This document shows positions 1 through 64,000 of a stretch of DNA of 64,000 nucleotides, piece by piece; within the stretch, counting starts at the first letter, position 1; every line of letters begins with the position of its first letter. The notes below the pieces were generated by a model. The model ran no database searches, had not been told where the DNA came from, and saw only the letters and a list, made by a program, of their open reading frames with translations. The position numbers were made by a program, and so were the translations under genes. The stretch is from Candidatus Eisenbacteria bacterium (lineage in GTDB: Bacteria > Eisenbacteria > RBG-16-71-46 > CAIMUX01 > VGJL01), in assembly GCA_016867495.1 (NCBI GenBank), contig VGJL01000003.1, forward strand, positions 1 to 64,000, read 5' to 3'.

Positions 1-2
1 TT

Positions 3-761
3 GAGAATCCCGCGGAGATCCCGGCCCTCCTGAGGGGAATCGCCGCCGAGATCCTGGAAGGGGCGGCCGCGCCATCTGCCCCTGCGGCGGCGGGACTGCC
101 TGAGGCCCGAGGCGCGACCACATCGGGGGCCGCACGGCCCCACGTGATCCTCGTCTGCGGCGTCAACGGCGTCGGCAAGACGACGACGATCGCCAAGCTC
201 GCGCGCCGCTACGCCGTCGCCGGGAAGTCGGTCCTCGTCGTGGCCGCCGACACCTTCCGCGCGGCCGCTTCCGAGCAGCTCGCGATCTGGGCGAAGAGGG
301 CCGGGGCGGAGTTCATCCCTTCAGCGACGGGAGCCGATCCCGCGGCGGTCGCCTTCGACGGCGTGAGAGCCGGCGTCGCCAGGGGGATGGGCGTCGTGAT
401 CGTCGACACCGCCGGCCGCCTCCATGCCAAGACGAACCTCATGGAGGAGCTCAAGAAGATCCATCGCGTCGCGGGCAAGGCGCTCGATGGGGCCCCGCAC
501 GAGGTCCTCCTCGTCCTCGACGCGACGATCGGCCAGAACGGCCTCGCGCAGGCGCGCGAGTTCCTCGCCTCGACGGCGGTCACGGGCCTCGTCCTCGCCA
601 AGCTCGACGGGACGGCGCGGGGAGGCGTCGTCCTCGCGATCGCGCGCGAGACCTCCCTGCCGGTCCGCTATGTCGGCGTCGGGGAGGGGCTCGAGGATCT
701 CGAGGACTTCGACCCCCGCGCCTTCGCGCGAGCGCTGATTCCGGTGGAGGGGGACGAGTAG
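3..761 (+). CDS. ftsY: Signal recognition particle receptor FtsY, NG domain (5' truncated by window edge)
   Basis: This is the SRP receptor GTPase, which docks ribosome-nascent chain-SRP complexes at the inner membrane. The reading frame is open to the window edge, so the acidic or amphipathic N-terminus is missing and 252 residues remain. Visible motifs are the P-loop [10 protein letters not shown], the insertion-box segment [11 protein letters not shown], the G3 motif DTAGRL, the G4-type KLDGTARGG, and the closing [13 protein letters not shown] typical of FtsY rather than Ffh. There is no C-terminal methionine-rich M domain, which also separates it from Ffh. radC follows after about 60 bases. 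Confidence 0.96.
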
Positions 762-823
762 GAGATCTCGGGCCGCGGCGGGAGCGACGGTCGACGGCAC
801 GCCGCTCGCTCTTGTCCCGGCCT

Positions 824-1519
824 ATGGCATCCGATCGACACCGCTACGGCCCGGCGAAGGGGGCCGCAAGGGGCCCCGATCCGCGCGAACAGATCCTGTC
901 TGAGGGGCCTCGCCAGGCGAGCGACGCCGATCTGCTCGCCGCGATCCTCGGCTCCGGCTCAGCGAGCCGGCGCGTTCACGACATGTCGGCGCGGCTGCTC
1001 GAGGACGGCGGACTCCACTTGCTGGGGCACACCTCGCCGCAGGCCCTGCTCGAGATCCCTTCCGTCGGGCCGGCCCAGGCATGCAGAGTCCTGGCCGCTG
1101 TCGAGCTGGGGCGCCGCGTCTGGGTCCGCGCGGGGCCGGCCGAGCGCCCGGTCCGTGGACCGGAGGACGTGCAGGAGCGCTGCAGGGGATACGCCGCGGC
1201 GCGCAAGGAGCATTTCCTCGCCCTTCACCTCAACACGCGCCAGATCGTCGTGCGCGAGGAGCTGGTCTCGGTCGGGAGCTTGAACGCGAGCATCGTCCAC
1301 CCGCGGGAGGTCTTTCGCAGCGCGATCCTGGAGAGCGCGGCGTCGCTGATCCTCGTTCACAACCACCCGTCGGGGGACCCGACGCCGAGCGACGACGACA
1401 TCAGGATCACGATGCGCCTCGCCGAGGTCGGCGAGCTCGTCGGCATCCCGCTGACCGACCATGTGGTCCTTGGGGAGAGCACCTACTACTCGTTCAGGGG
1501 ATCGAAACTGTTGAAGTAG
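824..1519 (+). CDS. radC: RadC family JAMM-domain protein
   Basis: RadC family protein of 231 residues when started at ATG 824; a TTG at 812 would add four residues. The N-terminal half has the helix-hairpin-helix-like region with the family-typical 'LLAAILGSGS'. The C-terminal JAB/MPN metalloprotease-like domain carries the full JAMM signature: His179, His181 and Asp192 in HNHPSGDPTPSDDD. The upstream Glu is probably in 'VREELVSVGSLN'. The family is named for DNA repair, but its biochemical role is unsettled. It is free-standing, between ftsY and the heptose genes. Confidence 0.93.
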   Translation: MASDRHRYGPAKGAARGPDPREQILSEGPRQASDADLLAAILGSGSASRRVHDMSARLLEDGGLHLLGHTSPQALLEIPSVGPAQACRVLAAVELGRRVWVRAGPAERPVRGPEDVQERCRGYAAARKEHFLALHLNTRQIVVREELVSVGSLNASIVHPREVFRSAILESAASLILVHNHPSGDPTPSDDDIRITMRLAEVGELVGIPLTDHVVLGESTYYSFRGSKLLK

Positions 1520-1561
1520 GGCGAGCCCTCGTCGTTGCCCGTAGGCGGGGGGAGGCTCGCC
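1520..1561. other. Inverted repeat immediately after radC
   Basis: The arms GGCGAGCC (1520-1527) and GGCTCGCC (1554-1561) are perfectly complementary and start on the base after the radC stop. No T-tract follows, so it is not a textbook intrinsic terminator. It could be a 3'-end stabiliser or a factor-dependent end. Confidence 0.45.
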
Positions 1562-1638
1562 TGGGACGCCTTCATCGGCCGGGGGCGGGGGCGCGACGCG
1601 ACATCCGGCCCGTCGCTCGGGGCTGCGGCCGGCGCAGG

Positions 1639-1694
1639 GAGAAGCCGAGGACGGCCGCAAGGCGACAGGGGCCGCCCTGTCGACACGGCTTCTC
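1639..1694. promoter_or_regulatory. Nested dyads upstream of rfaE1
   Basis: The outer arms GAGAAGCCG (1639-1647) and CGGCTTCTC (1686-1694) enclose a second perfect hairpin, GACAGGG-GCCG-CCCTGTC (1664-1681). The right outer arm and the inner hairpin overlap the putative -35 box and spacer of the rfaE1 promoter, so this is a plausible operator or cruciform site. No regulator can be named from the sequence. Confidence 0.45.
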
Positions 1695-1708
1695 GGCTCC
1701 CCTACAAT
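1680..1708 (+). promoter_or_regulatory. Putative sigma70-type promoter of rfaE1
   Basis: TCGACA (1680-1685), a 17-bp spacer, then TACAAT (1703-1708). The first base expected to be transcribed lies 6-8 bp downstream, which coincides with the rfaE1 ATG at 1716. The message may therefore be leaderless. Confidence 0.55.
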
Positions 1709-1715
1709 CCCGCGC

Positions 1716-2717
1716 ATGCAGCCACACGATCCACATCTACCCAACCAGGACCTCTTCGCCCGGATGGAAGGGCTTCCGATCCTCGTCCTGGGCGACCTGA
1801 TGCTCGACCGCTACATCTGGGGCGACACCGCGCGGATCTCTCCGGAGGCCCCGGTGCCGGTCGTCGAGGCCCGCGACGAGACCCTGCGACTGGGAGGGGC
1901 GGCCAACGTGGCCCGCAACATCCGATCCCTCGGAGGGCGCCCGTGGCTGGTCGGGGTCGTCGGGGACGATCCCTTCGGACAGGACCTCCGGCGCGAGATC
2001 GGCGCCAACGGGATCGCGGCCGACCGGATCTTCACCGATCCCACGAGGCGCACGACGACGAAGACGCGCATCATCGCCCGCCACCAGCAGGTGGTCCGCG
2101 TCGACCGCGAGGACGCGCGCGAGATCGGGGAGATCGCCGCGGAGCGCGTCCGCGGGGCCGTCCTGGCGGCGGCGCGCGGCGCGGCGGGAATCGTGATCTC
2201 CGACTACGGCAAGGGAGTGATCGTGAAGGAGATCCTCGACGATCTCCTGGCCGCCGCGCGGGCGAGGGCCGTTCCGGTCTGCGTCGATCCCAAGGAGACC
2301 CACTTCTTTTCCTACAGGGGGGCGACCGTCCTGACGCCGAATCTGATGGAGGCCGGCATCGCCTTCGGCCGCAAGATCGGCGACCGGGCGGCCCTGAGGG
2401 AAGCGGGTCACACGCTGAGGAGCAGGCTCGATGCGCAGAGCCTCCTGATCACCCAAGGCGAAGCAGGGATGACCCTCTTCGAGGCCGACGGCAGCGAGAC
2501 GCACTATCCGGCCGTCGCCACGGAAGTCTTCGACGTGACCGGCGCGGGGGACACGGTCGTCTCGACCTTCGCGATGGTCGCCGCGGCCGGAGGATCCCTC
2601 AAGCAGGCGGCCCTCCTCGCGAACCACGCCGCGGGGATCGTCGTCCGTGAGATCGGGACCGCGACCGCGACCCCTGCCGAGATCCAGGCTTCTTTCGCGC
2701 GGGGCGCGGATGCCTGA
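1716..2717 (+). CDS. rfaE1: D-glycero-beta-D-manno-heptose-7-phosphate kinase (RfaE1/HldA-type)
   Basis: PfkB/ribokinase-fold sugar kinase of 333 residues that phosphorylates heptose-7-phosphate at C1 in the ADP-heptose pathway for LPS inner core. The N-terminus 'VLGDLMLDRYIWGD..RISPEAPVPV' and the Gly-rich 'LGGAANVARNI' are hallmarks of the HldE kinase domain. The catalytic Asp is in FDVTGAGDT (about residue 279). The adenylyltransferase half is a separate gene just downstream, so this organism has the split arrangement rather than the fused HldE of E. coli. No Shine-Dalgarno precedes the ATG, in keeping with a possible leaderless start. Confidence 0.93.
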   Translation: MQPHDPHLPNQDLFARMEGLPILVLGDLMLDRYIWGDTARISPEAPVPVVEARDETLRLGGAANVARNIRSLGGRPWLVGVVGDDPFGQDLRREIGANGIAADRIFTDPTRRTTTKTRIIARHQQVVRVDREDAREIGEIAAERVRGAVLAAARGAAGIVISDYGKGVIVKEILDDLLAAARARAVPVCVDPKETHFFSYRGATVLTPNLMEAGIAFGRKIGDRAALREAGHTLRSRLDAQSLLITQGEAGMTLFEADGSETHYPAVATEVFDVTGAGDTVVSTFAMVAAAGGSLKQAALLANHAAGIVVREIGTATATPAEIQASFARGADA

Positions 2718-3228
2718 AGGCGCATCGCCAAGTCTCGCCCCTCTTCTGTCGGGCGAATCCCTCGAGAGGTTCCTGACCCAGGCGCGCCTCAGGGGCGCCC
2801 GCGTCGTCTTCACCAACGGCTGCTTCGACCTGATCCACCCCGGTCACGCGGCCTACCTGGAGGAAGCCCGCGCCTTGGGCGACCTCCTCCTCGTCGGCTT
2901 GAACACCGATCGGTCGGTCCGGCTGCTAAAAGGCCCCGGCCGGCCCCTCGTCCCGGAGGACGGAAGGGCGCTTCTCCTCCGCTCCCTCCGCTCCGTCGAC
3001 GGCGTGATCCTCTTCCACGAGGAGACCCCCCTGTCTCTGATCCGGCTCATCCGACCGGCCTTTCTCGTCAAGGGGGGCGACTATGCCCCGGACGCGGTGG
3101 TCGGGGCTCGGGAGATCTTGGAGTGGGGCGGCGAACTTCGCATCCTTCCATTCCGAGCCGGCTACTCGACATCGGATCTTGTGTTCAGAATCCGTAACCT
3201 CAAGGGAGATAAGCCACTTTCGGCTTGA
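2710..3228 (+). CDS. rfaE2: D-glycero-beta-D-manno-heptose 1-phosphate adenylyltransferase (RfaE2/HldC-type)
   Basis: Cytidylyltransferase-fold enzyme of 172 residues that converts heptose-1-phosphate to ADP-heptose. The nucleotide-binding signature FTNGCFDLIHPGH sits near residues 31-46, followed by the family-typical 'LLVGLNTDRSVRLLKGPGRPLV'. I chose ATG 2710, which overlaps the rfaE1 stop by 8 bases and implies translational coupling. A longer frame opens at 2647 but would overlap rfaE1 by about 70 bases. Together the two genes complete the kinase and adenylyl-transfer steps of ADP-heptose synthesis. Confidence 0.93.
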   Translation: MPEGASPSLAPLLSGESLERFLTQARLRGARVVFTNGCFDLIHPGHAAYLEEARALGDLLLVGLNTDRSVRLLKGPGRPLVPEDGRALLLRSLRSVDGVILFHEETPLSLIRLIRPAFLVKGGDYAPDAVVGAREILEWGGELRILPFRAGYSTSDLVFRIRNLKGDKPLSA

Positions 3229-3254
3229 CAGGAGGGGGCCACGCCCCCTAGCCT
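3225..3254 (+). promoter_or_regulatory. Putative promoter with a dyad filling its spacer
   Basis: TTGACA (3225-3230) overlaps the rfaE2 stop. After an 18-bp spacer comes TAGCCT (3249-3254). A perfect 7-bp stem, AGGGGGC-CAC-GCCCCCT (3233-3249), occupies nearly the whole spacer. It lacks a T-tract, so a simple terminator is unlikely. Confidence 0.4.
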
Positions 3255-3316
3255 GGCTTGGTCATGCTGTCCGGGGTGGAGGGGTGGATCCCGGCAACCC
3301 GGGGCGGGAGGTAGGA

Positions 3317-4648
3317 ATGGCAGCGGGCGATCGCAAGAGAGTCCTGATCCTCGGCGCGGGCGGGAGGGACTTCCACAACTTCAACGTCCATCTCAGGAAC
3401 CGGCAGGATACCGAGGTCGTCGCCTTCACCGCGACCCAGATCCCCCACATCAGTGACCGGACATACCCCGGGGCCCTCGCCGGACCCCTCTACCCGAAGG
3501 GGATCCCGATCGTCCCCGAGGAGAACCTGGTCCAGCTGATCCGCGAGCGGAAGGTCGACGAGGTCATTCTCGCCTACAGCGACCTCTCCCACGAGACCGT
3601 GATGGGACTGGCCTCGATCGTGCTCGCCCAGGGGGCCGACTTCCGCCTCATGGGCCCGCGGACGACCATGCTCGAATCGTCCAAGCCGGTCATCGCCGTC
3701 GTCGCCGCGAGGACCGGTGCGGGGAAGAGCCAGACCACCCGCCGCGTCTCGCGAATCCTCCGGGAGATGGGGAAGAAGGTCGTCGCGATCCGCCACCCGA
3801 TGCCCTACGGCGATCTGGTGAAGCAGGGCGTGCAGCGCTTCGAGAAGATCGAGGACTTGGCCCGGCACAAGTGCACGATCGAGGAGATGGAGGAGTACGA
3901 GCCCCACATCGTGAACGGGACGATCGTCTACGCCGGCGTCGACTACGAGAAGATCCTGCGGGAGGCCGAGAAGGAGGCCGACGTCCTGATCTGGGATGGT
4001 GGGAACAACGACATGTCGTTCTATCGTCCCGACCTGCAGATCGCCGTCGTCGACCCTCTCCGGCCCGGCCACGAGACCCGCTTCCATCCGGGGCACGCGA
4101 ACCTCCTCGGGGCCGACGCGGTCGTCATCAACAAGATCGAGTCGGCCTCGCGAGAGGCGATCGAGACGGTCCGCGCCAACATCGCCCGCGCCAACCCGAA
4201 GGCCGTCGTGATCGACGCGGCCAGCCCGATCACCGTGGAGGACGGCGAGAAGATCCGCGGGCGGCGGGTCCTCGTCGTGGAGGATGGGCCGACCCTCACG
4301 CACGGGGGAATGGCCTTCGGCGCGGGGATCGTCGCGGCCACGCGCTACGGCGCCGCCGAGATCGTCGACCCGCGTCCCTACCTGGTGGGGGAGATCGCCG
4401 ACACGTTCCGCTCCTACCCGATGATCGGTCCGCTGCTGCCGGCGATGGGGTACGGCGAGCGGCAGGTCGCCGACCTGCAGGCGACGATCAACAAGACGCC
4501 CTGCGACCTCGTCGTCATCGGCACGCCGATCGACATCCGCAGGATTCTCAAGCTCGAGCGGCCGTCGGTCCGCGTGACCTACGAGCTGCAGGAGATCGGC
4601 CGCCCCACCCTGAGCGAGGTGCTGGCGGAGTTCTTCCGCCGGCGCTAG
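3317..4648 (+). CDS. Cyclic 2,3-diphosphoglycerate synthetase-like P-loop NTPase
   Basis: Protein of 443 residues from ATG 3317, which is preceded by GGGAGGTAGG. The N-terminal part (about 1-125) reads as a Rossmann-like domain (VLILGAGGRDFHNFN). A P-loop NTPase domain follows with GAGKSQ near residues 134-140, then 'WDGGNNDMSFYRPDL' and 'VINKIES'. Length and these motifs match the family annotated as cyclic 2,3-diphosphoglycerate synthetase, which makes an osmolyte/thermoprotectant in some methanogens. Bacterial members are widespread, but to my knowledge their product is not established, so the activity here is inference from family only. sucC follows after 27 bases, suggesting cotranscription with central metabolism genes. 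Confidence 0.75.
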   Translation: MAAGDRKRVLILGAGGRDFHNFNVHLRNRQDTEVVAFTATQIPHISDRTYPGALAGPLYPKGIPIVPEENLVQLIRERKVDEVILAYSDLSHETVMGLASIVLAQGADFRLMGPRTTMLESSKPVIAVVAARTGAGKSQTTRRVSRILREMGKKVVAIRHPMPYGDLVKQGVQRFEKIEDLARHKCTIEEMEEYEPHIVNGTIVYAGVDYEKILREAEKEADVLIWDGGNNDMSFYRPDLQIAVVDPLRPGHETRFHPGHANLLGADAVVINKIESASREAIETVRANIARANPKAVVIDAASPITVEDGEKIRGRRVLVVEDGPTLTHGGMAFGAGIVAATRYGAAEIVDPRPYLVGEIADTFRSYPMIGPLLPAMGYGERQVADLQATINKTPCDLVVIGTPIDIRRILKLERPSVRVTYELQEIGRPTLSEVLAEFFRRR

Positions 4649-4675
4649 CCGCCCGGGTCGGAGGGAGCCAGATCG

Positions 4676-5830
4676 ATGAACATCCACGAGTACCAGGCGA
4701 AGGAGATCTTCCGCGGCGCCGGCATCCCGGTCCCGGAGGGGGACGTGGCCGCGACTCCGGAGGAGGCGCGGGCGATCGCGACGAGGCTGGGCGCGCCGGT
4801 CGTCGTGAAGGCCCAGGTCCACGCCGGAGGGCGCGGGAAGGCCGGCGGGATCAAGATCGCGGCGACGGCCGATGAGGCGCGCGAGCACGCCGCCCGGATC
4901 CTGGGGATGGAGATCAAGGGGCTTCCCGTCCGGCGCGTCCTCGTCACGCCCGCCGCCGAGATCGCCCACGAGTACTACCTCGGCATCGTCGTCGATCGGG
5001 CCGCCGGCAAGCCCCTCGTGATGGTCTCCCGAGAAGGGGGGATCGACATCGAGGAGGTCGCGCGGACGAATCCCGGCGCGATCGTGAAGGAGCACTTCGA
5101 TCCCCTGCCGGGCCTGCATCCCTTCCAGGCGACCGGCCTCGCCTACGCGATCGAGCCCGACCCGAAGGCCGCCCGCCCGATCGCCGAGATCCTCCGCAAG
5201 CTGGCGGCCTGCTTCGTCCGGATCGACGCCTCGCTGGCCGAGATCAATCCGCTCGTCCGGACCCCCGACGGCCGGCTCCTCGCCCTCGACGCGAAGGTCA
5301 ACCTCGATGACAACGCCCTCTTCCTCCATGCCGGCCTCGAGGATCTCCGCGATCGATCCGCGGAGTCGCCGAACGAGGAGGCGGCCCGCGCGATGGGGCT
5401 CTCCTACATCAAGCTGGACGGCTCGATCGGCTGCGTCGTCAACGGGGCGGGGCTCGCGATGGCGACGATGGACCTCGTCAAGCACTTCGGTGGCAGTCCG
5501 GCCAACTTCCTCGACATCGGCGGCTCCTCGAACGCGGAGAAGGTGGTCACCGCGATCCGGATCATCACCGAGGATCCGAGCGTCCGCGTCATCCTCTTCA
5601 ACATCTTCGGCGGGATCACGCGGTGCGACGACGTCGCCAGCGGCATCGTCCGCGCCCTCGAGGCCACGAAGGTCGACCTCCCGATCGTCGTGCGCTTGAC
5701 CGGCACGAACGAGGAGCGAGGGCGCGAGATCTTGAAGGGCGCCGCCGGAGTCCTCTCGCTGCCCTCCATGGAGGAGGCGGTCCAGAAGGCCGTCGCCCTC
5801 GCCGGCGACTCGGGAAGGATGGCGTCATGA
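4676..5830 (+). CDS. sucC: Succinate-CoA ligase, beta subunit
   Basis: 384-residue ATP-grasp subunit of the TCA-cycle succinyl-CoA synthetase. It begins with the invariant '[12 protein letters not shown]', has the ATP-grasp '[16 protein letters not shown]', and near the C-terminus the CoA-ligase '[10 protein letters not shown]' segment. 'EINPLV' and '[12 protein letters not shown]' are also family-typical. Full length, with a GGAGGG Shine-Dalgarno just upstream. It overlaps sucD by ATGA. Confidence 0.96.
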
Positions 5831-6699
5831 GCATCCTGGTCAATCAGGAGACGCGCGTTCTCGTGCAGGGGATCACGGGGCACGACGGCGCCTTTCACGC
5901 CCGCGCGATGAAGGCGTACGGAACGAAGGTGGTCGCGGGAGTGACGCCGGGCAAGGGGGGCGAGAAGCTCGACGACATTCCGGTCTTCCACACCGTCGCG
6001 GCGGCCGTTCGCGAGACCGGGGCCGACTGCTCGGTCGTCTACGTTCCCACAGCCTTCGCGGCCGACGCGATCCTCGAGGCCGCCCACTCCGGCATCCGCC
6101 TCGTCGTCGCGATCACCGAGGGGATCCCAACGCTCCAGATGATCAACGTCCTGCAGGTCCTTGGAAGGCTCGGGACCCGGCTCGTGGGCCCCAACTGCCC
6201 CGGCCTGATCTCGCCGGGGAAGTGCAAGGTAGGGATCATGCCGGGGGACATCCACTTGATGGGGAGAGTCGGTGTCGTCTCGCGCAGCGGGACTCTGACC
6301 TACGAGATGGTCCACCAGCTCACGCAGGCGGGGATTGGCCAGTCGACCTGCATCGGGATCGGCGGAGATCCGATCCCCGGGACGAGCTTCATCGACTGCC
6401 TCTCCCTCTTCGAGGCGGATCCGGAGACCCGGGCGGTCCTCCTCATCGGGGAGATCGGCGGCACGGCGGAGGAGGAGGCGGCGCGCTTCGTCTCGGCCAA
6501 GATGACGAAGCCGGTCGTCGCCTTCATCGCCGGTCTCACCGCACCCCCGGGGAAGAGGATGGGGCACGCCGGCGCGATCATCTCGGGAGGAAGCGGGACG
6601 GCGGCGGAGAAGATCAAGGCGCTTGGCGAGGCGGGAATCCCGGTCGCGCGGGTTCCGTCGGAGATCGGGCCGCTCATGAAGAAGGCGGCTGGATTCTAG
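5827..6699 (+). CDS. sucD: Succinate-CoA ligase, alpha subunit
   Basis: 290-residue CoA-binding subunit. The start ATG 5827 overlaps the sucC stop (ATGA), giving stoichiometric coupling. Motifs are '[14 protein letters not shown]', 'GVTPGKGG', '[10 protein letters not shown]' and the phosphohistidine loop 'RMGHAGAI' in the C-terminal third. The N-terminus matches SucD without need for the longer in-frame extension into sucC. With SucC it interconverts succinyl-CoA and succinate with NTP formation; ndk lies immediately downstream. Confidence 0.96.
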
Positions 6700-6709
6700 G
6701 GGAGATGCG

Positions 6710-7123
6710 ATGGAAGAGACCTTGATGATGATCAAGCCCGATGCCGTGCAGCGCAACCTGGTCGGCGAGATCCTCTGCCGCGTGGAGCAAGGGGGGCTCG
6801 CGATCGCGGGGCTCAGGATGGTCCGCCTGACCGCCGAGCAGGCGCGCGAGTTCTATGCCGTCCATCAGGGGAAGCCGTTTCTCGAGAGCCTGGTCGCCTT
6901 CATGTCCAGCGGGCCGATCGTCGCGGTCCGGGTCGAAGGCGATGGCGCGATCCAGCGGCTTGCCGAGATCGTCGGCTCGACCGACCCCGCGAAGGCCGCC
7001 CCCGGGACGATCCGGCGCGACTTCGGCCTCGGCATCGAGAAGAACTCGGTCCACCGGTCGGACGCCCCGGAGACGGCCCGGGCCGAGATCCGCTTCTTCG
7101 GGTTCGATCTCTCCCTGAGGTAG
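6710..7123 (+). CDS. ndk: Nucleoside diphosphate kinase
   Basis: 137-residue enzyme that equilibrates NDP and NTP pools through a phosphohistidine. It opens with the diagnostic 'LMMIKPDAVQRNLVGEI' and carries the active-site segment NSVHRSDAPE (phosphorylated His) near residue 115. Length is normal. It lies 10 bases after sucD; ndk beside sucCD is functionally sensible because Ndk can exchange the nucleotide product of succinate-CoA ligase. Confidence 0.96.
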   Translation: MEETLMMIKPDAVQRNLVGEILCRVEQGGLAIAGLRMVRLTAEQAREFYAVHQGKPFLESLVAFMSSGPIVAVRVEGDGAIQRLAEIVGSTDPAKAAPGTIRRDFGLGIEKNSVHRSDAPETARAEIRFFGFDLSLR

Positions 7124-7133
7124 GATCGGGCCC

Positions 7134-7721
7134 GTGCGCCATCCGGCTGAACCATTCGCCGTCTCTCTGGCGAGCATCGAGGAGGGGCGCAACCGCTTGC
7201 GCCTGGAGGGGACGGCCGAGGATCTGGGCATCTCCGGGGACGAGCTCGCCCTCGACGGGGGAGTGGTTCTGGAGGGGGAGTTCTATCGGGCGGATCGGCA
7301 GGTGGAGATCCAGGGGCACGTTCGGGCTCCGGCCGTCCTCTCCTGCGATCTCTGCCTGGAGCCGATCCACCGGGCGATCGAGGCTCCCTTCCGGCTCCTC
7401 TGCGAGAAGAGGGGGGATCGGGACCGGCGGTCGGGCGAACAGAGCGGTGCGGAGGAGGTCGGTCTGTTGTACCATGACGGGCGGACGCTGGACTTGCGGG
7501 ACGAGGTCCGCCAGGCGATTCTGCTCGAGGTGCCGTGGCATCCCCTCTGCAGACCCGATTGCAGGGGGCTCTGCCCGAGCTGCGGCAGCAACAGGAACGA
7601 AGGGGAGTGCGGGTGCCCGCCCAGGACCGGAAGGGGTCCCTGGGACAAGTTGCGTGTGATGGTCGAGGACGGCGGGGCGAGCCCTCCAGTCCCGGGCAAG
7701 AAGAAGAGGAGTGAAGAGTAA
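7134..7721 (+). CDS. YceD family (DUF177) 23S rRNA accumulation protein
   Basis: 195-residue YceD/DUF177 protein from GTG 7134. The family sits directly before rpmF in most bacteria and affects 23S rRNA accumulation. The core 'PAVLSCDLCLEPI' and the C-terminal 'CRPDCRGLCPSCGSNRNEGECGC' form a Cys-rich, probably zinc-binding pattern. A charged tail follows the last Cys. Its TAA shares one base with the rpmF ATG, so the pair is coupled. Confidence 0.88.
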   Translation: MRHPAEPFAVSLASIEEGRNRLRLEGTAEDLGISGDELALDGGVVLEGEFYRADRQVEIQGHVRAPAVLSCDLCLEPIHRAIEAPFRLLCEKRGDRDRRSGEQSGAEEVGLLYHDGRTLDLRDEVRQAILLEVPWHPLCRPDCRGLCPSCGSNRNEGECGCPPRTGRGPWDKLRVMVEDGGASPPVPGKKKRSEE

Positions 7722-7900
7722 TGGCACTGCCGAAGCGACGGCATTCGAAGACGAGGCGGGACAAGCGACGCGCCAACTGGAAGATGTCCCCTCCGACGAT
7801 CAACCGATGCCCTGAGTGTGGGGCGGCGCGCAGACCTCACCGGGTCTGTCCGAATCCCGACTGCGGCCACTACCGCAAGGAAAAGGTGCTGGGCTCCTGA
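7721..7900 (+). CDS. rpmF: 50S ribosomal protein L32
   Basis: 59-residue L32. It starts 'MALPKRRHSKTRRDKRRA' and has the zinc-ribbon cysteines CPEC (residues 30-33) and a C-terminal pair in 'VCPNPDCGHY', so this is the Cys-containing, zinc-binding form. It is the first part of the conserved rpmF-plsX-fabH string. The start shares a base with the yceD stop. Confidence 0.95.
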   Translation: MALPKRRHSKTRRDKRRANWKMSPPTINRCPECGAARRPHRVCPNPDCGHYRKEKVLGS

Positions 7901-7920
7901 GCCCGGGCGATCCTCCTGTC

Positions 7921-8973
7921 TTGACGCTGCAGCCAGTTCCAGAGAGAGTCCGCGTCGGCGTGGACGCCATGGGCGGCGATGCCGCCCCCGCTGTCGAGGT
8001 GGCCGGAGCCATCCAGGCGGCGAAGGATCTGAACAGCGCGGTGGAGATCGTCCTCGTCGGGGACGAGGACAAGATCTACAGGCACCTCGATCGCCAGGAG
8101 GCTCGGGCCCTGGGCATCCAGGTCCACCACACGTCGGACTGGGTCTCGATGGAGGATGCCGCCGCCTTCTCCTTCCGGCGAAAGCAGGACTCGAGCATCG
8201 TCGTCGCGGCGCGCCTTCTCAAGGAGGGGCGGATCGATGCGCTCGTCAGTTCGGGCAACACCGGGGCGGTGGTCACATCCGCTCTGCTCTCCCTCGGGAG
8301 GATCCCCGGGATCGACCGGCCGGCCATCGGAGTCCTGATCCCGACGCCCACGGGACACACGATTCTCCTCGATGCGGGTGCGAACTCGGACTGCAGGCCG
8401 GCCCACCTCTTCCAGTTTGCCCTCATGGGGAAGGTCTATGCGAAGGGGGTCTACGGCGTATCCGATCCCAAGGTCGGGCTGCTGAACATCGGAGAGGAGC
8501 ACTCGAAGGGCAGCGAGGTCGCCGTCCAGGCCTACAAGCTGCTCAAGGAAGCGCGTCCCCAGATCAACTTCATCGGCAATGTCGAGGGACGGGACGTGCT
8601 GAAGGGGACCGCCGATGTCGTCGTCTGCGACGGCTTCACGGGGAACGTGATCCTCAAGTTCGCCGAGAGCGTCGTCGGGATGCTGATGCAGACGGTCAAG
8701 CGCGAAGTGCCGAAGGACCTGCGGATCCGACTCGGCGCCTACCTCCTGAGGCCGGTCTTCCGGCGCCTGCGCGCCCGATTCAACTACGAGGAGTACGGCG
8801 GCGCCCCTCTGATGGGGCTCAACGGGGTCTGCGTCATCAGCCACGGGAGCTCCACTCCCCTGGCTATCAAGAACGCCATCCGAGTCGCGGCGCAATCGGC
8901 ACGCAATCGCATCGGCGATCTGATCAAAGAGGAGCTCGATCGTGAGCACGCCAGACAGCAAGCTATCGGTTAG
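7921..8973 (+). CDS. plsX: Phosphate acyltransferase PlsX
   Basis: PlsX makes acyl-phosphate from acyl-ACP for phospholipid synthesis. The hallmark 'VDAMGGDAAP' lies at residues 15-24 when started at TTG 7921 (350 residues). Later motifs are 'LVSSGNTGA', 'LLDAGANSDC', 'NIGEEHSKGSE' and 'VCDGFTGNV'. The start is uncertain because no good Shine-Dalgarno is visible; the frame extends upstream into rpmF, but family length argues against that. The 3' end overlaps fabH by 32 bases. Confidence 0.93.
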   Translation: MTLQPVPERVRVGVDAMGGDAAPAVEVAGAIQAAKDLNSAVEIVLVGDEDKIYRHLDRQEARALGIQVHHTSDWVSMEDAAAFSFRRKQDSSIVVAARLLKEGRIDALVSSGNTGAVVTSALLSLGRIPGIDRPAIGVLIPTPTGHTILLDAGANSDCRPAHLFQFALMGKVYAKGVYGVSDPKVGLLNIGEEHSKGSEVAVQAYKLLKEARPQINFIGNVEGRDVLKGTADVVVCDGFTGNVILKFAESVVGMLMQTVKREVPKDLRIRLGAYLLRPVFRRLRARFNYEEYGGAPLMGLNGVCVISHGSSTPLAIKNAIRVAAQSARNRIGDLIKEELDREHARQQAIG

Positions 8974-9949
8974 GCCTGTCAGAATGGTCAGCACCGGCTC
9001 CTGCGTGCCCGATGGCGTGCTGACGAACGCCGATCTCGAGAAGATGGTCGAGACATCGGACGAGTGGATCGTCACGCGCACAGGAATCCGCGAGCGGCGG
9101 ATCGCGCCGCCTGAGATCGCCGCTTCCGACCTCGGGCTTCCCGCCTCGAAGCAGGCTCTCGAGGAGGCGGGAATCGAGCCCGGGGACCTCGACGCCATCA
9201 TCTGCGCCACGGTCACGCCGGATCAGGTCTTTCCCTGCCTCGCGTGCACGCTCCAGGCCCGGCTCGGGGCCTCGCGCGCCTTCGCCTTCGATGTCAGCGC
9301 CGCCTGCTCAGGCTTCCTCTATTCGCTCGCCGTCGGCCAGGCGATGGTCGCCTCGCGACAGGCCGACACCGTCCTGGTCGTCGGGGCGGAGGTCCTCTCG
9401 CGGGTCACCAACTGGACCGACAGGACGACGTGCATCCTGCTCGCCGATGGAGCCGGCGCCGCGATCCTGCGCCCGGGTGACGAGGAGCACAGGATCCTCG
9501 CCCTCACGCTGGGGGCCGACGGAAGCTACGGCTCGCTGATCGAGATGCCCGCGGGGGGCAGCCGGATGCCCGCGACGGAGGAGACCGCCCGCAACAGGCT
9601 CCATACGATCCACATGAAGGGGAACGAGGTCTTCAAGATGGGAGTGCGCGGCATGACCGACGCCTGCCTGAAGGTCCTCGACGAGGGGGGATACAGGACC
9701 TCGGATGTCGCCCTCCTGATCCCGCACCAGGCGAACCTCCGCATCCTGGAGGCGACGGCGAAGCGCCTCGAGATCCCCATGGAGCGGGTGATGACCAACA
9801 TCCAGAGATACGGCAACACGTCCGCGGCCTCGGTTCCCTTGGCTCTCGACGAGGCCCGCAAGACGGGGCGCCTCAAGTCAGGGGATCTGGCTCTGATGGT
9901 CGTATTCGGCGGCGGCCTGACCTGGGGCGCGGCCCTGGTGCGCTGGTAG
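8942..9949 (+). CDS. fabH: 3-oxoacyl-ACP synthase III
   Basis: 335-residue KAS III that condenses acetyl-CoA with malonyl-ACP to start fatty-acid synthesis. The nucleophilic Cys is in 'VSAACSGFLY', His in 'IPHQANLRI' and Asn in 'RYGNTSAASVP', so the Cys-His-Asn triad is complete. 'DEWIVTRTGIRERR' near the N-terminus is a typical FabH segment. GTG start inside plsX; fabD begins 5 bases after the stop. Confidence 0.96.
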   Translation: MSTPDSKLSVRPVRMVSTGSCVPDGVLTNADLEKMVETSDEWIVTRTGIRERRIAPPEIAASDLGLPASKQALEEAGIEPGDLDAIICATVTPDQVFPCLACTLQARLGASRAFAFDVSAACSGFLYSLAVGQAMVASRQADTVLVVGAEVLSRVTNWTDRTTCILLADGAGAAILRPGDEEHRILALTLGADGSYGSLIEMPAGGSRMPATEETARNRLHTIHMKGNEVFKMGVRGMTDACLKVLDEGGYRTSDVALLIPHQANLRILEATAKRLEIPMERVMTNIQRYGNTSAASVPLALDEARKTGRLKSGDLALMVVFGGGLTWGAALVRW

Positions 9950-9954
9950 GAGCG

Positions 9955-10899
9955 ATGGACGCGGGCGGCAGGACGGCGCTTCTTTTCCCGGGCCAGGGGT
10001 CGCAGTCTGTCGGGATGGGCCGGGATCTGGCCCATGCGTATCCCGAGGCGCGCGCCCTTTTCGATCGCGCCGACGAGATCCTCGGATTCCCCCTCTCCCG
10101 CCTCTGTTTCGAGGGGCCGGAAGCTCAACTCCGCGAAACGCGCAACACGCAGCCGGCGATCTTCGTCCACAGCCTCGCTGCCCTCGCGTCGCTCGGGTTC
10201 GAGCCGGGGACCGACTTCCATGCGGCCGCCGGCCACAGCCTCGGGGAGTACTCCGCCTACGTCGCGGCGGGATCCCTCGCGTACGACGACGCGCTTCGTC
10301 TGGTCCGCCGCAGGGGGGAGCTGATGTACCAGGCGGGGATCGACCGCCCGGGGACGATGGCCGCCATCCTGGGGATGGAGCCGGAGAGGATCCGCGGGCT
10401 CCTCGAGGGGGTGACGGGGATCGTCGTCCCGGCGAACGAGAATGGTCCGGGTCAAGTCGTGATCTCGGGGGAAGTCGCGGCCGTCCAGGAGGGAATGGAG
10501 CGCTGCAAGAGCGCGGGCGCCAAGCGCGTGATTCCCCTGGAGGTGAGCGGGGCGTTTCACTCCCCTCTCATGGAAGGGGCCGCCAGGGGCTTGCGCGAGG
10601 CTTTGGCGCAAGTCAGGATCTCGCCAGCGAGGGTGCCGGTCTACGCCAACGCGTCGGCGGCGCCTGTCGTGGAGCCGGAGGAGATCAGGGCCAGCCTGGC
10701 GGCGCAGCTCCTCTCCCCGGTCAAGTGGGAGACCGGCATTCGGGCCATGCTCTCGGCCGGGTGCGGCCGCTTCGTCGAGATCGGCCCGGGCCGGGTCCTT
10801 TGCGGCCTGATGCGCAGCATCGATCGCTCGGCGACCGCTCTGGCCGCCGGCGGCGCGGAGGAGATCGCGAACCTGAAGATTGGCGGGGGTGGCTCTTGA
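9955..10899 (+). CDS. fabD: Malonyl-CoA:ACP transacylase
   Basis: 314-residue FabD, which loads malonate onto ACP. It has the oxyanion-hole 'FPGQGSQSVGMG' at the N-terminus, the nucleophile elbow GHSLGEYSA (Ser near residue 95), and the catalytic His in 'VSGAFHSPLM'. Length is normal. The stop overlaps the fabG start as TTGA at 10896-10899. Confidence 0.96.
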   Translation: MDAGGRTALLFPGQGSQSVGMGRDLAHAYPEARALFDRADEILGFPLSRLCFEGPEAQLRETRNTQPAIFVHSLAALASLGFEPGTDFHAAAGHSLGEYSAYVAAGSLAYDDALRLVRRRGELMYQAGIDRPGTMAAILGMEPERIRGLLEGVTGIVVPANENGPGQVVISGEVAAVQEGMERCKSAGAKRVIPLEVSGAFHSPLMEGAARGLREALAQVRISPARVPVYANASAAPVVEPEEIRASLAAQLLSPVKWETGIRAMLSAGCGRFVEIGPGRVLCGLMRSIDRSATALAAGGAEEIANLKIGGGGS

Positions 10900-11651
10900 G
10901 CACGGCATCTGCGGGCGCGAGTCGGGTCGCGCTGGTCACGGGCGGAAGCCGCGGCATAGGCCGCGCCGTCTCCGTGAGGCTCGCGCGCGACGGAGCGGAT
11001 GTCGTCCTGGTGGATCGCACGGGGGCGGACGACGGCCCCGCCGTGCAGGAGATCCGCGCCCTGGGACGCCGCTGCCTGCATGTCTCGTGCGATGTCTCCG
11101 ATCCGGGGCAGGTGGAGGCGATGGCGGAGCGGGTCGCGACCGAGATGGGAAAGGTCGCGATTCTCGTCAACAACGCCGGCATCACCAGGGACAACCTGTT
11201 CATCCGGATGCAGGCCGGGGACTGGGACGATGTCCTGGCGATCAACCTGCGCGGGACCTTCCTCTGCTCGAAGGTCTTCGCAAGGGGGATGATGAAGGAT
11301 CGGTGGGGCAGGATCGTGAACGTCACATCGGTCGTCGGTTTGACGGGCAACAAGGGCCAGGCGAACTACGCGGCTTCCAAGGCGGGAATCGTCGGCTTCA
11401 CCAAGTCGGTCGCGAAGGAGCTTGCGGAACGCGGCATCACGGTCAACGCGGTTGCCCCCGGGTTCATCGAGACGGCAATGACAGGAGCGCTCAAGGAGGA
11501 GGCGGCGAACGCACTCCTGCAGCGGATTCCGATGCGCGCCTTCGGAAGGCCGGAGGATGTCGCCGGCGCTGTCGCCTTCCTGGTGTCCGAGGAAGCGCGG
11601 TACGTGACGGGGCAGGTTTTATCCGTGGACGGCGGGATGTTCATGTCGTGA
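10896..11651 (+). CDS. fabG: 3-oxoacyl-ACP reductase
   Basis: 251-residue NADPH-dependent SDR. The cofactor motif is '[11 protein letters not shown]', followed by 'NNAGITRDN', the catalytic Ser in 'NVTSVVG' and YAASKAG with Tyr and Lys; the C-terminus '[13 protein letters not shown]' is typical. I chose TTG 10896, overlapping the fabD stop (TTGA). It gives the family length and N-terminus, whereas the longer in-frame extension lies wholly within fabD. Confidence 0.95.
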
Positions 11652-11682
11652 TGGGGCGGGACAGCCCCGGGAGGATGGAGTG

Positions 11683-11928
11683 ATGGAGAACTACGAACAG
11701 AAGATCCGGGACATCATCGTCGAGCAGCTCGGCGTCCCACCCGAGAAGGTAACGCCCGATGCTTCCTTCATCGACGATCTGGGAGCCGACTCCCTCGATA
11801 CGGTCGAACTCGTCATGGCGATCGAGGAGGCCTTCGAACTCGAGATCCCTGATGAGGCGGCTGAGAAGATGGAGCGGGTGAAGGACGCCATCCAGTACAT
11901 CAAGGACCACCTCGAGACCAAGGGCTAG
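11683..11928 (+). CDS. acpP: Acyl carrier protein
   Basis: 81-residue acidic ACP. The 4'-phosphopantetheine attachment Ser is in '[12 protein letters not shown]'. It begins '[18 protein letters not shown]' at ATG 11683 with GGGAGGA upstream; a GTG directly before would add one residue. A small G+C hairpin (GGGGC-6 nt-GCCCC, 11653-11668) precedes the Shine-Dalgarno. It carries the growing chain for FabH/F/G/D around it. Confidence 0.96.
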
Positions 11929-11947
11929 GCCCCGGAGCGGACCTTCC

Positions 11948-13195
11948 ATGTCCAATCGAGTCGTCATCACCGGGATGGGGGCCATCACCCCCATCGGCCT
12001 GAGCGTGGCCGAGTTTTGGGATTCGCTCGTCGCGGGTCGAGGAGGGATGGGTCCGATCACCCGATTCGACGCCTCCAAGCTCGACGTCCGATTCGCCGCC
12101 GAGGTAAAGGGATTCGCCGCGAGCGAGTACATGGAGCCCAAGGAGGTCAAGCGGACCGATCTGTTCGTCCAGTTCGCGATGGCCGCCTCGAGGCAAGCGG
12201 TCGCCCAAGCCGGCGTGGACGGCAAGGTCGATCCCCATCGGTACGGAGTGATCATCGGTTCTGGGATCGGGGGGATCTCGACACTCGAGGCCCAGCATAC
12301 GATCCTGATGGAGAAGGGCCCTTCGAGGGTGAGCCCCTTCTTCGTCCCGATGATGATCATCGACATGGCGAGCGGGCGAATCTCCATGGAGTTCGGGGCG
12401 AAGGGCTCGAACTTCGCCAGCGTCTCGGCCTGCGCGTCGGGCGCCCACGCCATCGGGGAGTCGTTCCGGCTGATCCGCGACGGGGAGCTCGACGTGATCA
12501 TCACGGGAGGATCGGAAGCGCCGATCACCCCGCTGTCGATGGCGGGATTCGCCTCCATGAAGGCGATCTCCGCGCGAAACGAGGATCCCCAGCGGGCGAG
12601 CCGTCCCTTCGATCGCGACCGCGACGGCTTCGTCATGGCGGAGGGGGCGGGCGTTCTGGTCCTCGAGAGCCATCGACACGCGAAGGCCCGCGGAGCGGAG
12701 ATCCTGGCGGAGATGGTCGGCTACGGCTCGACCGCGGACGCCTATCACATCACGGCTCCCGCCCCGGGGGGCGACGGCGCCGCCAGGGCGATGGATCTGG
12801 CCCTCCGCTCGGCGGGCCTGCGACCGGAGGATGTGGACTACATCAACGCCCACGGGACTTCAACGCCCCTGAACGACAAGTTCGAGACGATGGCCATCCA
12901 CACGGTCTTCGGAGACCGGGCGAAGGAGATCGGCGTCTCCTCGACGAAGTCGATGACGGGGCATCTCCTGGGCGCGGCCGGCGGCGTCGAGCTGATCGCA
13001 TGCGTCCAGACGGTGAGAACCGGGGCCATTCCTCCGACGATCAACTACGACAATCCCGACCCGGAGTGCGACCTCGACTATGTGCCGAATCAGATGCGTC
13101 GCGCCCAGGTTCGCTGCGCCCTCTCGAACTCGCTTGGGTTCGGCGGTCACAATGTGAGCCTGGTGGTCCGCCGGTTCGAGGAATCTCCGGCGTAG
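11948..13195 (+). CDS. fabF: 3-oxoacyl-ACP synthase II
   Basis: 415-residue elongating KAS. The nucleophile Cys is in 'VSACASGAHAIGE'; the catalytic histidines are in 'NAHGTSTPLND' and 'SMTGHLLGAAGG'. It starts 'MSNRVVITGMGAITPIG', the usual FabF N-terminus. It lies 19 bases after acpP in the conserved acpP-fabF-rnc order. Confidence 0.96.
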   Translation: MSNRVVITGMGAITPIGLSVAEFWDSLVAGRGGMGPITRFDASKLDVRFAAEVKGFAASEYMEPKEVKRTDLFVQFAMAASRQAVAQAGVDGKVDPHRYGVIIGSGIGGISTLEAQHTILMEKGPSRVSPFFVPMMIIDMASGRISMEFGAKGSNFASVSACASGAHAIGESFRLIRDGELDVIITGGSEAPITPLSMAGFASMKAISARNEDPQRASRPFDRDRDGFVMAEGAGVLVLESHRHAKARGAEILAEMVGYGSTADAYHITAPAPGGDGAARAMDLALRSAGLRPEDVDYINAHGTSTPLNDKFETMAIHTVFGDRAKEIGVSSTKSMTGHLLGAAGGVELIACVQTVRTGAIPPTINYDNPDPECDLDYVPNQMRRAQVRCALSNSLGFGGHNVSLVVRRFEESPA

Positions 13196-13241
13196 GGCAA
13201 GGGGGGCGGGCGTGAAGCCCGCGGCGGGACGAGGACGCATC

Positions 13242-14051
13242 ATGCGGTTCTCCCTGGTCTGGTGGCGAAAGGGATCGCCCGAGAGGCGAGAGGGCGATGT
13301 CGCCGGGGCCATCGCCGCCTTCGAGCGCAAGGCCGGAGTCCGATTCCGCGACCGGGACACGCTGGGGCAGGCGCTGACCCACCGTTCCTTTCTCGGCAAC
13401 AACAGCGGCGACCCCGCCCGCTCCAACGAACGACTGGAGTTCCTCGGAGACGCGGTCCTCGAGTTGGTCGTCATCGAGCACCTCTACGAGCACTACCCCG
13501 TGGACCGCGAGGGCGAGCTCACCAAGAAGAAGTCGCTTCTGGTCAGCAAGGGCGTCCTGGCCCATCGCGCCGAGGAGATGGGGCTGGGGGACTTCATCCT
13601 GCTGAGCGAGAGCGAGCGCGAGTCGGGCGGCGCCGAGCGGACCTCGATTCTCGCCGACGCGTTCGAGGCGGTCGTGGGGGCGATCTACGTGGACCGCGGC
13701 CTCGCCACGGTCCGTCGATTCATCCACGACCAGCTCCTGCTGACGGCCCCTGCGATCCTGGAGGACCAGGCGAATCTCAACTACAAGAGCCTGCTACAGG
13801 AGCATGTCCAGGCCCAGTTCAAGACCCATCCCCGCTACCGCGTCGTGACCGAGGTCGGCCCCGACCACATGAAGCTCTTCACGGTCGAGGTCTCCGTCCG
13901 CGGAGGCCTGCTCGGCAGGGGACAGGGGAGAACCAAGAAGGAGGCCGAGCAGGATGCGGCCGGGGATGCGCTCCGCCGCATCCAGGGTGGGGAGGGCAGG
14001 CCCTCCTCAGCGCAGGCGGAAGGAGAGAGAGGCGAGCAGGCGCCGGTCTGA
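13242..14051 (+). CDS. rnc: Ribonuclease III
   Basis: 269 residues from ATG 13242; GTG 13212 would add ten. The N-terminal RNase III domain has the signature NERLEFLGDAVLEL and the second acidic cluster DAFEAVVGAIYVD. A C-terminal double-stranded RNA binding domain follows (YKSLLQEHVQA, then 'GRGQGRTKKEAEQDAA'). The last 20 or so residues are low complexity and run 45 bases into the convergent gene at 14007. It is last in the fatty-acid operon, a common place for rnc. The rpsO-pnp leader in this window is a plausible substrate. Confidence 0.94.
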   Translation: MRFSLVWWRKGSPERREGDVAGAIAAFERKAGVRFRDRDTLGQALTHRSFLGNNSGDPARSNERLEFLGDAVLELVVIEHLYEHYPVDREGELTKKKSLLVSKGVLAHRAEEMGLGDFILLSESERESGGAERTSILADAFEAVVGAIYVDRGLATVRRFIHDQLLLTAPAILEDQANLNYKSLLQEHVQAQFKTHPRYRVVTEVGPDHMKLFTVEVSVRGGLLGRGQGRTKKEAEQDAAGDALRRIQGGEGRPSSAQAEGERGEQAPV

Positions 14052-15332
14052 CTCCTCTTCCTTGAAGATCCCGCTTCGTCCCGACGCGCGCGTGAAACCT
14101 CCGTGCATGTAGGCCAGGTCGATCGTCATCGACTCGCGCAGTAGGACCCCGGCGCCGAGCGTCAGGTACTGGCGGTTCTTCTCGAATGACGCCTCCTCGG
14201 TGTTGCGCACGACGTAGCGATCGTTGTTCTGATCAACCTCGATCTTCGGCGTCGTCACGACGAGCCTGTAAGGCGACGGATCGTACATGTAGCCGATCCG
14301 CAAGCGCGTCGGCACGGATGTGGGGAGCAGAAGTTCCCCGCCCGCGCGGATGCCCAGGGTCTCGTCGTAGGCGGGCAGCCCGCTCTCCGTCCTCATCGGT
14401 CCGCCGTAGTCGATCTGCGTCCAGTCGGCATAGATCGCGTCGAGGGCGAGGATCAGGTTCTTCCTCGCGAAGGCCGCTCCGGCTCCGAGCCTGAAAGGGA
14501 GGTCGATACTCTCGGAGGCGGTGAAAGGGCCTCCGTAGTCAGCATCATCGTTGATGTAGGCGTCCTCGCCCGTCGTTTGCACATCGATCCACTCCGGGAA
14601 GTGGAGGACGACTCCGAGCCTCACGCCGCTGCCGGCGTCTAGCAGGGCGCCGACGCTTCCCGTCACGCCGCTGAAGTCCGAGTCTGTCTCCGAGTAATCG
14701 AACTCCGCGAAGCTCTGATCAGAGAAGTCGTAGGTCCAGAGCCTGTAGTCGTTTCCCCCCAGGATCGTGCCCGTGATCCCCAGCGTCAGGTCGCGGCTCA
14801 CCTGCGTGGCGAGAGCCGCCGAGTAGGAGCCAAGGCCGCCGTCTTCGTAGATCGTCTCCCTCTCCGCGATCCCGGAGCCGGAGTCCCAGTCCATGAGGTA
14901 GTCGGAGTCGAGACCGCTCGCCCGGCCGTAGGCGAGCCCGACGACCAGGCTTCCGCGGTAGGTTGGGAACGGATAGGCGAATCCGAGGTGGCTCAGCCTT
15001 GTCTTGCCGAACTCCCTTCCGACCTCTCTCCCTTTGTACGTGACGTCCCTGCTGCCGTCCTGGCGGTTGAAGCCGATGGAGACCTCGATCGAGCGGACCA
15101 AGCCGAGCGTCGCTGGATTGGACAGGACGGCGACGTGGTCGTCCGCGAAGGCGATCGACGCTCCGCCCATTCCGGCGTAGCGCGCGGCGAACGGGGAACG
15201 GAACGTGAGAGGTATCTCGGGAACGCTCCCGCCTTGCGCTTGGGCGCCCGGCGCGAGTCCGCAGACAAGGAGCGCGATGGCGAGCAGGCCGAGAGCGGAT
15301 GCGACGGCCGTTCGTACGGATCTTCGGTTCAC
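14007..15332 (-). CDS. FadL/OMPP1-like outer-membrane beta-barrel protein
   Basis: 441 residues from GTG at 15332, preceded by GGAGGG. It has a clear signal peptide (hydrophobic run then APGAQA), and cleavage after AQA would leave an N-terminal Gln. The mature start 'SPFAARYAGMGGASIAFADD' and 'SNPATLGLV' are the typical opening of FadL/OMPP1-type porins, and the rest alternates aromatic-rich strands ending in '..LASLSFRLR'. It probably transports hydrophobic solutes, but the substrate cannot be read. It follows the CXXCH lipoprotein gene by about 50 bases on the same strand, probably one operon. Its 3' end overlaps rnc tail to tail by 45 bases. Confidence 0.8.
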   Translation of the reverse strand: MNRRSVRTAVASALGLLAIALLVCGLAPGAQAQGGSVPEIPLTFRSPFAARYAGMGGASIAFADDHVAVLSNPATLGLVRSIEVSIGFNRQDGSRDVTYKGREVGREFGKTRLSHLGFAYPFPTYRGSLVVGLAYGRASGLDSDYLMDWDSGSGIAERETIYEDGGLGSYSAALATQVSRDLTLGITGTILGGNDYRLWTYDFSDQSFAEFDYSETDSDFSGVTGSVGALLDAGSGVRLGVVLHFPEWIDVQTTGEDAYINDDADYGGPFTASESIDLPFRLGAGAAFARKNLILALDAIYADWTQIDYGGPMRTESGLPAYDETLGIRAGGELLLPTSVPTRLRIGYMYDPSPYRLVVTTPKIEVDQNNDRYVVRNTEEASFEKNRQYLTLGAGVLLRESMTIDLAYMHGGFTRASGRSGIFKEEESDRRLLASLSFRLR

Positions 15333-15382
15333 GTTTCCCTCCAGCTGAGGATCGGAGAGCCGGCTTCCGCTCGTATGGACCT

Positions 15383-15868
15383 CTACCGTCCCCAGAGACG
15401 CCGCTTTTCCTTGTCCTTCTTCTCTTCCTTGGGTGGTTGCGTGGTCTCGCCCGGTTTCGGCTTGTCCGGGGATGTCAGGCCGGCGGGCGGAAGAGCCCCC
15501 GTGCCTCCCTGGATCGGGAGGGGATTCGAGTCGCTCGTGGATCCTCTCGACCAGAGGCTCCGTCCTCCGGTCTCTTGCGGAAGGCCCGGATCGGGGTCGT
15601 GCGGCGGGTAGTACCAGTAGCTGTCGTACCACCAGGGCGACGAGTAGTAGACCGCCCACGGGGCCGGGTAGTACTGGTACCAGCCGACGTCGTACTCGTG
15701 CGCGTAATGGTAGAGGTCGGCGTCCGCGTGGCAATCCGAGCAGGCCTTCGAGCTTCCGTCTTCCTCGGTGAGCTCCATTGGCTCGGGATGGCGCAACACG
15801 GTGTAGCATCCCGCGCCGGCCAAAACGGCCAGGAGAAGCAGCCAGACGACCGGTCGGATGCGCGTCAT
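15383..15868 (-). CDS. Tyr/Trp-rich lipoprotein with a single CXXCH motif
   Basis: 161-residue protein with a hydrophobic N-terminus ending in a lipobox-like AGAGC (Cys21). C43-S-D-C46-H47 matches the c-type haem attachment motif CXXCH. It is followed by about 37 residues holding 12 Tyr and 5 Trp, and then a Pro/Lys-rich, low-complexity tail. It has its own promoter-like sequence (15905-15933) and an AAAGGAG Shine-Dalgarno. I do not recognise a family. Possible roles are a small periplasmic or outer-membrane electron carrier, or a structural protein in which CXXCH is coincidental. The neighbouring OMP gene suggests outer-membrane function. Confidence 0.7.
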   Translation of the reverse strand: MTRIRPVVWLLLLAVLAGAGCYTVLRHPEPMELTEEDGSSKACSDCHADADLYHYAHEYDVGWYQYYPAPWAVYYSSPWWYDSYWYYPPHDPDPGLPQETGGRSLWSRGSTSDSNPLPIQGGTGALPPAGLTSPDKPKPGETTQPPKEEKKDKEKRRLWGR

Positions 15869-15904
15869 GGGAACAGGCTCCTTTCCTTGTGGTTACTACC
15901 CCGC

Positions 15905-15933
15905 AGTATAGGAGGGGTTTCCCCCCCCGTCAA
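15905..15933 (-). promoter_or_regulatory. Strong sigma70-type promoter for the CXXCH lipoprotein gene
   Basis: On the minus strand: TTGACG (15933-15928), exactly 17 bp, then TATACT (15910-15905), about 37 bases before the start codon. The spacer is a G-run/AAA/C-run dyad. It is one of the closest matches to consensus in the window. Confidence 0.65.
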
Positions 15934-15982
15934 AGGCCGGCGGCCCGGCCTGTGCTAGGATGGCGCCTAGGCGAAAGGGGTC

Positions 15983-17644
15983 TTGCCCTTGACCATCATC
16001 CGTCCTCTCCTGCTCGTTGTCGCGCTCTCGCCCCTCTGGGCGCCGGTCCTTCTATCGGCATCCGAGGATGCGATGAACCACTACATCCTGGCGATCGAGG
16101 CCGCCCACAGCGGCGACCTCGACGCTGCCGTGTCGCACATGCAGGCGGCCTGGCGGGCCGACACCTCCGCCGTGGAGATCCCGCGGGAGCTGGCCAGGTT
16201 CCTCATCGACGCGGGCCGGCCGCGAGAGGCGGTCGACCCCGCCCGCCGCGCGATCCATCTCGCCCCCGACGATCCGGAGTCGAGCTGGCTCCTCGGCTGG
16301 GCCCTTAGCCGCTCGGGGCAGAACGCCGAGGCGATACCGTCGCTGCTCGCGGCGTGGCAGCGCGATCGACGCAACCGCACCTACCTTACCGCTCTCATCT
16401 CTGTCTTCGAATCGGAGGGAAGGCTCCAGGACGCCCTCGACCTGCTGACTCCCACGAAGGGCGGCGTCGACCCGGACGATCCGTATCTGTTCGCACGGAG
16501 GGCGGGCCTGTTGGGTCGTCTCGGCCGCCAGGTCGAAGGGCTTGGCGATCTGGCGAGCGCCGTCTCGCTGTCCCCGACCTATCCCGGGCTCGTTGACCAC
16601 CTGCTTGCGCTCTGCTGGCGACTCGGCCCATCCGAGGCGACGGTGTCGGCCCTGGAGAGGGTCCTGGCCGTGGCGCCGAACCGGGCAGACATCAGGCGCG
16701 AGCTGGCGCGAGTCTATCTCTCGTTGAACCGCCCCGATGAAGCCATGACTCATCTGGAGACGCTGATGGCCGCGGGCGCTGCGGACGGGAGCGCGCAGAT
16801 GCAGCTCGGGATCCTCTACTTCGGAAGGGAGCGGCTCGCCGAAGCGATCCGCCTCTTTCGCGGCGCCCGCGCGATCGACCCGGATCTGCGGGAGTCGGCG
16901 GAGTGGCTCTGGCGCTCTCTCAACAGGGCGGACAGCCTGAACGCGGCGCTCGCGCTGGCGGATACGCTGATCTCGGCCTCCCCCGAGGTCGCGGGCCACC
17001 ACTGGCTCCGGGCCCTCTCCCTCGCCCGGCTCAACAGGCCTCTCGAGGCGCTCGCTTCCCTGGATCAAGTCCTAGAGAGGAGCCCGGATGAGCGCGAGGC
17101 GCGCCTGATGGCCGCGGCCCTCCTCGAGGATCTGGACAGGACGCCCGAGGCGCGCCTCCACCTCGAACGCCTCGCGCGGCTCGCCCCGTCCGATCGGGAG
17201 GTCCTCTTCCGCCTGGGAGTCCTGGACGAGAGGTCAGGCGACATCGCCGGCTCGATCGGGTGGTTCGAGCAGCTTCTGCGGGCCTACCCGGATGACGCTC
17301 TCGCCCTCAACTACTTGGGGTATCTCCTCGCCGACCGGGGACTCGATCTGGAGAAGGCCGTCGCCTACACTTCCCGGGCGGTCAGCCTGGACGGGAAGAA
17401 CCCCGCCTTCCTGGACAGCTACGGGTGGGCGCTTTTCCGCAGCGGCCGGAACGCAGATGCGATCCCGCACCTGGAGGAAGCGGCGCGGCTCGCCCCCGGG
17501 GAGACGGAGATCGGGATCCACCTGGCCAAGGCCTACAGGGAAAGCGGGCGGGTGGGGGAGGCGCGGAAGATCCTCGACCAGATACTGGCCAGGGAGCCGA
17601 ACGAGCGGCGGGCGCGCGAGCTGCTACAATTATGGGTTGAATGA
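15983..17644 (+). CDS. Exported tetratricopeptide-repeat protein
   Basis: 553 residues. A hydrophobic N-terminal segment (IIRPLLLVVALSPLWAPVLL) looks like a signal peptide. The rest is about fourteen TPR-like units with the usual A-x-x-x-Y/L-P spacing (for example 'NPAFLDSYGWALFRSGRNADAIPHLEEAARLAPGE', read in parts). TPR scaffolds mediate protein interactions; no enzymatic domain is seen. TTG 15983 is close to AAGGGG, and TTG 15989 has better spacing. TAGGAT at 15956-15961 with a preceding TGTG may be an extended -10. The sigma-factor gene begins 80 bases after the stop. Confidence 0.8.
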   Translation: MPLTIIRPLLLVVALSPLWAPVLLSASEDAMNHYILAIEAAHSGDLDAAVSHMQAAWRADTSAVEIPRELARFLIDAGRPREAVDPARRAIHLAPDDPESSWLLGWALSRSGQNAEAIPSLLAAWQRDRRNRTYLTALISVFESEGRLQDALDLLTPTKGGVDPDDPYLFARRAGLLGRLGRQVEGLGDLASAVSLSPTYPGLVDHLLALCWRLGPSEATVSALERVLAVAPNRADIRRELARVYLSLNRPDEAMTHLETLMAAGAADGSAQMQLGILYFGRERLAEAIRLFRGARAIDPDLRESAEWLWRSLNRADSLNAALALADTLISASPEVAGHHWLRALSLARLNRPLEALASLDQVLERSPDEREARLMAAALLEDLDRTPEARLHLERLARLAPSDREVLFRLGVLDERSGDIAGSIGWFEQLLRAYPDDALALNYLGYLLADRGLDLEKAVAYTSRAVSLDGKNPAFLDSYGWALFRSGRNADAIPHLEEAARLAPGETEIGIHLAKAYRESGRVGEARKILDQILAREPNERRARELLQLWVE

Positions 17645-17724
17645 GCCGGCAGGGCGCTCTCCGGGGCGCGACGGGAACCTTAGGCGGCCCAGCGGGGTAG
17701 CACCCCGTGCGGACAGGAGAGTGA

Positions 17725-18354
17725 ATGGCGACAGGGGACGATCACCATTCGGCCCTCGATCTGGATCGACTCTCGGACGAAGGGCTGATGGAGGAGATCG
17801 TTCGAGGGTCCGAGGCTGCGTTCGCGGCGCTGGTGGCCCGATATCAGAGTCGGATCATCAACGTGGTGGCCCGGCTGATCGGAGATCGCGACCGCGCGCG
17901 GGAGATCGCGCAGGAGACGTTTCTGCGCGTGTTCATTCATCGAGAACGGTACAGGCCGAGCGGGAAGTTCAGCACATGGCTCTACACGATCGCGATGAAC
18001 CTCGGGAAGAACGAGATTCGCCGCCGCGTCCGCGCCCGCGGCTCGGTGTCTCTCGACAAGCTTCTCGAGGTGGCAGGGGATTCGGGCGGATTCGTTGCCG
18101 ATCCCTCTCCGGGGCCGGACCGTCTCTTCAGGCGTCGCGAGGTGGAGACGAAGGTGGCGGCCGCCGTGGAGCGCCTGCCCAGGAAGTTCCGCGAAGTGGT
18201 CGTCCTGCGCGACATACAGCAGCTTTCGTACGAGGAGATCGGCGAGGTCTTGCGCATTCCGGGTGGCACCGTGCGCTCACGCATCAACCGGGCCCGTCTG
18301 GCCCTGAAGGAACTCTTGGATCCGGCAATCGAGGGCAAAATCCATGAAATGTAA
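17725..18354 (+). CDS. ECF-family RNA polymerase sigma factor (RpoE-like)
   Basis: 209 residues. Region 2 is evident from 'AFAALVARYQSRI' through 'EIAQETFLRVFI' and 'FSTWLYTIAMNLGKNEIRRR'. Region 4 is the C-terminal helix-turn-helix 'LSYEEIGEVLRIPGGTVRSRINRAR'. A linker of about 35 residues separates them. It overlaps the downstream zinc anti-sigma gene by 11 bases, the usual cognate-pair arrangement. The HtrA-like third gene suggests an envelope-stress theme. Its own target promoters cannot be identified here. Confidence 0.92.
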   Translation: MATGDDHHSALDLDRLSDEGLMEEIVRGSEAAFAALVARYQSRIINVVARLIGDRDRAREIAQETFLRVFIHRERYRPSGKFSTWLYTIAMNLGKNEIRRRVRARGSVSLDKLLEVAGDSGGFVADPSPGPDRLFRRREVETKVAAAVERLPRKFREVVVLRDIQQLSYEEIGEVLRIPGGTVRSRINRARLALKELLDPAIEGKIHEM

Positions 18355-19027
18355 GACAGCCCGCAGCCTATTCTCGCTGCGGCTCGATGATGGACTGAGC
18401 TACGCGGAGCAGCGCGAGCTTGCGGAACACCTGGATGCCTGCCCGGGCTGCAAGGCGGAGTTCCTGGGCGTCGAGAGGACGGTCGGCCTGGTCAGGGGCC
18501 TGTCCGAGGTCCAAGCCCCGGAGGGGTTCGTCCAGGATGTCCTCCGCGCGGCGCGCGGGCTCCGACCCACGGCAACGGCGAGGCCCGCCGAACCGAGCCT
18601 CTGGGAACGGCTGCGGGGATTCGCATCGGCCCTTGCCTTCGAGCCATCGCCGCGGCTGGCTGCGGCAGCCCTCGCTCTGGGCCTGATCGTGGGCGTCTCC
18701 GGATCTGTCTTCTTCTTCGGCGACTCTCCGTCCCCGCAGGTCGCGCAGACGACCCCCGCCACGGCCCCGTCGGCCCCCTTGGTCGATTCCGGCGTGGAGA
18801 CGCCGGGGGCGGAGGCCCCGTTGCCCTCCGGCCCCTTCGAGGATCTGGTCCAGGTGATGATGAAGCGCGCGGAGAGCGCCGCCGCAGGGGCGGCCGACAC
18901 CGCCGGCCCGCAGCTTCCCGAGTGGGGCGCAGGCTGGGACCCGTCCGTCCATGGCCAGCAGGTCGGATTCGGACCGCGTTCGAGAAGGGACAGAGGTGGT
19001 GACGGATCGGGATACATCATCTTCTGA
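18344..19027 (+). CDS. Zinc-binding anti-sigma factor (ZAS type), membrane-anchored
   Basis: 227 residues. The N-terminal zinc anti-sigma motif is complete: Cys3, His29, Cys33, Cys36 (C-x25-H-x3-C-x2-C). A transmembrane segment lies near residues 105-125, and the C-terminal 100 residues would be periplasmic, rich in Pro/Ala/Gly. It should sequester the adjacent ECF sigma factor at the inner membrane until released. Its 3' end overlaps the next gene by about 30 bases, so the three genes form one coupled unit. Confidence 0.88.
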   Translation: MKCKTARSLFSLRLDDGLSYAEQRELAEHLDACPGCKAEFLGVERTVGLVRGLSEVQAPEGFVQDVLRAARGLRPTATARPAEPSLWERLRGFASALAFEPSPRLAAAALALGLIVGVSGSVFFFGDSPSPQVAQTTPATAPSAPLVDSGVETPGAEAPLPSGPFEDLVQVMMKRAESAAAGAADTAGPQLPEWGAGWDPSVHGQQVGFGPRSRRDRGGDGSGYIIF

Positions 19028-20219
19028 TCGTCCCCGGCCGCGCCTCCTCGCGCTCCTCGCCCTGGGACTCCCCTGGCTCCTGCTCGCGGAAGGCTCGGGA
19101 GGCGGGGCGCTCGAGGAGAGCCTCGATCGAATCCTGCGGGAGTCGAGACCGGGCGTGGTGCAGGTCGATGTCCGCCGCCCCCTGAACTTGAATCTTCCCC
19201 GCGAGGCCGTCCGCCCGGCGCGCGGCGCGCCGGCGGTCCTGCGACTTCAGGGGAATGGGGTCGTCTGGGACGCCCGGGGCCACATCGTCACGGACTCCGA
19301 CCTGGCGCAGCCGGGCGACACCCTGCGCGTGCTCGACGGCGACGGCGGCATCCATCCGGCCGAGTACGTAGGCCAGATCCCGGAGGCGGGGATCAGCCTC
19401 ATACGGTGCGCCCTTCCCAGAGACATGAGACCGCTCCCGCGGAGCGAAGCATCCCTCTCGTCCGACTGGGCGTGGGCGCTGATCCTCGGCTACTCCGCGA
19501 CCAGCTCCTCGGAGCAACTGAGGGTCGCGAGGCTTCGAGGAGGGTTGATGCGCGATGGCTCTCCGCGGGCGCGCCTCGAGGGTCCGATCGATTCCGGTCT
19601 CGGGGGAGCGGGCGTGCTCGATGGCGATGGCCGCCTGCTGGGCCTCGTCCTGGGCGAGGGTTCGGAGAGCGTGTTGCTCAGGTCCAGCGCTAGAAACGAC
19701 TCCCCCGTCGAGTACTGCATGCATGTGGGGGGATCGGTCGAGTCAGGCTGGGTCGTCCCGGTTCGACAGATCGAGGATGCCGTGGCCTCGCTGGCGGCGC
19801 CCGAGGCTCGTCCCCAAGGCTTCCTCGGCGTCCGCGTCGATCTGCCTGCCGGCGGCGCTCCGTCCGGCGGGTCGGCCGGTGTCACTGTGGCCGGCGTCCT
19901 GCCCGGAAGCCCCGCCGAGGAGGCGGGACTGCGTCCGGGAGACCGGCTCGTGGGTTTCGACGGCGTCCCCGTGACGAGTTGGGACGACCTCACGCGCCGC
20001 GTGGCCCTGCTCGATCCCGGGCGCTTCGTTCGGATCGATCTCCGGAGAGCGGGAGCCGAGACGGCGATGCGCGTGCGGCTCGGCGACCGCAGCCACATGA
20101 TCTGGAGGGAGAAGCAGCGACGGCTCGCGGATAACCGCGAGAAGATGCTCCGGTATCAGATCGAGGGCCTTCACCAACAGCTCGAGCTGCTTCGACACCG
20201 CATCGTCTCCTCGAGATAG
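18996..20219 (+). CDS. HtrA/DegS-like PDZ protein with degenerate protease triad
   Basis: 407 residues from GTG 18996, which follows GAAGGGA; ATG 18951 would add 15. An N-terminal hydrophobic segment (LLALLALGLPWLLLAEG) is followed by a trypsin-like domain and a PDZ domain ('GFLGVRVDLPAG... GVLPGSPAEEAGLRPGDRLVGFDG') and a basic, coiled-coil-like C-terminus. The places where HtrA proteases carry His, Asp and Ser are altered: HIVTDSDLA has no TNxH, EAGISLIRC lacks the Asp of DxAxL, and SGLGGAG replaces GNSGGP. It is probably a non-catalytic sensor or scaffold. Its place after sigma and anti-sigma genes recalls DegS in sigma-E control, but proteolysis would need another enzyme. Confidence 0.75.
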   Translation: MVTDRDTSSSDRPRPRLLALLALGLPWLLLAEGSGGGALEESLDRILRESRPGVVQVDVRRPLNLNLPREAVRPARGAPAVLRLQGNGVVWDARGHIVTDSDLAQPGDTLRVLDGDGGIHPAEYVGQIPEAGISLIRCALPRDMRPLPRSEASLSSDWAWALILGYSATSSSEQLRVARLRGGLMRDGSPRARLEGPIDSGLGGAGVLDGDGRLLGLVLGEGSESVLLRSSARNDSPVEYCMHVGGSVESGWVVPVRQIEDAVASLAAPEARPQGFLGVRVDLPAGGAPSGGSAGVTVAGVLPGSPAEEAGLRPGDRLVGFDGVPVTSWDDLTRRVALLDPGRFVRIDLRRAGAETAMRVRLGDRSHMIWREKQRRLADNREKMLRYQIEGLHQQLELLRHRIVSSR

Positions 20220-20282
20220 GGGGCAGCTAGACAGCGCGGGAGTCGGTTGGTAGTGTCACCCCGCAAGGGGGATCTGCGAGCC

Positions 20283-21368
20283 GTGCGAGAGATCCGGATC
20301 GCGCTCAAGAGTTCGGCCTATCGATACCTGCTCGCCGGCCTCGACGGATGGGCGGACCTTCCTTGCCCGGAGCTCGAAGGCCGGGGCCGGGGAGCCGTGC
20401 TGGTTACGGACCACACCGTAAGGGATCTCTGGTCCGCGGAAGTCCTCCGAGCGCTCGGTAGACGCGGGATCGAACCGCGCGTCATCTCCATTCCTCCCGG
20501 GGAGCCATCGAAGGCGCTCGAGACGTACGAACGGGTGGTCCGCGAGACCCGCGACGCAGGTCTCCTGCGGGACGGCCTGGTGTTGGCCCTGGGCGGGGGG
20601 GTCGTCGGAGACCTGGCCGGATTCGCAGCGGCCACGTACATGAGAGGCGTGGATTGGATCTCGCTCCCGACGACGCTTCTCTCCATGGCCGACTCCGGCG
20701 TTGGCGGGAAGGTCGGGCTCGACTGCGCCGGCGAGAAGAACCTGATCGGCGCCTTTCATCATCCCAGTCTGGTTCTGTGCGCAGTAGGCTTTCTGGACAC
20801 TCTTCCCGATGTCGAATTCGCGAACGGCATGGCCGAAGTCGTGAAGGTCGCGCTCCTCGGGGATCCAGATCTCTTCGCGATCCTGGAGGAGAGAGCGGAT
20901 CGCATCCGGGCCAGAGAACGGAGTCTCCTGGAAGAGATCATCGAGAGGGGCGTGAGGGTGAAGGCCCGCATCGTGGAGCGGGATCCCGACGAGCGCGGCG
21001 ACCGGCGCCTCCTCAACCTCGGCCACACGATCGGCCACGCCATCGAGGCTGCGGGAGGATACAGGCGGCACCGCCACGGCGAGGCCGTGGCGATCGGCCT
21101 GGTCGCTGCGTGCCATCTCTCTACTATGCTTGGGGTTAGTGACGCCGCGCATCGAGATCGCGTGACGCGTCTGCTCCAACGATATAATCTTCCAATCCGT
21201 TGTCCAGAAACAAGTTGGAACGATCTCAAGCCACACATCGCAATCGACAAGAAGGGGACCGCGGCGGGGCGGGCCTGCGTATTGACAGGAGGAGTCGGCG
21301 TTGCTAGCGTCCATGAACGAGTTCCGGAGGCCTCCGTGCAGGAAGCGGCGGCCTTTGTGCTTGCTTGA
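20283..21368 (+). CDS. aroB: 3-dehydroquinate synthase
   Basis: Shikimate-pathway enzyme converting DAHP to 3-dehydroquinate. From GTG 20283 (AAGGGGG 11 bases upstream) it has 361 residues; TTG 20247 would give 373. The NAD-binding 'LALGGGVVGDLAGFAAATYMRG', 'PTTLLSMADSGVGGK', 'KNLIGAFHHP' and the metal histidines in 'LNLGHTIGHAIE' and 'HGEAVAIG' are all present. The 3' third has a noticeably lower G+C patch (about 21115-21250) and a promoter-like pair for aroQ. Confidence 0.94.
   Translation: MREIRIALKSSAYRYLLAGLDGWADLPCPELEGRGRGAVLVTDHTVRDLWSAEVLRALGRRGIEPRVISIPPGEPSKALETYERVVRETRDAGLLRDGLVLALGGGVVGDLAGFAAATYMRGVDWISLPTTLLSMADSGVGGKVGLDCAGEKNLIGAFHHPSLVLCAVGFLDTLPDVEFANGMAEVVKVALLGDPDLFAILEERADRIRARERSLLEEIIERGVRVKARIVERDPDERGDRRLLNLGHTIGHAIEAAGGYRRHRHGEAVAIGLVAACHLSTMLGVSDAAHRDRVTRLLQRYNLPIRCPETSWNDLKPHIAIDKKGTAAGRACVLTGGVGVASVHERVPEASVQEAAAFVLA
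21282..21310 (+). promoter_or_regulatory. Putative internal promoter for aroQ
   Basis: TTGACA (21282-21287), 17-bp spacer, TAGCGT (21305-21310), inside the 3' end of aroB and about 60 bases before the aroQ ATG. It resembles the other TTGAC-N17-TAG pairs in this window. Confidence 0.4.
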
Positions 21369-21371
21369 TCG

Positions 21372-21812
21372 ATGAAACCGATCCTGGTTCTGAACGGCCC
21401 GAACCTCAATCTCCTTGGGCTTCGCGAGCCTGAGGTCTATGGGACGGCCACCCTGGGCGATCTCGAGAGGGAGGTCAGGGAGGAGGCTCAGTCCCTTGGG
21501 TTGTCGCTGGAGTTCTTTCAAAGCAACCATGAGGGGGTTCTGATCGATCGGCTGCACGAAGCGCGCGGCAAGGTCTTGGGCGCCCTGCTCAACCCGGGGG
21601 GGCTGACCCACACGAGCGTCGCCCTGAGGGACGCCATCGCGGCGGTGGACTTCCCGGTCATCGAGGTCCACCTCTCGAATCCGCAGCGCCGGGAGGAGTT
21701 CCGCCACAGGGACCTCATAGCCGCGGCCTGCCGCGGGACGATTGCCGGGCTCGGTGTCCATGGATACCGACTGGGCCTTCGCGCCCTCTTCGCCATCGCA
21801 CGGGAGCGGTAG
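21372..21812 (+). CDS. aroQ: 3-dehydroquinate dehydratase, type II
   Basis: 146-residue dodecameric type II DHQase, the shikimate-pathway step after AroB. Signature '[17 protein letters not shown]' with the catalytic Tyr, flexible-loop Arg, '[15 protein letters not shown]' with the Asn/His region, and '[15 protein letters not shown]'. Full length. It lies 3 bases after aroB. Confidence 0.95.
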
Positions 21813-21840
21813 CGGGACAGCGCGGGCCTCAGGAGGGGAA

Positions 21841-22356
<516 letters not shown>

Positions 22357-22427
22357 CCCGCGGGTCGCCTTCTCCGCCTGATAGGGCCCGCACTCTGGAC
22401 CTGAACCCGGCAAAGGATGCGCACGTG

Positions 22428-23579
22428 ATGGACCTCCGCAGAATCCTGGAAGAGATGATCGAACGGGGCGCCTCGGACCTCCACTTGAAGGTCGGCAGCC
22501 GCCCCACGCTTCGGATCGACGGCACCCTCTACCCGACGGAAGGGGAGCCGACCACGCAGAGAGAGCTCGAGGGTGTGATCGAGCAGATCCTCACGCCCGA
22601 GCAACGGACCCACTTCGAGGAGCACAGGGAGATCGACTTCGCCTTCGGGATCGCCGGTCTCGCCCGGTTCCGCTCCAACTTCTACTACCAGAGAGGCACG
22701 ATCGCGATGGCGATCCGTCACGTGCCCCTCGGGGTGCCGGCCATCGAGGAGCTGAACCTCCCGCCGATCGTCGAGCAGCTCGCCCTTCGTCCCAGGGGGC
22801 TCGTCCTCGTGACGGGCACGGTGGGAAGCGGGAAGAGCACGACCCTTGCCGCGATGATCGATTCGATCAACCGCAGCTTGGCGAGGAACGTCATCACGAT
22901 CGAGGATCCCGTCGAGTTCCTCCATCGCGACGACAAGAGCCTGATCAGCCAGCGCGAGGTCTCGCTCGACACCGCGAGTTTCGCGGAAGCGCTGCGGCAC
23001 ATCCTGCGCCAGGACCCGGACGTGATCCTGCTCGGGGAGATCCGCGACAAGGAGACCATGTCGATCGCCCTCATGGCGGCCGATACGGGACACCTGGTCC
23101 TCTCGACGCTCCACACGGTCGATGCCGGCCAGACAGTCAACAGGATCATCTCCTTCTATCCGCCGCATCAGCACGACGAGGTTCGCTTCCTTCTCGCCAA
23201 CACGCTGCAGGCGGTCATCAGCCAGAGGCTGATCCCGAGGGCGAACGGCAAGGGAAGAGTTCCCGCAGTCGAGGTGATGATCAACACCCCGACGATCCAG
23301 GAGTACCTCCTAGATCCAGAGAAGACGATCCAGATCAAGCAGGCGATCCACGAGGGGGTCAACCAGTACGGGATGCAGACCTTCGATCAGTCCTTGATGA
23401 GGCTCTACCGCGAGAGCCTTGTCACGCTCGAGGAGGCGATTCACGCATCCACGAGCCCGACCGAGTTCGAGCTCCGCATCAGGGGGATCCAGTCCTCGAG
23501 CGACGCGAAGTGGGCCTTGTTCGAGGGCACGGGAGAGACGGCGGAGGGGAAGGAACGCCGCGCGAGCGCGGGGCGTTAG
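22428..23579 (+). CDS. PilT/PilU-family type IV pilus ATPase
   Basis: 383-residue hexameric secretion-type ATPase that would power pilus retraction. N-terminal 'LEEMIERGASDLHLKVGSRPTLRIDG' is the PilT opening. Walker A is GTVGSGKSTT, the Asp box is 'ITIEDPVEFLH', Walker B is 'DVILLGEIRD' and the His box is 'STLHTVDAGQTVNRI'. The C-terminus ('MQTFDQSLMRLYRESLVTLEEA') resembles PilU as much as PilT. It is inserted between accB and accC with no other pilus genes in view. Confidence 0.88.
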   Translation: MDLRRILEEMIERGASDLHLKVGSRPTLRIDGTLYPTEGEPTTQRELEGVIEQILTPEQRTHFEEHREIDFAFGIAGLARFRSNFYYQRGTIAMAIRHVPLGVPAIEELNLPPIVEQLALRPRGLVLVTGTVGSGKSTTLAAMIDSINRSLARNVITIEDPVEFLHRDDKSLISQREVSLDTASFAEALRHILRQDPDVILLGEIRDKETMSIALMAADTGHLVLSTLHTVDAGQTVNRIISFYPPHQHDEVRFLLANTLQAVISQRLIPRANGKGRVPAVEVMINTPTIQEYLLDPEKTIQIKQAIHEGVNQYGMQTFDQSLMRLYRESLVTLEEAIHASTSPTEFELRIRGIQSSSDAKWALFEGTGETAEGKERRASAGR

Positions 23580-23615
23580 GGGCGGGGCGATGCGAGGCGA
23601 CGGACCCGAGGCGCG

Positions 23616-24995
23616 ATGATCGGAAAGATACTGATCGCCAACAGGGGTGAGATCGCCTTGCGTGTCGCCCGGGCTTGTCGGGAGCTCGGAATCCGGACGG
23701 TGGCCGTCTACTCGGAGGCCGACGCCGACTCGCTCCATGTCCGGGCGGCCGACGAGTCGGTTTGCATCGGCCCGCCCAGGAGCAGGGAGAGCTATCTCAA
23801 CATTCCCCAGATCCTCTCGGCCGCGCAGATCACCAAGGCCGAAGCGATCCATCCCGGCTACGGGTTTCTCGCCGAGAACGCGCAATTCGCGGAGGCATGC
23901 GAGTCGAGCGGCGTGATCTTCATCGGTCCCGGCGCGGAGGCGATCCGCGGCATGGGGGACAAGGCGGTCGCGAAGTCCCTCATGCGGGAGGCCGGCGTGC
24001 CGGTCGTGCCGGGGAGCGACGGGATCGTCCCGACCGCCGCGGAGGCCGCCGCACTTGCCCAGGAGCTCGGCTATCCGGTGATCGTCAAGGCGAAGGACGG
24101 CGGGGGCGGCAAGGGGATGCGCATCGTCCGCGGCGCCGACGAGATGGAGCGCCTCTTCTCGATGGCGAAGGCCGAGGCGCAGGCCGCTTTCGGCGGCGAC
24201 GCCCTCTACTTGGAGAAGTTCGTGGAGCGGCCGAGGCACATCGAGATCCAGGTCATCGGCGACCACCAGGGAAACGTGGTCCATCTGGGGGAGCGGGACT
24301 GCTCGATCCAGCGCCGCCACCAGAAACTGATCGAGGAAGCGCCGAGCCCAGCCCTCACCAGGAGCATCCGCGAGGAGATGGGTAGGACCGCCGTGTCCGG
24401 AGCGCGGAGGATCGGCTACTCGAGCCTCGGGACCATGGAGTTCCTCTTTGAGGAGGCGACGGGGCGCTTCTTCTTCATGGAGATGAACACGCGGCTCCAG
24501 GTGGAGCATCCCATCACCGAGATGGTCACCGGGCTCGACCTGGTGAAACTCCAGATCCGGGTCGCGGCCGGCGAGGCGATCGGCTTGAGGCAGGAGGATG
24601 TGCGGATGGAAGGCCACGCGATCGAGTGCCGGATCAACGCGGAGGACCCCGACCACGACTTCAGGCCTTCGCCCGGGGAGGTCGCGCAGTTCCACCTTTC
24701 GGGGGGACCCGGCATCAGAATCGACAGCCACATGGTGGCGGGCGCGATCGTCTCGCCCCACTACGACTCGCTCGTCGCGAAGCTAATCGCCTTCGGCGCG
24801 GATCGCGACGAGGCCCTGGCCCGGATGGAGCGCGCCCTGGCCGAGGCGAGGATCGAAGGCGTTCACACGACCGTGCCGTTCCACCGCCAGGTGCTGGCCC
24901 ACCCCGACTTCCGCGCGGGGCGCTACGACACGAGCTTCCTGGATCGTATCCAGGCGAAGGCGGAGGAAGAAGGGGCAACCGCTCCCTCTCATTGA
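23616..24995 (+). CDS. accC: Acetyl-CoA carboxylase biotin carboxylase subunit
   Basis: 459-residue ATP-grasp enzyme that carboxylates biotin on AccB. N-terminal 'KILIANRGEIALRVARACRELGI', 'AIHPGYGFLAENA', glycine-rich 'KAKDGGGGKGMRIV', and the catalytic region 'EMNTRLQVEHPITEMVTG' are all intact. Length is normal, with a short charged tail. It is 36 bases downstream of the pilT-like gene and converges with the propeller gene with only 13 bases between. Confidence 0.95.
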   Translation: MIGKILIANRGEIALRVARACRELGIRTVAVYSEADADSLHVRAADESVCIGPPRSRESYLNIPQILSAAQITKAEAIHPGYGFLAENAQFAEACESSGVIFIGPGAEAIRGMGDKAVAKSLMREAGVPVVPGSDGIVPTAAEAAALAQELGYPVIVKAKDGGGGKGMRIVRGADEMERLFSMAKAEAQAAFGGDALYLEKFVERPRHIEIQVIGDHQGNVVHLGERDCSIQRRHQKLIEEAPSPALTRSIREEMGRTAVSGARRIGYSSLGTMEFLFEEATGRFFFMEMNTRLQVEHPITEMVTGLDLVKLQIRVAAGEAIGLRQEDVRMEGHAIECRINAEDPDHDFRPSPGEVAQFHLSGGPGIRIDSHMVAGAIVSPHYDSLVAKLIAFGADRDEALARMERALAEARIEGVHTTVPFHRQVLAHPDFRAGRYDTSFLDRIQAKAEEEGATAPSH

Positions 24996-25008
24996 TGCGC
25001 AGCGCGAG

Positions 25009-27657
25009 CTACCGGATGCGCACGATCTTGCTCTGGAGGCTCACGCCGGCGGTTTCGATCCTCAGAACATAAACCCCGGACGGGAGAGCCCGGCCCTCCG
25101 GCGAGTCGAGACTCCAGAATCGCTCCTGCGCTCCACGAGCCGCGACGCCCTCCTCGAGGAGGAGCAGGCGCCGTCCGACGAGATCGTGGAGGGTGACGCG
25201 AACGCGTCCCTGTTGGGGAATCCAGTAGCAGAGCCGCACTCCGTCCCGGATCGGGTTCGGCCGAATCGAGAGGATCGCGGGAACGCCCGCCCGCGTCCCG
25301 GACGGCGCGAGACGCGCGGGACCGAGCCAGTCGAGGGGGCGCCCTCCCTCCACCAGGCGGATCCAGTAGTCGCAACCCTCCCTCGGCGGGGCCGGATCGA
25401 CGGCGACAAAGCGGCCGTCGGATCCGACTGGAATCGGATCTCCCGCAAGCGGCGATCTCTCGCCTCCCGCCGCCGCGCGGTGGATCTCGATCGCCGCGGC
25501 GGTGTCCAGATGAAGACAGCCCTCGATGCGGGCCTGCGACCCCAGCCAATCGGCCGTGAGGGAGCGCAACGTGACGGGGACGATCATCTCCTGCCAGCGG
25601 GCGATGTTGCGCGAGGGCTTCTGTCCGGCCTGCTGGAAGCTCCCTCCGACGTAGAGATCCCCCTCATGGGCGGCGAGCGCGCCGACCCATCCGGCGGCGC
25701 CGGAGCCGAGCGGCGACCATGCGAAGCCGTCCCAGCGCGCCACGAAGTTGAGGACGGTGCCATCGGAGCGATTGAAACCGCCGCCGGCGATCAGCCTGCC
25801 GTCGAAGACCGACAGGGCGGAGACCCAATCGTTGAGTCCCGCGCCGACGGAAGACCAGGACGCGCCGTCCCACCGCGCGACATTGCTCGCGGCCGCGCCG
25901 CCCGCGTGGGAGAAGGTGCCTCCCGCATAGAGCGTTCCCCCGAGGGAAGCCAGGGCGAAGACCCACTTGTTCATCCCTGAGCCGAGGGGGGACCACGACG
26001 CGCCGTCCCACCGCGCGACGCGGTCGGCGCCGACGTCACCGGCTCTGCCGAAGTCCCCCCCGGCGAGGAGAGCCCCGTCGTGGACGATGAGCGTATTGAC
26101 CTTGCCGTCCGTTCCGCCTCCAACGGGGAGCCACTCCGATCCGGTCCACCGCGCCACGCGATCGACGGCCGTCGTACCGGAGAGGAGGAAGTCGCCTCCC
26201 GCGAAGATCTCGCCCTCGAAGAGGCAGACGGCGAGAACGGGCCCGTCGAGGCCCGGGCCGAGCGCCTGCCAGGCGCCGTCGTTCCAGAGGGCGATGTTCA
26301 GAGCCGCCGCGCCGCCCGCGGAAGAGAAGTACCCTCCCGCGACCAGGCTCGAGTCGGTCCCCGCCAGAGCGTAGACCGGGCCGTCGAGCCCGCCGGCGAG
26401 CGAGTCCCACTCCCCTCCCGACCAGACGGCGACGCGTCCTGCGGCGACCTGCCCCGCGCTCGTGAACGAGCCTCCGGCGTAGAGGGCCCCGTCATGAGGG
26501 CAGAGGGCCAGGACTTCTCCGTCCACTCCCTTCCCCAGGTAGTCGCGCCAGGAGGATCCGTCCCAGCGGGCGAGCTGCCCCGCGGTCCTCTCGCCCGCCC
26601 TGGCGAAGGCTCCTCCGACGATCAAGCTGCTCCCCTGGGCGAGCAGAGCGCGACCCGCTCGATCGAGACCCTCTCCCAGAGGGCTCCACTCGGCCCCGTC
26701 CCAGAGGGCGATCGATCGCGCGGTGTCCGCGCCCACGAGCGTGAAGTGGCCGGAGGCGGCGAGTCGGCCATCGTAGGCCGTCAGGGCCGTGACCTCGCCG
26801 TCGGGCTGAGAGCCCAGCGCGCTCCACGACGCCGAGTCGGGATCCCAGCGAGCGATGTATTCGGATCTCAGTCCTCCGGCGTTCGTGAAGGCCCCCCCGG
26901 CGAAGAGTTCCCGGCCGTACGGCGCGAGCGCGTGAACGTCCCCGCTCAGTCCCCCCCCGAGCGGAGTCCAGGTCGCGCCATTCCAACGCGCGGCCCTGAG
27001 GGCGGCGGCGCTGTCGGCCTCGGTGAAGCTGCCGGCCGCGTAGAGCGAGCCGTCCAGCACCGCGAGGGCCGCCACGTCGCCGTTCACTCCGTGATGGAGC
27101 GGCGACCATCCCGAGTCGTCGAACGCCGCGACATGGCCCATCGGCGATGCGCCGGATCGATCGAAACTCCCGCCGGCGATCAGCTTCCCCTCGTGGACCG
27201 CGAGGGCGAGAACGTCGTCGTTCAGCCCCTCGCCGAGGCGCGACCACTCCGAACCGTCCCACGCGGCGATGTGTCCCACGGACGTGGCCCCGGCGAAGGT
27301 GAACTCGCCGCCCGCGATGAGCTTCCCGTCGTGCACGGCGAGGGCGAGGACGGCGTCGTTGAGCCCCGGGCCGAGCGGAGCCCAGGAGGAGCCTGTCCAG
27401 CGAGCGATTCCTGTGGCCGCGCTCCCCCCCGGCTGGGTGAAATCGCCGCCGACGTAGAGGTCGCCGCCGAAGACGGCGATGGCGCGGACCTCGCCGCCGA
27501 TCGGGAGCGTGCCGAACCCCGGCCACCAGTGATCGTCATCGGCTCGCGCGGGGATCCCGATCGGGTCGACGGGGCGCTGGCCCGTCCGGGGGGCGACTCC
27601 GGCCGCGACAGGGCTCGCGAGGATCGTGATGAGAAGGACGAGGAGGCTTCGTCGCAT
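25009..27657 (-). CDS. Secreted 14-repeat beta-propeller-like protein with T9SS-type C-terminal tail
   Basis: 882 residues from ATG 27657. The N-terminus is a signal peptide (RRSLLVLLITILASPVAAG). About residues 56-695 are fourteen degenerate repeats of about 46 residues with the pattern VxALaxxdGxLxAGGxFxxAGgxxxxxiArWdGxxWxxLGxGl. Fourteen units would fit two seven-bladed propellers. A spacer domain follows, and the final 80 or so residues ('RPNPIRDGV', 'VTLHDLVGRRLL', 'ALPSGVYVLRIE') match the FlgD-like/Por-secretion-tail class of sorting domains. The protein is probably exported by type IX secretion and surface-anchored or released. No catalytic motif is seen. Confidence 0.8.
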   Translation of the reverse strand: MRRSLLVLLITILASPVAAGVAPRTGQRPVDPIGIPARADDDHWWPGFGTLPIGGEVRAIAVFGGDLYVGGDFTQPGGSAATGIARWTGSSWAPLGPGLNDAVLALAVHDGKLIAGGEFTFAGATSVGHIAAWDGSEWSRLGEGLNDDVLALAVHEGKLIAGGSFDRSGASPMGHVAAFDDSGWSPLHHGVNGDVAALAVLDGSLYAAGSFTEADSAAALRAARWNGATWTPLGGGLSGDVHALAPYGRELFAGGAFTNAGGLRSEYIARWDPDSASWSALGSQPDGEVTALTAYDGRLAASGHFTLVGADTARSIALWDGAEWSPLGEGLDRAGRALLAQGSSLIVGGAFARAGERTAGQLARWDGSSWRDYLGKGVDGEVLALCPHDGALYAGGSFTSAGQVAAGRVAVWSGGEWDSLAGGLDGPVYALAGTDSSLVAGGYFSSAGGAAALNIALWNDGAWQALGPGLDGPVLAVCLFEGEIFAGGDFLLSGTTAVDRVARWTGSEWLPVGGGTDGKVNTLIVHDGALLAGGDFGRAGDVGADRVARWDGASWSPLGSGMNKWVFALASLGGTLYAGGTFSHAGGAAASNVARWDGASWSSVGAGLNDWVSALSVFDGRLIAGGGFNRSDGTVLNFVARWDGFAWSPLGSGAAGWVGALAAHEGDLYVGGSFQQAGQKPSRNIARWQEMIVPVTLRSLTADWLGSQARIEGCLHLDTAAAIEIHRAAAGGERSPLAGDPIPVGSDGRFVAVDPAPPREGCDYWIRLVEGGRPLDWLGPARLAPSGTRAGVPAILSIRPNPIRDGVRLCYWIPQQGRVRVTLHDLVGRRLLLLEEGVAARGAQERFWSLDSPEGRALPSGVYVLRIETAGVSLQSKIVRIR
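25590..27492 (-). repeat. Fourteen tandem protein-level repeats inside the propeller gene
   Basis: The repeats are about 138 bp each and are seen clearly as protein (GG-x-F ... AxWdG ... LG-x-G). At DNA level they are diverged enough that they are not simple tandem duplicates. The best conserved units are the two near 25800-26060. There are no spacers and no palindromic repeat, so this is not CRISPR. Confidence 0.8.
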
Positions 27658-27662
27658 ATCGT

Positions 27663-28742
27663 CTACCTCGTGACCTTCCAGAAGAGGACCGTCCCGAGGA
27701 TGGCGAAGAGAAGGTTGCCCATCCACGCGGCCATCATCGGCGCCACCGCGCCATTGTATCCGAGCACCTGTCCGGCGCGCAAAAGGGCGTAGTAGGCGAA
27801 GCCGAGGAAGATCGTCGCGCCGAAGCCGAGGGCGATGCTGCCGCCCCGGACGATCCGGAGCGAGAGGCTCGCGCCGATCAGGACCATGATGAGGCTTGCC
27901 AGGGGGAAGGAGACCCGCAGATGGTAGTCGGTGCGGATCTTCACATCGCGACCGCCGCTCGCGCGGACCTTCGCGGCGTACCTCCGCAGCTCCGCCATGT
28001 TCATCTGAAACGGGTTCTCGTTGGGCCGCGCGAAATCGGCCGATGTCTCCTTCAGTTCCGAGGTTCCATAAGCTTCGAAGCGGACGCTCGTCTCGATCGA
28101 GTCGCGGAAGGTCCGGAGGAACCCCTTCTCGAAGCGCCAGAGCCGGTCCTTCATGGCCGCCTTCTCGGCGTCGATCCGCCTCTCGATGCCGTGGCTGCTC
28201 AACGTCTGAACCGAGACGTTCCGGAGGCTCCCGGTCGAGCCGTCGTAGAACTCGACCAGGTAGAAGATCCCTCCCTGCCCGAGGTAGCGGACGTTCATGC
28301 GACCGGTCATCTCCTCCGGGATCTGCTGCTTGATCTCGACCTTGAGGATTCGCCTCTGGGCGCGGTAGGCCTCGGGCACGATCGTTTCGGCGACGGCATA
28401 GGTGGCCCCCGCGATCGCGAGGGCGGCCAGGAGCATCGGCCCGGCGATCCGGACGGGCGAGATCCCCGCCCCCTGCATGGCGGTCACCTCGTTGAACCGG
28501 CGGAGCTGTCCGAGGGAGAGGATCGATCCCAGCAGCGCGGCGAGGGGGATCACCTGGACGAGGATCACGGGGAGGCTCCAGAGGTAGTAGCGGAGGATGA
28601 GGGTCGTGGAGGCCTTGTGGTCGACGAAGACATCGATCTTCTCGATCGCGTCGACGATGACGAAGATTCCGACGAAGAGGGTGACGCCCATCAGGGTGTA
28701 GAGAAGGAAGTCCCCGAGGACGTAGCGGTCGAGACGCCTCAA
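27663..28742 (-). CDS. lptG: LPS export permease LptG
   Basis: 359-residue YjgP/YjgQ-family permease of the LptB2FG transporter that extracts LPS from the inner membrane. It has six predicted membrane helices: two or three at each end ('YVLGDFLLYTLMGVTLFVGIF', 'PLASLIMVLIGASL', split here) flanking a periplasmic jellyroll region. The 'MQGAGISPVRI' turn is typical. I chose TTG 28742, which overlaps the lptF stop as TTGA and has GGAGGAG upstream. The assignment as G rather than F follows gene order and size. Confidence 0.88.
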   Translation of the reverse strand: MRRLDRYVLGDFLLYTLMGVTLFVGIFVIVDAIEKIDVFVDHKASTTLILRYYLWSLPVILVQVIPLAALLGSILSLGQLRRFNEVTAMQGAGISPVRIAGPMLLAALAIAGATYAVAETIVPEAYRAQRRILKVEIKQQIPEEMTGRMNVRYLGQGGIFYLVEFYDGSTGSLRNVSVQTLSSHGIERRIDAEKAAMKDRLWRFEKGFLRTFRDSIETSVRFEAYGTSELKETSADFARPNENPFQMNMAELRRYAAKVRASGGRDVKIRTDYHLRVSFPLASLIMVLIGASLSLRIVRGGSIALGFGATIFLGFAYYALLRAGQVLGYNGAVAPMMAAWMGNLLFAILGTVLFWKVTR

Positions 28743-30148
28743 GCTCTCCTCCTTCGCGCCGCGGGCTGAGGCGGGCCGGTCGTCGCGATCCTGAGCGTCA
28801 AGTAGATCCCGAGCGGCCCCAAGAGGAGATTCGCGAACCACATCGCGAGCCAGGGTGGAGCGAGGCCTCGATCGGCCAGCTGCTCGCCCCCGATGAGGCA
28901 GGCCCAGTAGAAGAGGAAGAAGACGACGGAGAGGAAGCCGGCGGCCAGCCCCCCGCGCCGCGCCCGCATTCCCAGGGGAGCGCCGATCAAGACGAAGACG
29001 ACGCAGGCGACGGGGATCGAGAACTTCTTCTGGATCTCGACCCGGAACGAGTCGATCTGCTTCCTGATCCCCTTCGCCTGCAGCAGCTTGATCTTGAGCT
29101 CCTCGATCTGCCGTCTCTTGGCCGCGGAGATCTCGGGCGGCGCGTCCGTCTTGCCCCTGCCGGCGATCAAAGCCAGCGCGCCCGCGAGGATTCTCCTCGC
29201 TCCGCGCGGCCGCATCTCCGCCTCGTCGATAGGGGGCAGCTCCTCGGGGCTCGCGACTCCCAGGCGCGCGAGCGAGGAGTCGACATCCGCCCGCGAGCGA
29301 CGGTAGTCCTTCTCGAGCGTCTCGATCTCGCGCTTCATGTCGCCGACCGACATCTCCCTCTGGCCGCGGCTTCGGCGGACGGCGCGCGCGAGGGCCTCGG
29401 TCGCGCCCGCAAGGTGCATCGTCTGCTCCCCAAAGACGAGGCGGCGGTACCGGCCGTCCTTCGCGTGCGGATCGGCCTCGTGGATCTCTCCGTCCCTGAG
29501 ACTGAGCACCACCTCGTTGCGCTCGGCGACGAAGCTGAGGAGGCCGTGCCGGGCCCTGATCGTGCGCGGCCCCGCGCCGGAGTCGGACGTGTCGACGATC
29601 AGGACGTCGCTCATCTCGCCGCTCCGGTCGTCGAGCTTGCCCACGAACAGGTCGTATCCCTCGAAGTCGTCGATGAAGATCCCCTCCTGGATCTCCGCCG
29701 ACGGGCGGGTGCGCTGGATCTCCCCGACGATGTTCGCGAAGGCATGGTTCGTGTCGGGTAGAATGAAGTTGTTGAAGAGCGCGAGAAGGATCGCGACCAG
29801 CGAGGCGAGGAAGAGGGTCGGAAGCATCGTCGCGACCAGGTTGATCCCGCTCGCGCGCATGGCGGTGATCTCGTTATCCTGGCTCATCTGGCCGTAGGCC
29901 ATCAGGACTGCCACCAGCACGCCGCAGGGCACGGACAGGGCAATCATCCAGCCCAGGCCGAGCAGGAACAGCTTCCCGACGATCAAGAGGGAGATCCCCT
30001 TGCCGAGGAACAGGTCGAGGTAGTCGAGCAGCAGCTCGAGCGTGAGGAGAAACGTGACGACCGCGAATCCAAGGAGAAAAGGCCTCCACAGCTGGCGCGC
30101 GACATAGCGGGAGAGGATCCCGAGTGGCACCAGCCGTCTTGACGTCAA
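28739..30148 (-). CDS. lptF: LPS export permease LptF, with a coiled-coil insertion
   Basis: 469 residues from TTG 30148, which has GGAGGT six bases upstream; ATG 30175 would add nine. Membrane helices frame a periplasmic domain as in LptG; 'MSQDNEITAMRASGINL' and 'SIPVACVVFVLIGAPLGMRARRG' (read in parts) are family-typical. About 110 residues between the periplasmic domain and the last helices are charged and probably coiled-coil ('MKREIETLEKDYRRSRADV', 'KRRQIEELKIKLLQAKGI'), making it longer than the usual 360 or so residues. It is coupled to lptG. Confidence 0.88.
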   Translation of the reverse strand: MTSRRLVPLGILSRYVARQLWRPFLLGFAVVTFLLTLELLLDYLDLFLGKGISLLIVGKLFLLGLGWMIALSVPCGVLVAVLMAYGQMSQDNEITAMRASGINLVATMLPTLFLASLVAILLALFNNFILPDTNHAFANIVGEIQRTRPSAEIQEGIFIDDFEGYDLFVGKLDDRSGEMSDVLIVDTSDSGAGPRTIRARHGLLSFVAERNEVVLSLRDGEIHEADPHAKDGRYRRLVFGEQTMHLAGATEALARAVRRSRGQREMSVGDMKREIETLEKDYRRSRADVDSSLARLGVASPEELPPIDEAEMRPRGARRILAGALALIAGRGKTDAPPEISAAKRRQIEELKIKLLQAKGIRKQIDSFRVEIQKKFSIPVACVVFVLIGAPLGMRARRGGLAAGFLSVVFFLFYWACLIGGEQLADRGLAPPWLAMWFANLLLGPLGIYLTLRIATTGPPQPAARRRRA

Positions 30149-30186
30149 CCGGACCTCCGTGTGTAATCGCCGCATACCGGATCCCG

Positions 30187-30203
30187 AAGATCCCGGGGAT
30201 CTT
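30187..30203. promoter_or_regulatory. Perfect 17-bp palindrome between lptF and sprA
   Basis: AAGATCCC-G-GGGATCTT, a perfect 8+1+8 dyad in the 144-base divergent gap, about 40 bp before lptF and 90 bp before sprA. It is followed by an AT-rich TATATA at 30221-30226. It could be a shared operator for both outer-envelope genes. No regulator is identifiable. Confidence 0.45.
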
Positions 30204-30292
30204 GAAGGCCAAGGTTGGAGTATATACCGCCGTCACATAGCAAGGAGGATCCCCGACCTCGGACCGTCGGACGCCACCATCATGAGCGATTC

Positions 30293-33200
30293 GTGTCTCT
30301 CCGCAAGACCCTCCCCCGGCTAGGCCTGACGGTTCTCGCGCTCTGCGCGGCCGTCGTCAGCCCTCTCCTGGGCGAGGAGGAGCCTTATCTCGGCTTGTGG
30401 GAGACGGCCGGGACCGGGGCCCTGGAGGGGGACCTGTTCCTCTATCGGCTGGCGATGCGCTTCAACTCCCGCGCGGCGCTCCGCTCCACCGGAATCCTGC
30501 CCGAGCCGTTCAGGGCGAGCGAGGACTCCCTCGGCCTGCGCTCCGATCGATTCGAGGACTTCGTCCTCCTGCAGGACAGCCTGGGGATGGGGTGGCTTCC
30601 GCCCGCGTGGGGCCGTCTCAAGGGGGGCAAGGACTTCACGTCCAAGCAGGTCTCGATCGATCTCGACTCCCTGGTGGTGGAGGAGGGGCTTCTGCTCGAG
30701 GGAGATCCGATCCTGCCCGCGGTCCGGCGGGAGATGGGCGGCTACCTCGAGGAGCTGACCCGTCGCAACTACAGGTCGCTGTGGGCGGAGAAGGCCGTCG
30801 AGGGCCTGCAGACGATCGAGGATCGCTCCGGGCAGAAGGCCGGACTCGTGCCGAAGCTCGCCCTTCCCGTGGAGATGCCCGGGCCGGTCCGGAGCATCAT
30901 CGGGGCGGGCCGGCCCAGCCTCACCGTGCGGGGGAGCGAGCGGATCTCCTTCAGCGGAACGAGCCGGTGGTACCCGGACCGCCCGATCAACGAGTTCCAG
31001 CGCAAGGCGTCGAAGTTCCCGCAGCTCGACATGAAGCAGGAACTGAACCTGACCCTGACAGGGAACATCGGAGACAAGGTGTCCGTCGATGTCGACCAGT
31101 CCAGCCAGGCGGCGACCCCTCTCGAGAACAGGATCAAGATCCGCTACAAGGGATACGAGGACGAGATCATCCAGCAGGTGGATCTCGGCAACACGAGCCT
31201 GCAGCTTCCGAGCACGCAGTATGTCTCCTACCAGGGACGTCACGAGGGGCTCTTCGGAATCAACACGAGGGCCTTGGTCGGCAGCGTCGAGGTGACGGGG
31301 ATCCTGAGCAAGCAGGAAGGGAAGAACGACACGCGAAGCCTCACGCGCGGGGCGGAGGTCCGCACCTTCGAGATCGAGGACTGGCAGTACCGGCGCGGCA
31401 AGTTCTTCTTCCTGATCGACCCGGACGGCCCGCGGCTTCCCGAGGGTGACCAGGTCGTCGATCTGGAGGTCTGGATCGACGACCGCAACGGAAGCAACAA
31501 CAACGAGCAGCTCACGGTCCCCGCCTATGTGACCCTCTCGGGGAATCCCCCGGGGCGCGGGGAGGGGCGGGATTCGGTATGGGCGACGGGGGCGTTCAAC
31601 CGCCTCACTCCCAGCCAGGACTTCATCGTTCAGATGGATGTCTACCCCGGCTATCCCGTGCTGATCCTCGATGACTACCAGATTCTCGATGACAGGATGA
31701 CGAAGGCGATGGGGGTCAGCTACCGGACGCTGAGCGGCCTCGAGGTCGGCGGGACGACGGGAGGCAACCCCGACTCGCTGGTCCTCATGATCCTCAGGCC
31801 GGCCGCGGAGATGGGGGAAACCAACCCGCTCGATCTCACGCAGGGGATCTTCGCCGACAAGCGGCGCTGGGAGATGCGCAACGTCTACGACCTGGGGAGC
31901 AACCTCTCCTCCGACGGGCTGACCGTGCGGGTCCGCCGCAAGAGGACCGTGGGGGGGATCACGAACCCGGACCGCATTGGAGAGGTCACGTTTCTCGAGA
32001 TCCTCGGGCTCGACCTCTACACCGATGCCGGCGAGAACCAGACGCCGGGACCCGACGGGAAGATCGACCGGGGCAAGATCAACTACGATTCGGGGTACGT
32101 GATGCTCTGCAACCTGCAGCCGTTCGCCCCCGTCGATGTCCAGGCGGCGCTCGGGTGCGAGCCGACCCGCGCGGAGCTGCCCGACGACCACCTCGTCCCC
32201 GGCCTCTACCTGCGAAACGACTGGTCTTCCGGCGTCGACGCCAACACGATCTCCCAGTTTCAGTTCGAAGTCACGGCGAGGACATCGGTCTCCCGCATCA
32301 GCCTGAACGCCTTCAACATTCTGCAGGGCTCCGAGGTCGTCACGGCCGGCGGGAGGACCCTGGCCAGGGACCGCGACTACACGATCGACTACGACGCGGG
32401 GGAGATTCAGATCCTGGACGCGGCCGACGTGCGCGACACCGACGAGATCCGGGTGAGCTACAGCTACCTCCCCTTCGGCGGCGGAGGCCAGAAGACGCTG
32501 ATCGGCACGGCCCTGCGCTACAGGCCCCAGGCGGCGAAGCTCGATCTGTCCACAGCCTGGGTCTACGAGAGCAAGGGCGCCCCGGGGATCGAGGGCCGGC
32601 GGCCGCGCTTGGGTCAGGAGCCGACGCGCACCGTTGTCGGGGAGGTCGCCGCCTCCTACAAGGCGGAGCCGTGGCTTCTGACCGCTCTCGCGGACGGGCT
32701 TCCGTTTGTTCGCGCCAGCGCCAGGAGCGCGATCTCCCTCGACACGGGGACGGGCCTGTCCTTCCCCAACCCCAACACGCGCGGCCTCCTCTATGTCGAC
32801 GACTTCGAGGGAGCGAAGGATGTCTTCTCGATCTCGACCAACCGCGTGAGCTGGCGTCCCGCCGGCGTTCCGGAAGCGGCGGCGAAGGGGGCGGGCGCGG
32901 TCGAGACCTGTGAGTACCGCGGCGAGGCCTGGTGGTACACGCCACGGGCGGCGGTGAAGGAAGGGGACCTCCAACCCACGCACGAAGGAAGCGGCGGTCT
33001 CGACAAGACGGAGAAGGACAACAATCGACAGGTCCTCGAAATCCACTTCATTCCCGCGGGAAGCCAGGAGCAGGACCGGAGGAAGTCCTGGTTCTCGCTC
33101 GTGCAGCCGATCGCGCAGCGGGGCACGGACCTCTCGAGGGCGCAGTTCCTGGATATCTGGGTGAACGACTTCCGTCGTCCAGGCGACGCGGTCTCGCCGA

Positions 33201-36200
33201 GGGAGGGGAAGCTCCACATCGACATCGGAGTCGTCTCCGAGGACGCGGTCTGGACGCGGAGGCGCGTCGGGACGGAGGGGCTTCTCGAACTGGGATCGTT
33301 CCCCGACGCGCAGCTCGGATTCAGGGAGTTCGACACCGAGGACAGCACCCGAGACGGCCAGCTCGACGACCCGGGAGGGGGCGGGGGCGAGGACATCGGG
33401 ATCGACTTCAAGACCGATCCAGAGGAGGGGGCGGGGGAAGATCCCGCGTACGACAACTGGGACTTCGACGAGGGCGAGGACGATAGCAATCGCGACCTTC
33501 CCTTCGCGAACCCGAACGACCTGCCGGCGGGCAGGTATCTCCTCTCCGAGGAGCGATTCGCCAAGTTCGCCCGGATCAATGGGACCCAGGCGAATGGTCG
33601 CCTCGACACGGAGGACCTAAACGGCAACCAGATCCTTGACCAGACGGAGGCGTACTTCGCTTTCGAGCTCGACCTGGCCGACCCGTCGCTGATCGAGTTC
33701 GAGTCGTCGCAAGCCCCCGACCAGGATCAGGCCTACTCGGGCTATACGCGCGGGTGGAGGCGAATCCGGATTCCGCTTGCGCCTCAGTTCTACACGAAGG
33801 TCGGCAACCCGAGCTGGGAGCAGGTTCGCCACGTGAGGATCTGGCTGGATGGCTTCAGCAAGCAGACCGTCCTGCAAGTAGGCGGGATCGACATCACCGG
33901 AAACCGCTGGCTGAAGGGAGCGATCCGTGACGCCCGAGGCGCGGAGGTTTCCGCGGAGGAGCTCGAGCAGCGGGGTGAGGACTTCTTCCCGGCGGTACTC
34001 AACAACAAGGACAACTCGACCTCCGAGTACACGCCCCCCTTCAAACCGAAGGAGAGGCAGAATGTGGAGGAGCGGGAACAGTCGCTCGCCCTGGAGCTCA
34101 GGAACTTCCCGCCGGGGCATCGCTCTTCGGTCTACCGGACCTTCCCGCAGGCGCAGGACTTCGTCAGCCTCTACCGCACCCTGGAGTTCTATCTCAATCG
34201 CAGGATCCGGGAGGGTCCTCCGGATCCCAATCTCGAGTTCTTCGTTCGCCTCTCGCGCAACGCTGCGACCGAAGAAGAGAACTACTACGAATACAGGGTT
34301 CCCGTACCCCGCGACTGGGTCCTGCACACGGTGAGCATGGGGGAGCTTTCCCGCCTCCAGCTCGAGCGGGCCGACTCCGCCACGGGGATCGTCGTCGAAC
34401 GGCTCGAGAACGGGGCGACGCTCACGAGGAAGGGATCGCCCAGCTTCACGAGCATCCAGAGGATCAGCTTCGGCGTCATCAACGTGGGGGTCACGACCGT
34501 CGAGAACGGCAGCGTCTGGGTCGACGAGCTCAGGCTCGGATCGGTCAAACGCGACACCGGGATGGCGAACCGGGTCTCCTTCAACATGGCGATGTCCGAT
34601 CTCGCGTCCGCGAACGTCAGCTTCCAGAGGATGGACGCCGACTTTCTCCGCGTCGGCAGCGAGCGGGGAAGTGGAACGACCCGGACCGACTACACCGTCG
34701 GCGGACGCCTCAACGCGGAGAAGTTCGCGGAGAGGTCGGGGTTGCGCCTGCCCTTGAGCTTCAACGTCTCGCGCGGCCGCACGGTCCCCAAGTTCCGGAC
34801 GAACGGGGACCTCGTCCTCGAGAAGCCGAGGCCCAGCGACATCACCGAATCGATCAACAAGGACTTCTCGTTCAGTCTATCCCGCAACCGGTCGACGAAC
34901 CCCTGGCTCCGCTACACCCTCGACGCGGTCAGCCTCTCGGGCCGGACCGGGCAGTCGATCCAGAACAGCCCCGACGCGAGAGACACGACGGTCAGCTCGA
35001 GCGGCAACCTGCAGTTCTCCCTGCCGCTGCAGGGCGGACCGCCGATCAAGTACTACAAGGACAAGGAGCTCCGTCTCCTTCCCAACAGCCTCACCTTGGG
35101 TCTGAGCGGTTCCCGACAGCGCAGCATCAGCTACAGGCGCAAGAACGCCGACCTCACGCAGGACCTCTACGAGCCGAGCCTGGACCTGAGGACGAGGACC
35201 GCCTCGATGAGCTGGTCGACGGGACTGCGCCCGGTCGAGCAGGTCACCTACGGATTCGACCAGACGAGGGATCTCCTGCTCGCCACGGCCCCGCGGCGGG
35301 TCGGGGGGGTCAATCTCGGGACGGAGACCGGCCGCCGCCACCAGCTCAACGCCTCGCATCAGATCTCTCTCTTCAAGCGGGCGCTTGTCCCGAAGGTGAC
35401 CTGGGCGGGGAACTCGGACAACAAGTTCAACGCGATCCAGGCAAGCGGGGGGGTTCGCGAGCGCAGCAACAACTTCGACACCGGAAACACGCTGACCTTC
35501 ACGGGCACGCTGCCGATCGACCGGCTGTTCCAGATGCTCCCCCGCTTCGGGCGCGGAGGGGGAGCTGCCCCGGCCCCGGGGGATTCGGCCGCGGGAGCGA
35601 GCCGGGGCCGCTCGGCGGGCCGCGCGACATCGAGCGGTTCCTCGGGGGGATGGTTCTCGATCTCGGCCGTCAGCGCGACCCACTCGATCGGCAAGACGCG
35701 CAGCCTCGATCGATTCGCAGGAGAGCCATCGATCCCCTTCCAGCTCGGCCTCTCTTCCGACCCCGGCAGCGGGGTCCGCAGGCTCACAGGGGCCTCCGAC
35801 GCGACCGGGGATCGAAAGGACACGAGCTTCTCGACCGACTTCAAGCTGCTGGGCGAGGTGACCGTGCGCACGTCCTACGCGCAATCGAGAAGCGACAACA
35901 CGGTGAACCGGACGAGCTCGACGATCCGAACCTGGAAGTACCCGGACCTCGACATCAACTGGGGGAGGTTCTACAAGCGCGTCAAGCTCGACCGCTGGGC
36001 GAAGGACGTGCGCGCCACGACGCGGTACAGCCGCGAGCTCAGGGAGACCGGCACCAGCACCAATCCCAAGGACAGGACGGAGTCGACGGTCTCCTTCCGC
36101 CCCCTGCTCAACCTCGACGCGACCCTCAACAACGGATTCTCGGCCAAGCTGACCTCCTCCTACAGCACTTCGAACTCCGAGCAGTTCGGCCTGCTCAGGA

Positions 36201-36553
36201 ACCTCTCCCGTTCGCGGAGCCGGCAGGCGGGTCTCTCTCTCCGGCGCAGCTTCAACCTATCGAGGATGGTCACGAACCCGATCACCAAGAAGAAGACCAA
36301 AGCGACGACGAAGATCGATCTCTCGCTCGCGACGGATATCCAGGACAGCAAGAGGGAGAGCGGCCCTCGAGGCAGGTTGATCGTGATCGAGGACCGCGCC
36401 AAGATGGCGATTTCGACGACCGCGGGCTACAACTTCACGAGCAACATCACCGGCAACGCGGGCCTCACTGTCGGACAGGACAGCGATCGAAAGAACCGGA
36501 CCAACACCTCGCGGTATGTGAGCGTCACGCTCTCGGCCGCTTTCACTTTCTGA
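30293..36553 (+). CDS. sprA: SprA, outer-membrane translocon of the type IX secretion system
   Basis: 2086 residues from GTG 30293, followed by a signal peptide (LPRLGLTVLALCAAVVSPLLG). SprA is the very large beta-barrel pore of T9SS. Family-typical stretches include 'VRGSERISFSGTSRWYPD' with 'LNLTLTGNIGDKVSVDVDQ' (TonB-plug-like SprA N domain), 'FEIEDWQYRRGKFFF', 'VDDFEGAKDVFSIS', and long runs of alternating strands to the C-terminal '..RYVSVTLSAAFTF' ending in Phe. An acidic Gly/Asp-rich insert (about 33.34-33.5 kb) and a low-complexity loop (35.55-35.64 kb) are probably surface loops. No gldK/L/M/N or porV/sov partner is in view. A glutaminyl-cyclase-like gene begins 6 bases later. Confidence 0.9.
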   Translation: MSLRKTLPRLGLTVLALCAAVVSPLLGEEEPYLGLWETAGTGALEGDLFLYRLAMRFNSRAALRSTGILPEPFRASEDSLGLRSDRFEDFVLLQDSLGMGWLPPAWGRLKGGKDFTSKQVSIDLDSLVVEEGLLLEGDPILPAVRREMGGYLEELTRRNYRSLWAEKAVEGLQTIEDRSGQKAGLVPKLALPVEMPGPVRSIIGAGRPSLTVRGSERISFSGTSRWYPDRPINEFQRKASKFPQLDMKQELNLTLTGNIGDKVSVDVDQSSQAATPLENRIKIRYKGYEDEIIQQVDLGNTSLQLPSTQYVSYQGRHEGLFGINTRALVGSVEVTGILSKQEGKNDTRSLTRGAEVRTFEIEDWQYRRGKFFFLIDPDGPRLPEGDQVVDLEVWIDDRNGSNNNEQLTVPAYVTLSGNPPGRGEGRDSVWATGAFNRLTPSQDFIVQMDVYPGYPVLILDDYQILDDRMTKAMGVSYRTLSGLEVGGTTGGNPDSLVLMILRPAAEMGETNPLDLTQGIFADKRRWEMRNVYDLGSNLSSDGLTVRVRRKRTVGGITNPDRIGEVTFLEILGLDLYTDAGENQTPGPDGKIDRGKINYDSGYVMLCNLQPFAPVDVQAALGCEPTRAELPDDHLVPGLYLRNDWSSGVDANTISQFQFEVTARTSVSRISLNAFNILQGSEVVTAGGRTLARDRDYTIDYDAGEIQILDAADVRDTDEIRVSYSYLPFGGGGQKTLIGTALRYRPQAAKLDLSTAWVYESKGAPGIEGRRPRLGQEPTRTVVGEVAASYKAEPWLLTALADGLPFVRASARSAISLDTGTGLSFPNPNTRGLLYVDDFEGAKDVFSISTNRVSWRPAGVPEAAAKGAGAVETCEYRGEAWWYTPRAAVKEGDLQPTHEGSGGLDKTEKDNNRQVLEIHFIPAGSQEQDRRKSWFSLVQPIAQRGTDLSRAQFLDIWVNDFRRPGDAVSPREGKLHIDIGVVSEDAVWTRRRVGTEGLLELGSFPDAQLGFREFDTEDSTRDGQLDDPGGGGGEDIGIDFKTDPEEGAGEDPAYDNWDFDEGEDDSNRDLPFANPNDLPAGRYLLSEERFAKFARINGTQANGRLDTEDLNGNQILDQTEAYFAFELDLADPSLIEFESSQAPDQDQAYSGYTRGWRRIRIPLAPQFYTKVGNPSWEQVRHVRIWLDGFSKQTVLQVGGIDITGNRWLKGAIRDARGAEVSAEELEQRGEDFFPAVLNNKDNSTSEYTPPFKPKERQNVEEREQSLALELRNFPPGHRSSVYRTFPQAQDFVSLYRTLEFYLNRRIREGPPDPNLEFFVRLSRNAATEEENYYEYRVPVPRDWVLHTVSMGELSRLQLERADSATGIVVERLENGATLTRKGSPSFTSIQRISFGVINVGVTTVENGSVWVDELRLGSVKRDTGMANRVSFNMAMSDLASANVSFQRMDADFLRVGSERGSGTTRTDYTVGGRLNAEKFAERSGLRLPLSFNVSRGRTVPKFRTNGDLVLEKPRPSDITESINKDFSFSLSRNRSTNPWLRYTLDAVSLSGRTGQSIQNSPDARDTTVSSSGNLQFSLPLQGGPPIKYYKDKELRLLPNSLTLGLSGSRQRSISYRRKNADLTQDLYEPSLDLRTRTASMSWSTGLRPVEQVTYGFDQTRDLLLATAPRRVGGVNLGTETGRRHQLNASHQISLFKRALVPKVTWAGNSDNKFNAIQASGGVRERSNNFDTGNTLTFTGTLPIDRLFQMLPRFGRGGGAAPAPGDSAAGASRGRSAGRATSSGSSGGWFSISAVSATHSIGKTRSLDRFAGEPSIPFQLGLSSDPGSGVRRLTGASDATGDRKDTSFSTDFKLLGEVTVRTSYAQSRSDNTVNRTSSTIRTWKYPDLDINWGRFYKRVKLDRWAKDVRATTRYSRELRETGTSTNPKDRTESTVSFRPLLNLDATLNNGFSAKLTSSYSTSNSEQFGLLRNLSRSRSRQAGLSLRRSFNLSRMVTNPITKKKTKATTKIDLSLATDIQDSKRESGPRGRLIVIEDRAKMAISTTAGYNFTSNITGNAGLTVGQDSDRKNRTNTSRYVSVTLSAAFTF

Positions 36554-36559
36554 AGCGGC

Positions 36560-37465
36560 ATGACGATCCTTCGAGCGATCCTACCGCTGCTGCTCGTCTT
36601 CGGTGCGGTCCGCGCAGACGAGGGGATCCCGGACTTTCCGGAAGCCGCCGCGTGGGAGTTCCTCGTGGCCCAATGCGCCTTCGGCCCGCGGGTCCCGGGC
36701 ACGGCGGGGCATCGGAAGTGCCTCGACTATCTGGAAGCGACGCTGGCCTCGACCGGCGCGGCGGCGATTCGCCAGGACTTCCGGACGGCGACCGACGCCT
36801 CGCGAGACACGCTGACCCTGACGAACCTCACGGCCCGCTACGGGCCGCCCGGCGCGCCCCTGCTGCTGGGCGCGCACTGGGACACGAGGCCCTGGGCCGA
36901 CCGCGACCGCGACCCCGGCAACCGCAAGAAACCGATCCTCGGGGCCAATGACGGAGCCAGCGGCGTCGCTGTCCTGCTGGCCCTGGCAACGATCCTGCGG
37001 ACGCATCCCCCGCCCCTGCCTGTGGAAATCGCCCTCTTCGACGGCGAGGATCAGGCGAGGGAAGGGAGCGATGGCGGGGGGTACATTCTGGGCTCCAGGG
37101 CCCATGTCCGGGGGCGGGTCCCGCCCCTCCCGCGGGCGGTCGTCATCGTCGACATGGTCGGGGCCCGGGACATGGAAATCTGCCGGGAGGAGGTCTCTGA
37201 TCTTCATGCCCGCCAGCTGAATGACCTGATCTTCGCTCGGGCCGCGGCGCTCGGGCTCCCCGCGTTCCGGGACGAGGTCTCGAGCGCGGTTCTGGACGAC
37301 CATGTCCCCTTCCTCGAAGTGGGGATTCCCGCCGTCGATCTCATTGACACCCGCTACCGGCAGTGGCACACTCTCGAGGACTTGCCTGGCGCATGCTCGC
37401 GGGAGAGCCTTGGGCAGGTCGGGAGGCTATTGACCGATCTTGTTTATGGAGGCTACCTGCAGTAG
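36560..37465 (+). CDS. M28-family zinc enzyme, glutaminyl-peptide cyclotransferase-like
   Basis: 301 residues with an N-terminal signal-like segment (ILRAILPLLLVFGAVRA). The M28 metal site is complete: His/Asp in 'GAHWDTRPWAD', Asp in 'GANDGASG', Glu-Asp in 'LFDGEDQ', and a late His near 'QWHTLED'. 'GAHWDTRPWADRD' followed by 'PILGANDGASGVAVLL' is the pattern of animal and bacterial glutaminyl cyclases rather than of aminopeptidases. Glutaminyl cyclase forms N-terminal pyroglutamate on exported proteins, and this is prominent in T9SS-bearing Bacteroidota. The 6-base gap to sprA implies one transcript. An aminopeptidase activity remains possible. Confidence 0.8.
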   Translation: MTILRAILPLLLVFGAVRADEGIPDFPEAAAWEFLVAQCAFGPRVPGTAGHRKCLDYLEATLASTGAAAIRQDFRTATDASRDTLTLTNLTARYGPPGAPLLLGAHWDTRPWADRDRDPGNRKKPILGANDGASGVAVLLALATILRTHPPPLPVEIALFDGEDQAREGSDGGGYILGSRAHVRGRVPPLPRAVVIVDMVGARDMEICREEVSDLHARQLNDLIFARAAALGLPAFRDEVSSAVLDDHVPFLEVGIPAVDLIDTRYRQWHTLEDLPGACSRESLGQVGRLLTDLVYGGYLQ

Positions 37466-37468
37466 GAT
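37440..37468 (+). promoter_or_regulatory. Putative promoter for the rimP-nusA-infB operon
   Basis: TTGTTT (37440-37445), 17-bp spacer, TAGGAT (37463-37468), overlapping the end of the M28 gene. Transcription would start near 37475, placing two hairpins between the start site and rimP. Confidence 0.4.
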
Positions 37469-37481
37469 CGGTGCCTGAGGT

Positions 37482-37507
37482 AAACCCCTTGTGGCGCAAG
37501 GGGGTTT
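37482..37507 (+). promoter_or_regulatory. First leader hairpin upstream of rimP
   Basis: Arms AAACCCCTTG (37482-37491) and CAAGGGGGTTT (37497-37507), with one bulged G and a 5-nt loop. No T-run follows. The AACCC of its left arm could instead pair with GGGTT in the left arm of the next hairpin, giving two exclusive folds. Confidence 0.5.
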
Positions 37508-37525
37508 CGGCTTAGGGTTGGTGGG

Positions 37526-37546
37526 GCGGGTTGCGACCCGCTTTTT
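37526..37546 (+). terminator. Intrinsic terminator in the rimP leader
   Basis: GCGGGT-TGCG-ACCCGC (37526-37541) followed by TTTTT (37542-37546): a textbook rho-independent terminator ending only 6 bases before the rimP ATG. It either ends sprA-operon transcripts or acts as an attenuator for the rimP operon. Confidence 0.75.
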
Positions 37547-37552
37547 GTTTCC

Positions 37553-38038
37553 ATGCAGATCGTGAACAGGGAGTGGGAGGAAAGGCTTCGGCCTCTCCTC
37601 GAGGAGGAAGGAGCGGAGCTTCTGGAGGCGCAAGTCTCCAGGGGGCGTAACTCATTGAGACTGCGCTTTTTCATTGATCGGGAGGCAGGGTTGGCGGTGG
37701 ATGACCTTGCCCGGTTGAGCCGAAAGATCGCCCTGCGGCTGGACGGGGATCCCTCTCTGGCCGGTCGCTATGAGATGGAGGTCTCCTCCCCGGGCATGAA
37801 CAGGGTCGTGTTCCGCGAGGGGCACTTCCGCCGGTTCGTGGGGGAGCGGGTCCACATACGGTTGGCCGACATGCGGGAGGGACGGCGAAACTTCGAAGGC
37901 GCGATCCTCGGCTGCGAGAGCGGGATCGTGGAAGTCGATGTGGAGGGGTTGGGCGCGACGTCCTTCGCCCTGAACGAGATCGAGCGCGCGGAGCTTCGAC
38001 TGGACCCCCGGCGTCCTCCGCAACGCCCGGTTGCCTGA
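37553..38038 (+). CDS. rimP: Ribosome maturation factor RimP
   Basis: 161-residue 30S assembly factor, first gene of the conserved rimP-nusA-infB operon. The N-terminal domain has 'LLEEEGAELLEAQVSRGRNSLRLRFFID' (in parts) and 'LARLSRKIALRLD'; 'YEMEVSSPGMNRVV' is the family signature (usually EVSSPGLDRPL), and a C-terminal Sm-like domain follows. The translation start directly abuts the terminator hairpin, leaving no clear Shine-Dalgarno. Confidence 0.92.
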   Translation: MQIVNREWEERLRPLLEEEGAELLEAQVSRGRNSLRLRFFIDREAGLAVDDLARLSRKIALRLDGDPSLAGRYEMEVSSPGMNRVVFREGHFRRFVGERVHIRLADMREGRRNFEGAILGCESGIVEVDVEGLGATSFALNEIERAELRLDPRRPPQRPVA

Positions 38039-38065
38039 GAGCCCGGATTCGAGGAGTCTGCAAGA

Positions 38066-39549
<1,484 letters not shown>

Positions 39550-39553
<4 letters not shown>

Positions 39554-41871
39554 AGGTTCGGATCTACCAGCTTGCCAGGGATCTCAGGATATCCAGCGAT
39601 GCCCTGGTCAACATGATCACCGCCCTGGGCGTCGAGGTGAAGAGCCACATGAGCGCCGTGGAGGACGACGTGGTCGTCCAGATCCGCGCCAAGATCGCTC
39701 AGGAGCGGGAGGTCACGCGTCGCGAGGACGAGCGGAAGGCCCAGATCCAGGAGATCCACAAGCAGAAGGAGGAGGCGGAGCGGCGCAAGCCTACGGCCGC
39801 CGCGCCCGTCGTTCCTCCGGAACCGATCATGCAGCCCGCGCCCCCGCCGCGTCCGATCGCCCCCGTCCCGGGCGTTGCCCCCGCGGCGACCCGCGCGCCC
39901 CAGGCGCCCGCCCCGGCCCCCTCCACGTGGCGACCCCAGCTCCCGGCGGCCGCCGGAAGGCGGGACGGCCGTAAGCGGAAGAAGGGCCGGACGCTCGTCG
40001 ACGAGAAGCTCGTTCGCGAGAGCGTGCGCAAGACGCTCGCGACCCTGGACGTCGGGCGCCGCAAGCGAAGACGGCGCCGGGGCGAGCAGGGGCAGGAGAC
40101 GGTGGGCGAGGCGGCACCGGTGAAGGTGACCGAGTACATGACCGTCTCCGAGTTCGCCTCCGTCCTCGAGGTGAATCCGACCGAGGTCGTGGCGACCTGC
40201 CTTCAGCTCGGGATCATCGCCAACGTCAACCGCCGGCTCGACCGGGACGAGATGATGGCGATCGCGGATGAATACGAGTGCGAGCTCGAGTTCGTGAGCG
40301 AGTACGGAGAAAAGGCGCTCGAGGAGGCGACCGCCGCGACCGAGGGGACCTTCGAGTCGGCGCACAGGTCTCCGGTCGTCACGGTCATGGGCCACGTCGA
40401 TCACGGGAAGACGAGCCTCCTCGACTACATCCGGAAGACGAAGGTCGTCGCGGGAGAATCGGGCGGGATCACCCAGCACATCGGGGCCTACAATGTCGTG
40501 GTCCCGCACGGGAGGCTGAGCTTCCTCGACACCCCCGGACACGAGGCGTTCACGGCGATGCGCGCCCGCGGCGCCCAGGTGACAGACATCGTGGTCCTGG
40601 TCGTCGCCGGTGAAGACCGCGTGATGCCGCAGACCCACGAGGCGATCAACCACGCCCGGGCCGCCGGAGTGCCGATCATCGTCGCCGTCACGAAGATCGA
40701 CCTCCCGGGGGCAAACCCGGAGCGGATCAAGGCCGAGCTTGCGGAAACGGGCGTCCTCGTCGAGCAGTACGGCGGCAAGACCGTATGCGTCGAGGTCTCC
40801 TCCAAGTCCGGTCAGGGGATCGACCATCTGCTCGAGATGATCCTCCTGCAGGCCGAGATGCTGGAGCTCAAGGCGGAGCCGGACAGGCCGGCCAAGGGCG
40901 CCGTCATCGAATCGAAGCTCGATCCGGGCAAGGGGGTCCTCGCAACCGTGCTCGTCCAGAACGGGACGCTGCGCGTCGGGGATCCGTTCGTCTGCGGCAT
41001 GCAGCACGGCAAGGTGCGCGTCATGGTGGACGACACCGGGGCGCGCGTGACCGAGGCCGGCCCCTCCACTCCCGTGGAGGTCTGGGGATGGTCGGGGCTC
41101 CCGCAGGCGGGCGACTCGTTCCACGTCACCCCGTCGGAGCAGGAGGCGCGCGACATCGGCAGCAAGCGAGCGGCGATTCATCGGGAGCACGAGCTCCGCC
41201 TGAGCAGGCGACGCACGCTCCTGGACATCAGCCGCAGGATCAAGGAGGGGGAGGTCCTCGGGCTGAACCTGGTGATCAAGGGAGATGTCGCCGGCTCGGT
41301 GGAGGTCCTCCGCGACAGCCTCGAGAAGCTCTCGACGCCGGAGGTGCAAGTCCGCGTCATCCACCAAGGGGTGGGCGCGATCACCGAGGGGGATGTCCTT
41401 CTTGCGGCCGCCTCGGAGGCGATCATCATCGGCTTCCATGTGAAGCCGGACGCGAAGGCGCAGGCGATCGTCCAGTCGGAGAGCGTCGACGTGCGGTTGC
41501 ACACCGTCATCTACGACGTCGTCGACGAGGTCCGGGCCGCGATGAGCGGCTTGCTGGCGCCGGATCTGGTCGAGAGACCGCAGGGGACCGCGGAGGTGCG
41601 CAAGATCTTCCGCGTCTCGCGCGTCGGGGTCATCGCGGGCTGCATGATCGTCGATGGAACCGTTCACAGGGTCGACTCGGTCCGGCTCGTCCGCGAGGGC
41701 CAGAAGGTCTGGCAGGGGAAGATCGCCTCGCTGAAGCGGGTCAAGGACGATGCCCGTGAGGTCCAGAGCGGTTTCGAGTGCGGAATCCAGCTCGAAGGGC
41801 ACGACGACATCGTGGAGGGGGATCTCATCGAGGCCTTCACCATCGAGGAGGTCGCCCGCAAGCTCGAGTAG
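39550..41871 (+). CDS. infB: Translation initiation factor IF-2
   Basis: 773-residue GTPase that brings fMet-tRNA to the 30S subunit. The N-terminus '[20 protein letters not shown]' is an IF2_N domain. A Pro/Ala-rich linker with a basic patch ([11 protein letters not shown]) and a second IF2_N-like segment follow. The G domain has [28 protein letters not shown] and VTKIDLPG. Domains II-IV complete a normal IF2. It is translationally coupled to nusA. Confidence 0.96.
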
Positions 41872-41899
41872 CCGGGCGCGGCTCCGGCGCGGGCAAGCC

Positions 41900-42229
41900 T
41901 TGGAAGAGAGCAGGTTCTTCTATGGGGTGGCGAGGCTCGAGCTCCACATACCACTGAGCCGCTCCCTGAAAGACAGGCGTGCCGTCCTGAGCAGCCTCAA
42001 GGGACGCATCGTGGAGCGCTCGCGCGTGGCTGTGATCGACTGCGGGTCCCAGGACTTCTGGCAGAGGGGCGCGCTCGGTCTCTGCCTCGTCGCGAGGGAG
42101 GAGTCGCAGGTCCGGGCGCTTCTGTCCTCGATCCTCCGCCTGGCGGAAGACGACGACCGGGTAGTCGTCCTCTCCTACGACACCCGGATCGGCAGCCTGG
42201 ACGACGCACCGGGGGAGGGCGAGTCATGA
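41900..42229 (+). CDS. YlxP-like DUF503 protein
   Basis: About 109 residues from TTG 41900; GTG 41927 gives a length closer to family norm. Motif 'GVARLELHIPLSRSLKDRRAVLSSLKGRI' (read in parts) is the DUF503 signature, as is the later 'AVIDCGSQDFWQRGALGL', which normally reads as an aromatic-rich strand. The family sits between infB and rbfA in many bacteria and has been linked to ribosome assembly, but its function is not established. It overlaps rbfA by ATGA. Confidence 0.85.
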   Translation: MEESRFFYGVARLELHIPLSRSLKDRRAVLSSLKGRIVERSRVAVIDCGSQDFWQRGALGLCLVAREESQVRALLSSILRLAEDDDRVVVLSYDTRIGSLDDAPGEGES

Positions 42230-42606
42230 CCCAGATACGGGTGGCGCGCCTGCGGGAGGAGATCCTCCAGCAGGTCAGCGACATTCTGCAGAATCACCTG
42301 AGCGATCCGCGCCTATCCTGGGTGAGCGTCGCCCGTGTCGACCTCAGTCCCGACCTGCGCCACGCGAAGATCTACATCTCCGTGCTGGGCAGCGACGAGG
42401 CGCAACAGGAGAGTCTGCGGGTTCTCTCGAGGGCGGCGGGAGCTGTCCGGAGCGAGCTGGCCCGGAGGCTGAGGCTCCGGCGGATCCCGGAGATCCTCTT
42501 TCGGGCGGATCACTCGATCCAGTACAGCGTGAGGGTGCTCGCCCTGCTGCGCGAGCTCGGCTTCGCCGGAGACGAGCCGCCTCCCTCGGCGGAGGATGAA
42601 CCCTGA
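42226..42606 (+). CDS. rbfA: 30S ribosome-binding factor RbfA
   Basis: 126-residue KH-type 16S maturation factor. 'RVARLREEILQQVSDILQNHLSDPRL' (in parts), 'VSVARVDLSPDLRHAKIYISVLG' and 'IPEILFRADHSIQYSVRV' cover the complete fold. Starts by ATGA overlap with the DUF503 gene. Its stop TGA overlaps the truB start. Confidence 0.94.
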   Translation: MTQIRVARLREEILQQVSDILQNHLSDPRLSWVSVARVDLSPDLRHAKIYISVLGSDEAQQESLRVLSRAAGAVRSELARRLRLRRIPEILFRADHSIQYSVRVLALLRELGFAGDEPPPSAEDEP

Positions 42607-43523
42607 ACGGCTTCGTCGTCCCGATCCTCAAGGAAGCCGAGTGGACCAGCCACGACGCAGTCCAGAGACTGCGCTCCGTGCTCGGCGTGCAGGAGATCGG
42701 GCACGCGGGGAGCCTCGACCCCTTCGCGACGGGCGTCCTGGTCTGCGGTGTCGGGAGGGGAACGAAGATCATCGCACTTCTCATGGACCTTCCCAAGGAG
42801 TACGCCGGCACGATCAGGCTCGGAAGGATCACCGACACCGGCGACCGAACCGGCGCGATCCTCGAGGAGCGGGGCGTGGGAGAGATCGGCATCGAGCGTG
42901 CCCGCGAGGCGGCGGGGGAGTTGACGGGAGTCCTGGAGCAGGTCCCTCCGATGGTGTCGGCGATCAAGCAGCGTGGGACCCGGCTCTATGACCTCGCGCG
43001 CCGGGGGATCGAGGTGGAGCGCAAGCCGCGGAGGGTGGAGGTTCACTCCTTCGATGTCCTCTCGATCGCGGGCGATCTCGTCGAGTTCCGGATCCGCTGC
43101 GGCCGCGGCACCTATGTCCGGGCCCTCGCGCGGGACTTCGGAGAACGCCTCGGGCCCGGGGCCTGCGTCGAGGAGCTTAGGCGCACGGCCATCGGGACCT
43201 TCACGGAGAACGATGCCGTGGCCCTGACCGGCTCCATGGAGGATCAGCGCGCCCGCGCGCTCGCGGCGGCGATTCCGCTGGCGCGCGCTCTCGCCCATAT
43301 GCCTTCGCTGAGGCTGCGCCCCGAATGGGTGCGGAAGGTCCGCCAGGGAGGCCAGCCGCCCTGGCGGGGTGTGGAGGCGACGGAGTTGCCTGCCGGGGAG
43401 CGGGTCTGCCTCATCGGGACGGAGGGGGATCTCATCGCCATCGCGTCGGTCTCGGCCGTGCCCGGGCTCGCCGATCGATCGTGGCGGGACTCGTGGGAGC
43501 TGAAGCTAGCCCGTGTCCTCTAG
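42603..43523 (+). CDS. truB: tRNA pseudouridine(55) synthase TruB, CTG start
   Basis: 306 residues. An in-frame TGA at 42597-42599 leaves only CTG 42603 as a start that retains the conserved N-terminus; it overlaps the rbfA stop as CTGA and follows GGAGG by 7 bases. The next start (GTG 42678) would remove 25 conserved residues. The opening aligns with the family 'NGxxxxDKPxGxTSHD' but reads NGFVVPILKEAEWTSHD, so the DKP element is lost. The catalytic Asp is present in 'HAGSLDPFATGVL'. A C-terminal PUA-like part is present. It overlaps ribF by 11 bases. Confidence 0.9.
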   Translation: MNGFVVPILKEAEWTSHDAVQRLRSVLGVQEIGHAGSLDPFATGVLVCGVGRGTKIIALLMDLPKEYAGTIRLGRITDTGDRTGAILEERGVGEIGIERAREAAGELTGVLEQVPPMVSAIKQRGTRLYDLARRGIEVERKPRRVEVHSFDVLSIAGDLVEFRIRCGRGTYVRALARDFGERLGPGACVEELRRTAIGTFTENDAVALTGSMEDQRARALAAAIPLARALAHMPSLRLRPEWVRKVRQGGQPPWRGVEATELPAGERVCLIGTEGDLIAIASVSAVPGLADRSWRDSWELKLARVL

Positions 43524-44472
43524 CGATCGACTCTGGCCCGGCGAGTACTTCGCGACCATCGGCGTCTTCGACGGCCTGCATCTGGGACATCAGGCGATTC
43601 TCAGGTCGCTGCTCGCCTCCGCGCGCTCCGCCGCGCTCCCTACGGTCCTCTACACGTTCCAGCCCCGCCCAGTGACCGTCTTCGCTCCCGAGACCCCTCC
43701 GGACGAGCTGACGCCCCTGCCCCGGAAGCTCCGTCTGCTCGCGGAGTCGGGGATCGATCGTCTCTGCGTGCTGCACTTCTCGCGCTCCTTCGCCGAGATG
43801 GAAGCAGAGACTTTTCTCACGGCGGTGCTCGGGGCGGGAGCGGGGCTCAAGGGAATCTGGATCGGCTACGACTTCCGCTTCGGACGCGGGCGGCGCGGCG
43901 ATTGGCGGATGCTGCAAGAGATGTCGGGCCGCTTCGGCTACCGAGCGCATCGAGTCGACGCGATCCGCTCGGATGGAGAACCGGTCAGCTCGACACGCAT
44001 CAGGCGCCTTCTGCGGCAGGGCGATCTGGAGTCCGCGCGAAGGCTCCTCGGCCGATGGCCCGACCTGGAGGGAGTGGTCGTCCGGGGGCGTGGACAGGGG
44101 CGGCGCGTCCTCGTTCCTACTGCCAACCTTCTCCTCCCCGCAGCGCAGAGCCTGCCGGCGCTGGGCGTCTACGTTGGGGAAGCGGAGTGGGATGGCAAGG
44201 GCCGTCCCGCGGTGCTGAACCTGGGCCGAAGACCTACGCTGACTGACGGCTCCCTTGTCGTCCCGGAGGTCCACGTCCTCGATTTCGATGGGGATCTTCT
44301 TGGCAGGAAGCTCCTCTTCCGGATGCGTGGAAAGCTGAGAGAAGAGCGTAGTTTCAGATCATTGAATGAGTTACGCGATCAGGTTGGGTCGGATTTGGCG
44401 GAGGCCCGCAGGATGTCGATGGGCTGGGAAGAAGAACAAACGGGCCTTGTCGGCAGGCCGCCGGATTGCTAG
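43513..44472 (+). CDS. ribF: Bifunctional riboflavin kinase/FAD synthetase
   Basis: 319 residues from GTG 43513. The N-terminal FAD synthetase domain has 'GVFDGLHLGHQAIL' with the HxGH motif and 'ISSTRIR'-type 'VSSTRIRRLLRQGDL'. The C-terminal riboflavin kinase domain has 'VPTANLLLP' and 'NLGRRPTLTDGS', ending with the conserved Glu-rich 'LREERSFRSLNELRDQ'. It makes FMN and FAD from riboflavin. The order truB-ribF-rpsO is conserved widely. Confidence 0.94.
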   Translation: MSSSDRLWPGEYFATIGVFDGLHLGHQAILRSLLASARSAALPTVLYTFQPRPVTVFAPETPPDELTPLPRKLRLLAESGIDRLCVLHFSRSFAEMEAETFLTAVLGAGAGLKGIWIGYDFRFGRGRRGDWRMLQEMSGRFGYRAHRVDAIRSDGEPVSSTRIRRLLRQGDLESARRLLGRWPDLEGVVVRGRGQGRRVLVPTANLLLPAAQSLPALGVYVGEAEWDGKGRPAVLNLGRRPTLTDGSLVVPEVHVLDFDGDLLGRKLLFRMRGKLREERSFRSLNELRDQVGSDLAEARRMSMGWEEEQTGLVGRPPDC

Positions 44473-44475
44473 TGT
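44447..44475 (+). promoter_or_regulatory. Putative promoter for rpsO-pnp
   Basis: TTGTCG (44447-44452), 17-bp spacer, TAGTGT (44470-44475), spanning the ribF stop. It would give a leader of about 75 bases containing two hairpins before rpsO. Confidence 0.45.
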
Positions 44476-44505
44476 TGTCGAGTTGGTCCTTGAAGGATAA
44501 GTCGC

Positions 44506-44540
44506 GCTCCGAAACCCGGAGCATCGCCGGAGGGACCGGC
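44506..44540 (+). promoter_or_regulatory. Two tandem hairpins in the rpsO leader
   Basis: GCTCCG-AAACC-CGGAGC (44506-44522) and GCCGG-AGGGA-CCGGC (44526-44540), both perfect and separated by only three bases; the second ends five bases before GGAGG. Leaders of rpsO in several phyla fold into S15-binding regulatory elements, so this is a candidate autoregulatory site. Confidence 0.5.
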
Positions 44541-44557
44541 GTCAGCGGAGGATCTTG

Positions 44558-44827
44558 ATGTCGCTCAAGAAGGAACAGAAGCAGGAAATCATCGGCCGCT
44601 ACAAGCTTCACGATCTCGACTCCGGCTCGCCGGAGGTCCAGATCGCCCTCCTAACGGAGCGGATCCGTCAGCTCACGGAGCATTTCAAGCGCCACACGAC
44701 GGATCACCATTCTCGCCGCGGTCTTCTCAAGATGGTCGGGCGCCGTCGCAAGCTCCTCGACTACCTTCGGGACAACAAGCAGGACAGCTACAAGAGTCTC
44801 GTCAAGGAACTCGGCCTGCGCCGCTAG
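44558..44827 (+). CDS. rpsO: 30S ribosomal protein S15
   Basis: 89-residue S15, the expected length. '[15 protein letters not shown]'-type signature here reads '[15 protein letters not shown]', followed by '[22 protein letters not shown]' (in parts) and '[12 protein letters not shown]' at the end. ATG 44558 is preferred over the TTG directly before it. pnp follows after an inverted-repeat leader. Confidence 0.96.
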
Positions 44828-44869
44828 GAACGAGGCGCGCCCCCCTTCGAGAGGTGCGTCGCTCGTTCC
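44827..44869 (+). promoter_or_regulatory. Stem-loop in the rpsO-pnp intergenic leader
   Basis: GGAACGAG (44827-44834) and CTCGTTCC (44862-44869) form an 8-bp stem that begins at the last base of rpsO. In E. coli the same position holds an RNase III-processed hairpin through which PNPase autoregulates. An analogous role here is inference from position. Confidence 0.5.
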
Positions 44870-44916
44870 GGCCCCGCCCTGGCCTGTCCGGAAAGCCCCT
44901 GGAAGAAGAGGAGAAG

Positions 44917-47013
44917 ATGATGGTGCAGCACTTCGCCGTTGAGATAGGCGGGCGCAAGATGTCGTTCGAGACCGGCCGGGTGGCCCGGCAGGCCTCCGGC
45001 GCCGTCTGGCTCCAGTACGGGGACACGGTCGTCCTGAGCGCGGTCGTTTCTTCCCGCGAGGAAATCCTTGAGAAGGACTTCTTCCCGCTGGTCGTCGACT
45101 ACAGAGAGAAGCAATATGCCGCGGGGAGGATCCCGGGCGGGTTCTTCAAGCGGGAAGGACGGCCGACGGAGAAGGAGATCCTCTCTTCGCGCCTGATCGA
45201 CAGGAGCATCCGGCCCCTCTTCGACAAGGGGTTTCGCTTCGAGGTCCAGGTGCAGGCCGATGTCCTTTCCTCGGACCAGGAGAACGACGCCGACGTCCTG
45301 GCCCTGAACGCCACCTCCTGCGCCCTGGCCATCTCGAACATCCCCTGGGCGGGACCGGTGGCGGCCGTGCGCGTGGCGAAGGTCAACGGGGAGCTCGTGC
45401 TCAACCCCCTGTCGAGCCAGATCGACGAGAGCGCTCTCGACGTCGTCGTGGCGGGGAGCGAGGAGAGCCTCCTCATGGTCGAGGGTCGGGCGTCGGAGAT
45501 CTCCGAGGCCGAGCTGGTCGAGCTCTTCGCGTTCGCCCACGAGGGGATCCGCTCGATCATCGAGCTGCAGAAGAAGATGATCGAGGCCGTCGGCCGGCCC
45601 AAGAGGCCGTATGTCAGGCCGGAGATCCCGGCCCCCCTTCGGGAGGCGCTGGCCGAGGCCTACGGCGCGCGGGTGCGCGAGGTCGTTTCGATTCCCGGCA
45701 AGGAGCAGCGGGAGGAAGCGATGGCGGAGCTGAAGGCCGGAGCCATCGAGCGCTTCGCCCCCGACTATCCGGGAGCGGAGAAGCGGATCCGCGGCTTCCT
45801 GGAGTCGATCGAGCGCGATCATCTGCGCAGCATGATCCTCGATGAGGGAAAGCGCGCCGACGGTAGGAGGCCCGACGAGATCCGCCCGATCCGTTGCGAG
45901 GTGGGAGTGCTGCCCCGCACGCACGGCTCGGCGCTCTTCACCCGGGGCCAGACGCAGGCCCTCGTGGTCACGACCCTGGGGACCTCCACCGACGAGCAGA
46001 AGATCGAGGAGCTGATGGGGCAGTCCTGGAAGACCTTCATCCTGCACTACAACTTCCCGCCCTTCAGCGTGGGGGAGGTCCGGCCGAACCGCGGGCCCGG
46101 CAGGCGCGAGGTCGGGCACGGGGCGCTGGCCGAACGCGGTCTGACGGCGATCGTTCCTTCCAACGAGTCGTTCCCCTACACGATCCGCGTCGTCTCCGAC
46201 ATCCTCGAATCGAACGGGTCCTCCTCGATGGCATCTGTCTGCGGCGGAAGCCTCGCCTTGATGGACGCAGGCGTCCCGGTCAAGGGTCCGGTGGCCGGAA
46301 TCGCGATGGGTCTCGTCTCCGACGGGTCCAGGGCGGTCGTCCTCTCCGATATCCTCGGCATCGAGGATCACCTGGGCGACATGGACTTCAAGGTCACCGG
46401 CACGGCGGACGGCATCACGGCGATCCAGATGGACAACAAGGTCGGGGGGCTCACGCTGGCGGTGCTGGAGCAAGCGCTCGAGCAAGCCCGCAAGGGACGG
46501 CTCCACATACTCGAGATCATGAACCAGACGCTGCCCAAGTCGCGGGAGGAGATCTCGCAGTACGCGCCGCGCATCCTGGTCATCCAGATCGATCCCGACA
46601 AGATCCGCGACGTGATCGGGCCGGGCGGGAAGATGATCAAGAAGATCACCGAAGACACGGGCGCGACGATCGATATCGAGGACACCGGCCAGATCAAGAT
46701 CGCTTGCATCGACGCGGCCGAGGCGCAACGCGCGGTCGACATCATCCGCAGTCTCACCGAGGATCCGGAGATCGGCCGGATCTACAGGGGAAAGGTGAAG
46801 AGGATCGTCAACTTCGGCGCCTTCGTGGAGATCCTCCCGGGCCGCGACGGCTTGATCCACATATCCGAGCTCGAGAACCACCGGGTCGCGCGCGTCGAGG
46901 ACGTCGTCAAGGAAGGCGATCTCGTTCTCGTGAAGGTGATCGGAGTCGACGAGGAAGGGAAGATCCGCCTCTCGCGCAGGGCGGCCCTCCCCGCCGTGGC
47001 CGGGAAGGCATAG
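44917..47013 (+). CDS. pnp: Polyribonucleotide nucleotidyltransferase (PNPase)
   Basis: 698-residue phosphorolytic 3'-5' exoribonuclease. Two RNase PH domains ('PLVVDYREKQYAAGRIPGGFFKREGRPTE' and 'ADGRRPDEIRPI', in parts), then a KH domain ('VIGPGGKMIKKITEDTGA') and an S1 domain ('GKVKRIVNFGAFVEILPGRDGLIHISEL', in parts). ATG 44917 has a GGAAGAAGAGGAG purine-rich upstream region; a longer frame from 44854 adds nothing conserved. It follows rpsO as in most bacteria. Confidence 0.96.
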   Translation: MMVQHFAVEIGGRKMSFETGRVARQASGAVWLQYGDTVVLSAVVSSREEILEKDFFPLVVDYREKQYAAGRIPGGFFKREGRPTEKEILSSRLIDRSIRPLFDKGFRFEVQVQADVLSSDQENDADVLALNATSCALAISNIPWAGPVAAVRVAKVNGELVLNPLSSQIDESALDVVVAGSEESLLMVEGRASEISEAELVELFAFAHEGIRSIIELQKKMIEAVGRPKRPYVRPEIPAPLREALAEAYGARVREVVSIPGKEQREEAMAELKAGAIERFAPDYPGAEKRIRGFLESIERDHLRSMILDEGKRADGRRPDEIRPIRCEVGVLPRTHGSALFTRGQTQALVVTTLGTSTDEQKIEELMGQSWKTFILHYNFPPFSVGEVRPNRGPGRREVGHGALAERGLTAIVPSNESFPYTIRVVSDILESNGSSSMASVCGGSLALMDAGVPVKGPVAGIAMGLVSDGSRAVVLSDILGIEDHLGDMDFKVTGTADGITAIQMDNKVGGLTLAVLEQALEQARKGRLHILEIMNQTLPKSREEISQYAPRILVIQIDPDKIRDVIGPGGKMIKKITEDTGATIDIEDTGQIKIACIDAAEAQRAVDIIRSLTEDPEIGRIYRGKVKRIVNFGAFVEILPGRDGLIHISELENHRVARVEDVVKEGDLVLVKVIGVDEEGKIRLSRRAALPAVAGKA

Positions 47014-47057
47014 TCCCGCGCGGGACAAGCGGGACAGCGGTCCACCGGAGAAGCCGC

Positions 47058-48356
47058 GTGCGGTTCATACGCAAGCTGGATCGAATACGCCCAAACGAGA
47101 CGGTCCGCAAGGCGATTCTACCCGGCGGGCTCACGATCCTCGTCGAGGAAGTGCCCCAGGTCCACAGCCTCACCCTCGGGGTGTGGATCCGGACGGGGTC
47201 GCGCGACGAGCCGGCCGATCTGTCCGGGATCTCCCACTTCATCGAGCACATGGTCTTCAAGGGAACGCGCAGCCGGAGCGCGCTCCAGATCGCCAAGAAG
47301 ATGGAGGCGGTGGGCGGCCAGCTCGACGCCTTCACGTCGCGCGAGCAGACCTGCTACTACGCCCGCGTGTTCGACGAACACCTCGACATCGCCATGGAGA
47401 CGATGGGCGATCTGCTCCTGAATCCCCTCTTCAGCAGGGATCTGGTGGATCGCGAGCAAGGCGTGATCGCCGAAGAGATCGAGAGCTACGACAACAACCC
47501 GGAGGAGCAGGTCCACGATCTCATCTCGGCGGAGATCTGGCCGAATCACCCTCTGGGACGGCCCATCCTGGGTAGCCGCCAGACGATCTCCCGCTTCGGA
47601 AGCCGGACTCTGCGTCGCTACCACCAGGAGCGCTACACGGCCCCGAACGTCGTCGTCGCCGCCTCGGGCCACGTCTCGTTCGACAGGGTGATGGAGCTCG
47701 CGAGCAGGCATCTCGCCTTCCCCCCCGGCGCCGCCCCCAACGGCCGCTTTCCCCTGACTCGCTTTCGTTCGCGCGCGGTGCGCCACGAGAAGGACGTGAG
47801 CCAGGTCTCCCTCTGCCTCGCGGGGCGGGGCCCCTCCTACCACGACGAGGACCGGCACGCGCTGGCGGTCGTCAACATGATCCTGGGGGCGGGCGTCAGC
47901 TCGCGCCTGTTTCAGAAGATCAGGGAGGACGAAGGGCTCGCCTACACCGTCTATTCCTTCATGGATGTCCTGCGCGACACAGGACTCTTCGGCATCTACC
48001 TGGGAGTCGCGCCGGAGAAGGCGCGAACCGTTCTGGCGCTCGCCTGCCGGGAGATCGCCAAGCTCAAGAGGGGAGGGATCCGCCGCTGGGAGCTCGAGAG
48101 CGCCAAGGCCCAGCTCCTGATGTCCCACCTCCTGAGCTACGAGTCCACCTACGAGAGGATGAACCGGATCGCCATCAATGAGATCTGCTACGGGCGCCAG
48201 TCCTCTCTCGAGAGCGTGATCGAGCGCGTGCAGGCGATCGATCGGGACGAGGTGGAGGCGGCGCTCGATCGATATCTCAGGCCGCGGCGGTTCGGTCTGA
48301 TCACCTTGGGGCCTGCGGGCAAGGACTACCCGGGTGAAGGCGACTGGGACTTCTGA
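47058..48356 (+). CDS. M16-family zinc protease (processing-peptidase type)
   Basis: 432 residues from GTG 47058 with GGAG at 47047. It carries the inverted zinc motif HFIEH (HXXEH) near residue 60 and the downstream glutamate in 'EEIESYDNNPEEQ', so the catalytic M16 site is complete. The C-terminal half contains 'GAGVSSRLFQKIREDEGLAYTVYSF' (in parts), the typical R/Y-containing segment. Homologues follow pnp in many bacteria (YmxG/PepR type). It is probably cytoplasmic, as no signal peptide is seen. Its 3' end overlaps dut. Confidence 0.93.
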   Translation: MRFIRKLDRIRPNETVRKAILPGGLTILVEEVPQVHSLTLGVWIRTGSRDEPADLSGISHFIEHMVFKGTRSRSALQIAKKMEAVGGQLDAFTSREQTCYYARVFDEHLDIAMETMGDLLLNPLFSRDLVDREQGVIAEEIESYDNNPEEQVHDLISAEIWPNHPLGRPILGSRQTISRFGSRTLRRYHQERYTAPNVVVAASGHVSFDRVMELASRHLAFPPGAAPNGRFPLTRFRSRAVRHEKDVSQVSLCLAGRGPSYHDEDRHALAVVNMILGAGVSSRLFQKIREDEGLAYTVYSFMDVLRDTGLFGIYLGVAPEKARTVLALACREIAKLKRGGIRRWELESAKAQLLMSHLLSYESTYERMNRIAINEICYGRQSSLESVIERVQAIDRDEVEAALDRYLRPRRFGLITLGPAGKDYPGEGDWDF

Positions 48357-48855
48357 CGGCCGCGGGAGTCGCGGTCGGGGCGCCGCCGGGAAGGGCGTCT
48401 CGATCGGCGTGCAGCGCCTGCGCCCCCTGGCCCTGCTGCCGGTGCGGATGTCGGCCGGCGCCTCGGGGTGGGATCTCTCCGCCTGCCTCGAATCCCCCCT
48501 GAGTCTCGAACCAGGACGCTGGGCCGTTGTACCAACAGGGATTGCCCTCGGGCTGCCGATGGGATATGAGGCGCAGGTGAGGGCGCGCAGCGGCCTGGCG
48601 GCCCGCTGCGGGATCGGCCTGTTGAACGCGCCCGGGACGGTCGACTCCGACTACAGGGGGGAGATCTGCGTGATCCTGATGAACTGGGGCCCGGAGAGAT
48701 TCGAGATCAAACACGGAGATCGCATCGCGCAGCTGGTCTTCATGAAGACGGCGCCCGTTCGTCTGGCATGGATCGGGCAGGTGGATGAGACCGATCGCGG
48801 GGCGGGCGGTTTCGGGCACACCGGCATCGGGCGCGGGACTCGGAAGAGCCCGTGA
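48334..48855 (+). CDS. dut: Deoxyuridine 5'-triphosphate nucleotidohydrolase
   Basis: dUTPase, which removes dUTP and makes dUMP for thymidylate. Family motifs are present in order: 'ASGWDLSA' (1), 'RARSGLA' (2), 'NAPGTVDSDYRGEI' (3), 'GDRIAQLV' (4) and 'DRGAGGFGHTG' (5). GTG 48334 gives 173 residues; GTG 48409 gives 148, nearer the family norm, so the start is uncertain and the first 25 Gly/Arg-rich residues are suspect. The stop overlaps the next start as GTGA. Confidence 0.93.
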   Translation: MKATGTSDGRGSRGRGAAGKGVSIGVQRLRPLALLPVRMSAGASGWDLSACLESPLSLEPGRWAVVPTGIALGLPMGYEAQVRARSGLAARCGIGLLNAPGTVDSDYRGEICVILMNWGPERFEIKHGDRIAQLVFMKTAPVRLAWIGQVDETDRGAGGFGHTGIGRGTRKSP

Positions 48856-49727
48856 TCCCGCATCTGGCCCTGTCCGTGGGGATGATCCTCCTGGCCGCCG
48901 CCCCCGGCGCGGGGGATGCCGGCGCGGCGGGAGATCCTCGCGAGAAGCTCTCGACCGACAGCCTCCTCATCCTCCTCGGCGACCAGCCGCGCTCGCCAGG
49001 CTTGAGAGACCTCGCGCAGAGGGACCCGCGTCGGTCCGCCCGGGAGGCAGCCGCCGGGCACGAGGCGATCCGGATCGGCGAGAAGCTCACCTTCTCGGTT
49101 CGCTACGGGATGATCAGGGCGGGAGAGGCGACCATGGAGGTCGCGGACACGACGAGCGCCTTCGGCCATCCCTGCTACCACGTCGTCTCCCGGGCGCGCA
49201 GCAACAGCGTCTTCGACACGATCTACAAGGTGCGGGACGTGGTCGAGACCTGGATGGACAGGGAGCGCCTCTTCAGCCGGCGGTTTCGGAAGTCGCTGCG
49301 CGAGGGGAGCTACCGCGCCACACAGGATGTGGAGATGGACCAGGAGAACGGATTCGCCCGCTACCAGGATGGCCGGGTGTTCGAGCTGGTCCGCGGCGCG
49401 CACGATGTCCTCTCCGGCTTCTACTACGTTCGCACGCTCGACCTCGAAGTCGGCCAGGAGATCTGGCTGGAGAGCCACGCCGATCGGAAGAACTACCCCC
49501 TGAAGGTGCTCGTCATGGGCCGGGAGAGGATCGACTCTCCCGTCGGGGAGTTCGATTGCCTCAAGCTCGAGCCGATGCTCCGCACCCCGGGGCTCTTCAA
49601 GCACGAGGGGAAGCTGACGATCTGGCTGACCGACGACGAGAGGAAGATGCCGATCCTCATGAAGAGCAAGGTGCCGGTCGTCGGATCGATCAGTGTCGTC
49701 CTCACGAGCTACGAGAGGCCCCGATGA
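48852..49727 (+). CDS. DUF3108-domain exported protein
   Basis: 291 residues from GTG 48852 (GTGA overlap with dut). A hydrophobic N-terminus (ALSVGMILLAAAPGAG) suggests export. Residues from about 75 onward match the DUF3108 pattern: 'GEKLTFSVRYGMIRAGEATMEV' (in parts), 'VVETWMDRERLFSRRFRK', 'LEPMLRTPGLFKHEGKLTIWLTDDERKMP' (in parts). The family is probably periplasmic beta-rich, with unknown function. Coupled to the following gene by ATGA. Confidence 0.8.
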   Translation: MIPHLALSVGMILLAAAPGAGDAGAAGDPREKLSTDSLLILLGDQPRSPGLRDLAQRDPRRSAREAAAGHEAIRIGEKLTFSVRYGMIRAGEATMEVADTTSAFGHPCYHVVSRARSNSVFDTIYKVRDVVETWMDRERLFSRRFRKSLREGSYRATQDVEMDQENGFARYQDGRVFELVRGAHDVLSGFYYVRTLDLEVGQEIWLESHADRKNYPLKVLVMGRERIDSPVGEFDCLKLEPMLRTPGLFKHEGKLTIWLTDDERKMPILMKSKVPVVGSISVVLTSYERPR

Positions 49728-50764
49728 GCCGCTATCCGGAGCTCGATCTGCGACGCGTGCGCTCTCACTCGATGAAGGAGCGGCGGAGCCTTGTCGCGGC
49801 GCCGGCCTTCTACCGTCCGCCCGCAGGATCGTCGAGCTTCCGGTCCTTCTGGGACTCCCTGCCCGAGATCCTCGGCGCGGCCGACCTCAAGGCAGTCGCT
49901 CGCGCGATGCTCGCCTCCCGCGAGAAGGGGCGCCCCGTCATCGCTCTGTGCGGGGCGCACGTGCTGAAGACCGGGCTGGGGCCGGGGCTGATCCGCCTGA
50001 TCGAGCGCGGCATCCTGACCGGCGTGGCCACCCATGGCGCGGGAGCGATCCACGACGCCGAGCTCGGCCTCTGGGGCCGGACCTCGGAGGATGTGGCCGA
50101 GGGGCTGCATCGAGGCCGATTCGGGATGGTCCGGGAGACCGCCGACTTCGTGAACGCGGCCGCCCGGCAGGCATGCGAACGGGGGGAAGGGATGGGCGAG
50201 GCGCTCGGGCGAGCGCTTCTCTCGGCCGATCGCGGCACGAGGCGGCGGAGCGTCCTGGCGGCGGCCTACGCCGCGGGCGCGCCGGCGACCGTCCATGTCG
50301 CCATCGGGACCGATGTCGTGCACCAGCATCCATCCTTCGACGGCGCGGCGGCGGGCGAGTCCTCGGCGAGGGACTTCCGCATCCTGGCGGCGCAGCTCTT
50401 CAGGATCCCAGGCGGGACGGTGCTCAATCTCGGCTCGGCGGTCCTGCTGCCGGAAGTCTTTCTCAAGGCCTTCTCGGTCGCTCGGAACCTGGGCGGCTCG
50501 GCCAGGGGAATGACCACTGCGACCTTCGATTTCATGAAGCAGTACCGGGCGATGGAGAACGTCGTCCGGCGGCCGACCCTGGGCGTGGGTCGCGGGTATT
50601 ATCTCGTCGGACATCACGAAATACTCTTGCCCCTGCTTTTCCATGCCTGTCTGACCGGCGCGGGTCGCGCGAGCGGTTCGCGCCGGCCGGCGAGAGACAA
50701 ACCCTTGAAGGGCAAGACTGTAACGGCCGATAGAACCCGCGACAAGGGTGATCGACGCCTCTGA
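49724..50764 (+). CDS. Conserved protein of unknown function
   Basis: 346 residues from ATG 49724. I recall similar proteins in other bacteria but cannot name an established function. Highly ordered, conserved-looking stretches are 'SFWDSLPEILGAADLKAV', 'VIALCGAHVLKTGLGPGLI' followed by 'THGAGAIHDAEL', 'GRTSEDVAEGLHRGRFGM', 'VHVAIGTDVVHQHPSFDGA', 'LNLGSAVLLPEVFLKAFS', and 'YYLVGHHEILLPLLFHA'. The His/Asp clusters could bind metal, and the Gly-rich part could bind a nucleotide. No signal peptide. The last 45 residues are basic and low complexity. It ends just before the promoter of the polysaccharide locus. Confidence 0.7.
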   Translation: MSRYPELDLRRVRSHSMKERRSLVAAPAFYRPPAGSSSFRSFWDSLPEILGAADLKAVARAMLASREKGRPVIALCGAHVLKTGLGPGLIRLIERGILTGVATHGAGAIHDAELGLWGRTSEDVAEGLHRGRFGMVRETADFVNAAARQACERGEGMGEALGRALLSADRGTRRRSVLAAAYAAGAPATVHVAIGTDVVHQHPSFDGAAAGESSARDFRILAAQLFRIPGGTVLNLGSAVLLPEVFLKAFSVARNLGGSARGMTTATFDFMKQYRAMENVVRRPTLGVGRGYYLVGHHEILLPLLFHACLTGAGRASGSRRPARDKPLKGKTVTADRTRDKGDRRL

Positions 50765-50769
50765 CGTCG

Positions 50770-50798
50770 TTGACGCTTGGAGCGGCGGGTGTTATGGT
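50770..50798 (+). promoter_or_regulatory. Putative promoter of the polysaccharide locus
   Basis: TTGACG (50770-50775), exactly 17 bp, TATGGT (50793-50798). It would give a leader of about 100 bases before ATG 50903. Confidence 0.6.
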
Positions 50799-50902
50799 GC
50801 CTAGTGCTCCAGCATGGAAGCGGCCGGCGCGCGTGGGGGGACCGGCGGCGATCCCAAAGATAGGAGAACGTGCGCGTTCGAGCGTCAGTTCCCAAGGAAG
50901 GG

Positions 50903-51664
50903 ATGGAGTTGCGACATCTCCTCGCGATGGTCCTCGCGGTCGCGGCCGCGGCACCTCTGCTTGCGGGCTGCGGCGGATCGAGGCCCCCGGCGCCTGTTCC
51001 GTATACTTCCCCCGCGCCCGAGACCTCCGCGATCGAGCCGGAGATCGATGCCTACAAGATCCTCGTCCACGACGAGCTGACCACTGTCGTGATCGGGCAC
51101 CCGGAGCTCTCCGGCCCGGCCAGGGTCCTTCCGGACGGAACGATGACGGTTCCCGGGGTCGGCTCCCTCTACGTCCTCGGCCTGTCGGTCGGGGAGGCGA
51201 CCGAGAAGGTCAACGAGGCGATCGCGACCCTCGTCCGTTTCCCCCAGGCGACCGTCAGCGTGACCAACTACGGGGAGAGGCGGATCTTCGTGATGGGAGA
51301 GGTCACGATCCCCGGCGATCACGCCTTCCATCGCGAGATGACGGCGATGGCGGCGATCGCCCAGGCGGGGGGATTCAACGATCAGGCCAAGCGGAGCAGC
51401 GTCGTGGTCCTGCGCCGGACGGGGGCAGCAGACGCGGCCGCCTTCCGCCTGGACGCGCGCTCGATCCTCGACGGGAAGGATCTCGCGCAGGACATCAAGC
51501 TCCGCCCCTTCGACATCGTCTACGTGCCGAAGACCTTCATCGCGAGCCTCGATGTGCTCGTCAACCAGTACTTCGCGCGACTGACTCCGCCCTTCACGCT
51601 GTATCTGGAAGGATGGAACTCCTTCCACGCGGACGACACGAACATCAGGTTCGTCGCGAGGTAG
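50903..51664 (+). CDS. Polysaccharide export lipoprotein (Wza/PES family)
   Basis: 253 residues from ATG 50903 (AAGGAAGGG upstream). Signal peptide with lipobox LLAGC near residue 25. The PES domain follows: 'YKILVHDELTTVVIG', 'VLPDGTMTVPGVGSLYVLGLS' (in parts), then an SLBB-like domain 'IFVMGEVTIPGDHAF' and 'AIAQAGGFND'. It forms the outer-membrane or periplasmic exit for exopolysaccharide. First gene of the locus that continues through the chain-length and ATPase genes. Confidence 0.9.
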   Translation: MELRHLLAMVLAVAAAAPLLAGCGGSRPPAPVPYTSPAPETSAIEPEIDAYKILVHDELTTVVIGHPELSGPARVLPDGTMTVPGVGSLYVLGLSVGEATEKVNEAIATLVRFPQATVSVTNYGERRIFVMGEVTIPGDHAFHREMTAMAAIAQAGGFNDQAKRSSVVVLRRTGAADAAAFRLDARSILDGKDLAQDIKLRPFDIVYVPKTFIASLDVLVNQYFARLTPPFTLYLEGWNSFHADDTNIRFVAR

Positions 51665-51674
51665 GGGAGGAGGC

Positions 51675-53042
51675 ATGAGCGAGGGACTCCGGCGGGAGAG
51701 GGAGACGACACTGCGCGACGTCGCGGCGATCATCTTCCGTCGCAAGGGGATCTTGCTGACGATCCTCTTCGCGGCTCTGGCCGGGATCGTCTGGGTCAAC
51801 GCCAGGACCCCGTCGACCTACCTCTCGACCGCGCGTCTTCTCATCAGCCGCGGCGAGCCGGAGAGCGTCTACTCGTCGCGCTACAGGGTCCTCTCGTGGG
51901 AGGAGGAGCTCAACTCCGAGATCGAAGTGATCGGCAGCGCCGCCCTGGGCGAGCGGACGCAGAAGATCCTCAAGCAGACCGGGGCGGTCGACTCCCGCGG
52001 CCTGCCGGTGCGGTTCGAGGCGACCCGTGTCTCCACGACGACGACGGGGAAATCGAGCGTCCTGATCGTCAGCTACAGGGGTGTCGATCCGGTCGAGGCG
52101 CGGGAGGCCCTTCGCGCCCTCACGCGCGCCTACATCGACTGGCGCGCCGAGGAGAAGTCCCTGCCTGTCGTCGACGGTTTCTTCCAGGAGGAGCTTGAGA
52201 GCCTCCGCGACCGCCTCGCGGAGTGGGAGCAGCGACGCGCCGATTTCATGACGGAAGAGGGGATCGTCAACATCTCGGGGGAGCGGGAGAGCCTGCTGCG
52301 CCAGAAGGAGGACATCTCCTTCCAGCTCTCCCAAGCGAGGGTGCGCCTCTCGGACTTCAACGCGCGACTCGAGGCGATCCGCGCCTTGATTCAGGACCGG
52401 CGGGCCGGCTCGGACATAGAGATCTCCGGCATCGGAGACGCCGAGTACAGCGACGACCAGCTGCTGCTCAACCTGCGCCGGGAGCTGACGACGCGGCGGG
52501 CCGAGTACCTGGAGAAGCGCGGCAGCTTCACCGACGAGCATCCGGAGGTCAAGGCGGCGAAGGAAGTCGTGACGGAGCTCGAGCTGGAGTTCGATCACGA
52601 GATGAGCAACTACGCCCGCCTCCTGGAGGCCAGGATCGACGTGGCGCAGGCGCGCGTCAACTCCCTGGTCGCCACCCTTCGGGCGCTCGATGAGCAGACC
52701 TACGGCCTGCCCGACAAGGAGGCGCGCCTCTCGCAGTACGACCGGATCATCGAGGCCCTGCGGAAAGACTACTCGACGATGGTCGAGAGGCAGGTCACCG
52801 CGAAGGCCGAGAATACGGGGAGACCGGAGTGGAAGGTCATCCTTCTGCAATCGGCCAGCGAGGGGGCCAAGGAGCGGACCCGCGACTATGTCCGCTTCAC
52901 GCTGATCCCCCTCTTCGGGCTCCTGATCGGGCTCGCCTTCGCCTTCATCATCGACGGACTCGATCACTCCTTGAAGGACCCGGCCGAGACGGAGCACCAC
53001 CTCGGCCTTCCGGTCCTCGGGTCGATCTCGAGGATCCGCTAG
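51675..53042 (+). CDS. Polysaccharide chain-length determinant (Wzz/GumC type)
   Basis: 455 residues. A first membrane helix near residues 27-45 ('GILLTILFAALAGIVWV'), a long periplasmic domain with strong coiled-coil (residues about 165-390, including 'EELESLRDRLAEWEQRR'), and a second membrane helix near 415-435 ('FTLIPLFGLLIGLAFAFII'), then a short cytoplasmic tail with 'DHSLKDPAETEHHLGLPVLG'. No fused kinase; the ATPase gene is separate downstream. It controls polymer length with the CpsD-like protein. Confidence 0.9.
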   Translation: MSEGLRRERETTLRDVAAIIFRRKGILLTILFAALAGIVWVNARTPSTYLSTARLLISRGEPESVYSSRYRVLSWEEELNSEIEVIGSAALGERTQKILKQTGAVDSRGLPVRFEATRVSTTTTGKSSVLIVSYRGVDPVEAREALRALTRAYIDWRAEEKSLPVVDGFFQEELESLRDRLAEWEQRRADFMTEEGIVNISGERESLLRQKEDISFQLSQARVRLSDFNARLEAIRALIQDRRAGSDIEISGIGDAEYSDDQLLLNLRRELTTRRAEYLEKRGSFTDEHPEVKAAKEVVTELELEFDHEMSNYARLLEARIDVAQARVNSLVATLRALDEQTYGLPDKEARLSQYDRIIEALRKDYSTMVERQVTAKAENTGRPEWKVILLQSASEGAKERTRDYVRFTLIPLFGLLIGLAFAFIIDGLDHSLKDPAETEHHLGLPVLGSISRIR

Positions 53043-53051
53043 AGGCACGCC

Positions 53052-53903
53052 ATGTACGAAGCGCACTTTGGATTCCGGGAGCCGCCCTTCCAGATCACGC
53101 CCGATCCACGTTTCCTGTTCCTGACGCGATCGCACCGAGACGCGCTGGCCTACCTCACGCGCGGGATCGCGGAGCGCAAGGGGATCCTGGTCCTGACCGG
53201 AGAGGTCGGCGTCGGCAAGACCCTGATGGTCCGCACCCTGATCGATCGTCTCCCGCCGGGGGTCGAGACCGCGGTCGTCATGAACGCGCGCCTGAGCTTC
53301 AAGCACCTGCTCTACCTGGCGCTGCTCGACTTCGGGATCCAGCCCAGGGCGCGGACCAAGGTCGAGCTGCTCCTGGCGCTGCAGGAGTTTCTCCTCAACC
53401 TCGGCCGCAGGGACGGCACGGCCCTCTTGATCGTGGACGAGGCGCAGACGCTGTCGACGAGGAGCCTCGAGGAGTTCCGGCTCCTCTCGAACCTGGAGAC
53501 GAGCACGCAGAAGATGTTCCAGATCCTCCTCGTGGGGCAGCCGGAGCTGAAGGCGACCCTGAGCCTTCACTCCCTGCGCCAGTTGAGGCAGCGGATTCCC
53601 GGCATCTGCGACGTATCCTCGCTTCCGCCCGACAGCGTCGCCGAGTACGTCGAGCACCGTCTGAACGTCGCCGGCGGAGGGCGTGTCAGCGGCCTCTTCA
53701 GCCCGGAGGCGCTGGAGCAGGTGGCCCGCTTCTCCAAGGGGATTCCCCGCCTGGTCAATCAGGCGTGCGATCGCTCCCTCATGGTCGGCTACGCATCCGG
53801 GGCCGATCGGATCGAACGGGAGCATGTCCAGGAGGCGGTGCGCGGTCTGGAAGACGGCTATCTCGCCCCGCACGCCGCGGCGATCGAAAGCATCGGGACC
53901 TAG
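53052..53903 (+). CDS. ExeA-like AAA ATPase of the polysaccharide locus
   Basis: 283 residues starting 'MYEAHFGFREPPFQITPDPRF', the hallmark of the ExeA/GspA-like ATPase family often found in exosortase-associated EPS loci. Walker A is GEVGVGKT (50-57), Walker B 'LLIVDEAQ', and sensor region 'VGQPEL' with 'QRIPGICDV'. Cytoplasmic. Its role in EPS loci is not firmly established. It lies between the Wzz-like and CpsD-like genes, 9 bases and 7 bases away. Confidence 0.9.
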   Translation: MYEAHFGFREPPFQITPDPRFLFLTRSHRDALAYLTRGIAERKGILVLTGEVGVGKTLMVRTLIDRLPPGVETAVVMNARLSFKHLLYLALLDFGIQPRARTKVELLLALQEFLLNLGRRDGTALLIVDEAQTLSTRSLEEFRLLSNLETSTQKMFQILLVGQPELKATLSLHSLRQLRQRIPGICDVSSLPPDSVAEYVEHRLNVAGGGRVSGLFSPEALEQVARFSKGIPRLVNQACDRSLMVGYASGADRIEREHVQEAVRGLEDGYLAPHAAAIESIGT

Positions 53904-53910
53904 GGGCGCG

Positions 53911-54687
53911 ATGAGCAACATCTTCGACGCGCTGAAGCGGAGAGAGAGACGAAGGGAGGCCGCCCCCGCGGAGGGCGCGATCCCGCTCGATCCTGTCGAC
54001 CGCGCAGAGGTCGAGCCCGCCGCCCCCCTCAATTTCAGGATCTCCCGCGAGCTGCAGCGGCTCAGGGATCGGGTCGATGTCGAACTCCCCAGGACGCGCC
54101 GCCGCGTTCTGGCCGTGGCGGCGGCCGTGGCGGGCGAGGGGGCATCGACCGTTTGCCTGCAGCTTGCCCGGAGCATGAGCACTGAGGGACAGGGGAAGGT
54201 CCTCCTGATCGATGCCGACCTCGATCGCGCGGCCCTCACCCTGACCGGCGCCATCCATGCGGCGGAGGGGCGCCCCGGGCTGCTCGATGTCCTCGCTGGA
54301 TCGGTCGAGCTCTCCAAGGCCGTGCTCTCGACGGACGAGCCGGACCTCCACTTCCTTCCCTCAGGGGGCGATGGCCTCTCGACGGCGGGACAGGGCAGGG
54401 AGAGGGCGACGATCCCGATCGAGGCGATGAACGACTTCCTGGATGACATGAGCAGGGTCTACCGGGTCGTCCTGGTCGATTGCCCGTCGATCCTCGAGCA
54501 TCCGGACTCGCCCGCCCTTGCGGGGCTGACCGACGGGGTTCTGCTCGTCGTCCGCGCGAACCGTACCCGGAGGGAGATCGTGCAGAGGGCGCTGCTCCTC
54601 ATGCGCGGGGCCCGCTGCCCCGTCCTGGGCATCGTCCTGAACCAGAGGCGCTACCCGATTCCAGAGTTCATCTACCGGCGGCTCTAG
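53911..54687 (+). CDS. CpsD/CapB-like P-loop protein lacking the Walker A lysine
   Basis: 258 residues starting 'MSNIFDALKRRERRRE', typical of BY-kinase-type partners in EPS loci. Where these proteins read GEGKST, this one reads GEGAST (75-80), with Ala78 in place of the Walker A Lys. Walker A' 'LLIDADLDR' and Walker B 'VVLVDCPS' are present. There is no Tyr cluster at the C-terminus ('FIYRRL' only). Kinase activity is doubtful; a regulatory or scaffold role towards the Wzz-like protein is more likely. Confidence 0.82.
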   Translation: MSNIFDALKRRERRREAAPAEGAIPLDPVDRAEVEPAAPLNFRISRELQRLRDRVDVELPRTRRRVLAVAAAVAGEGASTVCLQLARSMSTEGQGKVLLIDADLDRAALTLTGAIHAAEGRPGLLDVLAGSVELSKAVLSTDEPDLHFLPSGGDGLSTAGQGRERATIPIEAMNDFLDDMSRVYRVVLVDCPSILEHPDSPALAGLTDGVLLVVRANRTRREIVQRALLLMRGARCPVLGIVLNQRRYPIPEFIYRRL

Positions 54688-54712
54688 GGGCCGACCACCC
54701 ATCCCGGAACCG

Positions 54713-55858
54713 GTGGCCACGCCCGCGCCAGATCGGATTCGCATCGGATTCCCCGCGCCGTCCGTCTTGAGCCGCCAGGACTGGGTCGCCGAGCGGGCGG
54801 CCGAGGCGCTGCCGGTCATCACCCAGGTCCTCCTGGAAGAAGCGCGGGGACACGATCCCCTGCTTGTTTTCCTCGCGGGAAGCGGGGTCCACGGAGAGCT
54901 CTGCGGGATCGTCGATCCGACCGGCGCGAGGCGCTTTCTCTCCGATCTGGATGTCGGGCTGCTCACCGAGCGAAGGATTCCCAGGGATCTCCGCGAGAGG
55001 ATCGCGGCACGGCTCGTCCGCTCGAGCGCCGAAGGGCCGCAGCCGCGCGTCGGGTACTTCTGCCGCGAGGACAGGGGCAAGCAGTCTCCGACTCTGGGCC
55101 TGGTCGAGGCGGCGCGCTGCGGCTACGTCCTCTCAGGCGATCCGGGCCTGTTCGCCGCGCTCGAGATGCCGCTCCCGCGACAGATCCCCGCGTGGGAGGG
55201 CAGGCGGCTGCTCTGCAATCGAGCGATCGAGTGGTTGTCCGATTCAAGGCCCGAGAAGGGACGTCTCTCCGGCGTCTACGCCGCGGCCAAGCTTCACGCC
55301 GACGCCGCGGCCGTGATCCTGCTCGCGCGCGGCATCTACTCCGGCGGCGGCTACGACACGAGGACGCGCGCGCTCGGAGGGATCGATCTTGATGCCGGTC
55401 TCCGCTCTCGGATCGAGGCCTGGACGCGCTGGCGCCTTCTTCCCTCATGGTCCGGCGTCCCGGGGGGAGGGAGCCTCGATGAGCTCGCCGGCTCCGAGGC
55501 CCTCCGCCTGGATCTCGTCGAGACCCTGCGCAAGACGATGCAGGAGGCTGCGGGGTCCGACTCGGCCGGGCGCTTCTTGAACGGTTCGCCCGCGAGGGGC
55601 CGCGCCTGGGGGCGCGCCTGGAAGAGATGGCTCGCGCTGCACCCCCGGGCGCTTCTCGGCCTGCGGCCGGGCGCGCTGCGCCGGACGCCGCGCGTGCTCT
55701 TGTGGGAAGCGACCCTCCACTTCCTCCTTGGGCGCGATGAGGATGCCGCCGCCGTCATGGGCCGGCTCCTCGGAACCCGCGCGACGACCCGCCTGGCATC
55801 GGCTACCTTCATCTCAGGGATCGGGCGGGCCATGGACAGAGAGGGGGTCGATGGATGA
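54713..55858 (+). CDS. Nucleotidyltransferase-fold protein of unknown substrate
   Basis: 381 residues from GTG 54713. The N-terminal 100 residues contain a nucleotidyltransferase-like pattern: 'FLAGSGVHGE' (GS at 56-57, Gly61-Glu62) followed by 'SDLDVGLLTE' with Asp78 and Asp80. The gap between the two elements is longer than in minimal MNTs. The remaining 280 residues are helical, with 'AAKLHADAAAVILLARGIYSGG' (in parts), and have no recognised domain. Overlaps the phosphatase-superfamily gene by ATGA. Substrate unknown; the locus suggests sugar, lipid or polymer modification. Confidence 0.6.
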   Translation: MATPAPDRIRIGFPAPSVLSRQDWVAERAAEALPVITQVLLEEARGHDPLLVFLAGSGVHGELCGIVDPTGARRFLSDLDVGLLTERRIPRDLRERIAARLVRSSAEGPQPRVGYFCREDRGKQSPTLGLVEAARCGYVLSGDPGLFAALEMPLPRQIPAWEGRRLLCNRAIEWLSDSRPEKGRLSGVYAAAKLHADAAAVILLARGIYSGGGYDTRTRALGGIDLDAGLRSRIEAWTRWRLLPSWSGVPGGGSLDELAGSEALRLDLVETLRKTMQEAAGSDSAGRFLNGSPARGRAWGRAWKRWLALHPRALLGLRPGALRRTPRVLLWEATLHFLLGRDEDAAAVMGRLLGTRATTRLASATFISGIGRAMDREGVDG

Positions 55859-57027
55859 GCGGCGCGGAGCGAAGGGACCTGTCCCTCGTCTTCCTGATCG
55901 ACGCCCTGGGGCACGAGATCGTCGGCAAGGGAGGGTTCCTGGACGGGATGGTCCGCGGGGAGCGCCCCGTTGTCAGGACGATCCTCGGCTACTCCTCGGG
56001 CGCGCTGCCGAGTCTCTTCACGGGCCTGCCGCCGAATCGGCATGGACACTGGAGCATGTACAGGCGCGCGTCCGGCAAATCGGTCTTCAGCAAGTACTCT
56101 CGCTTGCTGAGGCTCGTGGGCCGGCTTCCGCGCGGGCAGTGGCGCGCCCGCAGGTGGCTCGCCCGCAGACTCCGTCGCGACGGCGTCACCGGCTACTTCT
56201 CTCTCTATGAGATTCCCCTGCGGATGCTCCCGGAGTTCGATCTCTGCGCGCGGAGGAACTACTACCTGCCGGGCGGGTTCGATGGGGCCCGAAGCCTCTT
56301 CGATCATCTGGCCCAGGCGGAAATCCGGCACAGAGTCTGGGACTGGACGGTCCCGGAAGAGCGGGCCTTCGATGAGATGCGGGAAGCCGCGGCGGCCGGG
56401 AAGGAGGACTTCCTCTTTCTCTACACGGGCAGCCTGGACGGGACGATGCACACGCACGGTCCTGCTTCCGCCGCCGCGAGGAGATGGCTCGAGGCCTGCG
56501 AGGGGAAGATCACGGCCATCGTGGACGCGGCGCGCGTCGCGGGACGCAGGACCCGGCTGCGCGTCTTCGGGGACCATGGGATGGCCCCCGTGCGAAGGCA
56601 TGTCGATCTGATGTCCCTGCTGGAACTGGCGCCCGTTCGCGAGCGGCGCGGGACGATGGCTTTCCTCGACAGCACGATGGCGCGCTTCTGGTTCGAGTCG
56701 GACGCCGCGCGGAGGGTTCTTGCGGAGCGCCTCTCCGCATGCGAAGGAGGGCGCTTCCTCTCCGATGAGGAGATGAGAGAGCACGGGATCGATTTTCCGG
56801 ATCGCTCTTACGGTGAAATGGTCTGGCTCTGCGATCCGGGCGCCGTGATCCTGCCGAGCCACATGGGATCCTCCCCGCTGCTCGGGATGCACGGATACGA
56901 TCCCGATGATCCCCACTCCCACACGACGCTTCTCGCCGACCCGCCGCCGGACCGGTTCCCCACCTCGATCCTCGAGATCGCGCCTCTTCTCCTCTCGGAG
57001 CTGGGCGTGAGGATGGAGGTCTCGTGA
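55855..57027 (+). CDS. Alkaline-phosphatase-superfamily hydrolase
   Basis: 390 residues from ATG 55855 (ATGA overlap). Metal-site and nucleophile positions of the alkaline phosphatase/phosphodiesterase superfamily are visible: Asp16 in 'FLIDALG', Ser47/Ser48 in 'GYSSGALPSLFTGLPPNRHG', Asp/His in 'SLDGTMHTHG', 'FGDHGM' and the late His in 'GMHGYDP'. No signal peptide or lipobox, so it is probably cytoplasmic. Sequence order is nearest to nucleotide pyrophosphatase/phosphodiesterase or phosphoethanolamine-type enzymes. Coupled to the flippase-like gene by ATGA. Confidence 0.8.
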   Translation: MSGAERRDLSLVFLIDALGHEIVGKGGFLDGMVRGERPVVRTILGYSSGALPSLFTGLPPNRHGHWSMYRRASGKSVFSKYSRLLRLVGRLPRGQWRARRWLARRLRRDGVTGYFSLYEIPLRMLPEFDLCARRNYYLPGGFDGARSLFDHLAQAEIRHRVWDWTVPEERAFDEMREAAAAGKEDFLFLYTGSLDGTMHTHGPASAAARRWLEACEGKITAIVDAARVAGRRTRLRVFGDHGMAPVRRHVDLMSLLELAPVRERRGTMAFLDSTMARFWFESDAARRVLAERLSACEGGRFLSDEEMREHGIDFPDRSYGEMVWLCDPGAVILPSHMGSSPLLGMHGYDPDDPHSHTTLLADPPPDRFPTSILEIAPLLLSELGVRMEVS

Positions 57028-58046
57028 AACGCCGCTGGGTCGTGATCCTGGGGATCGTCCTGAGCGCCCTCTTCCTCCACCTGGCGGCGCGCGGGGCGAA
57101 GCTCGATCGAATGATCGAGAGCCTCAAGCATGCCCAGTACATCTACATGATCCCATGCGCTCTGCTGACGCTCCTGGCCTTCTGGATCCGCGCGTTGCGG
57201 TGGAGGTTCCTCCTCCACGCCGTCGGGCCGATCCCGCAGGGGACTCTCTACTCCGCGACGATGATCGGCTTTCTGGCGAACAACATCCTCCCTGCGCGGC
57301 TGGGCGAGCTCGTCCGCGCGCACGTCGTGGGGACGCGGGCGGGGATCAGCCGCAGCGCGGCGCTGGCCAGCATCGTCGTCGAGAGGATCTTCGACCTGTT
57401 CACCCTCCTCGCCCTCTTTGCGGTGGGAGTTCTGGTCGCGCGCTTCCCCGGGGGACTGGGGACGGTCGCGCTGATCGGCCTCATGATCGGCCTCATCACG
57501 CTGATCCTCCTGATGATCTGGAACCGGCATCCGAAGTTCTTCCTCGAGCGTCTGCTGCGCCTGACTCCGGCCCGCCTCCGGGCAAGGGTCGAGCGCCTCG
57601 GCGTGGGCTTCCGCGAGGGGCTCGGAGTCTTCAACAAGACCTCCTACATCTTCGCCGTGGGGCTTCTCTCGATCGCGATGTGGGCCTCGATCGTCGTCGT
57701 GATCTGGCTCTGTTTCATCTCCCTCTCGATCGAGGTCCCGCAGCCCCAGGGATCCCTCGTGGCGCTCGTCGTCATCTCGCTCGTCACGATGGTGCCGAGC
57801 GCTCCCGGTTTCGTCGGCACCCTGCAGGGAGGGGGGACGGCCGCGCTTCTCGTCTTCGGCGTGCCCAAGGAGCTGGGCCTCACATTCTCGATCATCTACC
57901 ACGCGACGCAGTGGTTCCCCACGAACATCGTCGGGGCCTTCTATCTCCTGCGCGAGGGGCTGAGCCTCGGGCAGCTGAGCAGGCTTGCCGTGCAGCAGGA
58001 CGGGGCGGGAGCCGCCGGACGGAGGGGCGAGGGCGATGGCCCATAG
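57024..58046 (+). CDS. Lysylphosphatidylglycerol-synthase-type/AglD-like flippase-fold membrane protein
   Basis: 340 residues with about eight membrane helices. 'WIRALRWRFLL', 'GFLANNILPARLGELVRAHVVG' (in parts), 'SIVVERIFDLFTLL' and 'MVPSAPGFVGTLQGG' are the signatures of the UPF0104/AglD/MprF-N family, thought to flip lipids or take part in glycolipid assembly. The final 25 residues are hydrophilic. It overlaps the upstream phosphatase-superfamily gene by 4 and the ligase gene by 11 bases. Confidence 0.85.
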   Translation: MKRRWVVILGIVLSALFLHLAARGAKLDRMIESLKHAQYIYMIPCALLTLLAFWIRALRWRFLLHAVGPIPQGTLYSATMIGFLANNILPARLGELVRAHVVGTRAGISRSAALASIVVERIFDLFTLLALFAVGVLVARFPGGLGTVALIGLMIGLITLILLMIWNRHPKFFLERLLRLTPARLRARVERLGVGFREGLGVFNKTSYIFAVGLLSIAMWASIVVVIWLCFISLSIEVPQPQGSLVALVVISLVTMVPSAPGFVGTLQGGGTAALLVFGVPKELGLTFSIIYHATQWFPTNIVGAFYLLREGLSLGQLSRLAVQQDGAGAAGRRGEGDGP

Positions 58047-59568
58047 ATCCTCGGCCCCCCCCTATCCGACTCGGACGATTCGCGACTGGATCGTGAGCCC
58101 CTGGATCTACATCGTCCTGGCGGCCGTCCTGGGGCTTCTGGCCGCGCAGATCGTCGCGGGTCAGATCGCGGCTCGCTGGGTGAAGGCGCTGATCGGGCTG
58201 ATCTTCGTCTTCGCCCTCTTCAAGCTCCCCCTCTATGGGGTCGTGGCCCTCTTCCTCGTCGCCTTCCCCTTTCCGACCTACATCTTCCTCGGAAACACCA
58301 ACATCATCTTCGTCCTCTTCATGCTGATCGCCTGGGCGATCAAGGTGCGGCTGGGAAAGGAGCCCGCCCCCCCCAAGACCTACCTCGACTACGCGGCCTG
58401 GGCCTACATCGGGGTCCACTTGATCTCGTTCCTGAATGTCGACACTTCGTCGAGCCTGACGAACGGGATCCTGCAGGTCGAGTTCCTCGCGGGGGCGGTC
58501 GGCCTCTACTTCCTCGTCTCCAAGCTCCTGAGGACCGAACGCCAGCTGAAGATCGCCTTCCTCGCCCTCGCCTTCACGTCCCTCCTGGTCTCGATCACGG
58601 GCGTGATGGAGTACTTTCTGCCGGCGGTCAAACTGATCCCCGACTGGTTCATCGCCGCGGGCCCCGCGGGGAAGCGGTTCGAGGAGGGAGGGCGGGTCGG
58701 CGGGATCTTCCGCGCCCACTCGCTGCTCGCCGACTTCTGCGCGATCCTCTTCACGCTCCAGGTCTATCTCTACCTCCGCTCGCGCAACAGGATCGCGAAA
58801 CTCTTCTTCCTCCTGTTGATGGCGGCGAGCGTCTTCCAGATCTTCCTGACCGCGAACCGCGGGGGATTCCTGATCTGGATCTTCGCGATCCTCTATCTCC
58901 TCTGGCTCGGACGGGGGGCGATCACGCTCCGCAAGGTGGTCATCGCGCTTCCCCTCCTCCTCGCGGGCGGCGTGCTCGTCGAGATCGTGACGGCCCGCTA
59001 CGGGAGGATCATCACCCTCTTCTGGCGGCTGGCCACGACGCAGCTCGAGCGCGGAGTTCCGGAGACGCGCGTGCATGTCTGGCGGCGTGTCCTGGAGGAG
59101 ATCCCGCAGCACGTCTGGATCGGGCACGGGCCGTTCTACGACCTGGCCGGGGGCTTCGGACACTTCGGGAGGCAGTGGCCCCACAGCGCCTACCTGATGT
59201 ACCTCTGGACGACGGGCGTGCTGGGGCTCGCGGTCTTCCTCTGGATCCTCGGGAAGACGATCGCGAAGAGCTACCCGGGCGGGAAGCTCGACCTGAAGAA
59301 GATCTCCTTCGCCCACGGCGCCATGGTGGTGGCGCACGTGCAGGTCATCCAGTTCGCCATGGCGCAGATCCGAGACGAGCACCAGCGGGGCAATGTCTAT
59401 CCTTACCTGATGTGGGCGCTCTTCGCCCTCGCGGTCGCGGCGAGGAGGATCAAGGAGGAGCAGGAGAGGAGCGCCGCGGCCTTGCCGGGCGAGAGGGACG
59501 GGGAAGGTCCGGCCCGGGCCCGAGACCGCGAGGGCGAAGGGATGGCGCTTCCTTCCCGCGGGCCGTGA
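58036..59568 (+). CDS. O-antigen ligase family membrane protein
   Basis: 510 residues from ATG 58036 (GGAGGGGCGAGGG upstream). About eleven membrane helices. The Wzy/WaaL-type periplasmic loop has 'TANRGGFLIWI' (the conserved SRGG-like segment), 'ETRVHVWRRVLEEIPQHVWIGHGPF' (in parts) with Arg/His/Gly, and 'HSAYLMYLWTTGVLGL'. It either polymerises or ligates undecaprenyl-linked glycan in the periplasm. The C-terminal 40 residues are charged low complexity. The stop overlaps the next start as GTGA. Confidence 0.85.
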   Translation: MAHRSSAPPYPTRTIRDWIVSPWIYIVLAAVLGLLAAQIVAGQIAARWVKALIGLIFVFALFKLPLYGVVALFLVAFPFPTYIFLGNTNIIFVLFMLIAWAIKVRLGKEPAPPKTYLDYAAWAYIGVHLISFLNVDTSSSLTNGILQVEFLAGAVGLYFLVSKLLRTERQLKIAFLALAFTSLLVSITGVMEYFLPAVKLIPDWFIAAGPAGKRFEEGGRVGGIFRAHSLLADFCAILFTLQVYLYLRSRNRIAKLFFLLLMAASVFQIFLTANRGGFLIWIFAILYLLWLGRGAITLRKVVIALPLLLAGGVLVEIVTARYGRIITLFWRLATTQLERGVPETRVHVWRRVLEEIPQHVWIGHGPFYDLAGGFGHFGRQWPHSAYLMYLWTTGVLGLAVFLWILGKTIAKSYPGGKLDLKKISFAHGAMVVAHVQVIQFAMAQIRDEHQRGNVYPYLMWALFALAVAARRIKEEQERSAAALPGERDGEGPARARDREGEGMALPSRGP

Positions 59569-61610
59569 TCCCCGAGATCGAGAGCGGATCCGTCGTCCCT
59601 CCTCCGCGCGGCAGACGAAGTCCGGATGCGGCCTACATTCTCGCGGCCGCGCTCTGCCTGCTGCTGGCGCTGCCTATCGCGATGCCGGCGGCGCTTGCCG
59701 GCGCGGGTCTCGCGGTCGCCCTCGCCTATCTTCCGGGAGCGCTGGCGGCGGGGCGGCTCGCGCCGGGATGGAGTCGCGCGGGACGGTTCCTACTCGCTCT
59801 CGGGCTCTCCGTCTTCCTCGCGGGGGGCGCGGGCTCGCTTCTGCTGATCGCGGGCCTCGACGGCGATCGGGCGGCGAGAGTCCTCCTGGTCCTCCTTGCG
59901 CTGCTTTCGATCAGCGCCGGCATTCGCAGGGCCGCCTCGCCGGCCCGCGAGGCGGCGGAGGGGAGCGTCTGGGCCTGCGCCCTGATCTGGGCCGCGGCGA
60001 TGGGGATCTTCCTCCTGTCGAATCCGGCGCTTCTCTCGCGCTCGGACGGAGCGTTCCACGCGGCGGTCACGCTCCAGATCGCGAACAGGGGGGTTCCCCC
60101 GGAGGATCCCTTCTTCGCCGGGCTCCGCCTTCTCTACTTCTGGGGATCGCACGCGTGGGCCGGGCTCTGGATCGCGCTCGACCCCCGAATCCCCGTATGG
60201 TTCCCGCTCGTCGTGATGAACCTCGCGGGCGCGATCGCCTGCATGCTCGGTCTGGGTCTCCTCGCGCAGCGACTCGGAGCGCGGAGCGCCGGGGTCCGCG
60301 CGAGCGCTCTGGCGGGCGCCCTGGGCTACGCGCCCTTCGCCTGGGCGTGGATCGCGGCGCGCGCCGCCTCCGGAGAGGTCACGGGCCTTGCGGAGGTCGA
60401 GCGGCTGGTCCACGGAGGGATCGCCTCGGCACTCGGCGTCATGGGGACGGGGCTGCTGCATCTCTCGATGGTCTTCTTCGGCGGGAAGTTCCTGGTCCTC
60501 ACCCCATTCGGCCTGGGGCTCGGGATCTTCGGCCTCTTCCTGGTCTCGATGCTCGACTTCCTCGAGAAGCCGACGCTCCGGGGGGGCGTCGTCCTGTCCG
60601 CGGCGACCGCATCGGCCCTCTTCACCCACACGGTGGTCGGGTTCTGCTGCCTGGGTCTCGCGGGCGGATGGTGGCTCGCGGGACTCATGCGATTCCTGCT
60701 CCGGCGGTCTCCGGTCTTCCGCAGGGCCCGGCTGTGGCTCCCGATCGCCGCGGGATCGGCCCTCGTTCCCCTCGCGCCCTATCTCGCCGCGATCCTCTCC
60801 GGGAAGCGAGGCGGGCCGGCGGCGGGACTCTCGCCTCAAGCGATCATGACGCTCGTCTGGGGAGGCGCCCTGCTGGTCCCCATCGCCGTCGTCTGGCTCT
60901 GGCGCGGGCGGGAGAGGATCGCGGCGGCGAGGGAGATCCTCGTCCTCTCCCTGCTCCTCGCGATCCCGGCGCTCGCGATCGATCCCTCGGACAACAACCA
61001 GAGCAAGTTCTTCAATCTCCTCTTCTTCATGCTCGCCGCGCCGGCGGGGATCGCCTGGAGCGGCCTCGCGCTCCGCCTGCGCGGGGCGAGGAGAGCCGCG
61101 CTGGCGGCTCTTCTCTGCTGCGCGACCCTTCCCACAGCGGGGCTTTCCCTTTGGGCCTATGCGTCGGAGCGCGGGGACCGGGCGGAATGGTGGCGCTGGC
61201 CGACCGCGCTCGAGTCCGAGGCTGTCGCGTGGGCGGGGAGGGAGACCTCGGCCGACGCGATCTTCATCGATGAGGGGGAGGCGCGGGATCTGCCTGTGCG
61301 AGCGGGGAGAAGCACCCTCTGGGGCGGGCGCGCATGGGCGAAAAAGTGGGGGTATCCCGAGCCGGCCCTGCAGGCGAGGGAAGGCGCGGTCCGGGGGGTC
61401 GCGCGGCGAAACGGGCCCTCGCCCGAGGCCGCCGCCTTCCTCTCTGGGTTGGACAGGGATGTCGTGCTCCTTGCAAGGCGACGTTCGAGCGGACTTGACC
61501 TCTCGCTCTGGGATCGCCTTCCCGAAAGGCCCGATCTCTTCGAGCCGATCTATGGGAACGAGGATGCCGTCCTCTATCGATGGAGGGCGCGGCGTCCCAC
61601 GGAAGACTGA
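59565..61610 (+). CDS. Large multispanning membrane protein, GT-C-like
   Basis: 681 residues from GTG 59565 (GTGA overlap). Around twelve to fourteen membrane helices, then a hydrophilic C-terminal 130 residues, probably periplasmic. The early loop 'SRSDGAFHAAVTLQIANRGV' followed by 'PPEDPFFAGLRLLYFWGSHAW' recalls the acidic first loop of GT-C glycosyltransferases and DUF2298-type proteins. No family can be assigned with confidence. Its place between an O-antigen ligase and sugar transferase suggests a glycosyltransferase or polymer-handling function. Confidence 0.6.
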   Translation: MIPEIESGSVVPPPRGRRSPDAAYILAAALCLLLALPIAMPAALAGAGLAVALAYLPGALAAGRLAPGWSRAGRFLLALGLSVFLAGGAGSLLLIAGLDGDRAARVLLVLLALLSISAGIRRAASPAREAAEGSVWACALIWAAAMGIFLLSNPALLSRSDGAFHAAVTLQIANRGVPPEDPFFAGLRLLYFWGSHAWAGLWIALDPRIPVWFPLVVMNLAGAIACMLGLGLLAQRLGARSAGVRASALAGALGYAPFAWAWIAARAASGEVTGLAEVERLVHGGIASALGVMGTGLLHLSMVFFGGKFLVLTPFGLGLGIFGLFLVSMLDFLEKPTLRGGVVLSAATASALFTHTVVGFCCLGLAGGWWLAGLMRFLLRRSPVFRRARLWLPIAAGSALVPLAPYLAAILSGKRGGPAAGLSPQAIMTLVWGGALLVPIAVVWLWRGRERIAAAREILVLSLLLAIPALAIDPSDNNQSKFFNLLFFMLAAPAGIAWSGLALRLRGARRAALAALLCCATLPTAGLSLWAYASERGDRAEWWRWPTALESEAVAWAGRETSADAIFIDEGEARDLPVRAGRSTLWGGRAWAKKWGYPEPALQAREGAVRGVARRNGPSPEAAAFLSGLDRDVVLLARRRSSGLDLSLWDRLPERPDLFEPIYGNEDAVLYRWRARRPTED

Positions 61611-61942
61611 GGGCGGGCGACACCGATCACGGGTCCGGGTTCCGAAGGTCGCATCCCCTCGCGGCAGGGCAGGCGTCTGGATGCGTACCGGGGACAGGAG
61701 GGCCCCGGGATGGCCGGCTTGACCGGCGCGTCCGGACAGCGCTATAATTGCGCTGTCCAAACAGACATCGGCCCCTGACGAGAGGAGGTACGGCCAAGAC
61801 ACCTTGCTAGCGGGATCGACCAGGCCCGAGGCCTGCGAGACTGCATCATCCTGTTGCTATTCAACATCATGGCGACCTGCTCCAGGTGGTCGCGTGCGGT
61901 CCGTCGGTGGAGGTCCCGTCGCACGGCAAGGAGTGTTCATCT
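61611..61942 (+). other. 332-base gap: promoter, palindrome and long leader
   Basis: There is no convincing gene here. The first 108 bases hold nothing recognisable. A near-consensus promoter with a palindrome over its -10 box follows (61719-61758), then a leader of about 190 bases with GAGAGGAGG at 61782-61790 and a small hairpin CAGGCC-CGA-GGCCTG (61821-61835). Short frames such as 61804-62010 have Shine-Dalgarno-like sequence upstream but no protein-like composition. Confidence 0.6.
61719..61758 (+). promoter_or_regulatory. Near-consensus promoter with a perfect palindrome centred on the -10 box
   Basis: TTGACC (61719-61724), 18-bp spacer, TATAAT (61743-61748). The -10 sits exactly in the loop of a perfect dyad: GGACAGCGC (61734-61742), 7 bases, GCGCTGTCC (61750-61758). 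A dimeric repressor bound here would block RNA polymerase directly. Confidence 0.7.
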
Positions 61943-62743
61943 GTGCTTCGCACGTCGTCGTTTGGACGGCCCAGCAATCCGGTCCGGGGTCCGGAGGCCA
62001 ACGGGGCTGACGAGAAGGCTGCTGCCCCCCCACCCGCCGAGACCACAGAGCCGCAGAAGCCGGCGCAAGAGCGCGCAGGCGATGTCGCGCCCGGTCCGGA
62101 TCCTGCGCTGACCGAGATCCCGATCGAGGCCGATCGCACCCTCTATCTTCGCGTGGGGAAGAGGGCGCTCGATCTCGCGATCGGCTGCTTCGCCGGACTC
62201 CTCCTGCTTCCTCTCTTCCTCGTCCTTGCCGCCGCGATCAAGCTGGATACTCCCGGTCCCGTGCTCTACCGCTCGGTTCGGGTGGGACGCGCGGGCAGGC
62301 CATTCACCTTCTACAAGCTCCGCTCGATGATCCATGGGGCCGAGCAGTACAGGCATCGCCTGAGCCACCTGAACGAGGTGACGGGACCTGTCTTCAAGAT
62401 CGCAAAGGATCCCCGCATCACGAAGATCGGGCGGTTCCTCCGGCGGACCAGCCTGGACGAGCTTCCCCAGATCCTCAACGTCATCAAAGGGGACATGAGC
62501 CTCGTCGGCCCGCGCCCGCCCATCCCCGATGAGGTGAGGCAGTACGAGCCTTGGCAGCTGCGCCGCCTTTCGGTGCGCCCCGGGATCACCTGCCTCTGGC
62601 AGATCAGCGGACGGAGCCGGCTTGGGTTCGATGAGTGGATGCGTCTGGACATGGAGTATATCGATCGGCGCGGATTCTCCCTCGACCTGAAGATCCTGTT
62701 CCAAACCCTCCCCGCGGTATTGAAGGGCGAAGGCGCCTACTGA
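61943..62743 (+). CDS. Polyprenyl-phosphate sugar-1-phosphate transferase (WbaP/WcaJ catalytic type)
   Basis: 266 residues from GTG 61943, which has AAGGAG nine bases upstream; GTG 61886 would give 285. The first 75 or so residues are Pro/Ala/Glu-rich and disordered. One membrane segment follows ('LAIGCFAGLLLLPLFLVLAAA'), then the catalytic domain: 'GPVLYRSVRVGRAGRPFTFYKLRSM' (in parts), 'FLRRTSLDELPQILNVIKGDMSLVGPRPP' (in parts), 'RPGITCLWQISGRS' and 'LDMEYIDR'. It transfers a sugar phosphate to undecaprenyl phosphate, the first step of a repeat unit. The multispanning N-terminal domain of long WcaJ-type proteins is absent. Confidence 0.92.
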   Translation: MLRTSSFGRPSNPVRGPEANGADEKAAAPPPAETTEPQKPAQERAGDVAPGPDPALTEIPIEADRTLYLRVGKRALDLAIGCFAGLLLLPLFLVLAAAIKLDTPGPVLYRSVRVGRAGRPFTFYKLRSMIHGAEQYRHRLSHLNEVTGPVFKIAKDPRITKIGRFLRRTSLDELPQILNVIKGDMSLVGPRPPIPDEVRQYEPWQLRRLSVRPGITCLWQISGRSRLGFDEWMRLDMEYIDRRGFSLDLKILFQTLPAVLKGEGAY

Positions 62744-62813
62744 TCGCGGGAGGTCCGGACTTGGACAAGCCCGCCCCCGAGCCGGGCCGGGCGTGGAGAC
62801 GCGAACGAAAGAG

Positions 62814-64000
62814 ATGATGGAAGGTCGCACGATCGGGTTCTCGACGAGGGGCGCCGTGCTCGCGGCCACCCTCTTGGGTCTGCTCCTGCGCCTGTGGGGC
62901 CTCGGGAGGCAATCGATCTGGGTCGATGAGCACATCACGCTCAAGTTCGCCGGGTTCGAGCGGCCGCTGACGGCCGATGCGCTCATCGTGAATCTGCAGG
63001 GTCCCTTCCACGCGCTGCTTCTGAACCTCTTCTGCGGCCTGTTCGGATGGGGGGAGTTCGCCGCGCGCCTGCCGCAAGCGATCGTCTCGGCGGCCACGGT
63101 CCCGCTTCTCTACGCGGTCGCGCGACGGCCCTTCGGAGAGAGGACGGCCCTGCTCGGCGCGTTCCTCCTCGCGGTCAATCCGTTCCACATCTGGTACGCG
63201 CAGGAGATCCGCAACTACGCCCTGATGATCTTCTTCGTGGTCCTCTCGCTGGGCGCCGTCCTTCGGTTGGAGGCGGCGGGGCGGCCGCGGAGTTCGATCC
63301 TTCCCCTGGCAGCGGTGTGGACGGGGGGGCTCTTGAGCAACCTCGGCTTCTTCTTTCAGATGGTCGCATCCGGCCTCTGGGGACTGATCCGGTTCCGCCG
63401 GCGGGGCCCCGCGCTCGCCGCCCTCTTCCTGGCGGGGGGGTTCACGCTGATCGCGACACTTCCGTGGACCGCGCAGTTCTATCAGAAGAAGGTCTCGCCC
63501 TCGCACCTGCTCCGCCTGGAGGCCGTGCCCAGCTCCGAGAGGGTGCGCGGCGACGCGAGCGCGCCGCTCGCGGGGATCCCCTACGCGATCTACTCCTACG
63601 CGGTCGGCTTCAGTTTTGGTCCCTCGATCCGCGAGCTGCGCGAGGAGGCTTCCTTCGTGACCGTTCGCCGGCACGCGCCCGCCGTCGCGGCGACGATCTT
63701 GCTCTTCGGGGCGCCGCTCGCGATGGGGTTGATTCGGTGGGCGCGGGGAGACGCGGCGCGCAAGCTCTGGCTCCTGGCCCTTCTCATGCCGCTGCTCCTC
63801 GCCTTCCTGGCCGCGACCCGGAACGTGAAGGTGTTCAATCCCCGCTACGCGTCCGCGGCCCTGCCCGCCTTCGTCATCCTCATCGCCGAAGGCCTCTTCG
63901 CCCTCGGCATCCGGAGGGCGGGAGGGGCCTTCCTGGCCTCGATACTCCTGGTGAGCGGCATCAGCATCGCCCAGCTTCGGACCGACAGGCGCTACTGGAA
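62814..64000 (+). CDS. GT39/PMT-type membrane glycosyltransferase (3' truncated by window edge)
   Basis: Open from ATG 62814 (a second ATG follows directly) to the window edge, about 395 residues with no stop. It has many membrane helices. The first periplasmic loop has the acidic pair in 'SIWVDEHITL'; 'NPFHIWYAQEIRNYAL' and 'NPRYASAALPAFVILI' are typical of ArnT/PMT-like GT-C enzymes that use polyprenyl-phosphate sugars. It belongs to the polysaccharide locus, 70 bases after the sugar transferase. The 3' end is outside the window. Confidence 0.85.
   Translation, partial: MMEGRTIGFSTRGAVLAATLLGLLLRLWGLGRQSIWVDEHITLKFAGFERPLTADALIVNLQGPFHALLLNLFCGLFGWGEFAARLPQAIVSAATVPLLYAVARRPFGERTALLGAFLLAVNPFHIWYAQEIRNYALMIFFVVLSLGAVLRLEAAGRPRSSILPLAAVWTGGLLSNLGFFFQMVASGLWGLIRFRRRGPALAALFLAGGFTLIATLPWTAQFYQKKVSPSHLLRLEAVPSSERVRGDASAPLAGIPYAIYSYAVGFSFGPSIRELREEASFVTVRRHAPAVAATILLFGAPLAMGLIRWARGDAARKLWLLALLMPLLLAFLAATRNVKVFNPRYASAALPAFVILIAEGLFALGIRRAGGAFLASILLVSGISIAQLRTDRRYW

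Follow-up and report, generated by a model that had tools for sequence, protein, structure and literature searches.

Do three overlapping genes in a surface-glycan locus of Candidatus Eisenbacteria carry out a single process and, if not, which of them belong together? The genes lie in a stretch of 64,000 nucleotides (the window, positions 1 to 64,000 of contig VGJL01000003.1, forward strand) of a genome assembly of 3.35 Mb in 373 contigs, presumably a MAG. A sequence-only reading had described them as a trio joined by ATGA overlaps—a nucleotidyltransferase-fold protein (NT), an alkaline-phosphatase-superfamily hydrolase (PDE), and an AglD/MprF-N-like membrane protein (FLP)—and had taken this tight coupling as the sign of one shared process. 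The relevant features of the locus are the following:

50903..51664, + strand: Wza-type polysaccharide export lipoprotein (Poly_export, SLBB)
51675..53042, + strand: polysaccharide co-polymerase / chain-length determinant (TIGR03007-like, below cut-off)
53052..53903, + strand: XrtA-associated ATPase-like protein (TIGR03015; 269 bits for a cut-off of 324.5)
53911..54687, + strand: BY-kinase-like ATPase (TIGR03018-like)
54713..55858, + strand: NT, 381 aa, GTG start, two-domain nucleotidyltransferase fold, unnamed family
55855..55858, + strand: ATGA overlap of NT and PDE
55855..57027, + strand: PDE, 390 aa, ENPP-like type I phosphodiesterase, predicted cytoplasmic (PF01663)
57024..57027, + strand: GTGA overlap of PDE and FLP
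57024..58046, + strand: FLP, 340 aa, flippase-like membrane protein (PF03706 / TIGR00374)
58036..59568, + strand: gene 4, polymerase of the Wzy_C/O-antigen-ligase family, with an 11-nt overlap with FLP (58036-58046)
59565..61610, + strand: gene 5, hydrophobic protein of 681 aa, no Pfam match, with a GTGA overlap with the polymerase (59565-59568)
61886..62743, + strand: phosphoglycosyl transferase (Bac_transf), exact start uncertain
62814..64000, + strand: PMT_2-type glycosyltransferase, continuing past the window end

The coordinates and the common strand of the three genes were confirmed, and so was the ATGA overlap of NT and PDE, but PDE and FLP are joined by GTGA; FLP, like NT, starts with GTG. 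The three reading frames are present, but they do not make a closed unit: the overlaps continue through genes 4 and 5, and the trio is thus an excerpt of at least five overlapping genes. The surface-glycan setting stands, as the Wza, co-polymerase, kinase, and Wzy genes of an exopolysaccharide (EPS) system surround the trio, and glycosyltransferases and a ManC-like gene follow downstream on the same contig, beyond the window. Of the elements of a Wzx/Wzy-dependent EPS cluster, the phosphoglycosyl transferase, Wzy, co-polymerase, and Wza are present at the locus. No Wzx was found in the window, nor in the regions that we read on either side of the loci in genomes G002, G004, and G005; the Wzx-like proteins of the window's genome (G000) are encoded on other contigs. 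The gene order is not a matter of chance, because further families of the phylum show it too, with only a few bases between NT and PDE. A phage origin of the locus was rejected after a check, a defence system was rejected because NT matches no defence family, and a search for a plasmid copy of PDE found none.

The window NT matches no Pfam and no NCBIfam profile, and neither Pfam (2025) nor NCBIfam (June 2026) names its family. The NTP_transf_2 profile (PF01909) does not match it at the gathering cut-off, and matches 5 of 54 homologues weakly (best E-value 0.0026). We modelled the protein with AlphaFold2 (AF2) from the 54-sequence alignment (pLDDT 89.8, pTM 0.87) and compared the fold using Foldseek. 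The top PDB matches are AAD(9), AadA, ANT, and kanamycin nucleotidyltransferase, and then MntA (best hits 6xz0, 6sxj, and 5lpa). This bears out the predicted nucleotidyltransferase fold, and the window protein has the GG/GS motif, the DxD motif, and the core fold of the superfamily. What had been called an unassigned C-terminus lies in a two-domain protein that is, by structure, most like AadA and AAD(9). The likeness to AadA, AAD(9), and ANT(4') consists in a core nucleotidyltransferase fold with GS...DxD followed by a helical C-terminal domain, and in weak profile matches; when NT was compared by hhalign with a profile of AadA (reference sequence 100% identical to ANT(3'')-annotated plasmid genes), only the GS...DxD core was aligned. 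The differences are equally clear: TM-scores of about 0.50-0.58 on the target, 14-16% identity, about 120 additional residues, a conserved NR...K signature, an EPS locus instead of a resistance cassette and, in the window, the lack of the third carboxylate. The kinship to the AadA/AAD(9) aminoglycoside adenylyltransferases would thus be, as judged from the model, one of fold similarity.

Two other groups of the superfamily deserve mention. GlnD/GlnE and the MntA of HEPN-MNT systems modify proteins; a few NT members match GlnD weakly, and MntA is in the Foldseek list, but NT has neither HD/ACT domains, nor a HEPN partner, nor a match to a defence family. The LicD/FKRP capsule phosphotransferases (CpsC, PMC11666461) are, like NT, nucleotidyltransferase-fold proteins of surface-polymer loci. 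However, none of the 54 members of the NT family matches LicD (PF04991), which led us to reject a LicD-like phosphotransferase identity, and none of these proteins is in the top Foldseek list.

PDE matches PF01663 (1.6e-14; 54.7 bits for a cut-off of 23), as do all the 67 members of its family. Its AF2 model (pLDDT 94.7) has as best PDB matches the Xac NPP and ENPP4, 5, 6, and 7 (top 7n1s, E-value 3.6e-19, TM-score 0.68). The residues D16, S47, D195, H199, D240, H241, and H346 do not vary among the 67 sequences, and by these residues and by its fold PDE has the two-metal ligand set and the Ser/Thr nucleophile of the ENPP family, the latter being

55993..55995, + strand: PDE Ser47, invariant predicted nucleophile

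The profile score, the fold, and the metal ligands agree with the assignment to the alkaline phosphatase superfamily, and the hydropathy of the N-terminus, which is not hydrophobic, agrees with the absence of an export signal that had been noted from sequence. PDE is thus predicted to be a cytoplasmic ENPP-like phosphodiesterase. It shares the fold, the metal-ligand set, and PF01663 with ENPPs and the Xac nucleotide pyrophosphatase-phosphodiesterase, but differs from them by its predicted cytoplasmic location, by a Ser where ENPPs carry Thr, and by its own invariant motifs (GYF-LY and DSTMaRFW, the residues of the signature around the latter being invariant in the 67 sequences). The subfamily has no Pfam or NCBIfam name of its own and was assigned at the level of PF01663 only.

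We then analysed the co-occurrence of the genes across genomes. A scan of genome_contigs with the single NT sequence gave no matches, and relatives were located using the PDE alignment, which retrieved 419, of which the best 80 were used as loci. Conclusions on loci are based on profile matches in stop-to-stop frames, because a simple gene caller chose wrong strands in some GC-rich loci. Among the 47 genomes of the window's phylum, NT was found in 29, PDE in 29, both in 28, and neither in 17 (Fisher 1e-10, for species that are not independent). The pair is thus present in 28 of the 30 relevant genomes, and in the two discordant ones (G042 and G012) the gene falls at the end of a contig. NT lies within the fetched stretch at 47 of the 80 PDE loci (the best 80 of 419), and directly upstream of PDE at 30 of them, separated from it by -25 to +31 nt. 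Such adjacent pairs span at least six phyla and include those of Eisenbacteria, Cloacimonadota, Latescibacterota, Krumholzibacteria, Kiritimatiellales, and Omnitrophota, among others; sometimes NT is downstream of PDE, behind a GT2 gene. Most genomes lacking NT in the PDE stretch (28 out of 32) encode it elsewhere, usually in a single copy, and in the 20 regions that we read these distant genes are mostly among EPS genes (WecG, phosphoglycosyl transferase, NDP-sugar enzyme, GT2, Wzc, and Wza). In several phyla, NT has a protein of the PRK/uridine-kinase family nearby. The NT and PDE genes of Gammaproteobacteria are 10-30 kb apart or on separate contigs. Of 170 genomes from an independent order, the one to which Thiohalocapsa belongs, 12 have both genes, 2 PDE only, 6 NT only, and 150 neither; the cultured non-pathogen Thiohalocapsa halophila carries both.

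The trees of NT and PDE are congruent (Mantel r 0.757, compared with 0.168 for the best of 2000 permutations; 23 of 39 splits shared), which indicates co-inheritance and not, by itself, interaction. In summary, NT and PDE are, with high confidence, a conserved two-enzyme module in EPS clusters of many phyla, even if they could occur together because both belong to one EPS system and not because they share a substrate. That tight coupling marks a shared process was borne out for these two genes only. Beside them, Wzx and FLP were checked genome-wide, within the window's phylum.

FLP is a polytopic protein that matches PF03706 (1.4e-53) and TIGR00374 (1.2e-27) over its full length, as expected of the AglD/MprF-N-like protein proposed from sequence. 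Proteins of the PF03706 family are predicted flippases of lipids or of lipid-linked saccharides (PMC5898192). The flippases of PF03706 / COG0392 include the N-domain of MprF, the C-domain of AglD, and GpgF; FLP, encoded in a glycan operon, consists of a full-length PF03706 domain that stands alone: its 340 aa hold PF03706 alone, and the C-terminal aminoacyl-PG synthase domain of MprF is missing. The nearest published analogue is GpgF, encoded in the gpgSDF operon that makes GlcN-PG, where the role of the flippase is still unverified (PMC12713373), but FLP is in an EPS cluster with Wzy and not in a phospholipid-glycosylation operon.

The distribution of FLP differs from that of the pair. Among the 80 PDE loci (the best 80 of 419), its profile is positive only in Eisenbacteria, even if divergent PF03706 proteins may escape detection. 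Within the window's taxonomic order, each of the nine genomes with PDE shows the arrangement NT-PDE-FLP, and FLP adjoins PDE in this order only; another family of the same class has the order PDE-Wzx-GT2-FLP, and a third family has Wzx and lacks FLP. Two genomes (G015 and G021) have NT and PDE and no FLP match, and by our own count a strong FLP match occurs in about 13 of the 17 genomes of the phylum that lack both NT and PDE. The conserved co-occurrence that the sequence-only reading expected of three families is thus strong for NT and PDE and fails for FLP, whose inclusion in the conserved module was rejected given its distribution in the phylum and its restriction to Eisenbacteria at PDE loci. 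FLP is a lineage-specific neighbour of the module. These gene orders suggest that it occupies the slot given to Wzx in other lineages, i.e., that it replaces Wzx. The argument is only suggestive because Wzx-like proteins are encoded on other contigs of the window's genome, which also led us to reject FLP as the sole flippase of this genome.

The catalytic residues of NT raise a specific difficulty, at the second of these two sites:

54944..54952, + strand: NT Asp78-Leu79-Asp80, predicted DxD metal site (D78 in 50/54 and D80 in 51/54 homologues)
55046..55048, + strand: NT Arg112, position of the third catalytic carboxylate by analogy to AadA Glu-87 (PMC6065190); Asp/Glu in 47/54 homologues

The residues G56, E62, D78, D80, G142, N169, R170, and K193 are invariant or nearly so in the 54-sequence alignment. 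In AadA, an Arg and a Lys of the C-terminal domain hold the ATP phosphates (PMC6065190), and we assumed that R170 and K193 of NT are equivalent to R192 and K205 of AadA. In the window and in its relatives L011, L013, L015, L017, and L018, an Arg, Thr, Gly, or Ser takes the place of the third carboxylate, which characterises active members and is not part of the fold definition; two NT members from Omnitrophota lack this acid as well. The sister lineages L110, L172, and L183 retain an Asp, and our reading of the tree is that the acid was probably lost several times. Since the E87Q variant of AadA does not adenylate and hydrolyses ATP instead (PMC6065190), the NT of the window lineage may, by analogy, be limited to nucleotide binding or hydrolysis.

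The explanation that we favour, with a probability of roughly 0.4, is that NT and PDE form the core module of a Wzx/Wzy-type EPS system and would act on the same cytoplasmic EPS target, either a precursor (a sugar or a lipid-linked intermediate) or a regulatory protein. The AadA/AAD(9)-like NT would use an NTP as donor and transfer its nucleoside monophosphate to a hydroxyl, and the ENPP-like PDE, using two metals and its Ser nucleophile, would cut the resulting phosphodiester. NT would then be the writer and PDE the eraser, together gating EPS assembly, and FLP would separately carry the lipid-linked glycan over the membrane, in the slot of Wzx. The opposing chemistry of the two enzymes is a tentative part of this scheme. 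The main point against a simple writer and eraser in the window organism is the loss of the third acid, because an NT without the residue whose replacement inactivates AadA is odd for an active writer accompanied by an intact eraser.

The two enzymes might instead act in sequence, a somewhat unlikely biosynthetic scheme in which NT would produce an intermediate that is either activated by a nucleotide or nucleotidylated, and PDE would exploit its bond to attach or trim a substituent that is phosphodiester-linked to the EPS repeat unit or to its lipid carrier. Their place among glycosyltransferases, phosphoglycosyl transferase, Wzx, and Wzy is consistent with this, the kinase-family neighbour of NT fits a phosphorylate-then-activate chemistry, the structurally closest relatives of NT use small molecules, and phosphocholine esters are the substrates of ENPP6 and ENPP7, both of which match PDE closely. 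However, no match to LicD or CDP-alcohol families was found, and the sugar-tailoring neighbours differ by lineage while NT and PDE stay, which fits a core step better than decoration. The pair is also kept where regulators, WecG, and the NDP-sugar gene come and go, and this, together with the immediate adjacency of overlapping or nearly overlapping genes in at least six phyla, makes it distinctly unlikely that NT and PDE are independent components of one conserved EPS system with no common substrate, even if their loci have other EPS genes in common and their separation in Gammaproteobacteria would suit such independence.

A single pathway of the three genes, in which a head group would be activated and transferred or hydrolysed and FLP would flip the product, is very improbable. 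It draws on the coupled overlaps of the window and on the order shared by the nine genomes mentioned above, but gene 4 is about as tightly coupled to FLP, the other family of the class has FLP behind Wzx and GT2 instead of PDE, FLP is dispensed with in two genomes that have the pair and common in genomes without it, and the flipping of a head-group product finds no comparative support. It is also unlikely that the NT of the window lineage is degenerate and, no longer a transferase, serves as a nucleotide-binding subunit regulating PDE. The replaced carboxylate and the AadA variant speak for this reading; against it, E62, the DxD motif, R170, and K193 are all present in the window NT, the sister lineages keep the Asp, and some nucleotidyltransferases of the MNT family are defined by GS...DxD alone. 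A degenerate NT is compatible with the writer and eraser explanation.

As the sequence-only reading had supposed, we found no named pathway for this gene set, and a literature search, with most subscription journals outside its scope, found no published description of the NT and PDE pair. The parts are known folds; the NT family and the PDE subfamily are without a name in Pfam or NCBIfam. The broadest proposition, that a reversible nucleotidylation switch written by NT and erased by PDE would control Wzx/Wzy EPS assembly in many phyla, and that PF03706 would have taken the slot of repeat-unit flippase from Wzx in one lineage, is doubtful. The usual account of EPS clusters comprises sugar transferases, a flippase, a polymerase, and export, and the persistence of a nucleotidyl/phosphodiester module over many phyla points to an overlooked core step of EPS assembly.

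Upstream of the exopolysaccharide (EPS) cluster, window positions 44917-51664 hold the order pnp, M16 peptidase, dUTPase, DUF3108 protein, c19 and wza. This order is kept across the phylum (related loci L013, L015, L018, L161 and L170), with some loci devoid of single genes of the set.

Three further proteins of the window, and one encoded elsewhere in the same genome, were also noted:

59565-61610, hydrophobic protein, 681 aa, with GTGA coupling to the Wzy gene
30293-36553, SprA_N protein, 2086 aa (PF14349, 1.5e-24)
25009-27657, - strand, protein with a Rax2-type beta-propeller match, 882 aa (PF12768, 2.7e-29)
G000:C1:32069-32815 (locus L251), exosortase (PF09721, E 1.1e-64)

The hydrophobic protein had zero matches in a Pfam search. 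The SprA_N protein is a SprA-like translocon protein of the gliding/type 9 secretion type, encoded here by a genome that resembles those of Eisenbacteria; a Rax2-type beta-propeller match is unusual for a bacterium. The exosortase gene, which lies away from the window, is consistent with the XrtA-type ATPase and chain-length genes found there.

Near the two-domain nucleotidyltransferase-fold protein, several phyla encode a PRK/uridine-kinase-family protein (PF00485; loci L104, L124, L130, L148, L228-L230 and L237), which could phosphorylate the nucleotidyltransferase's substrate.
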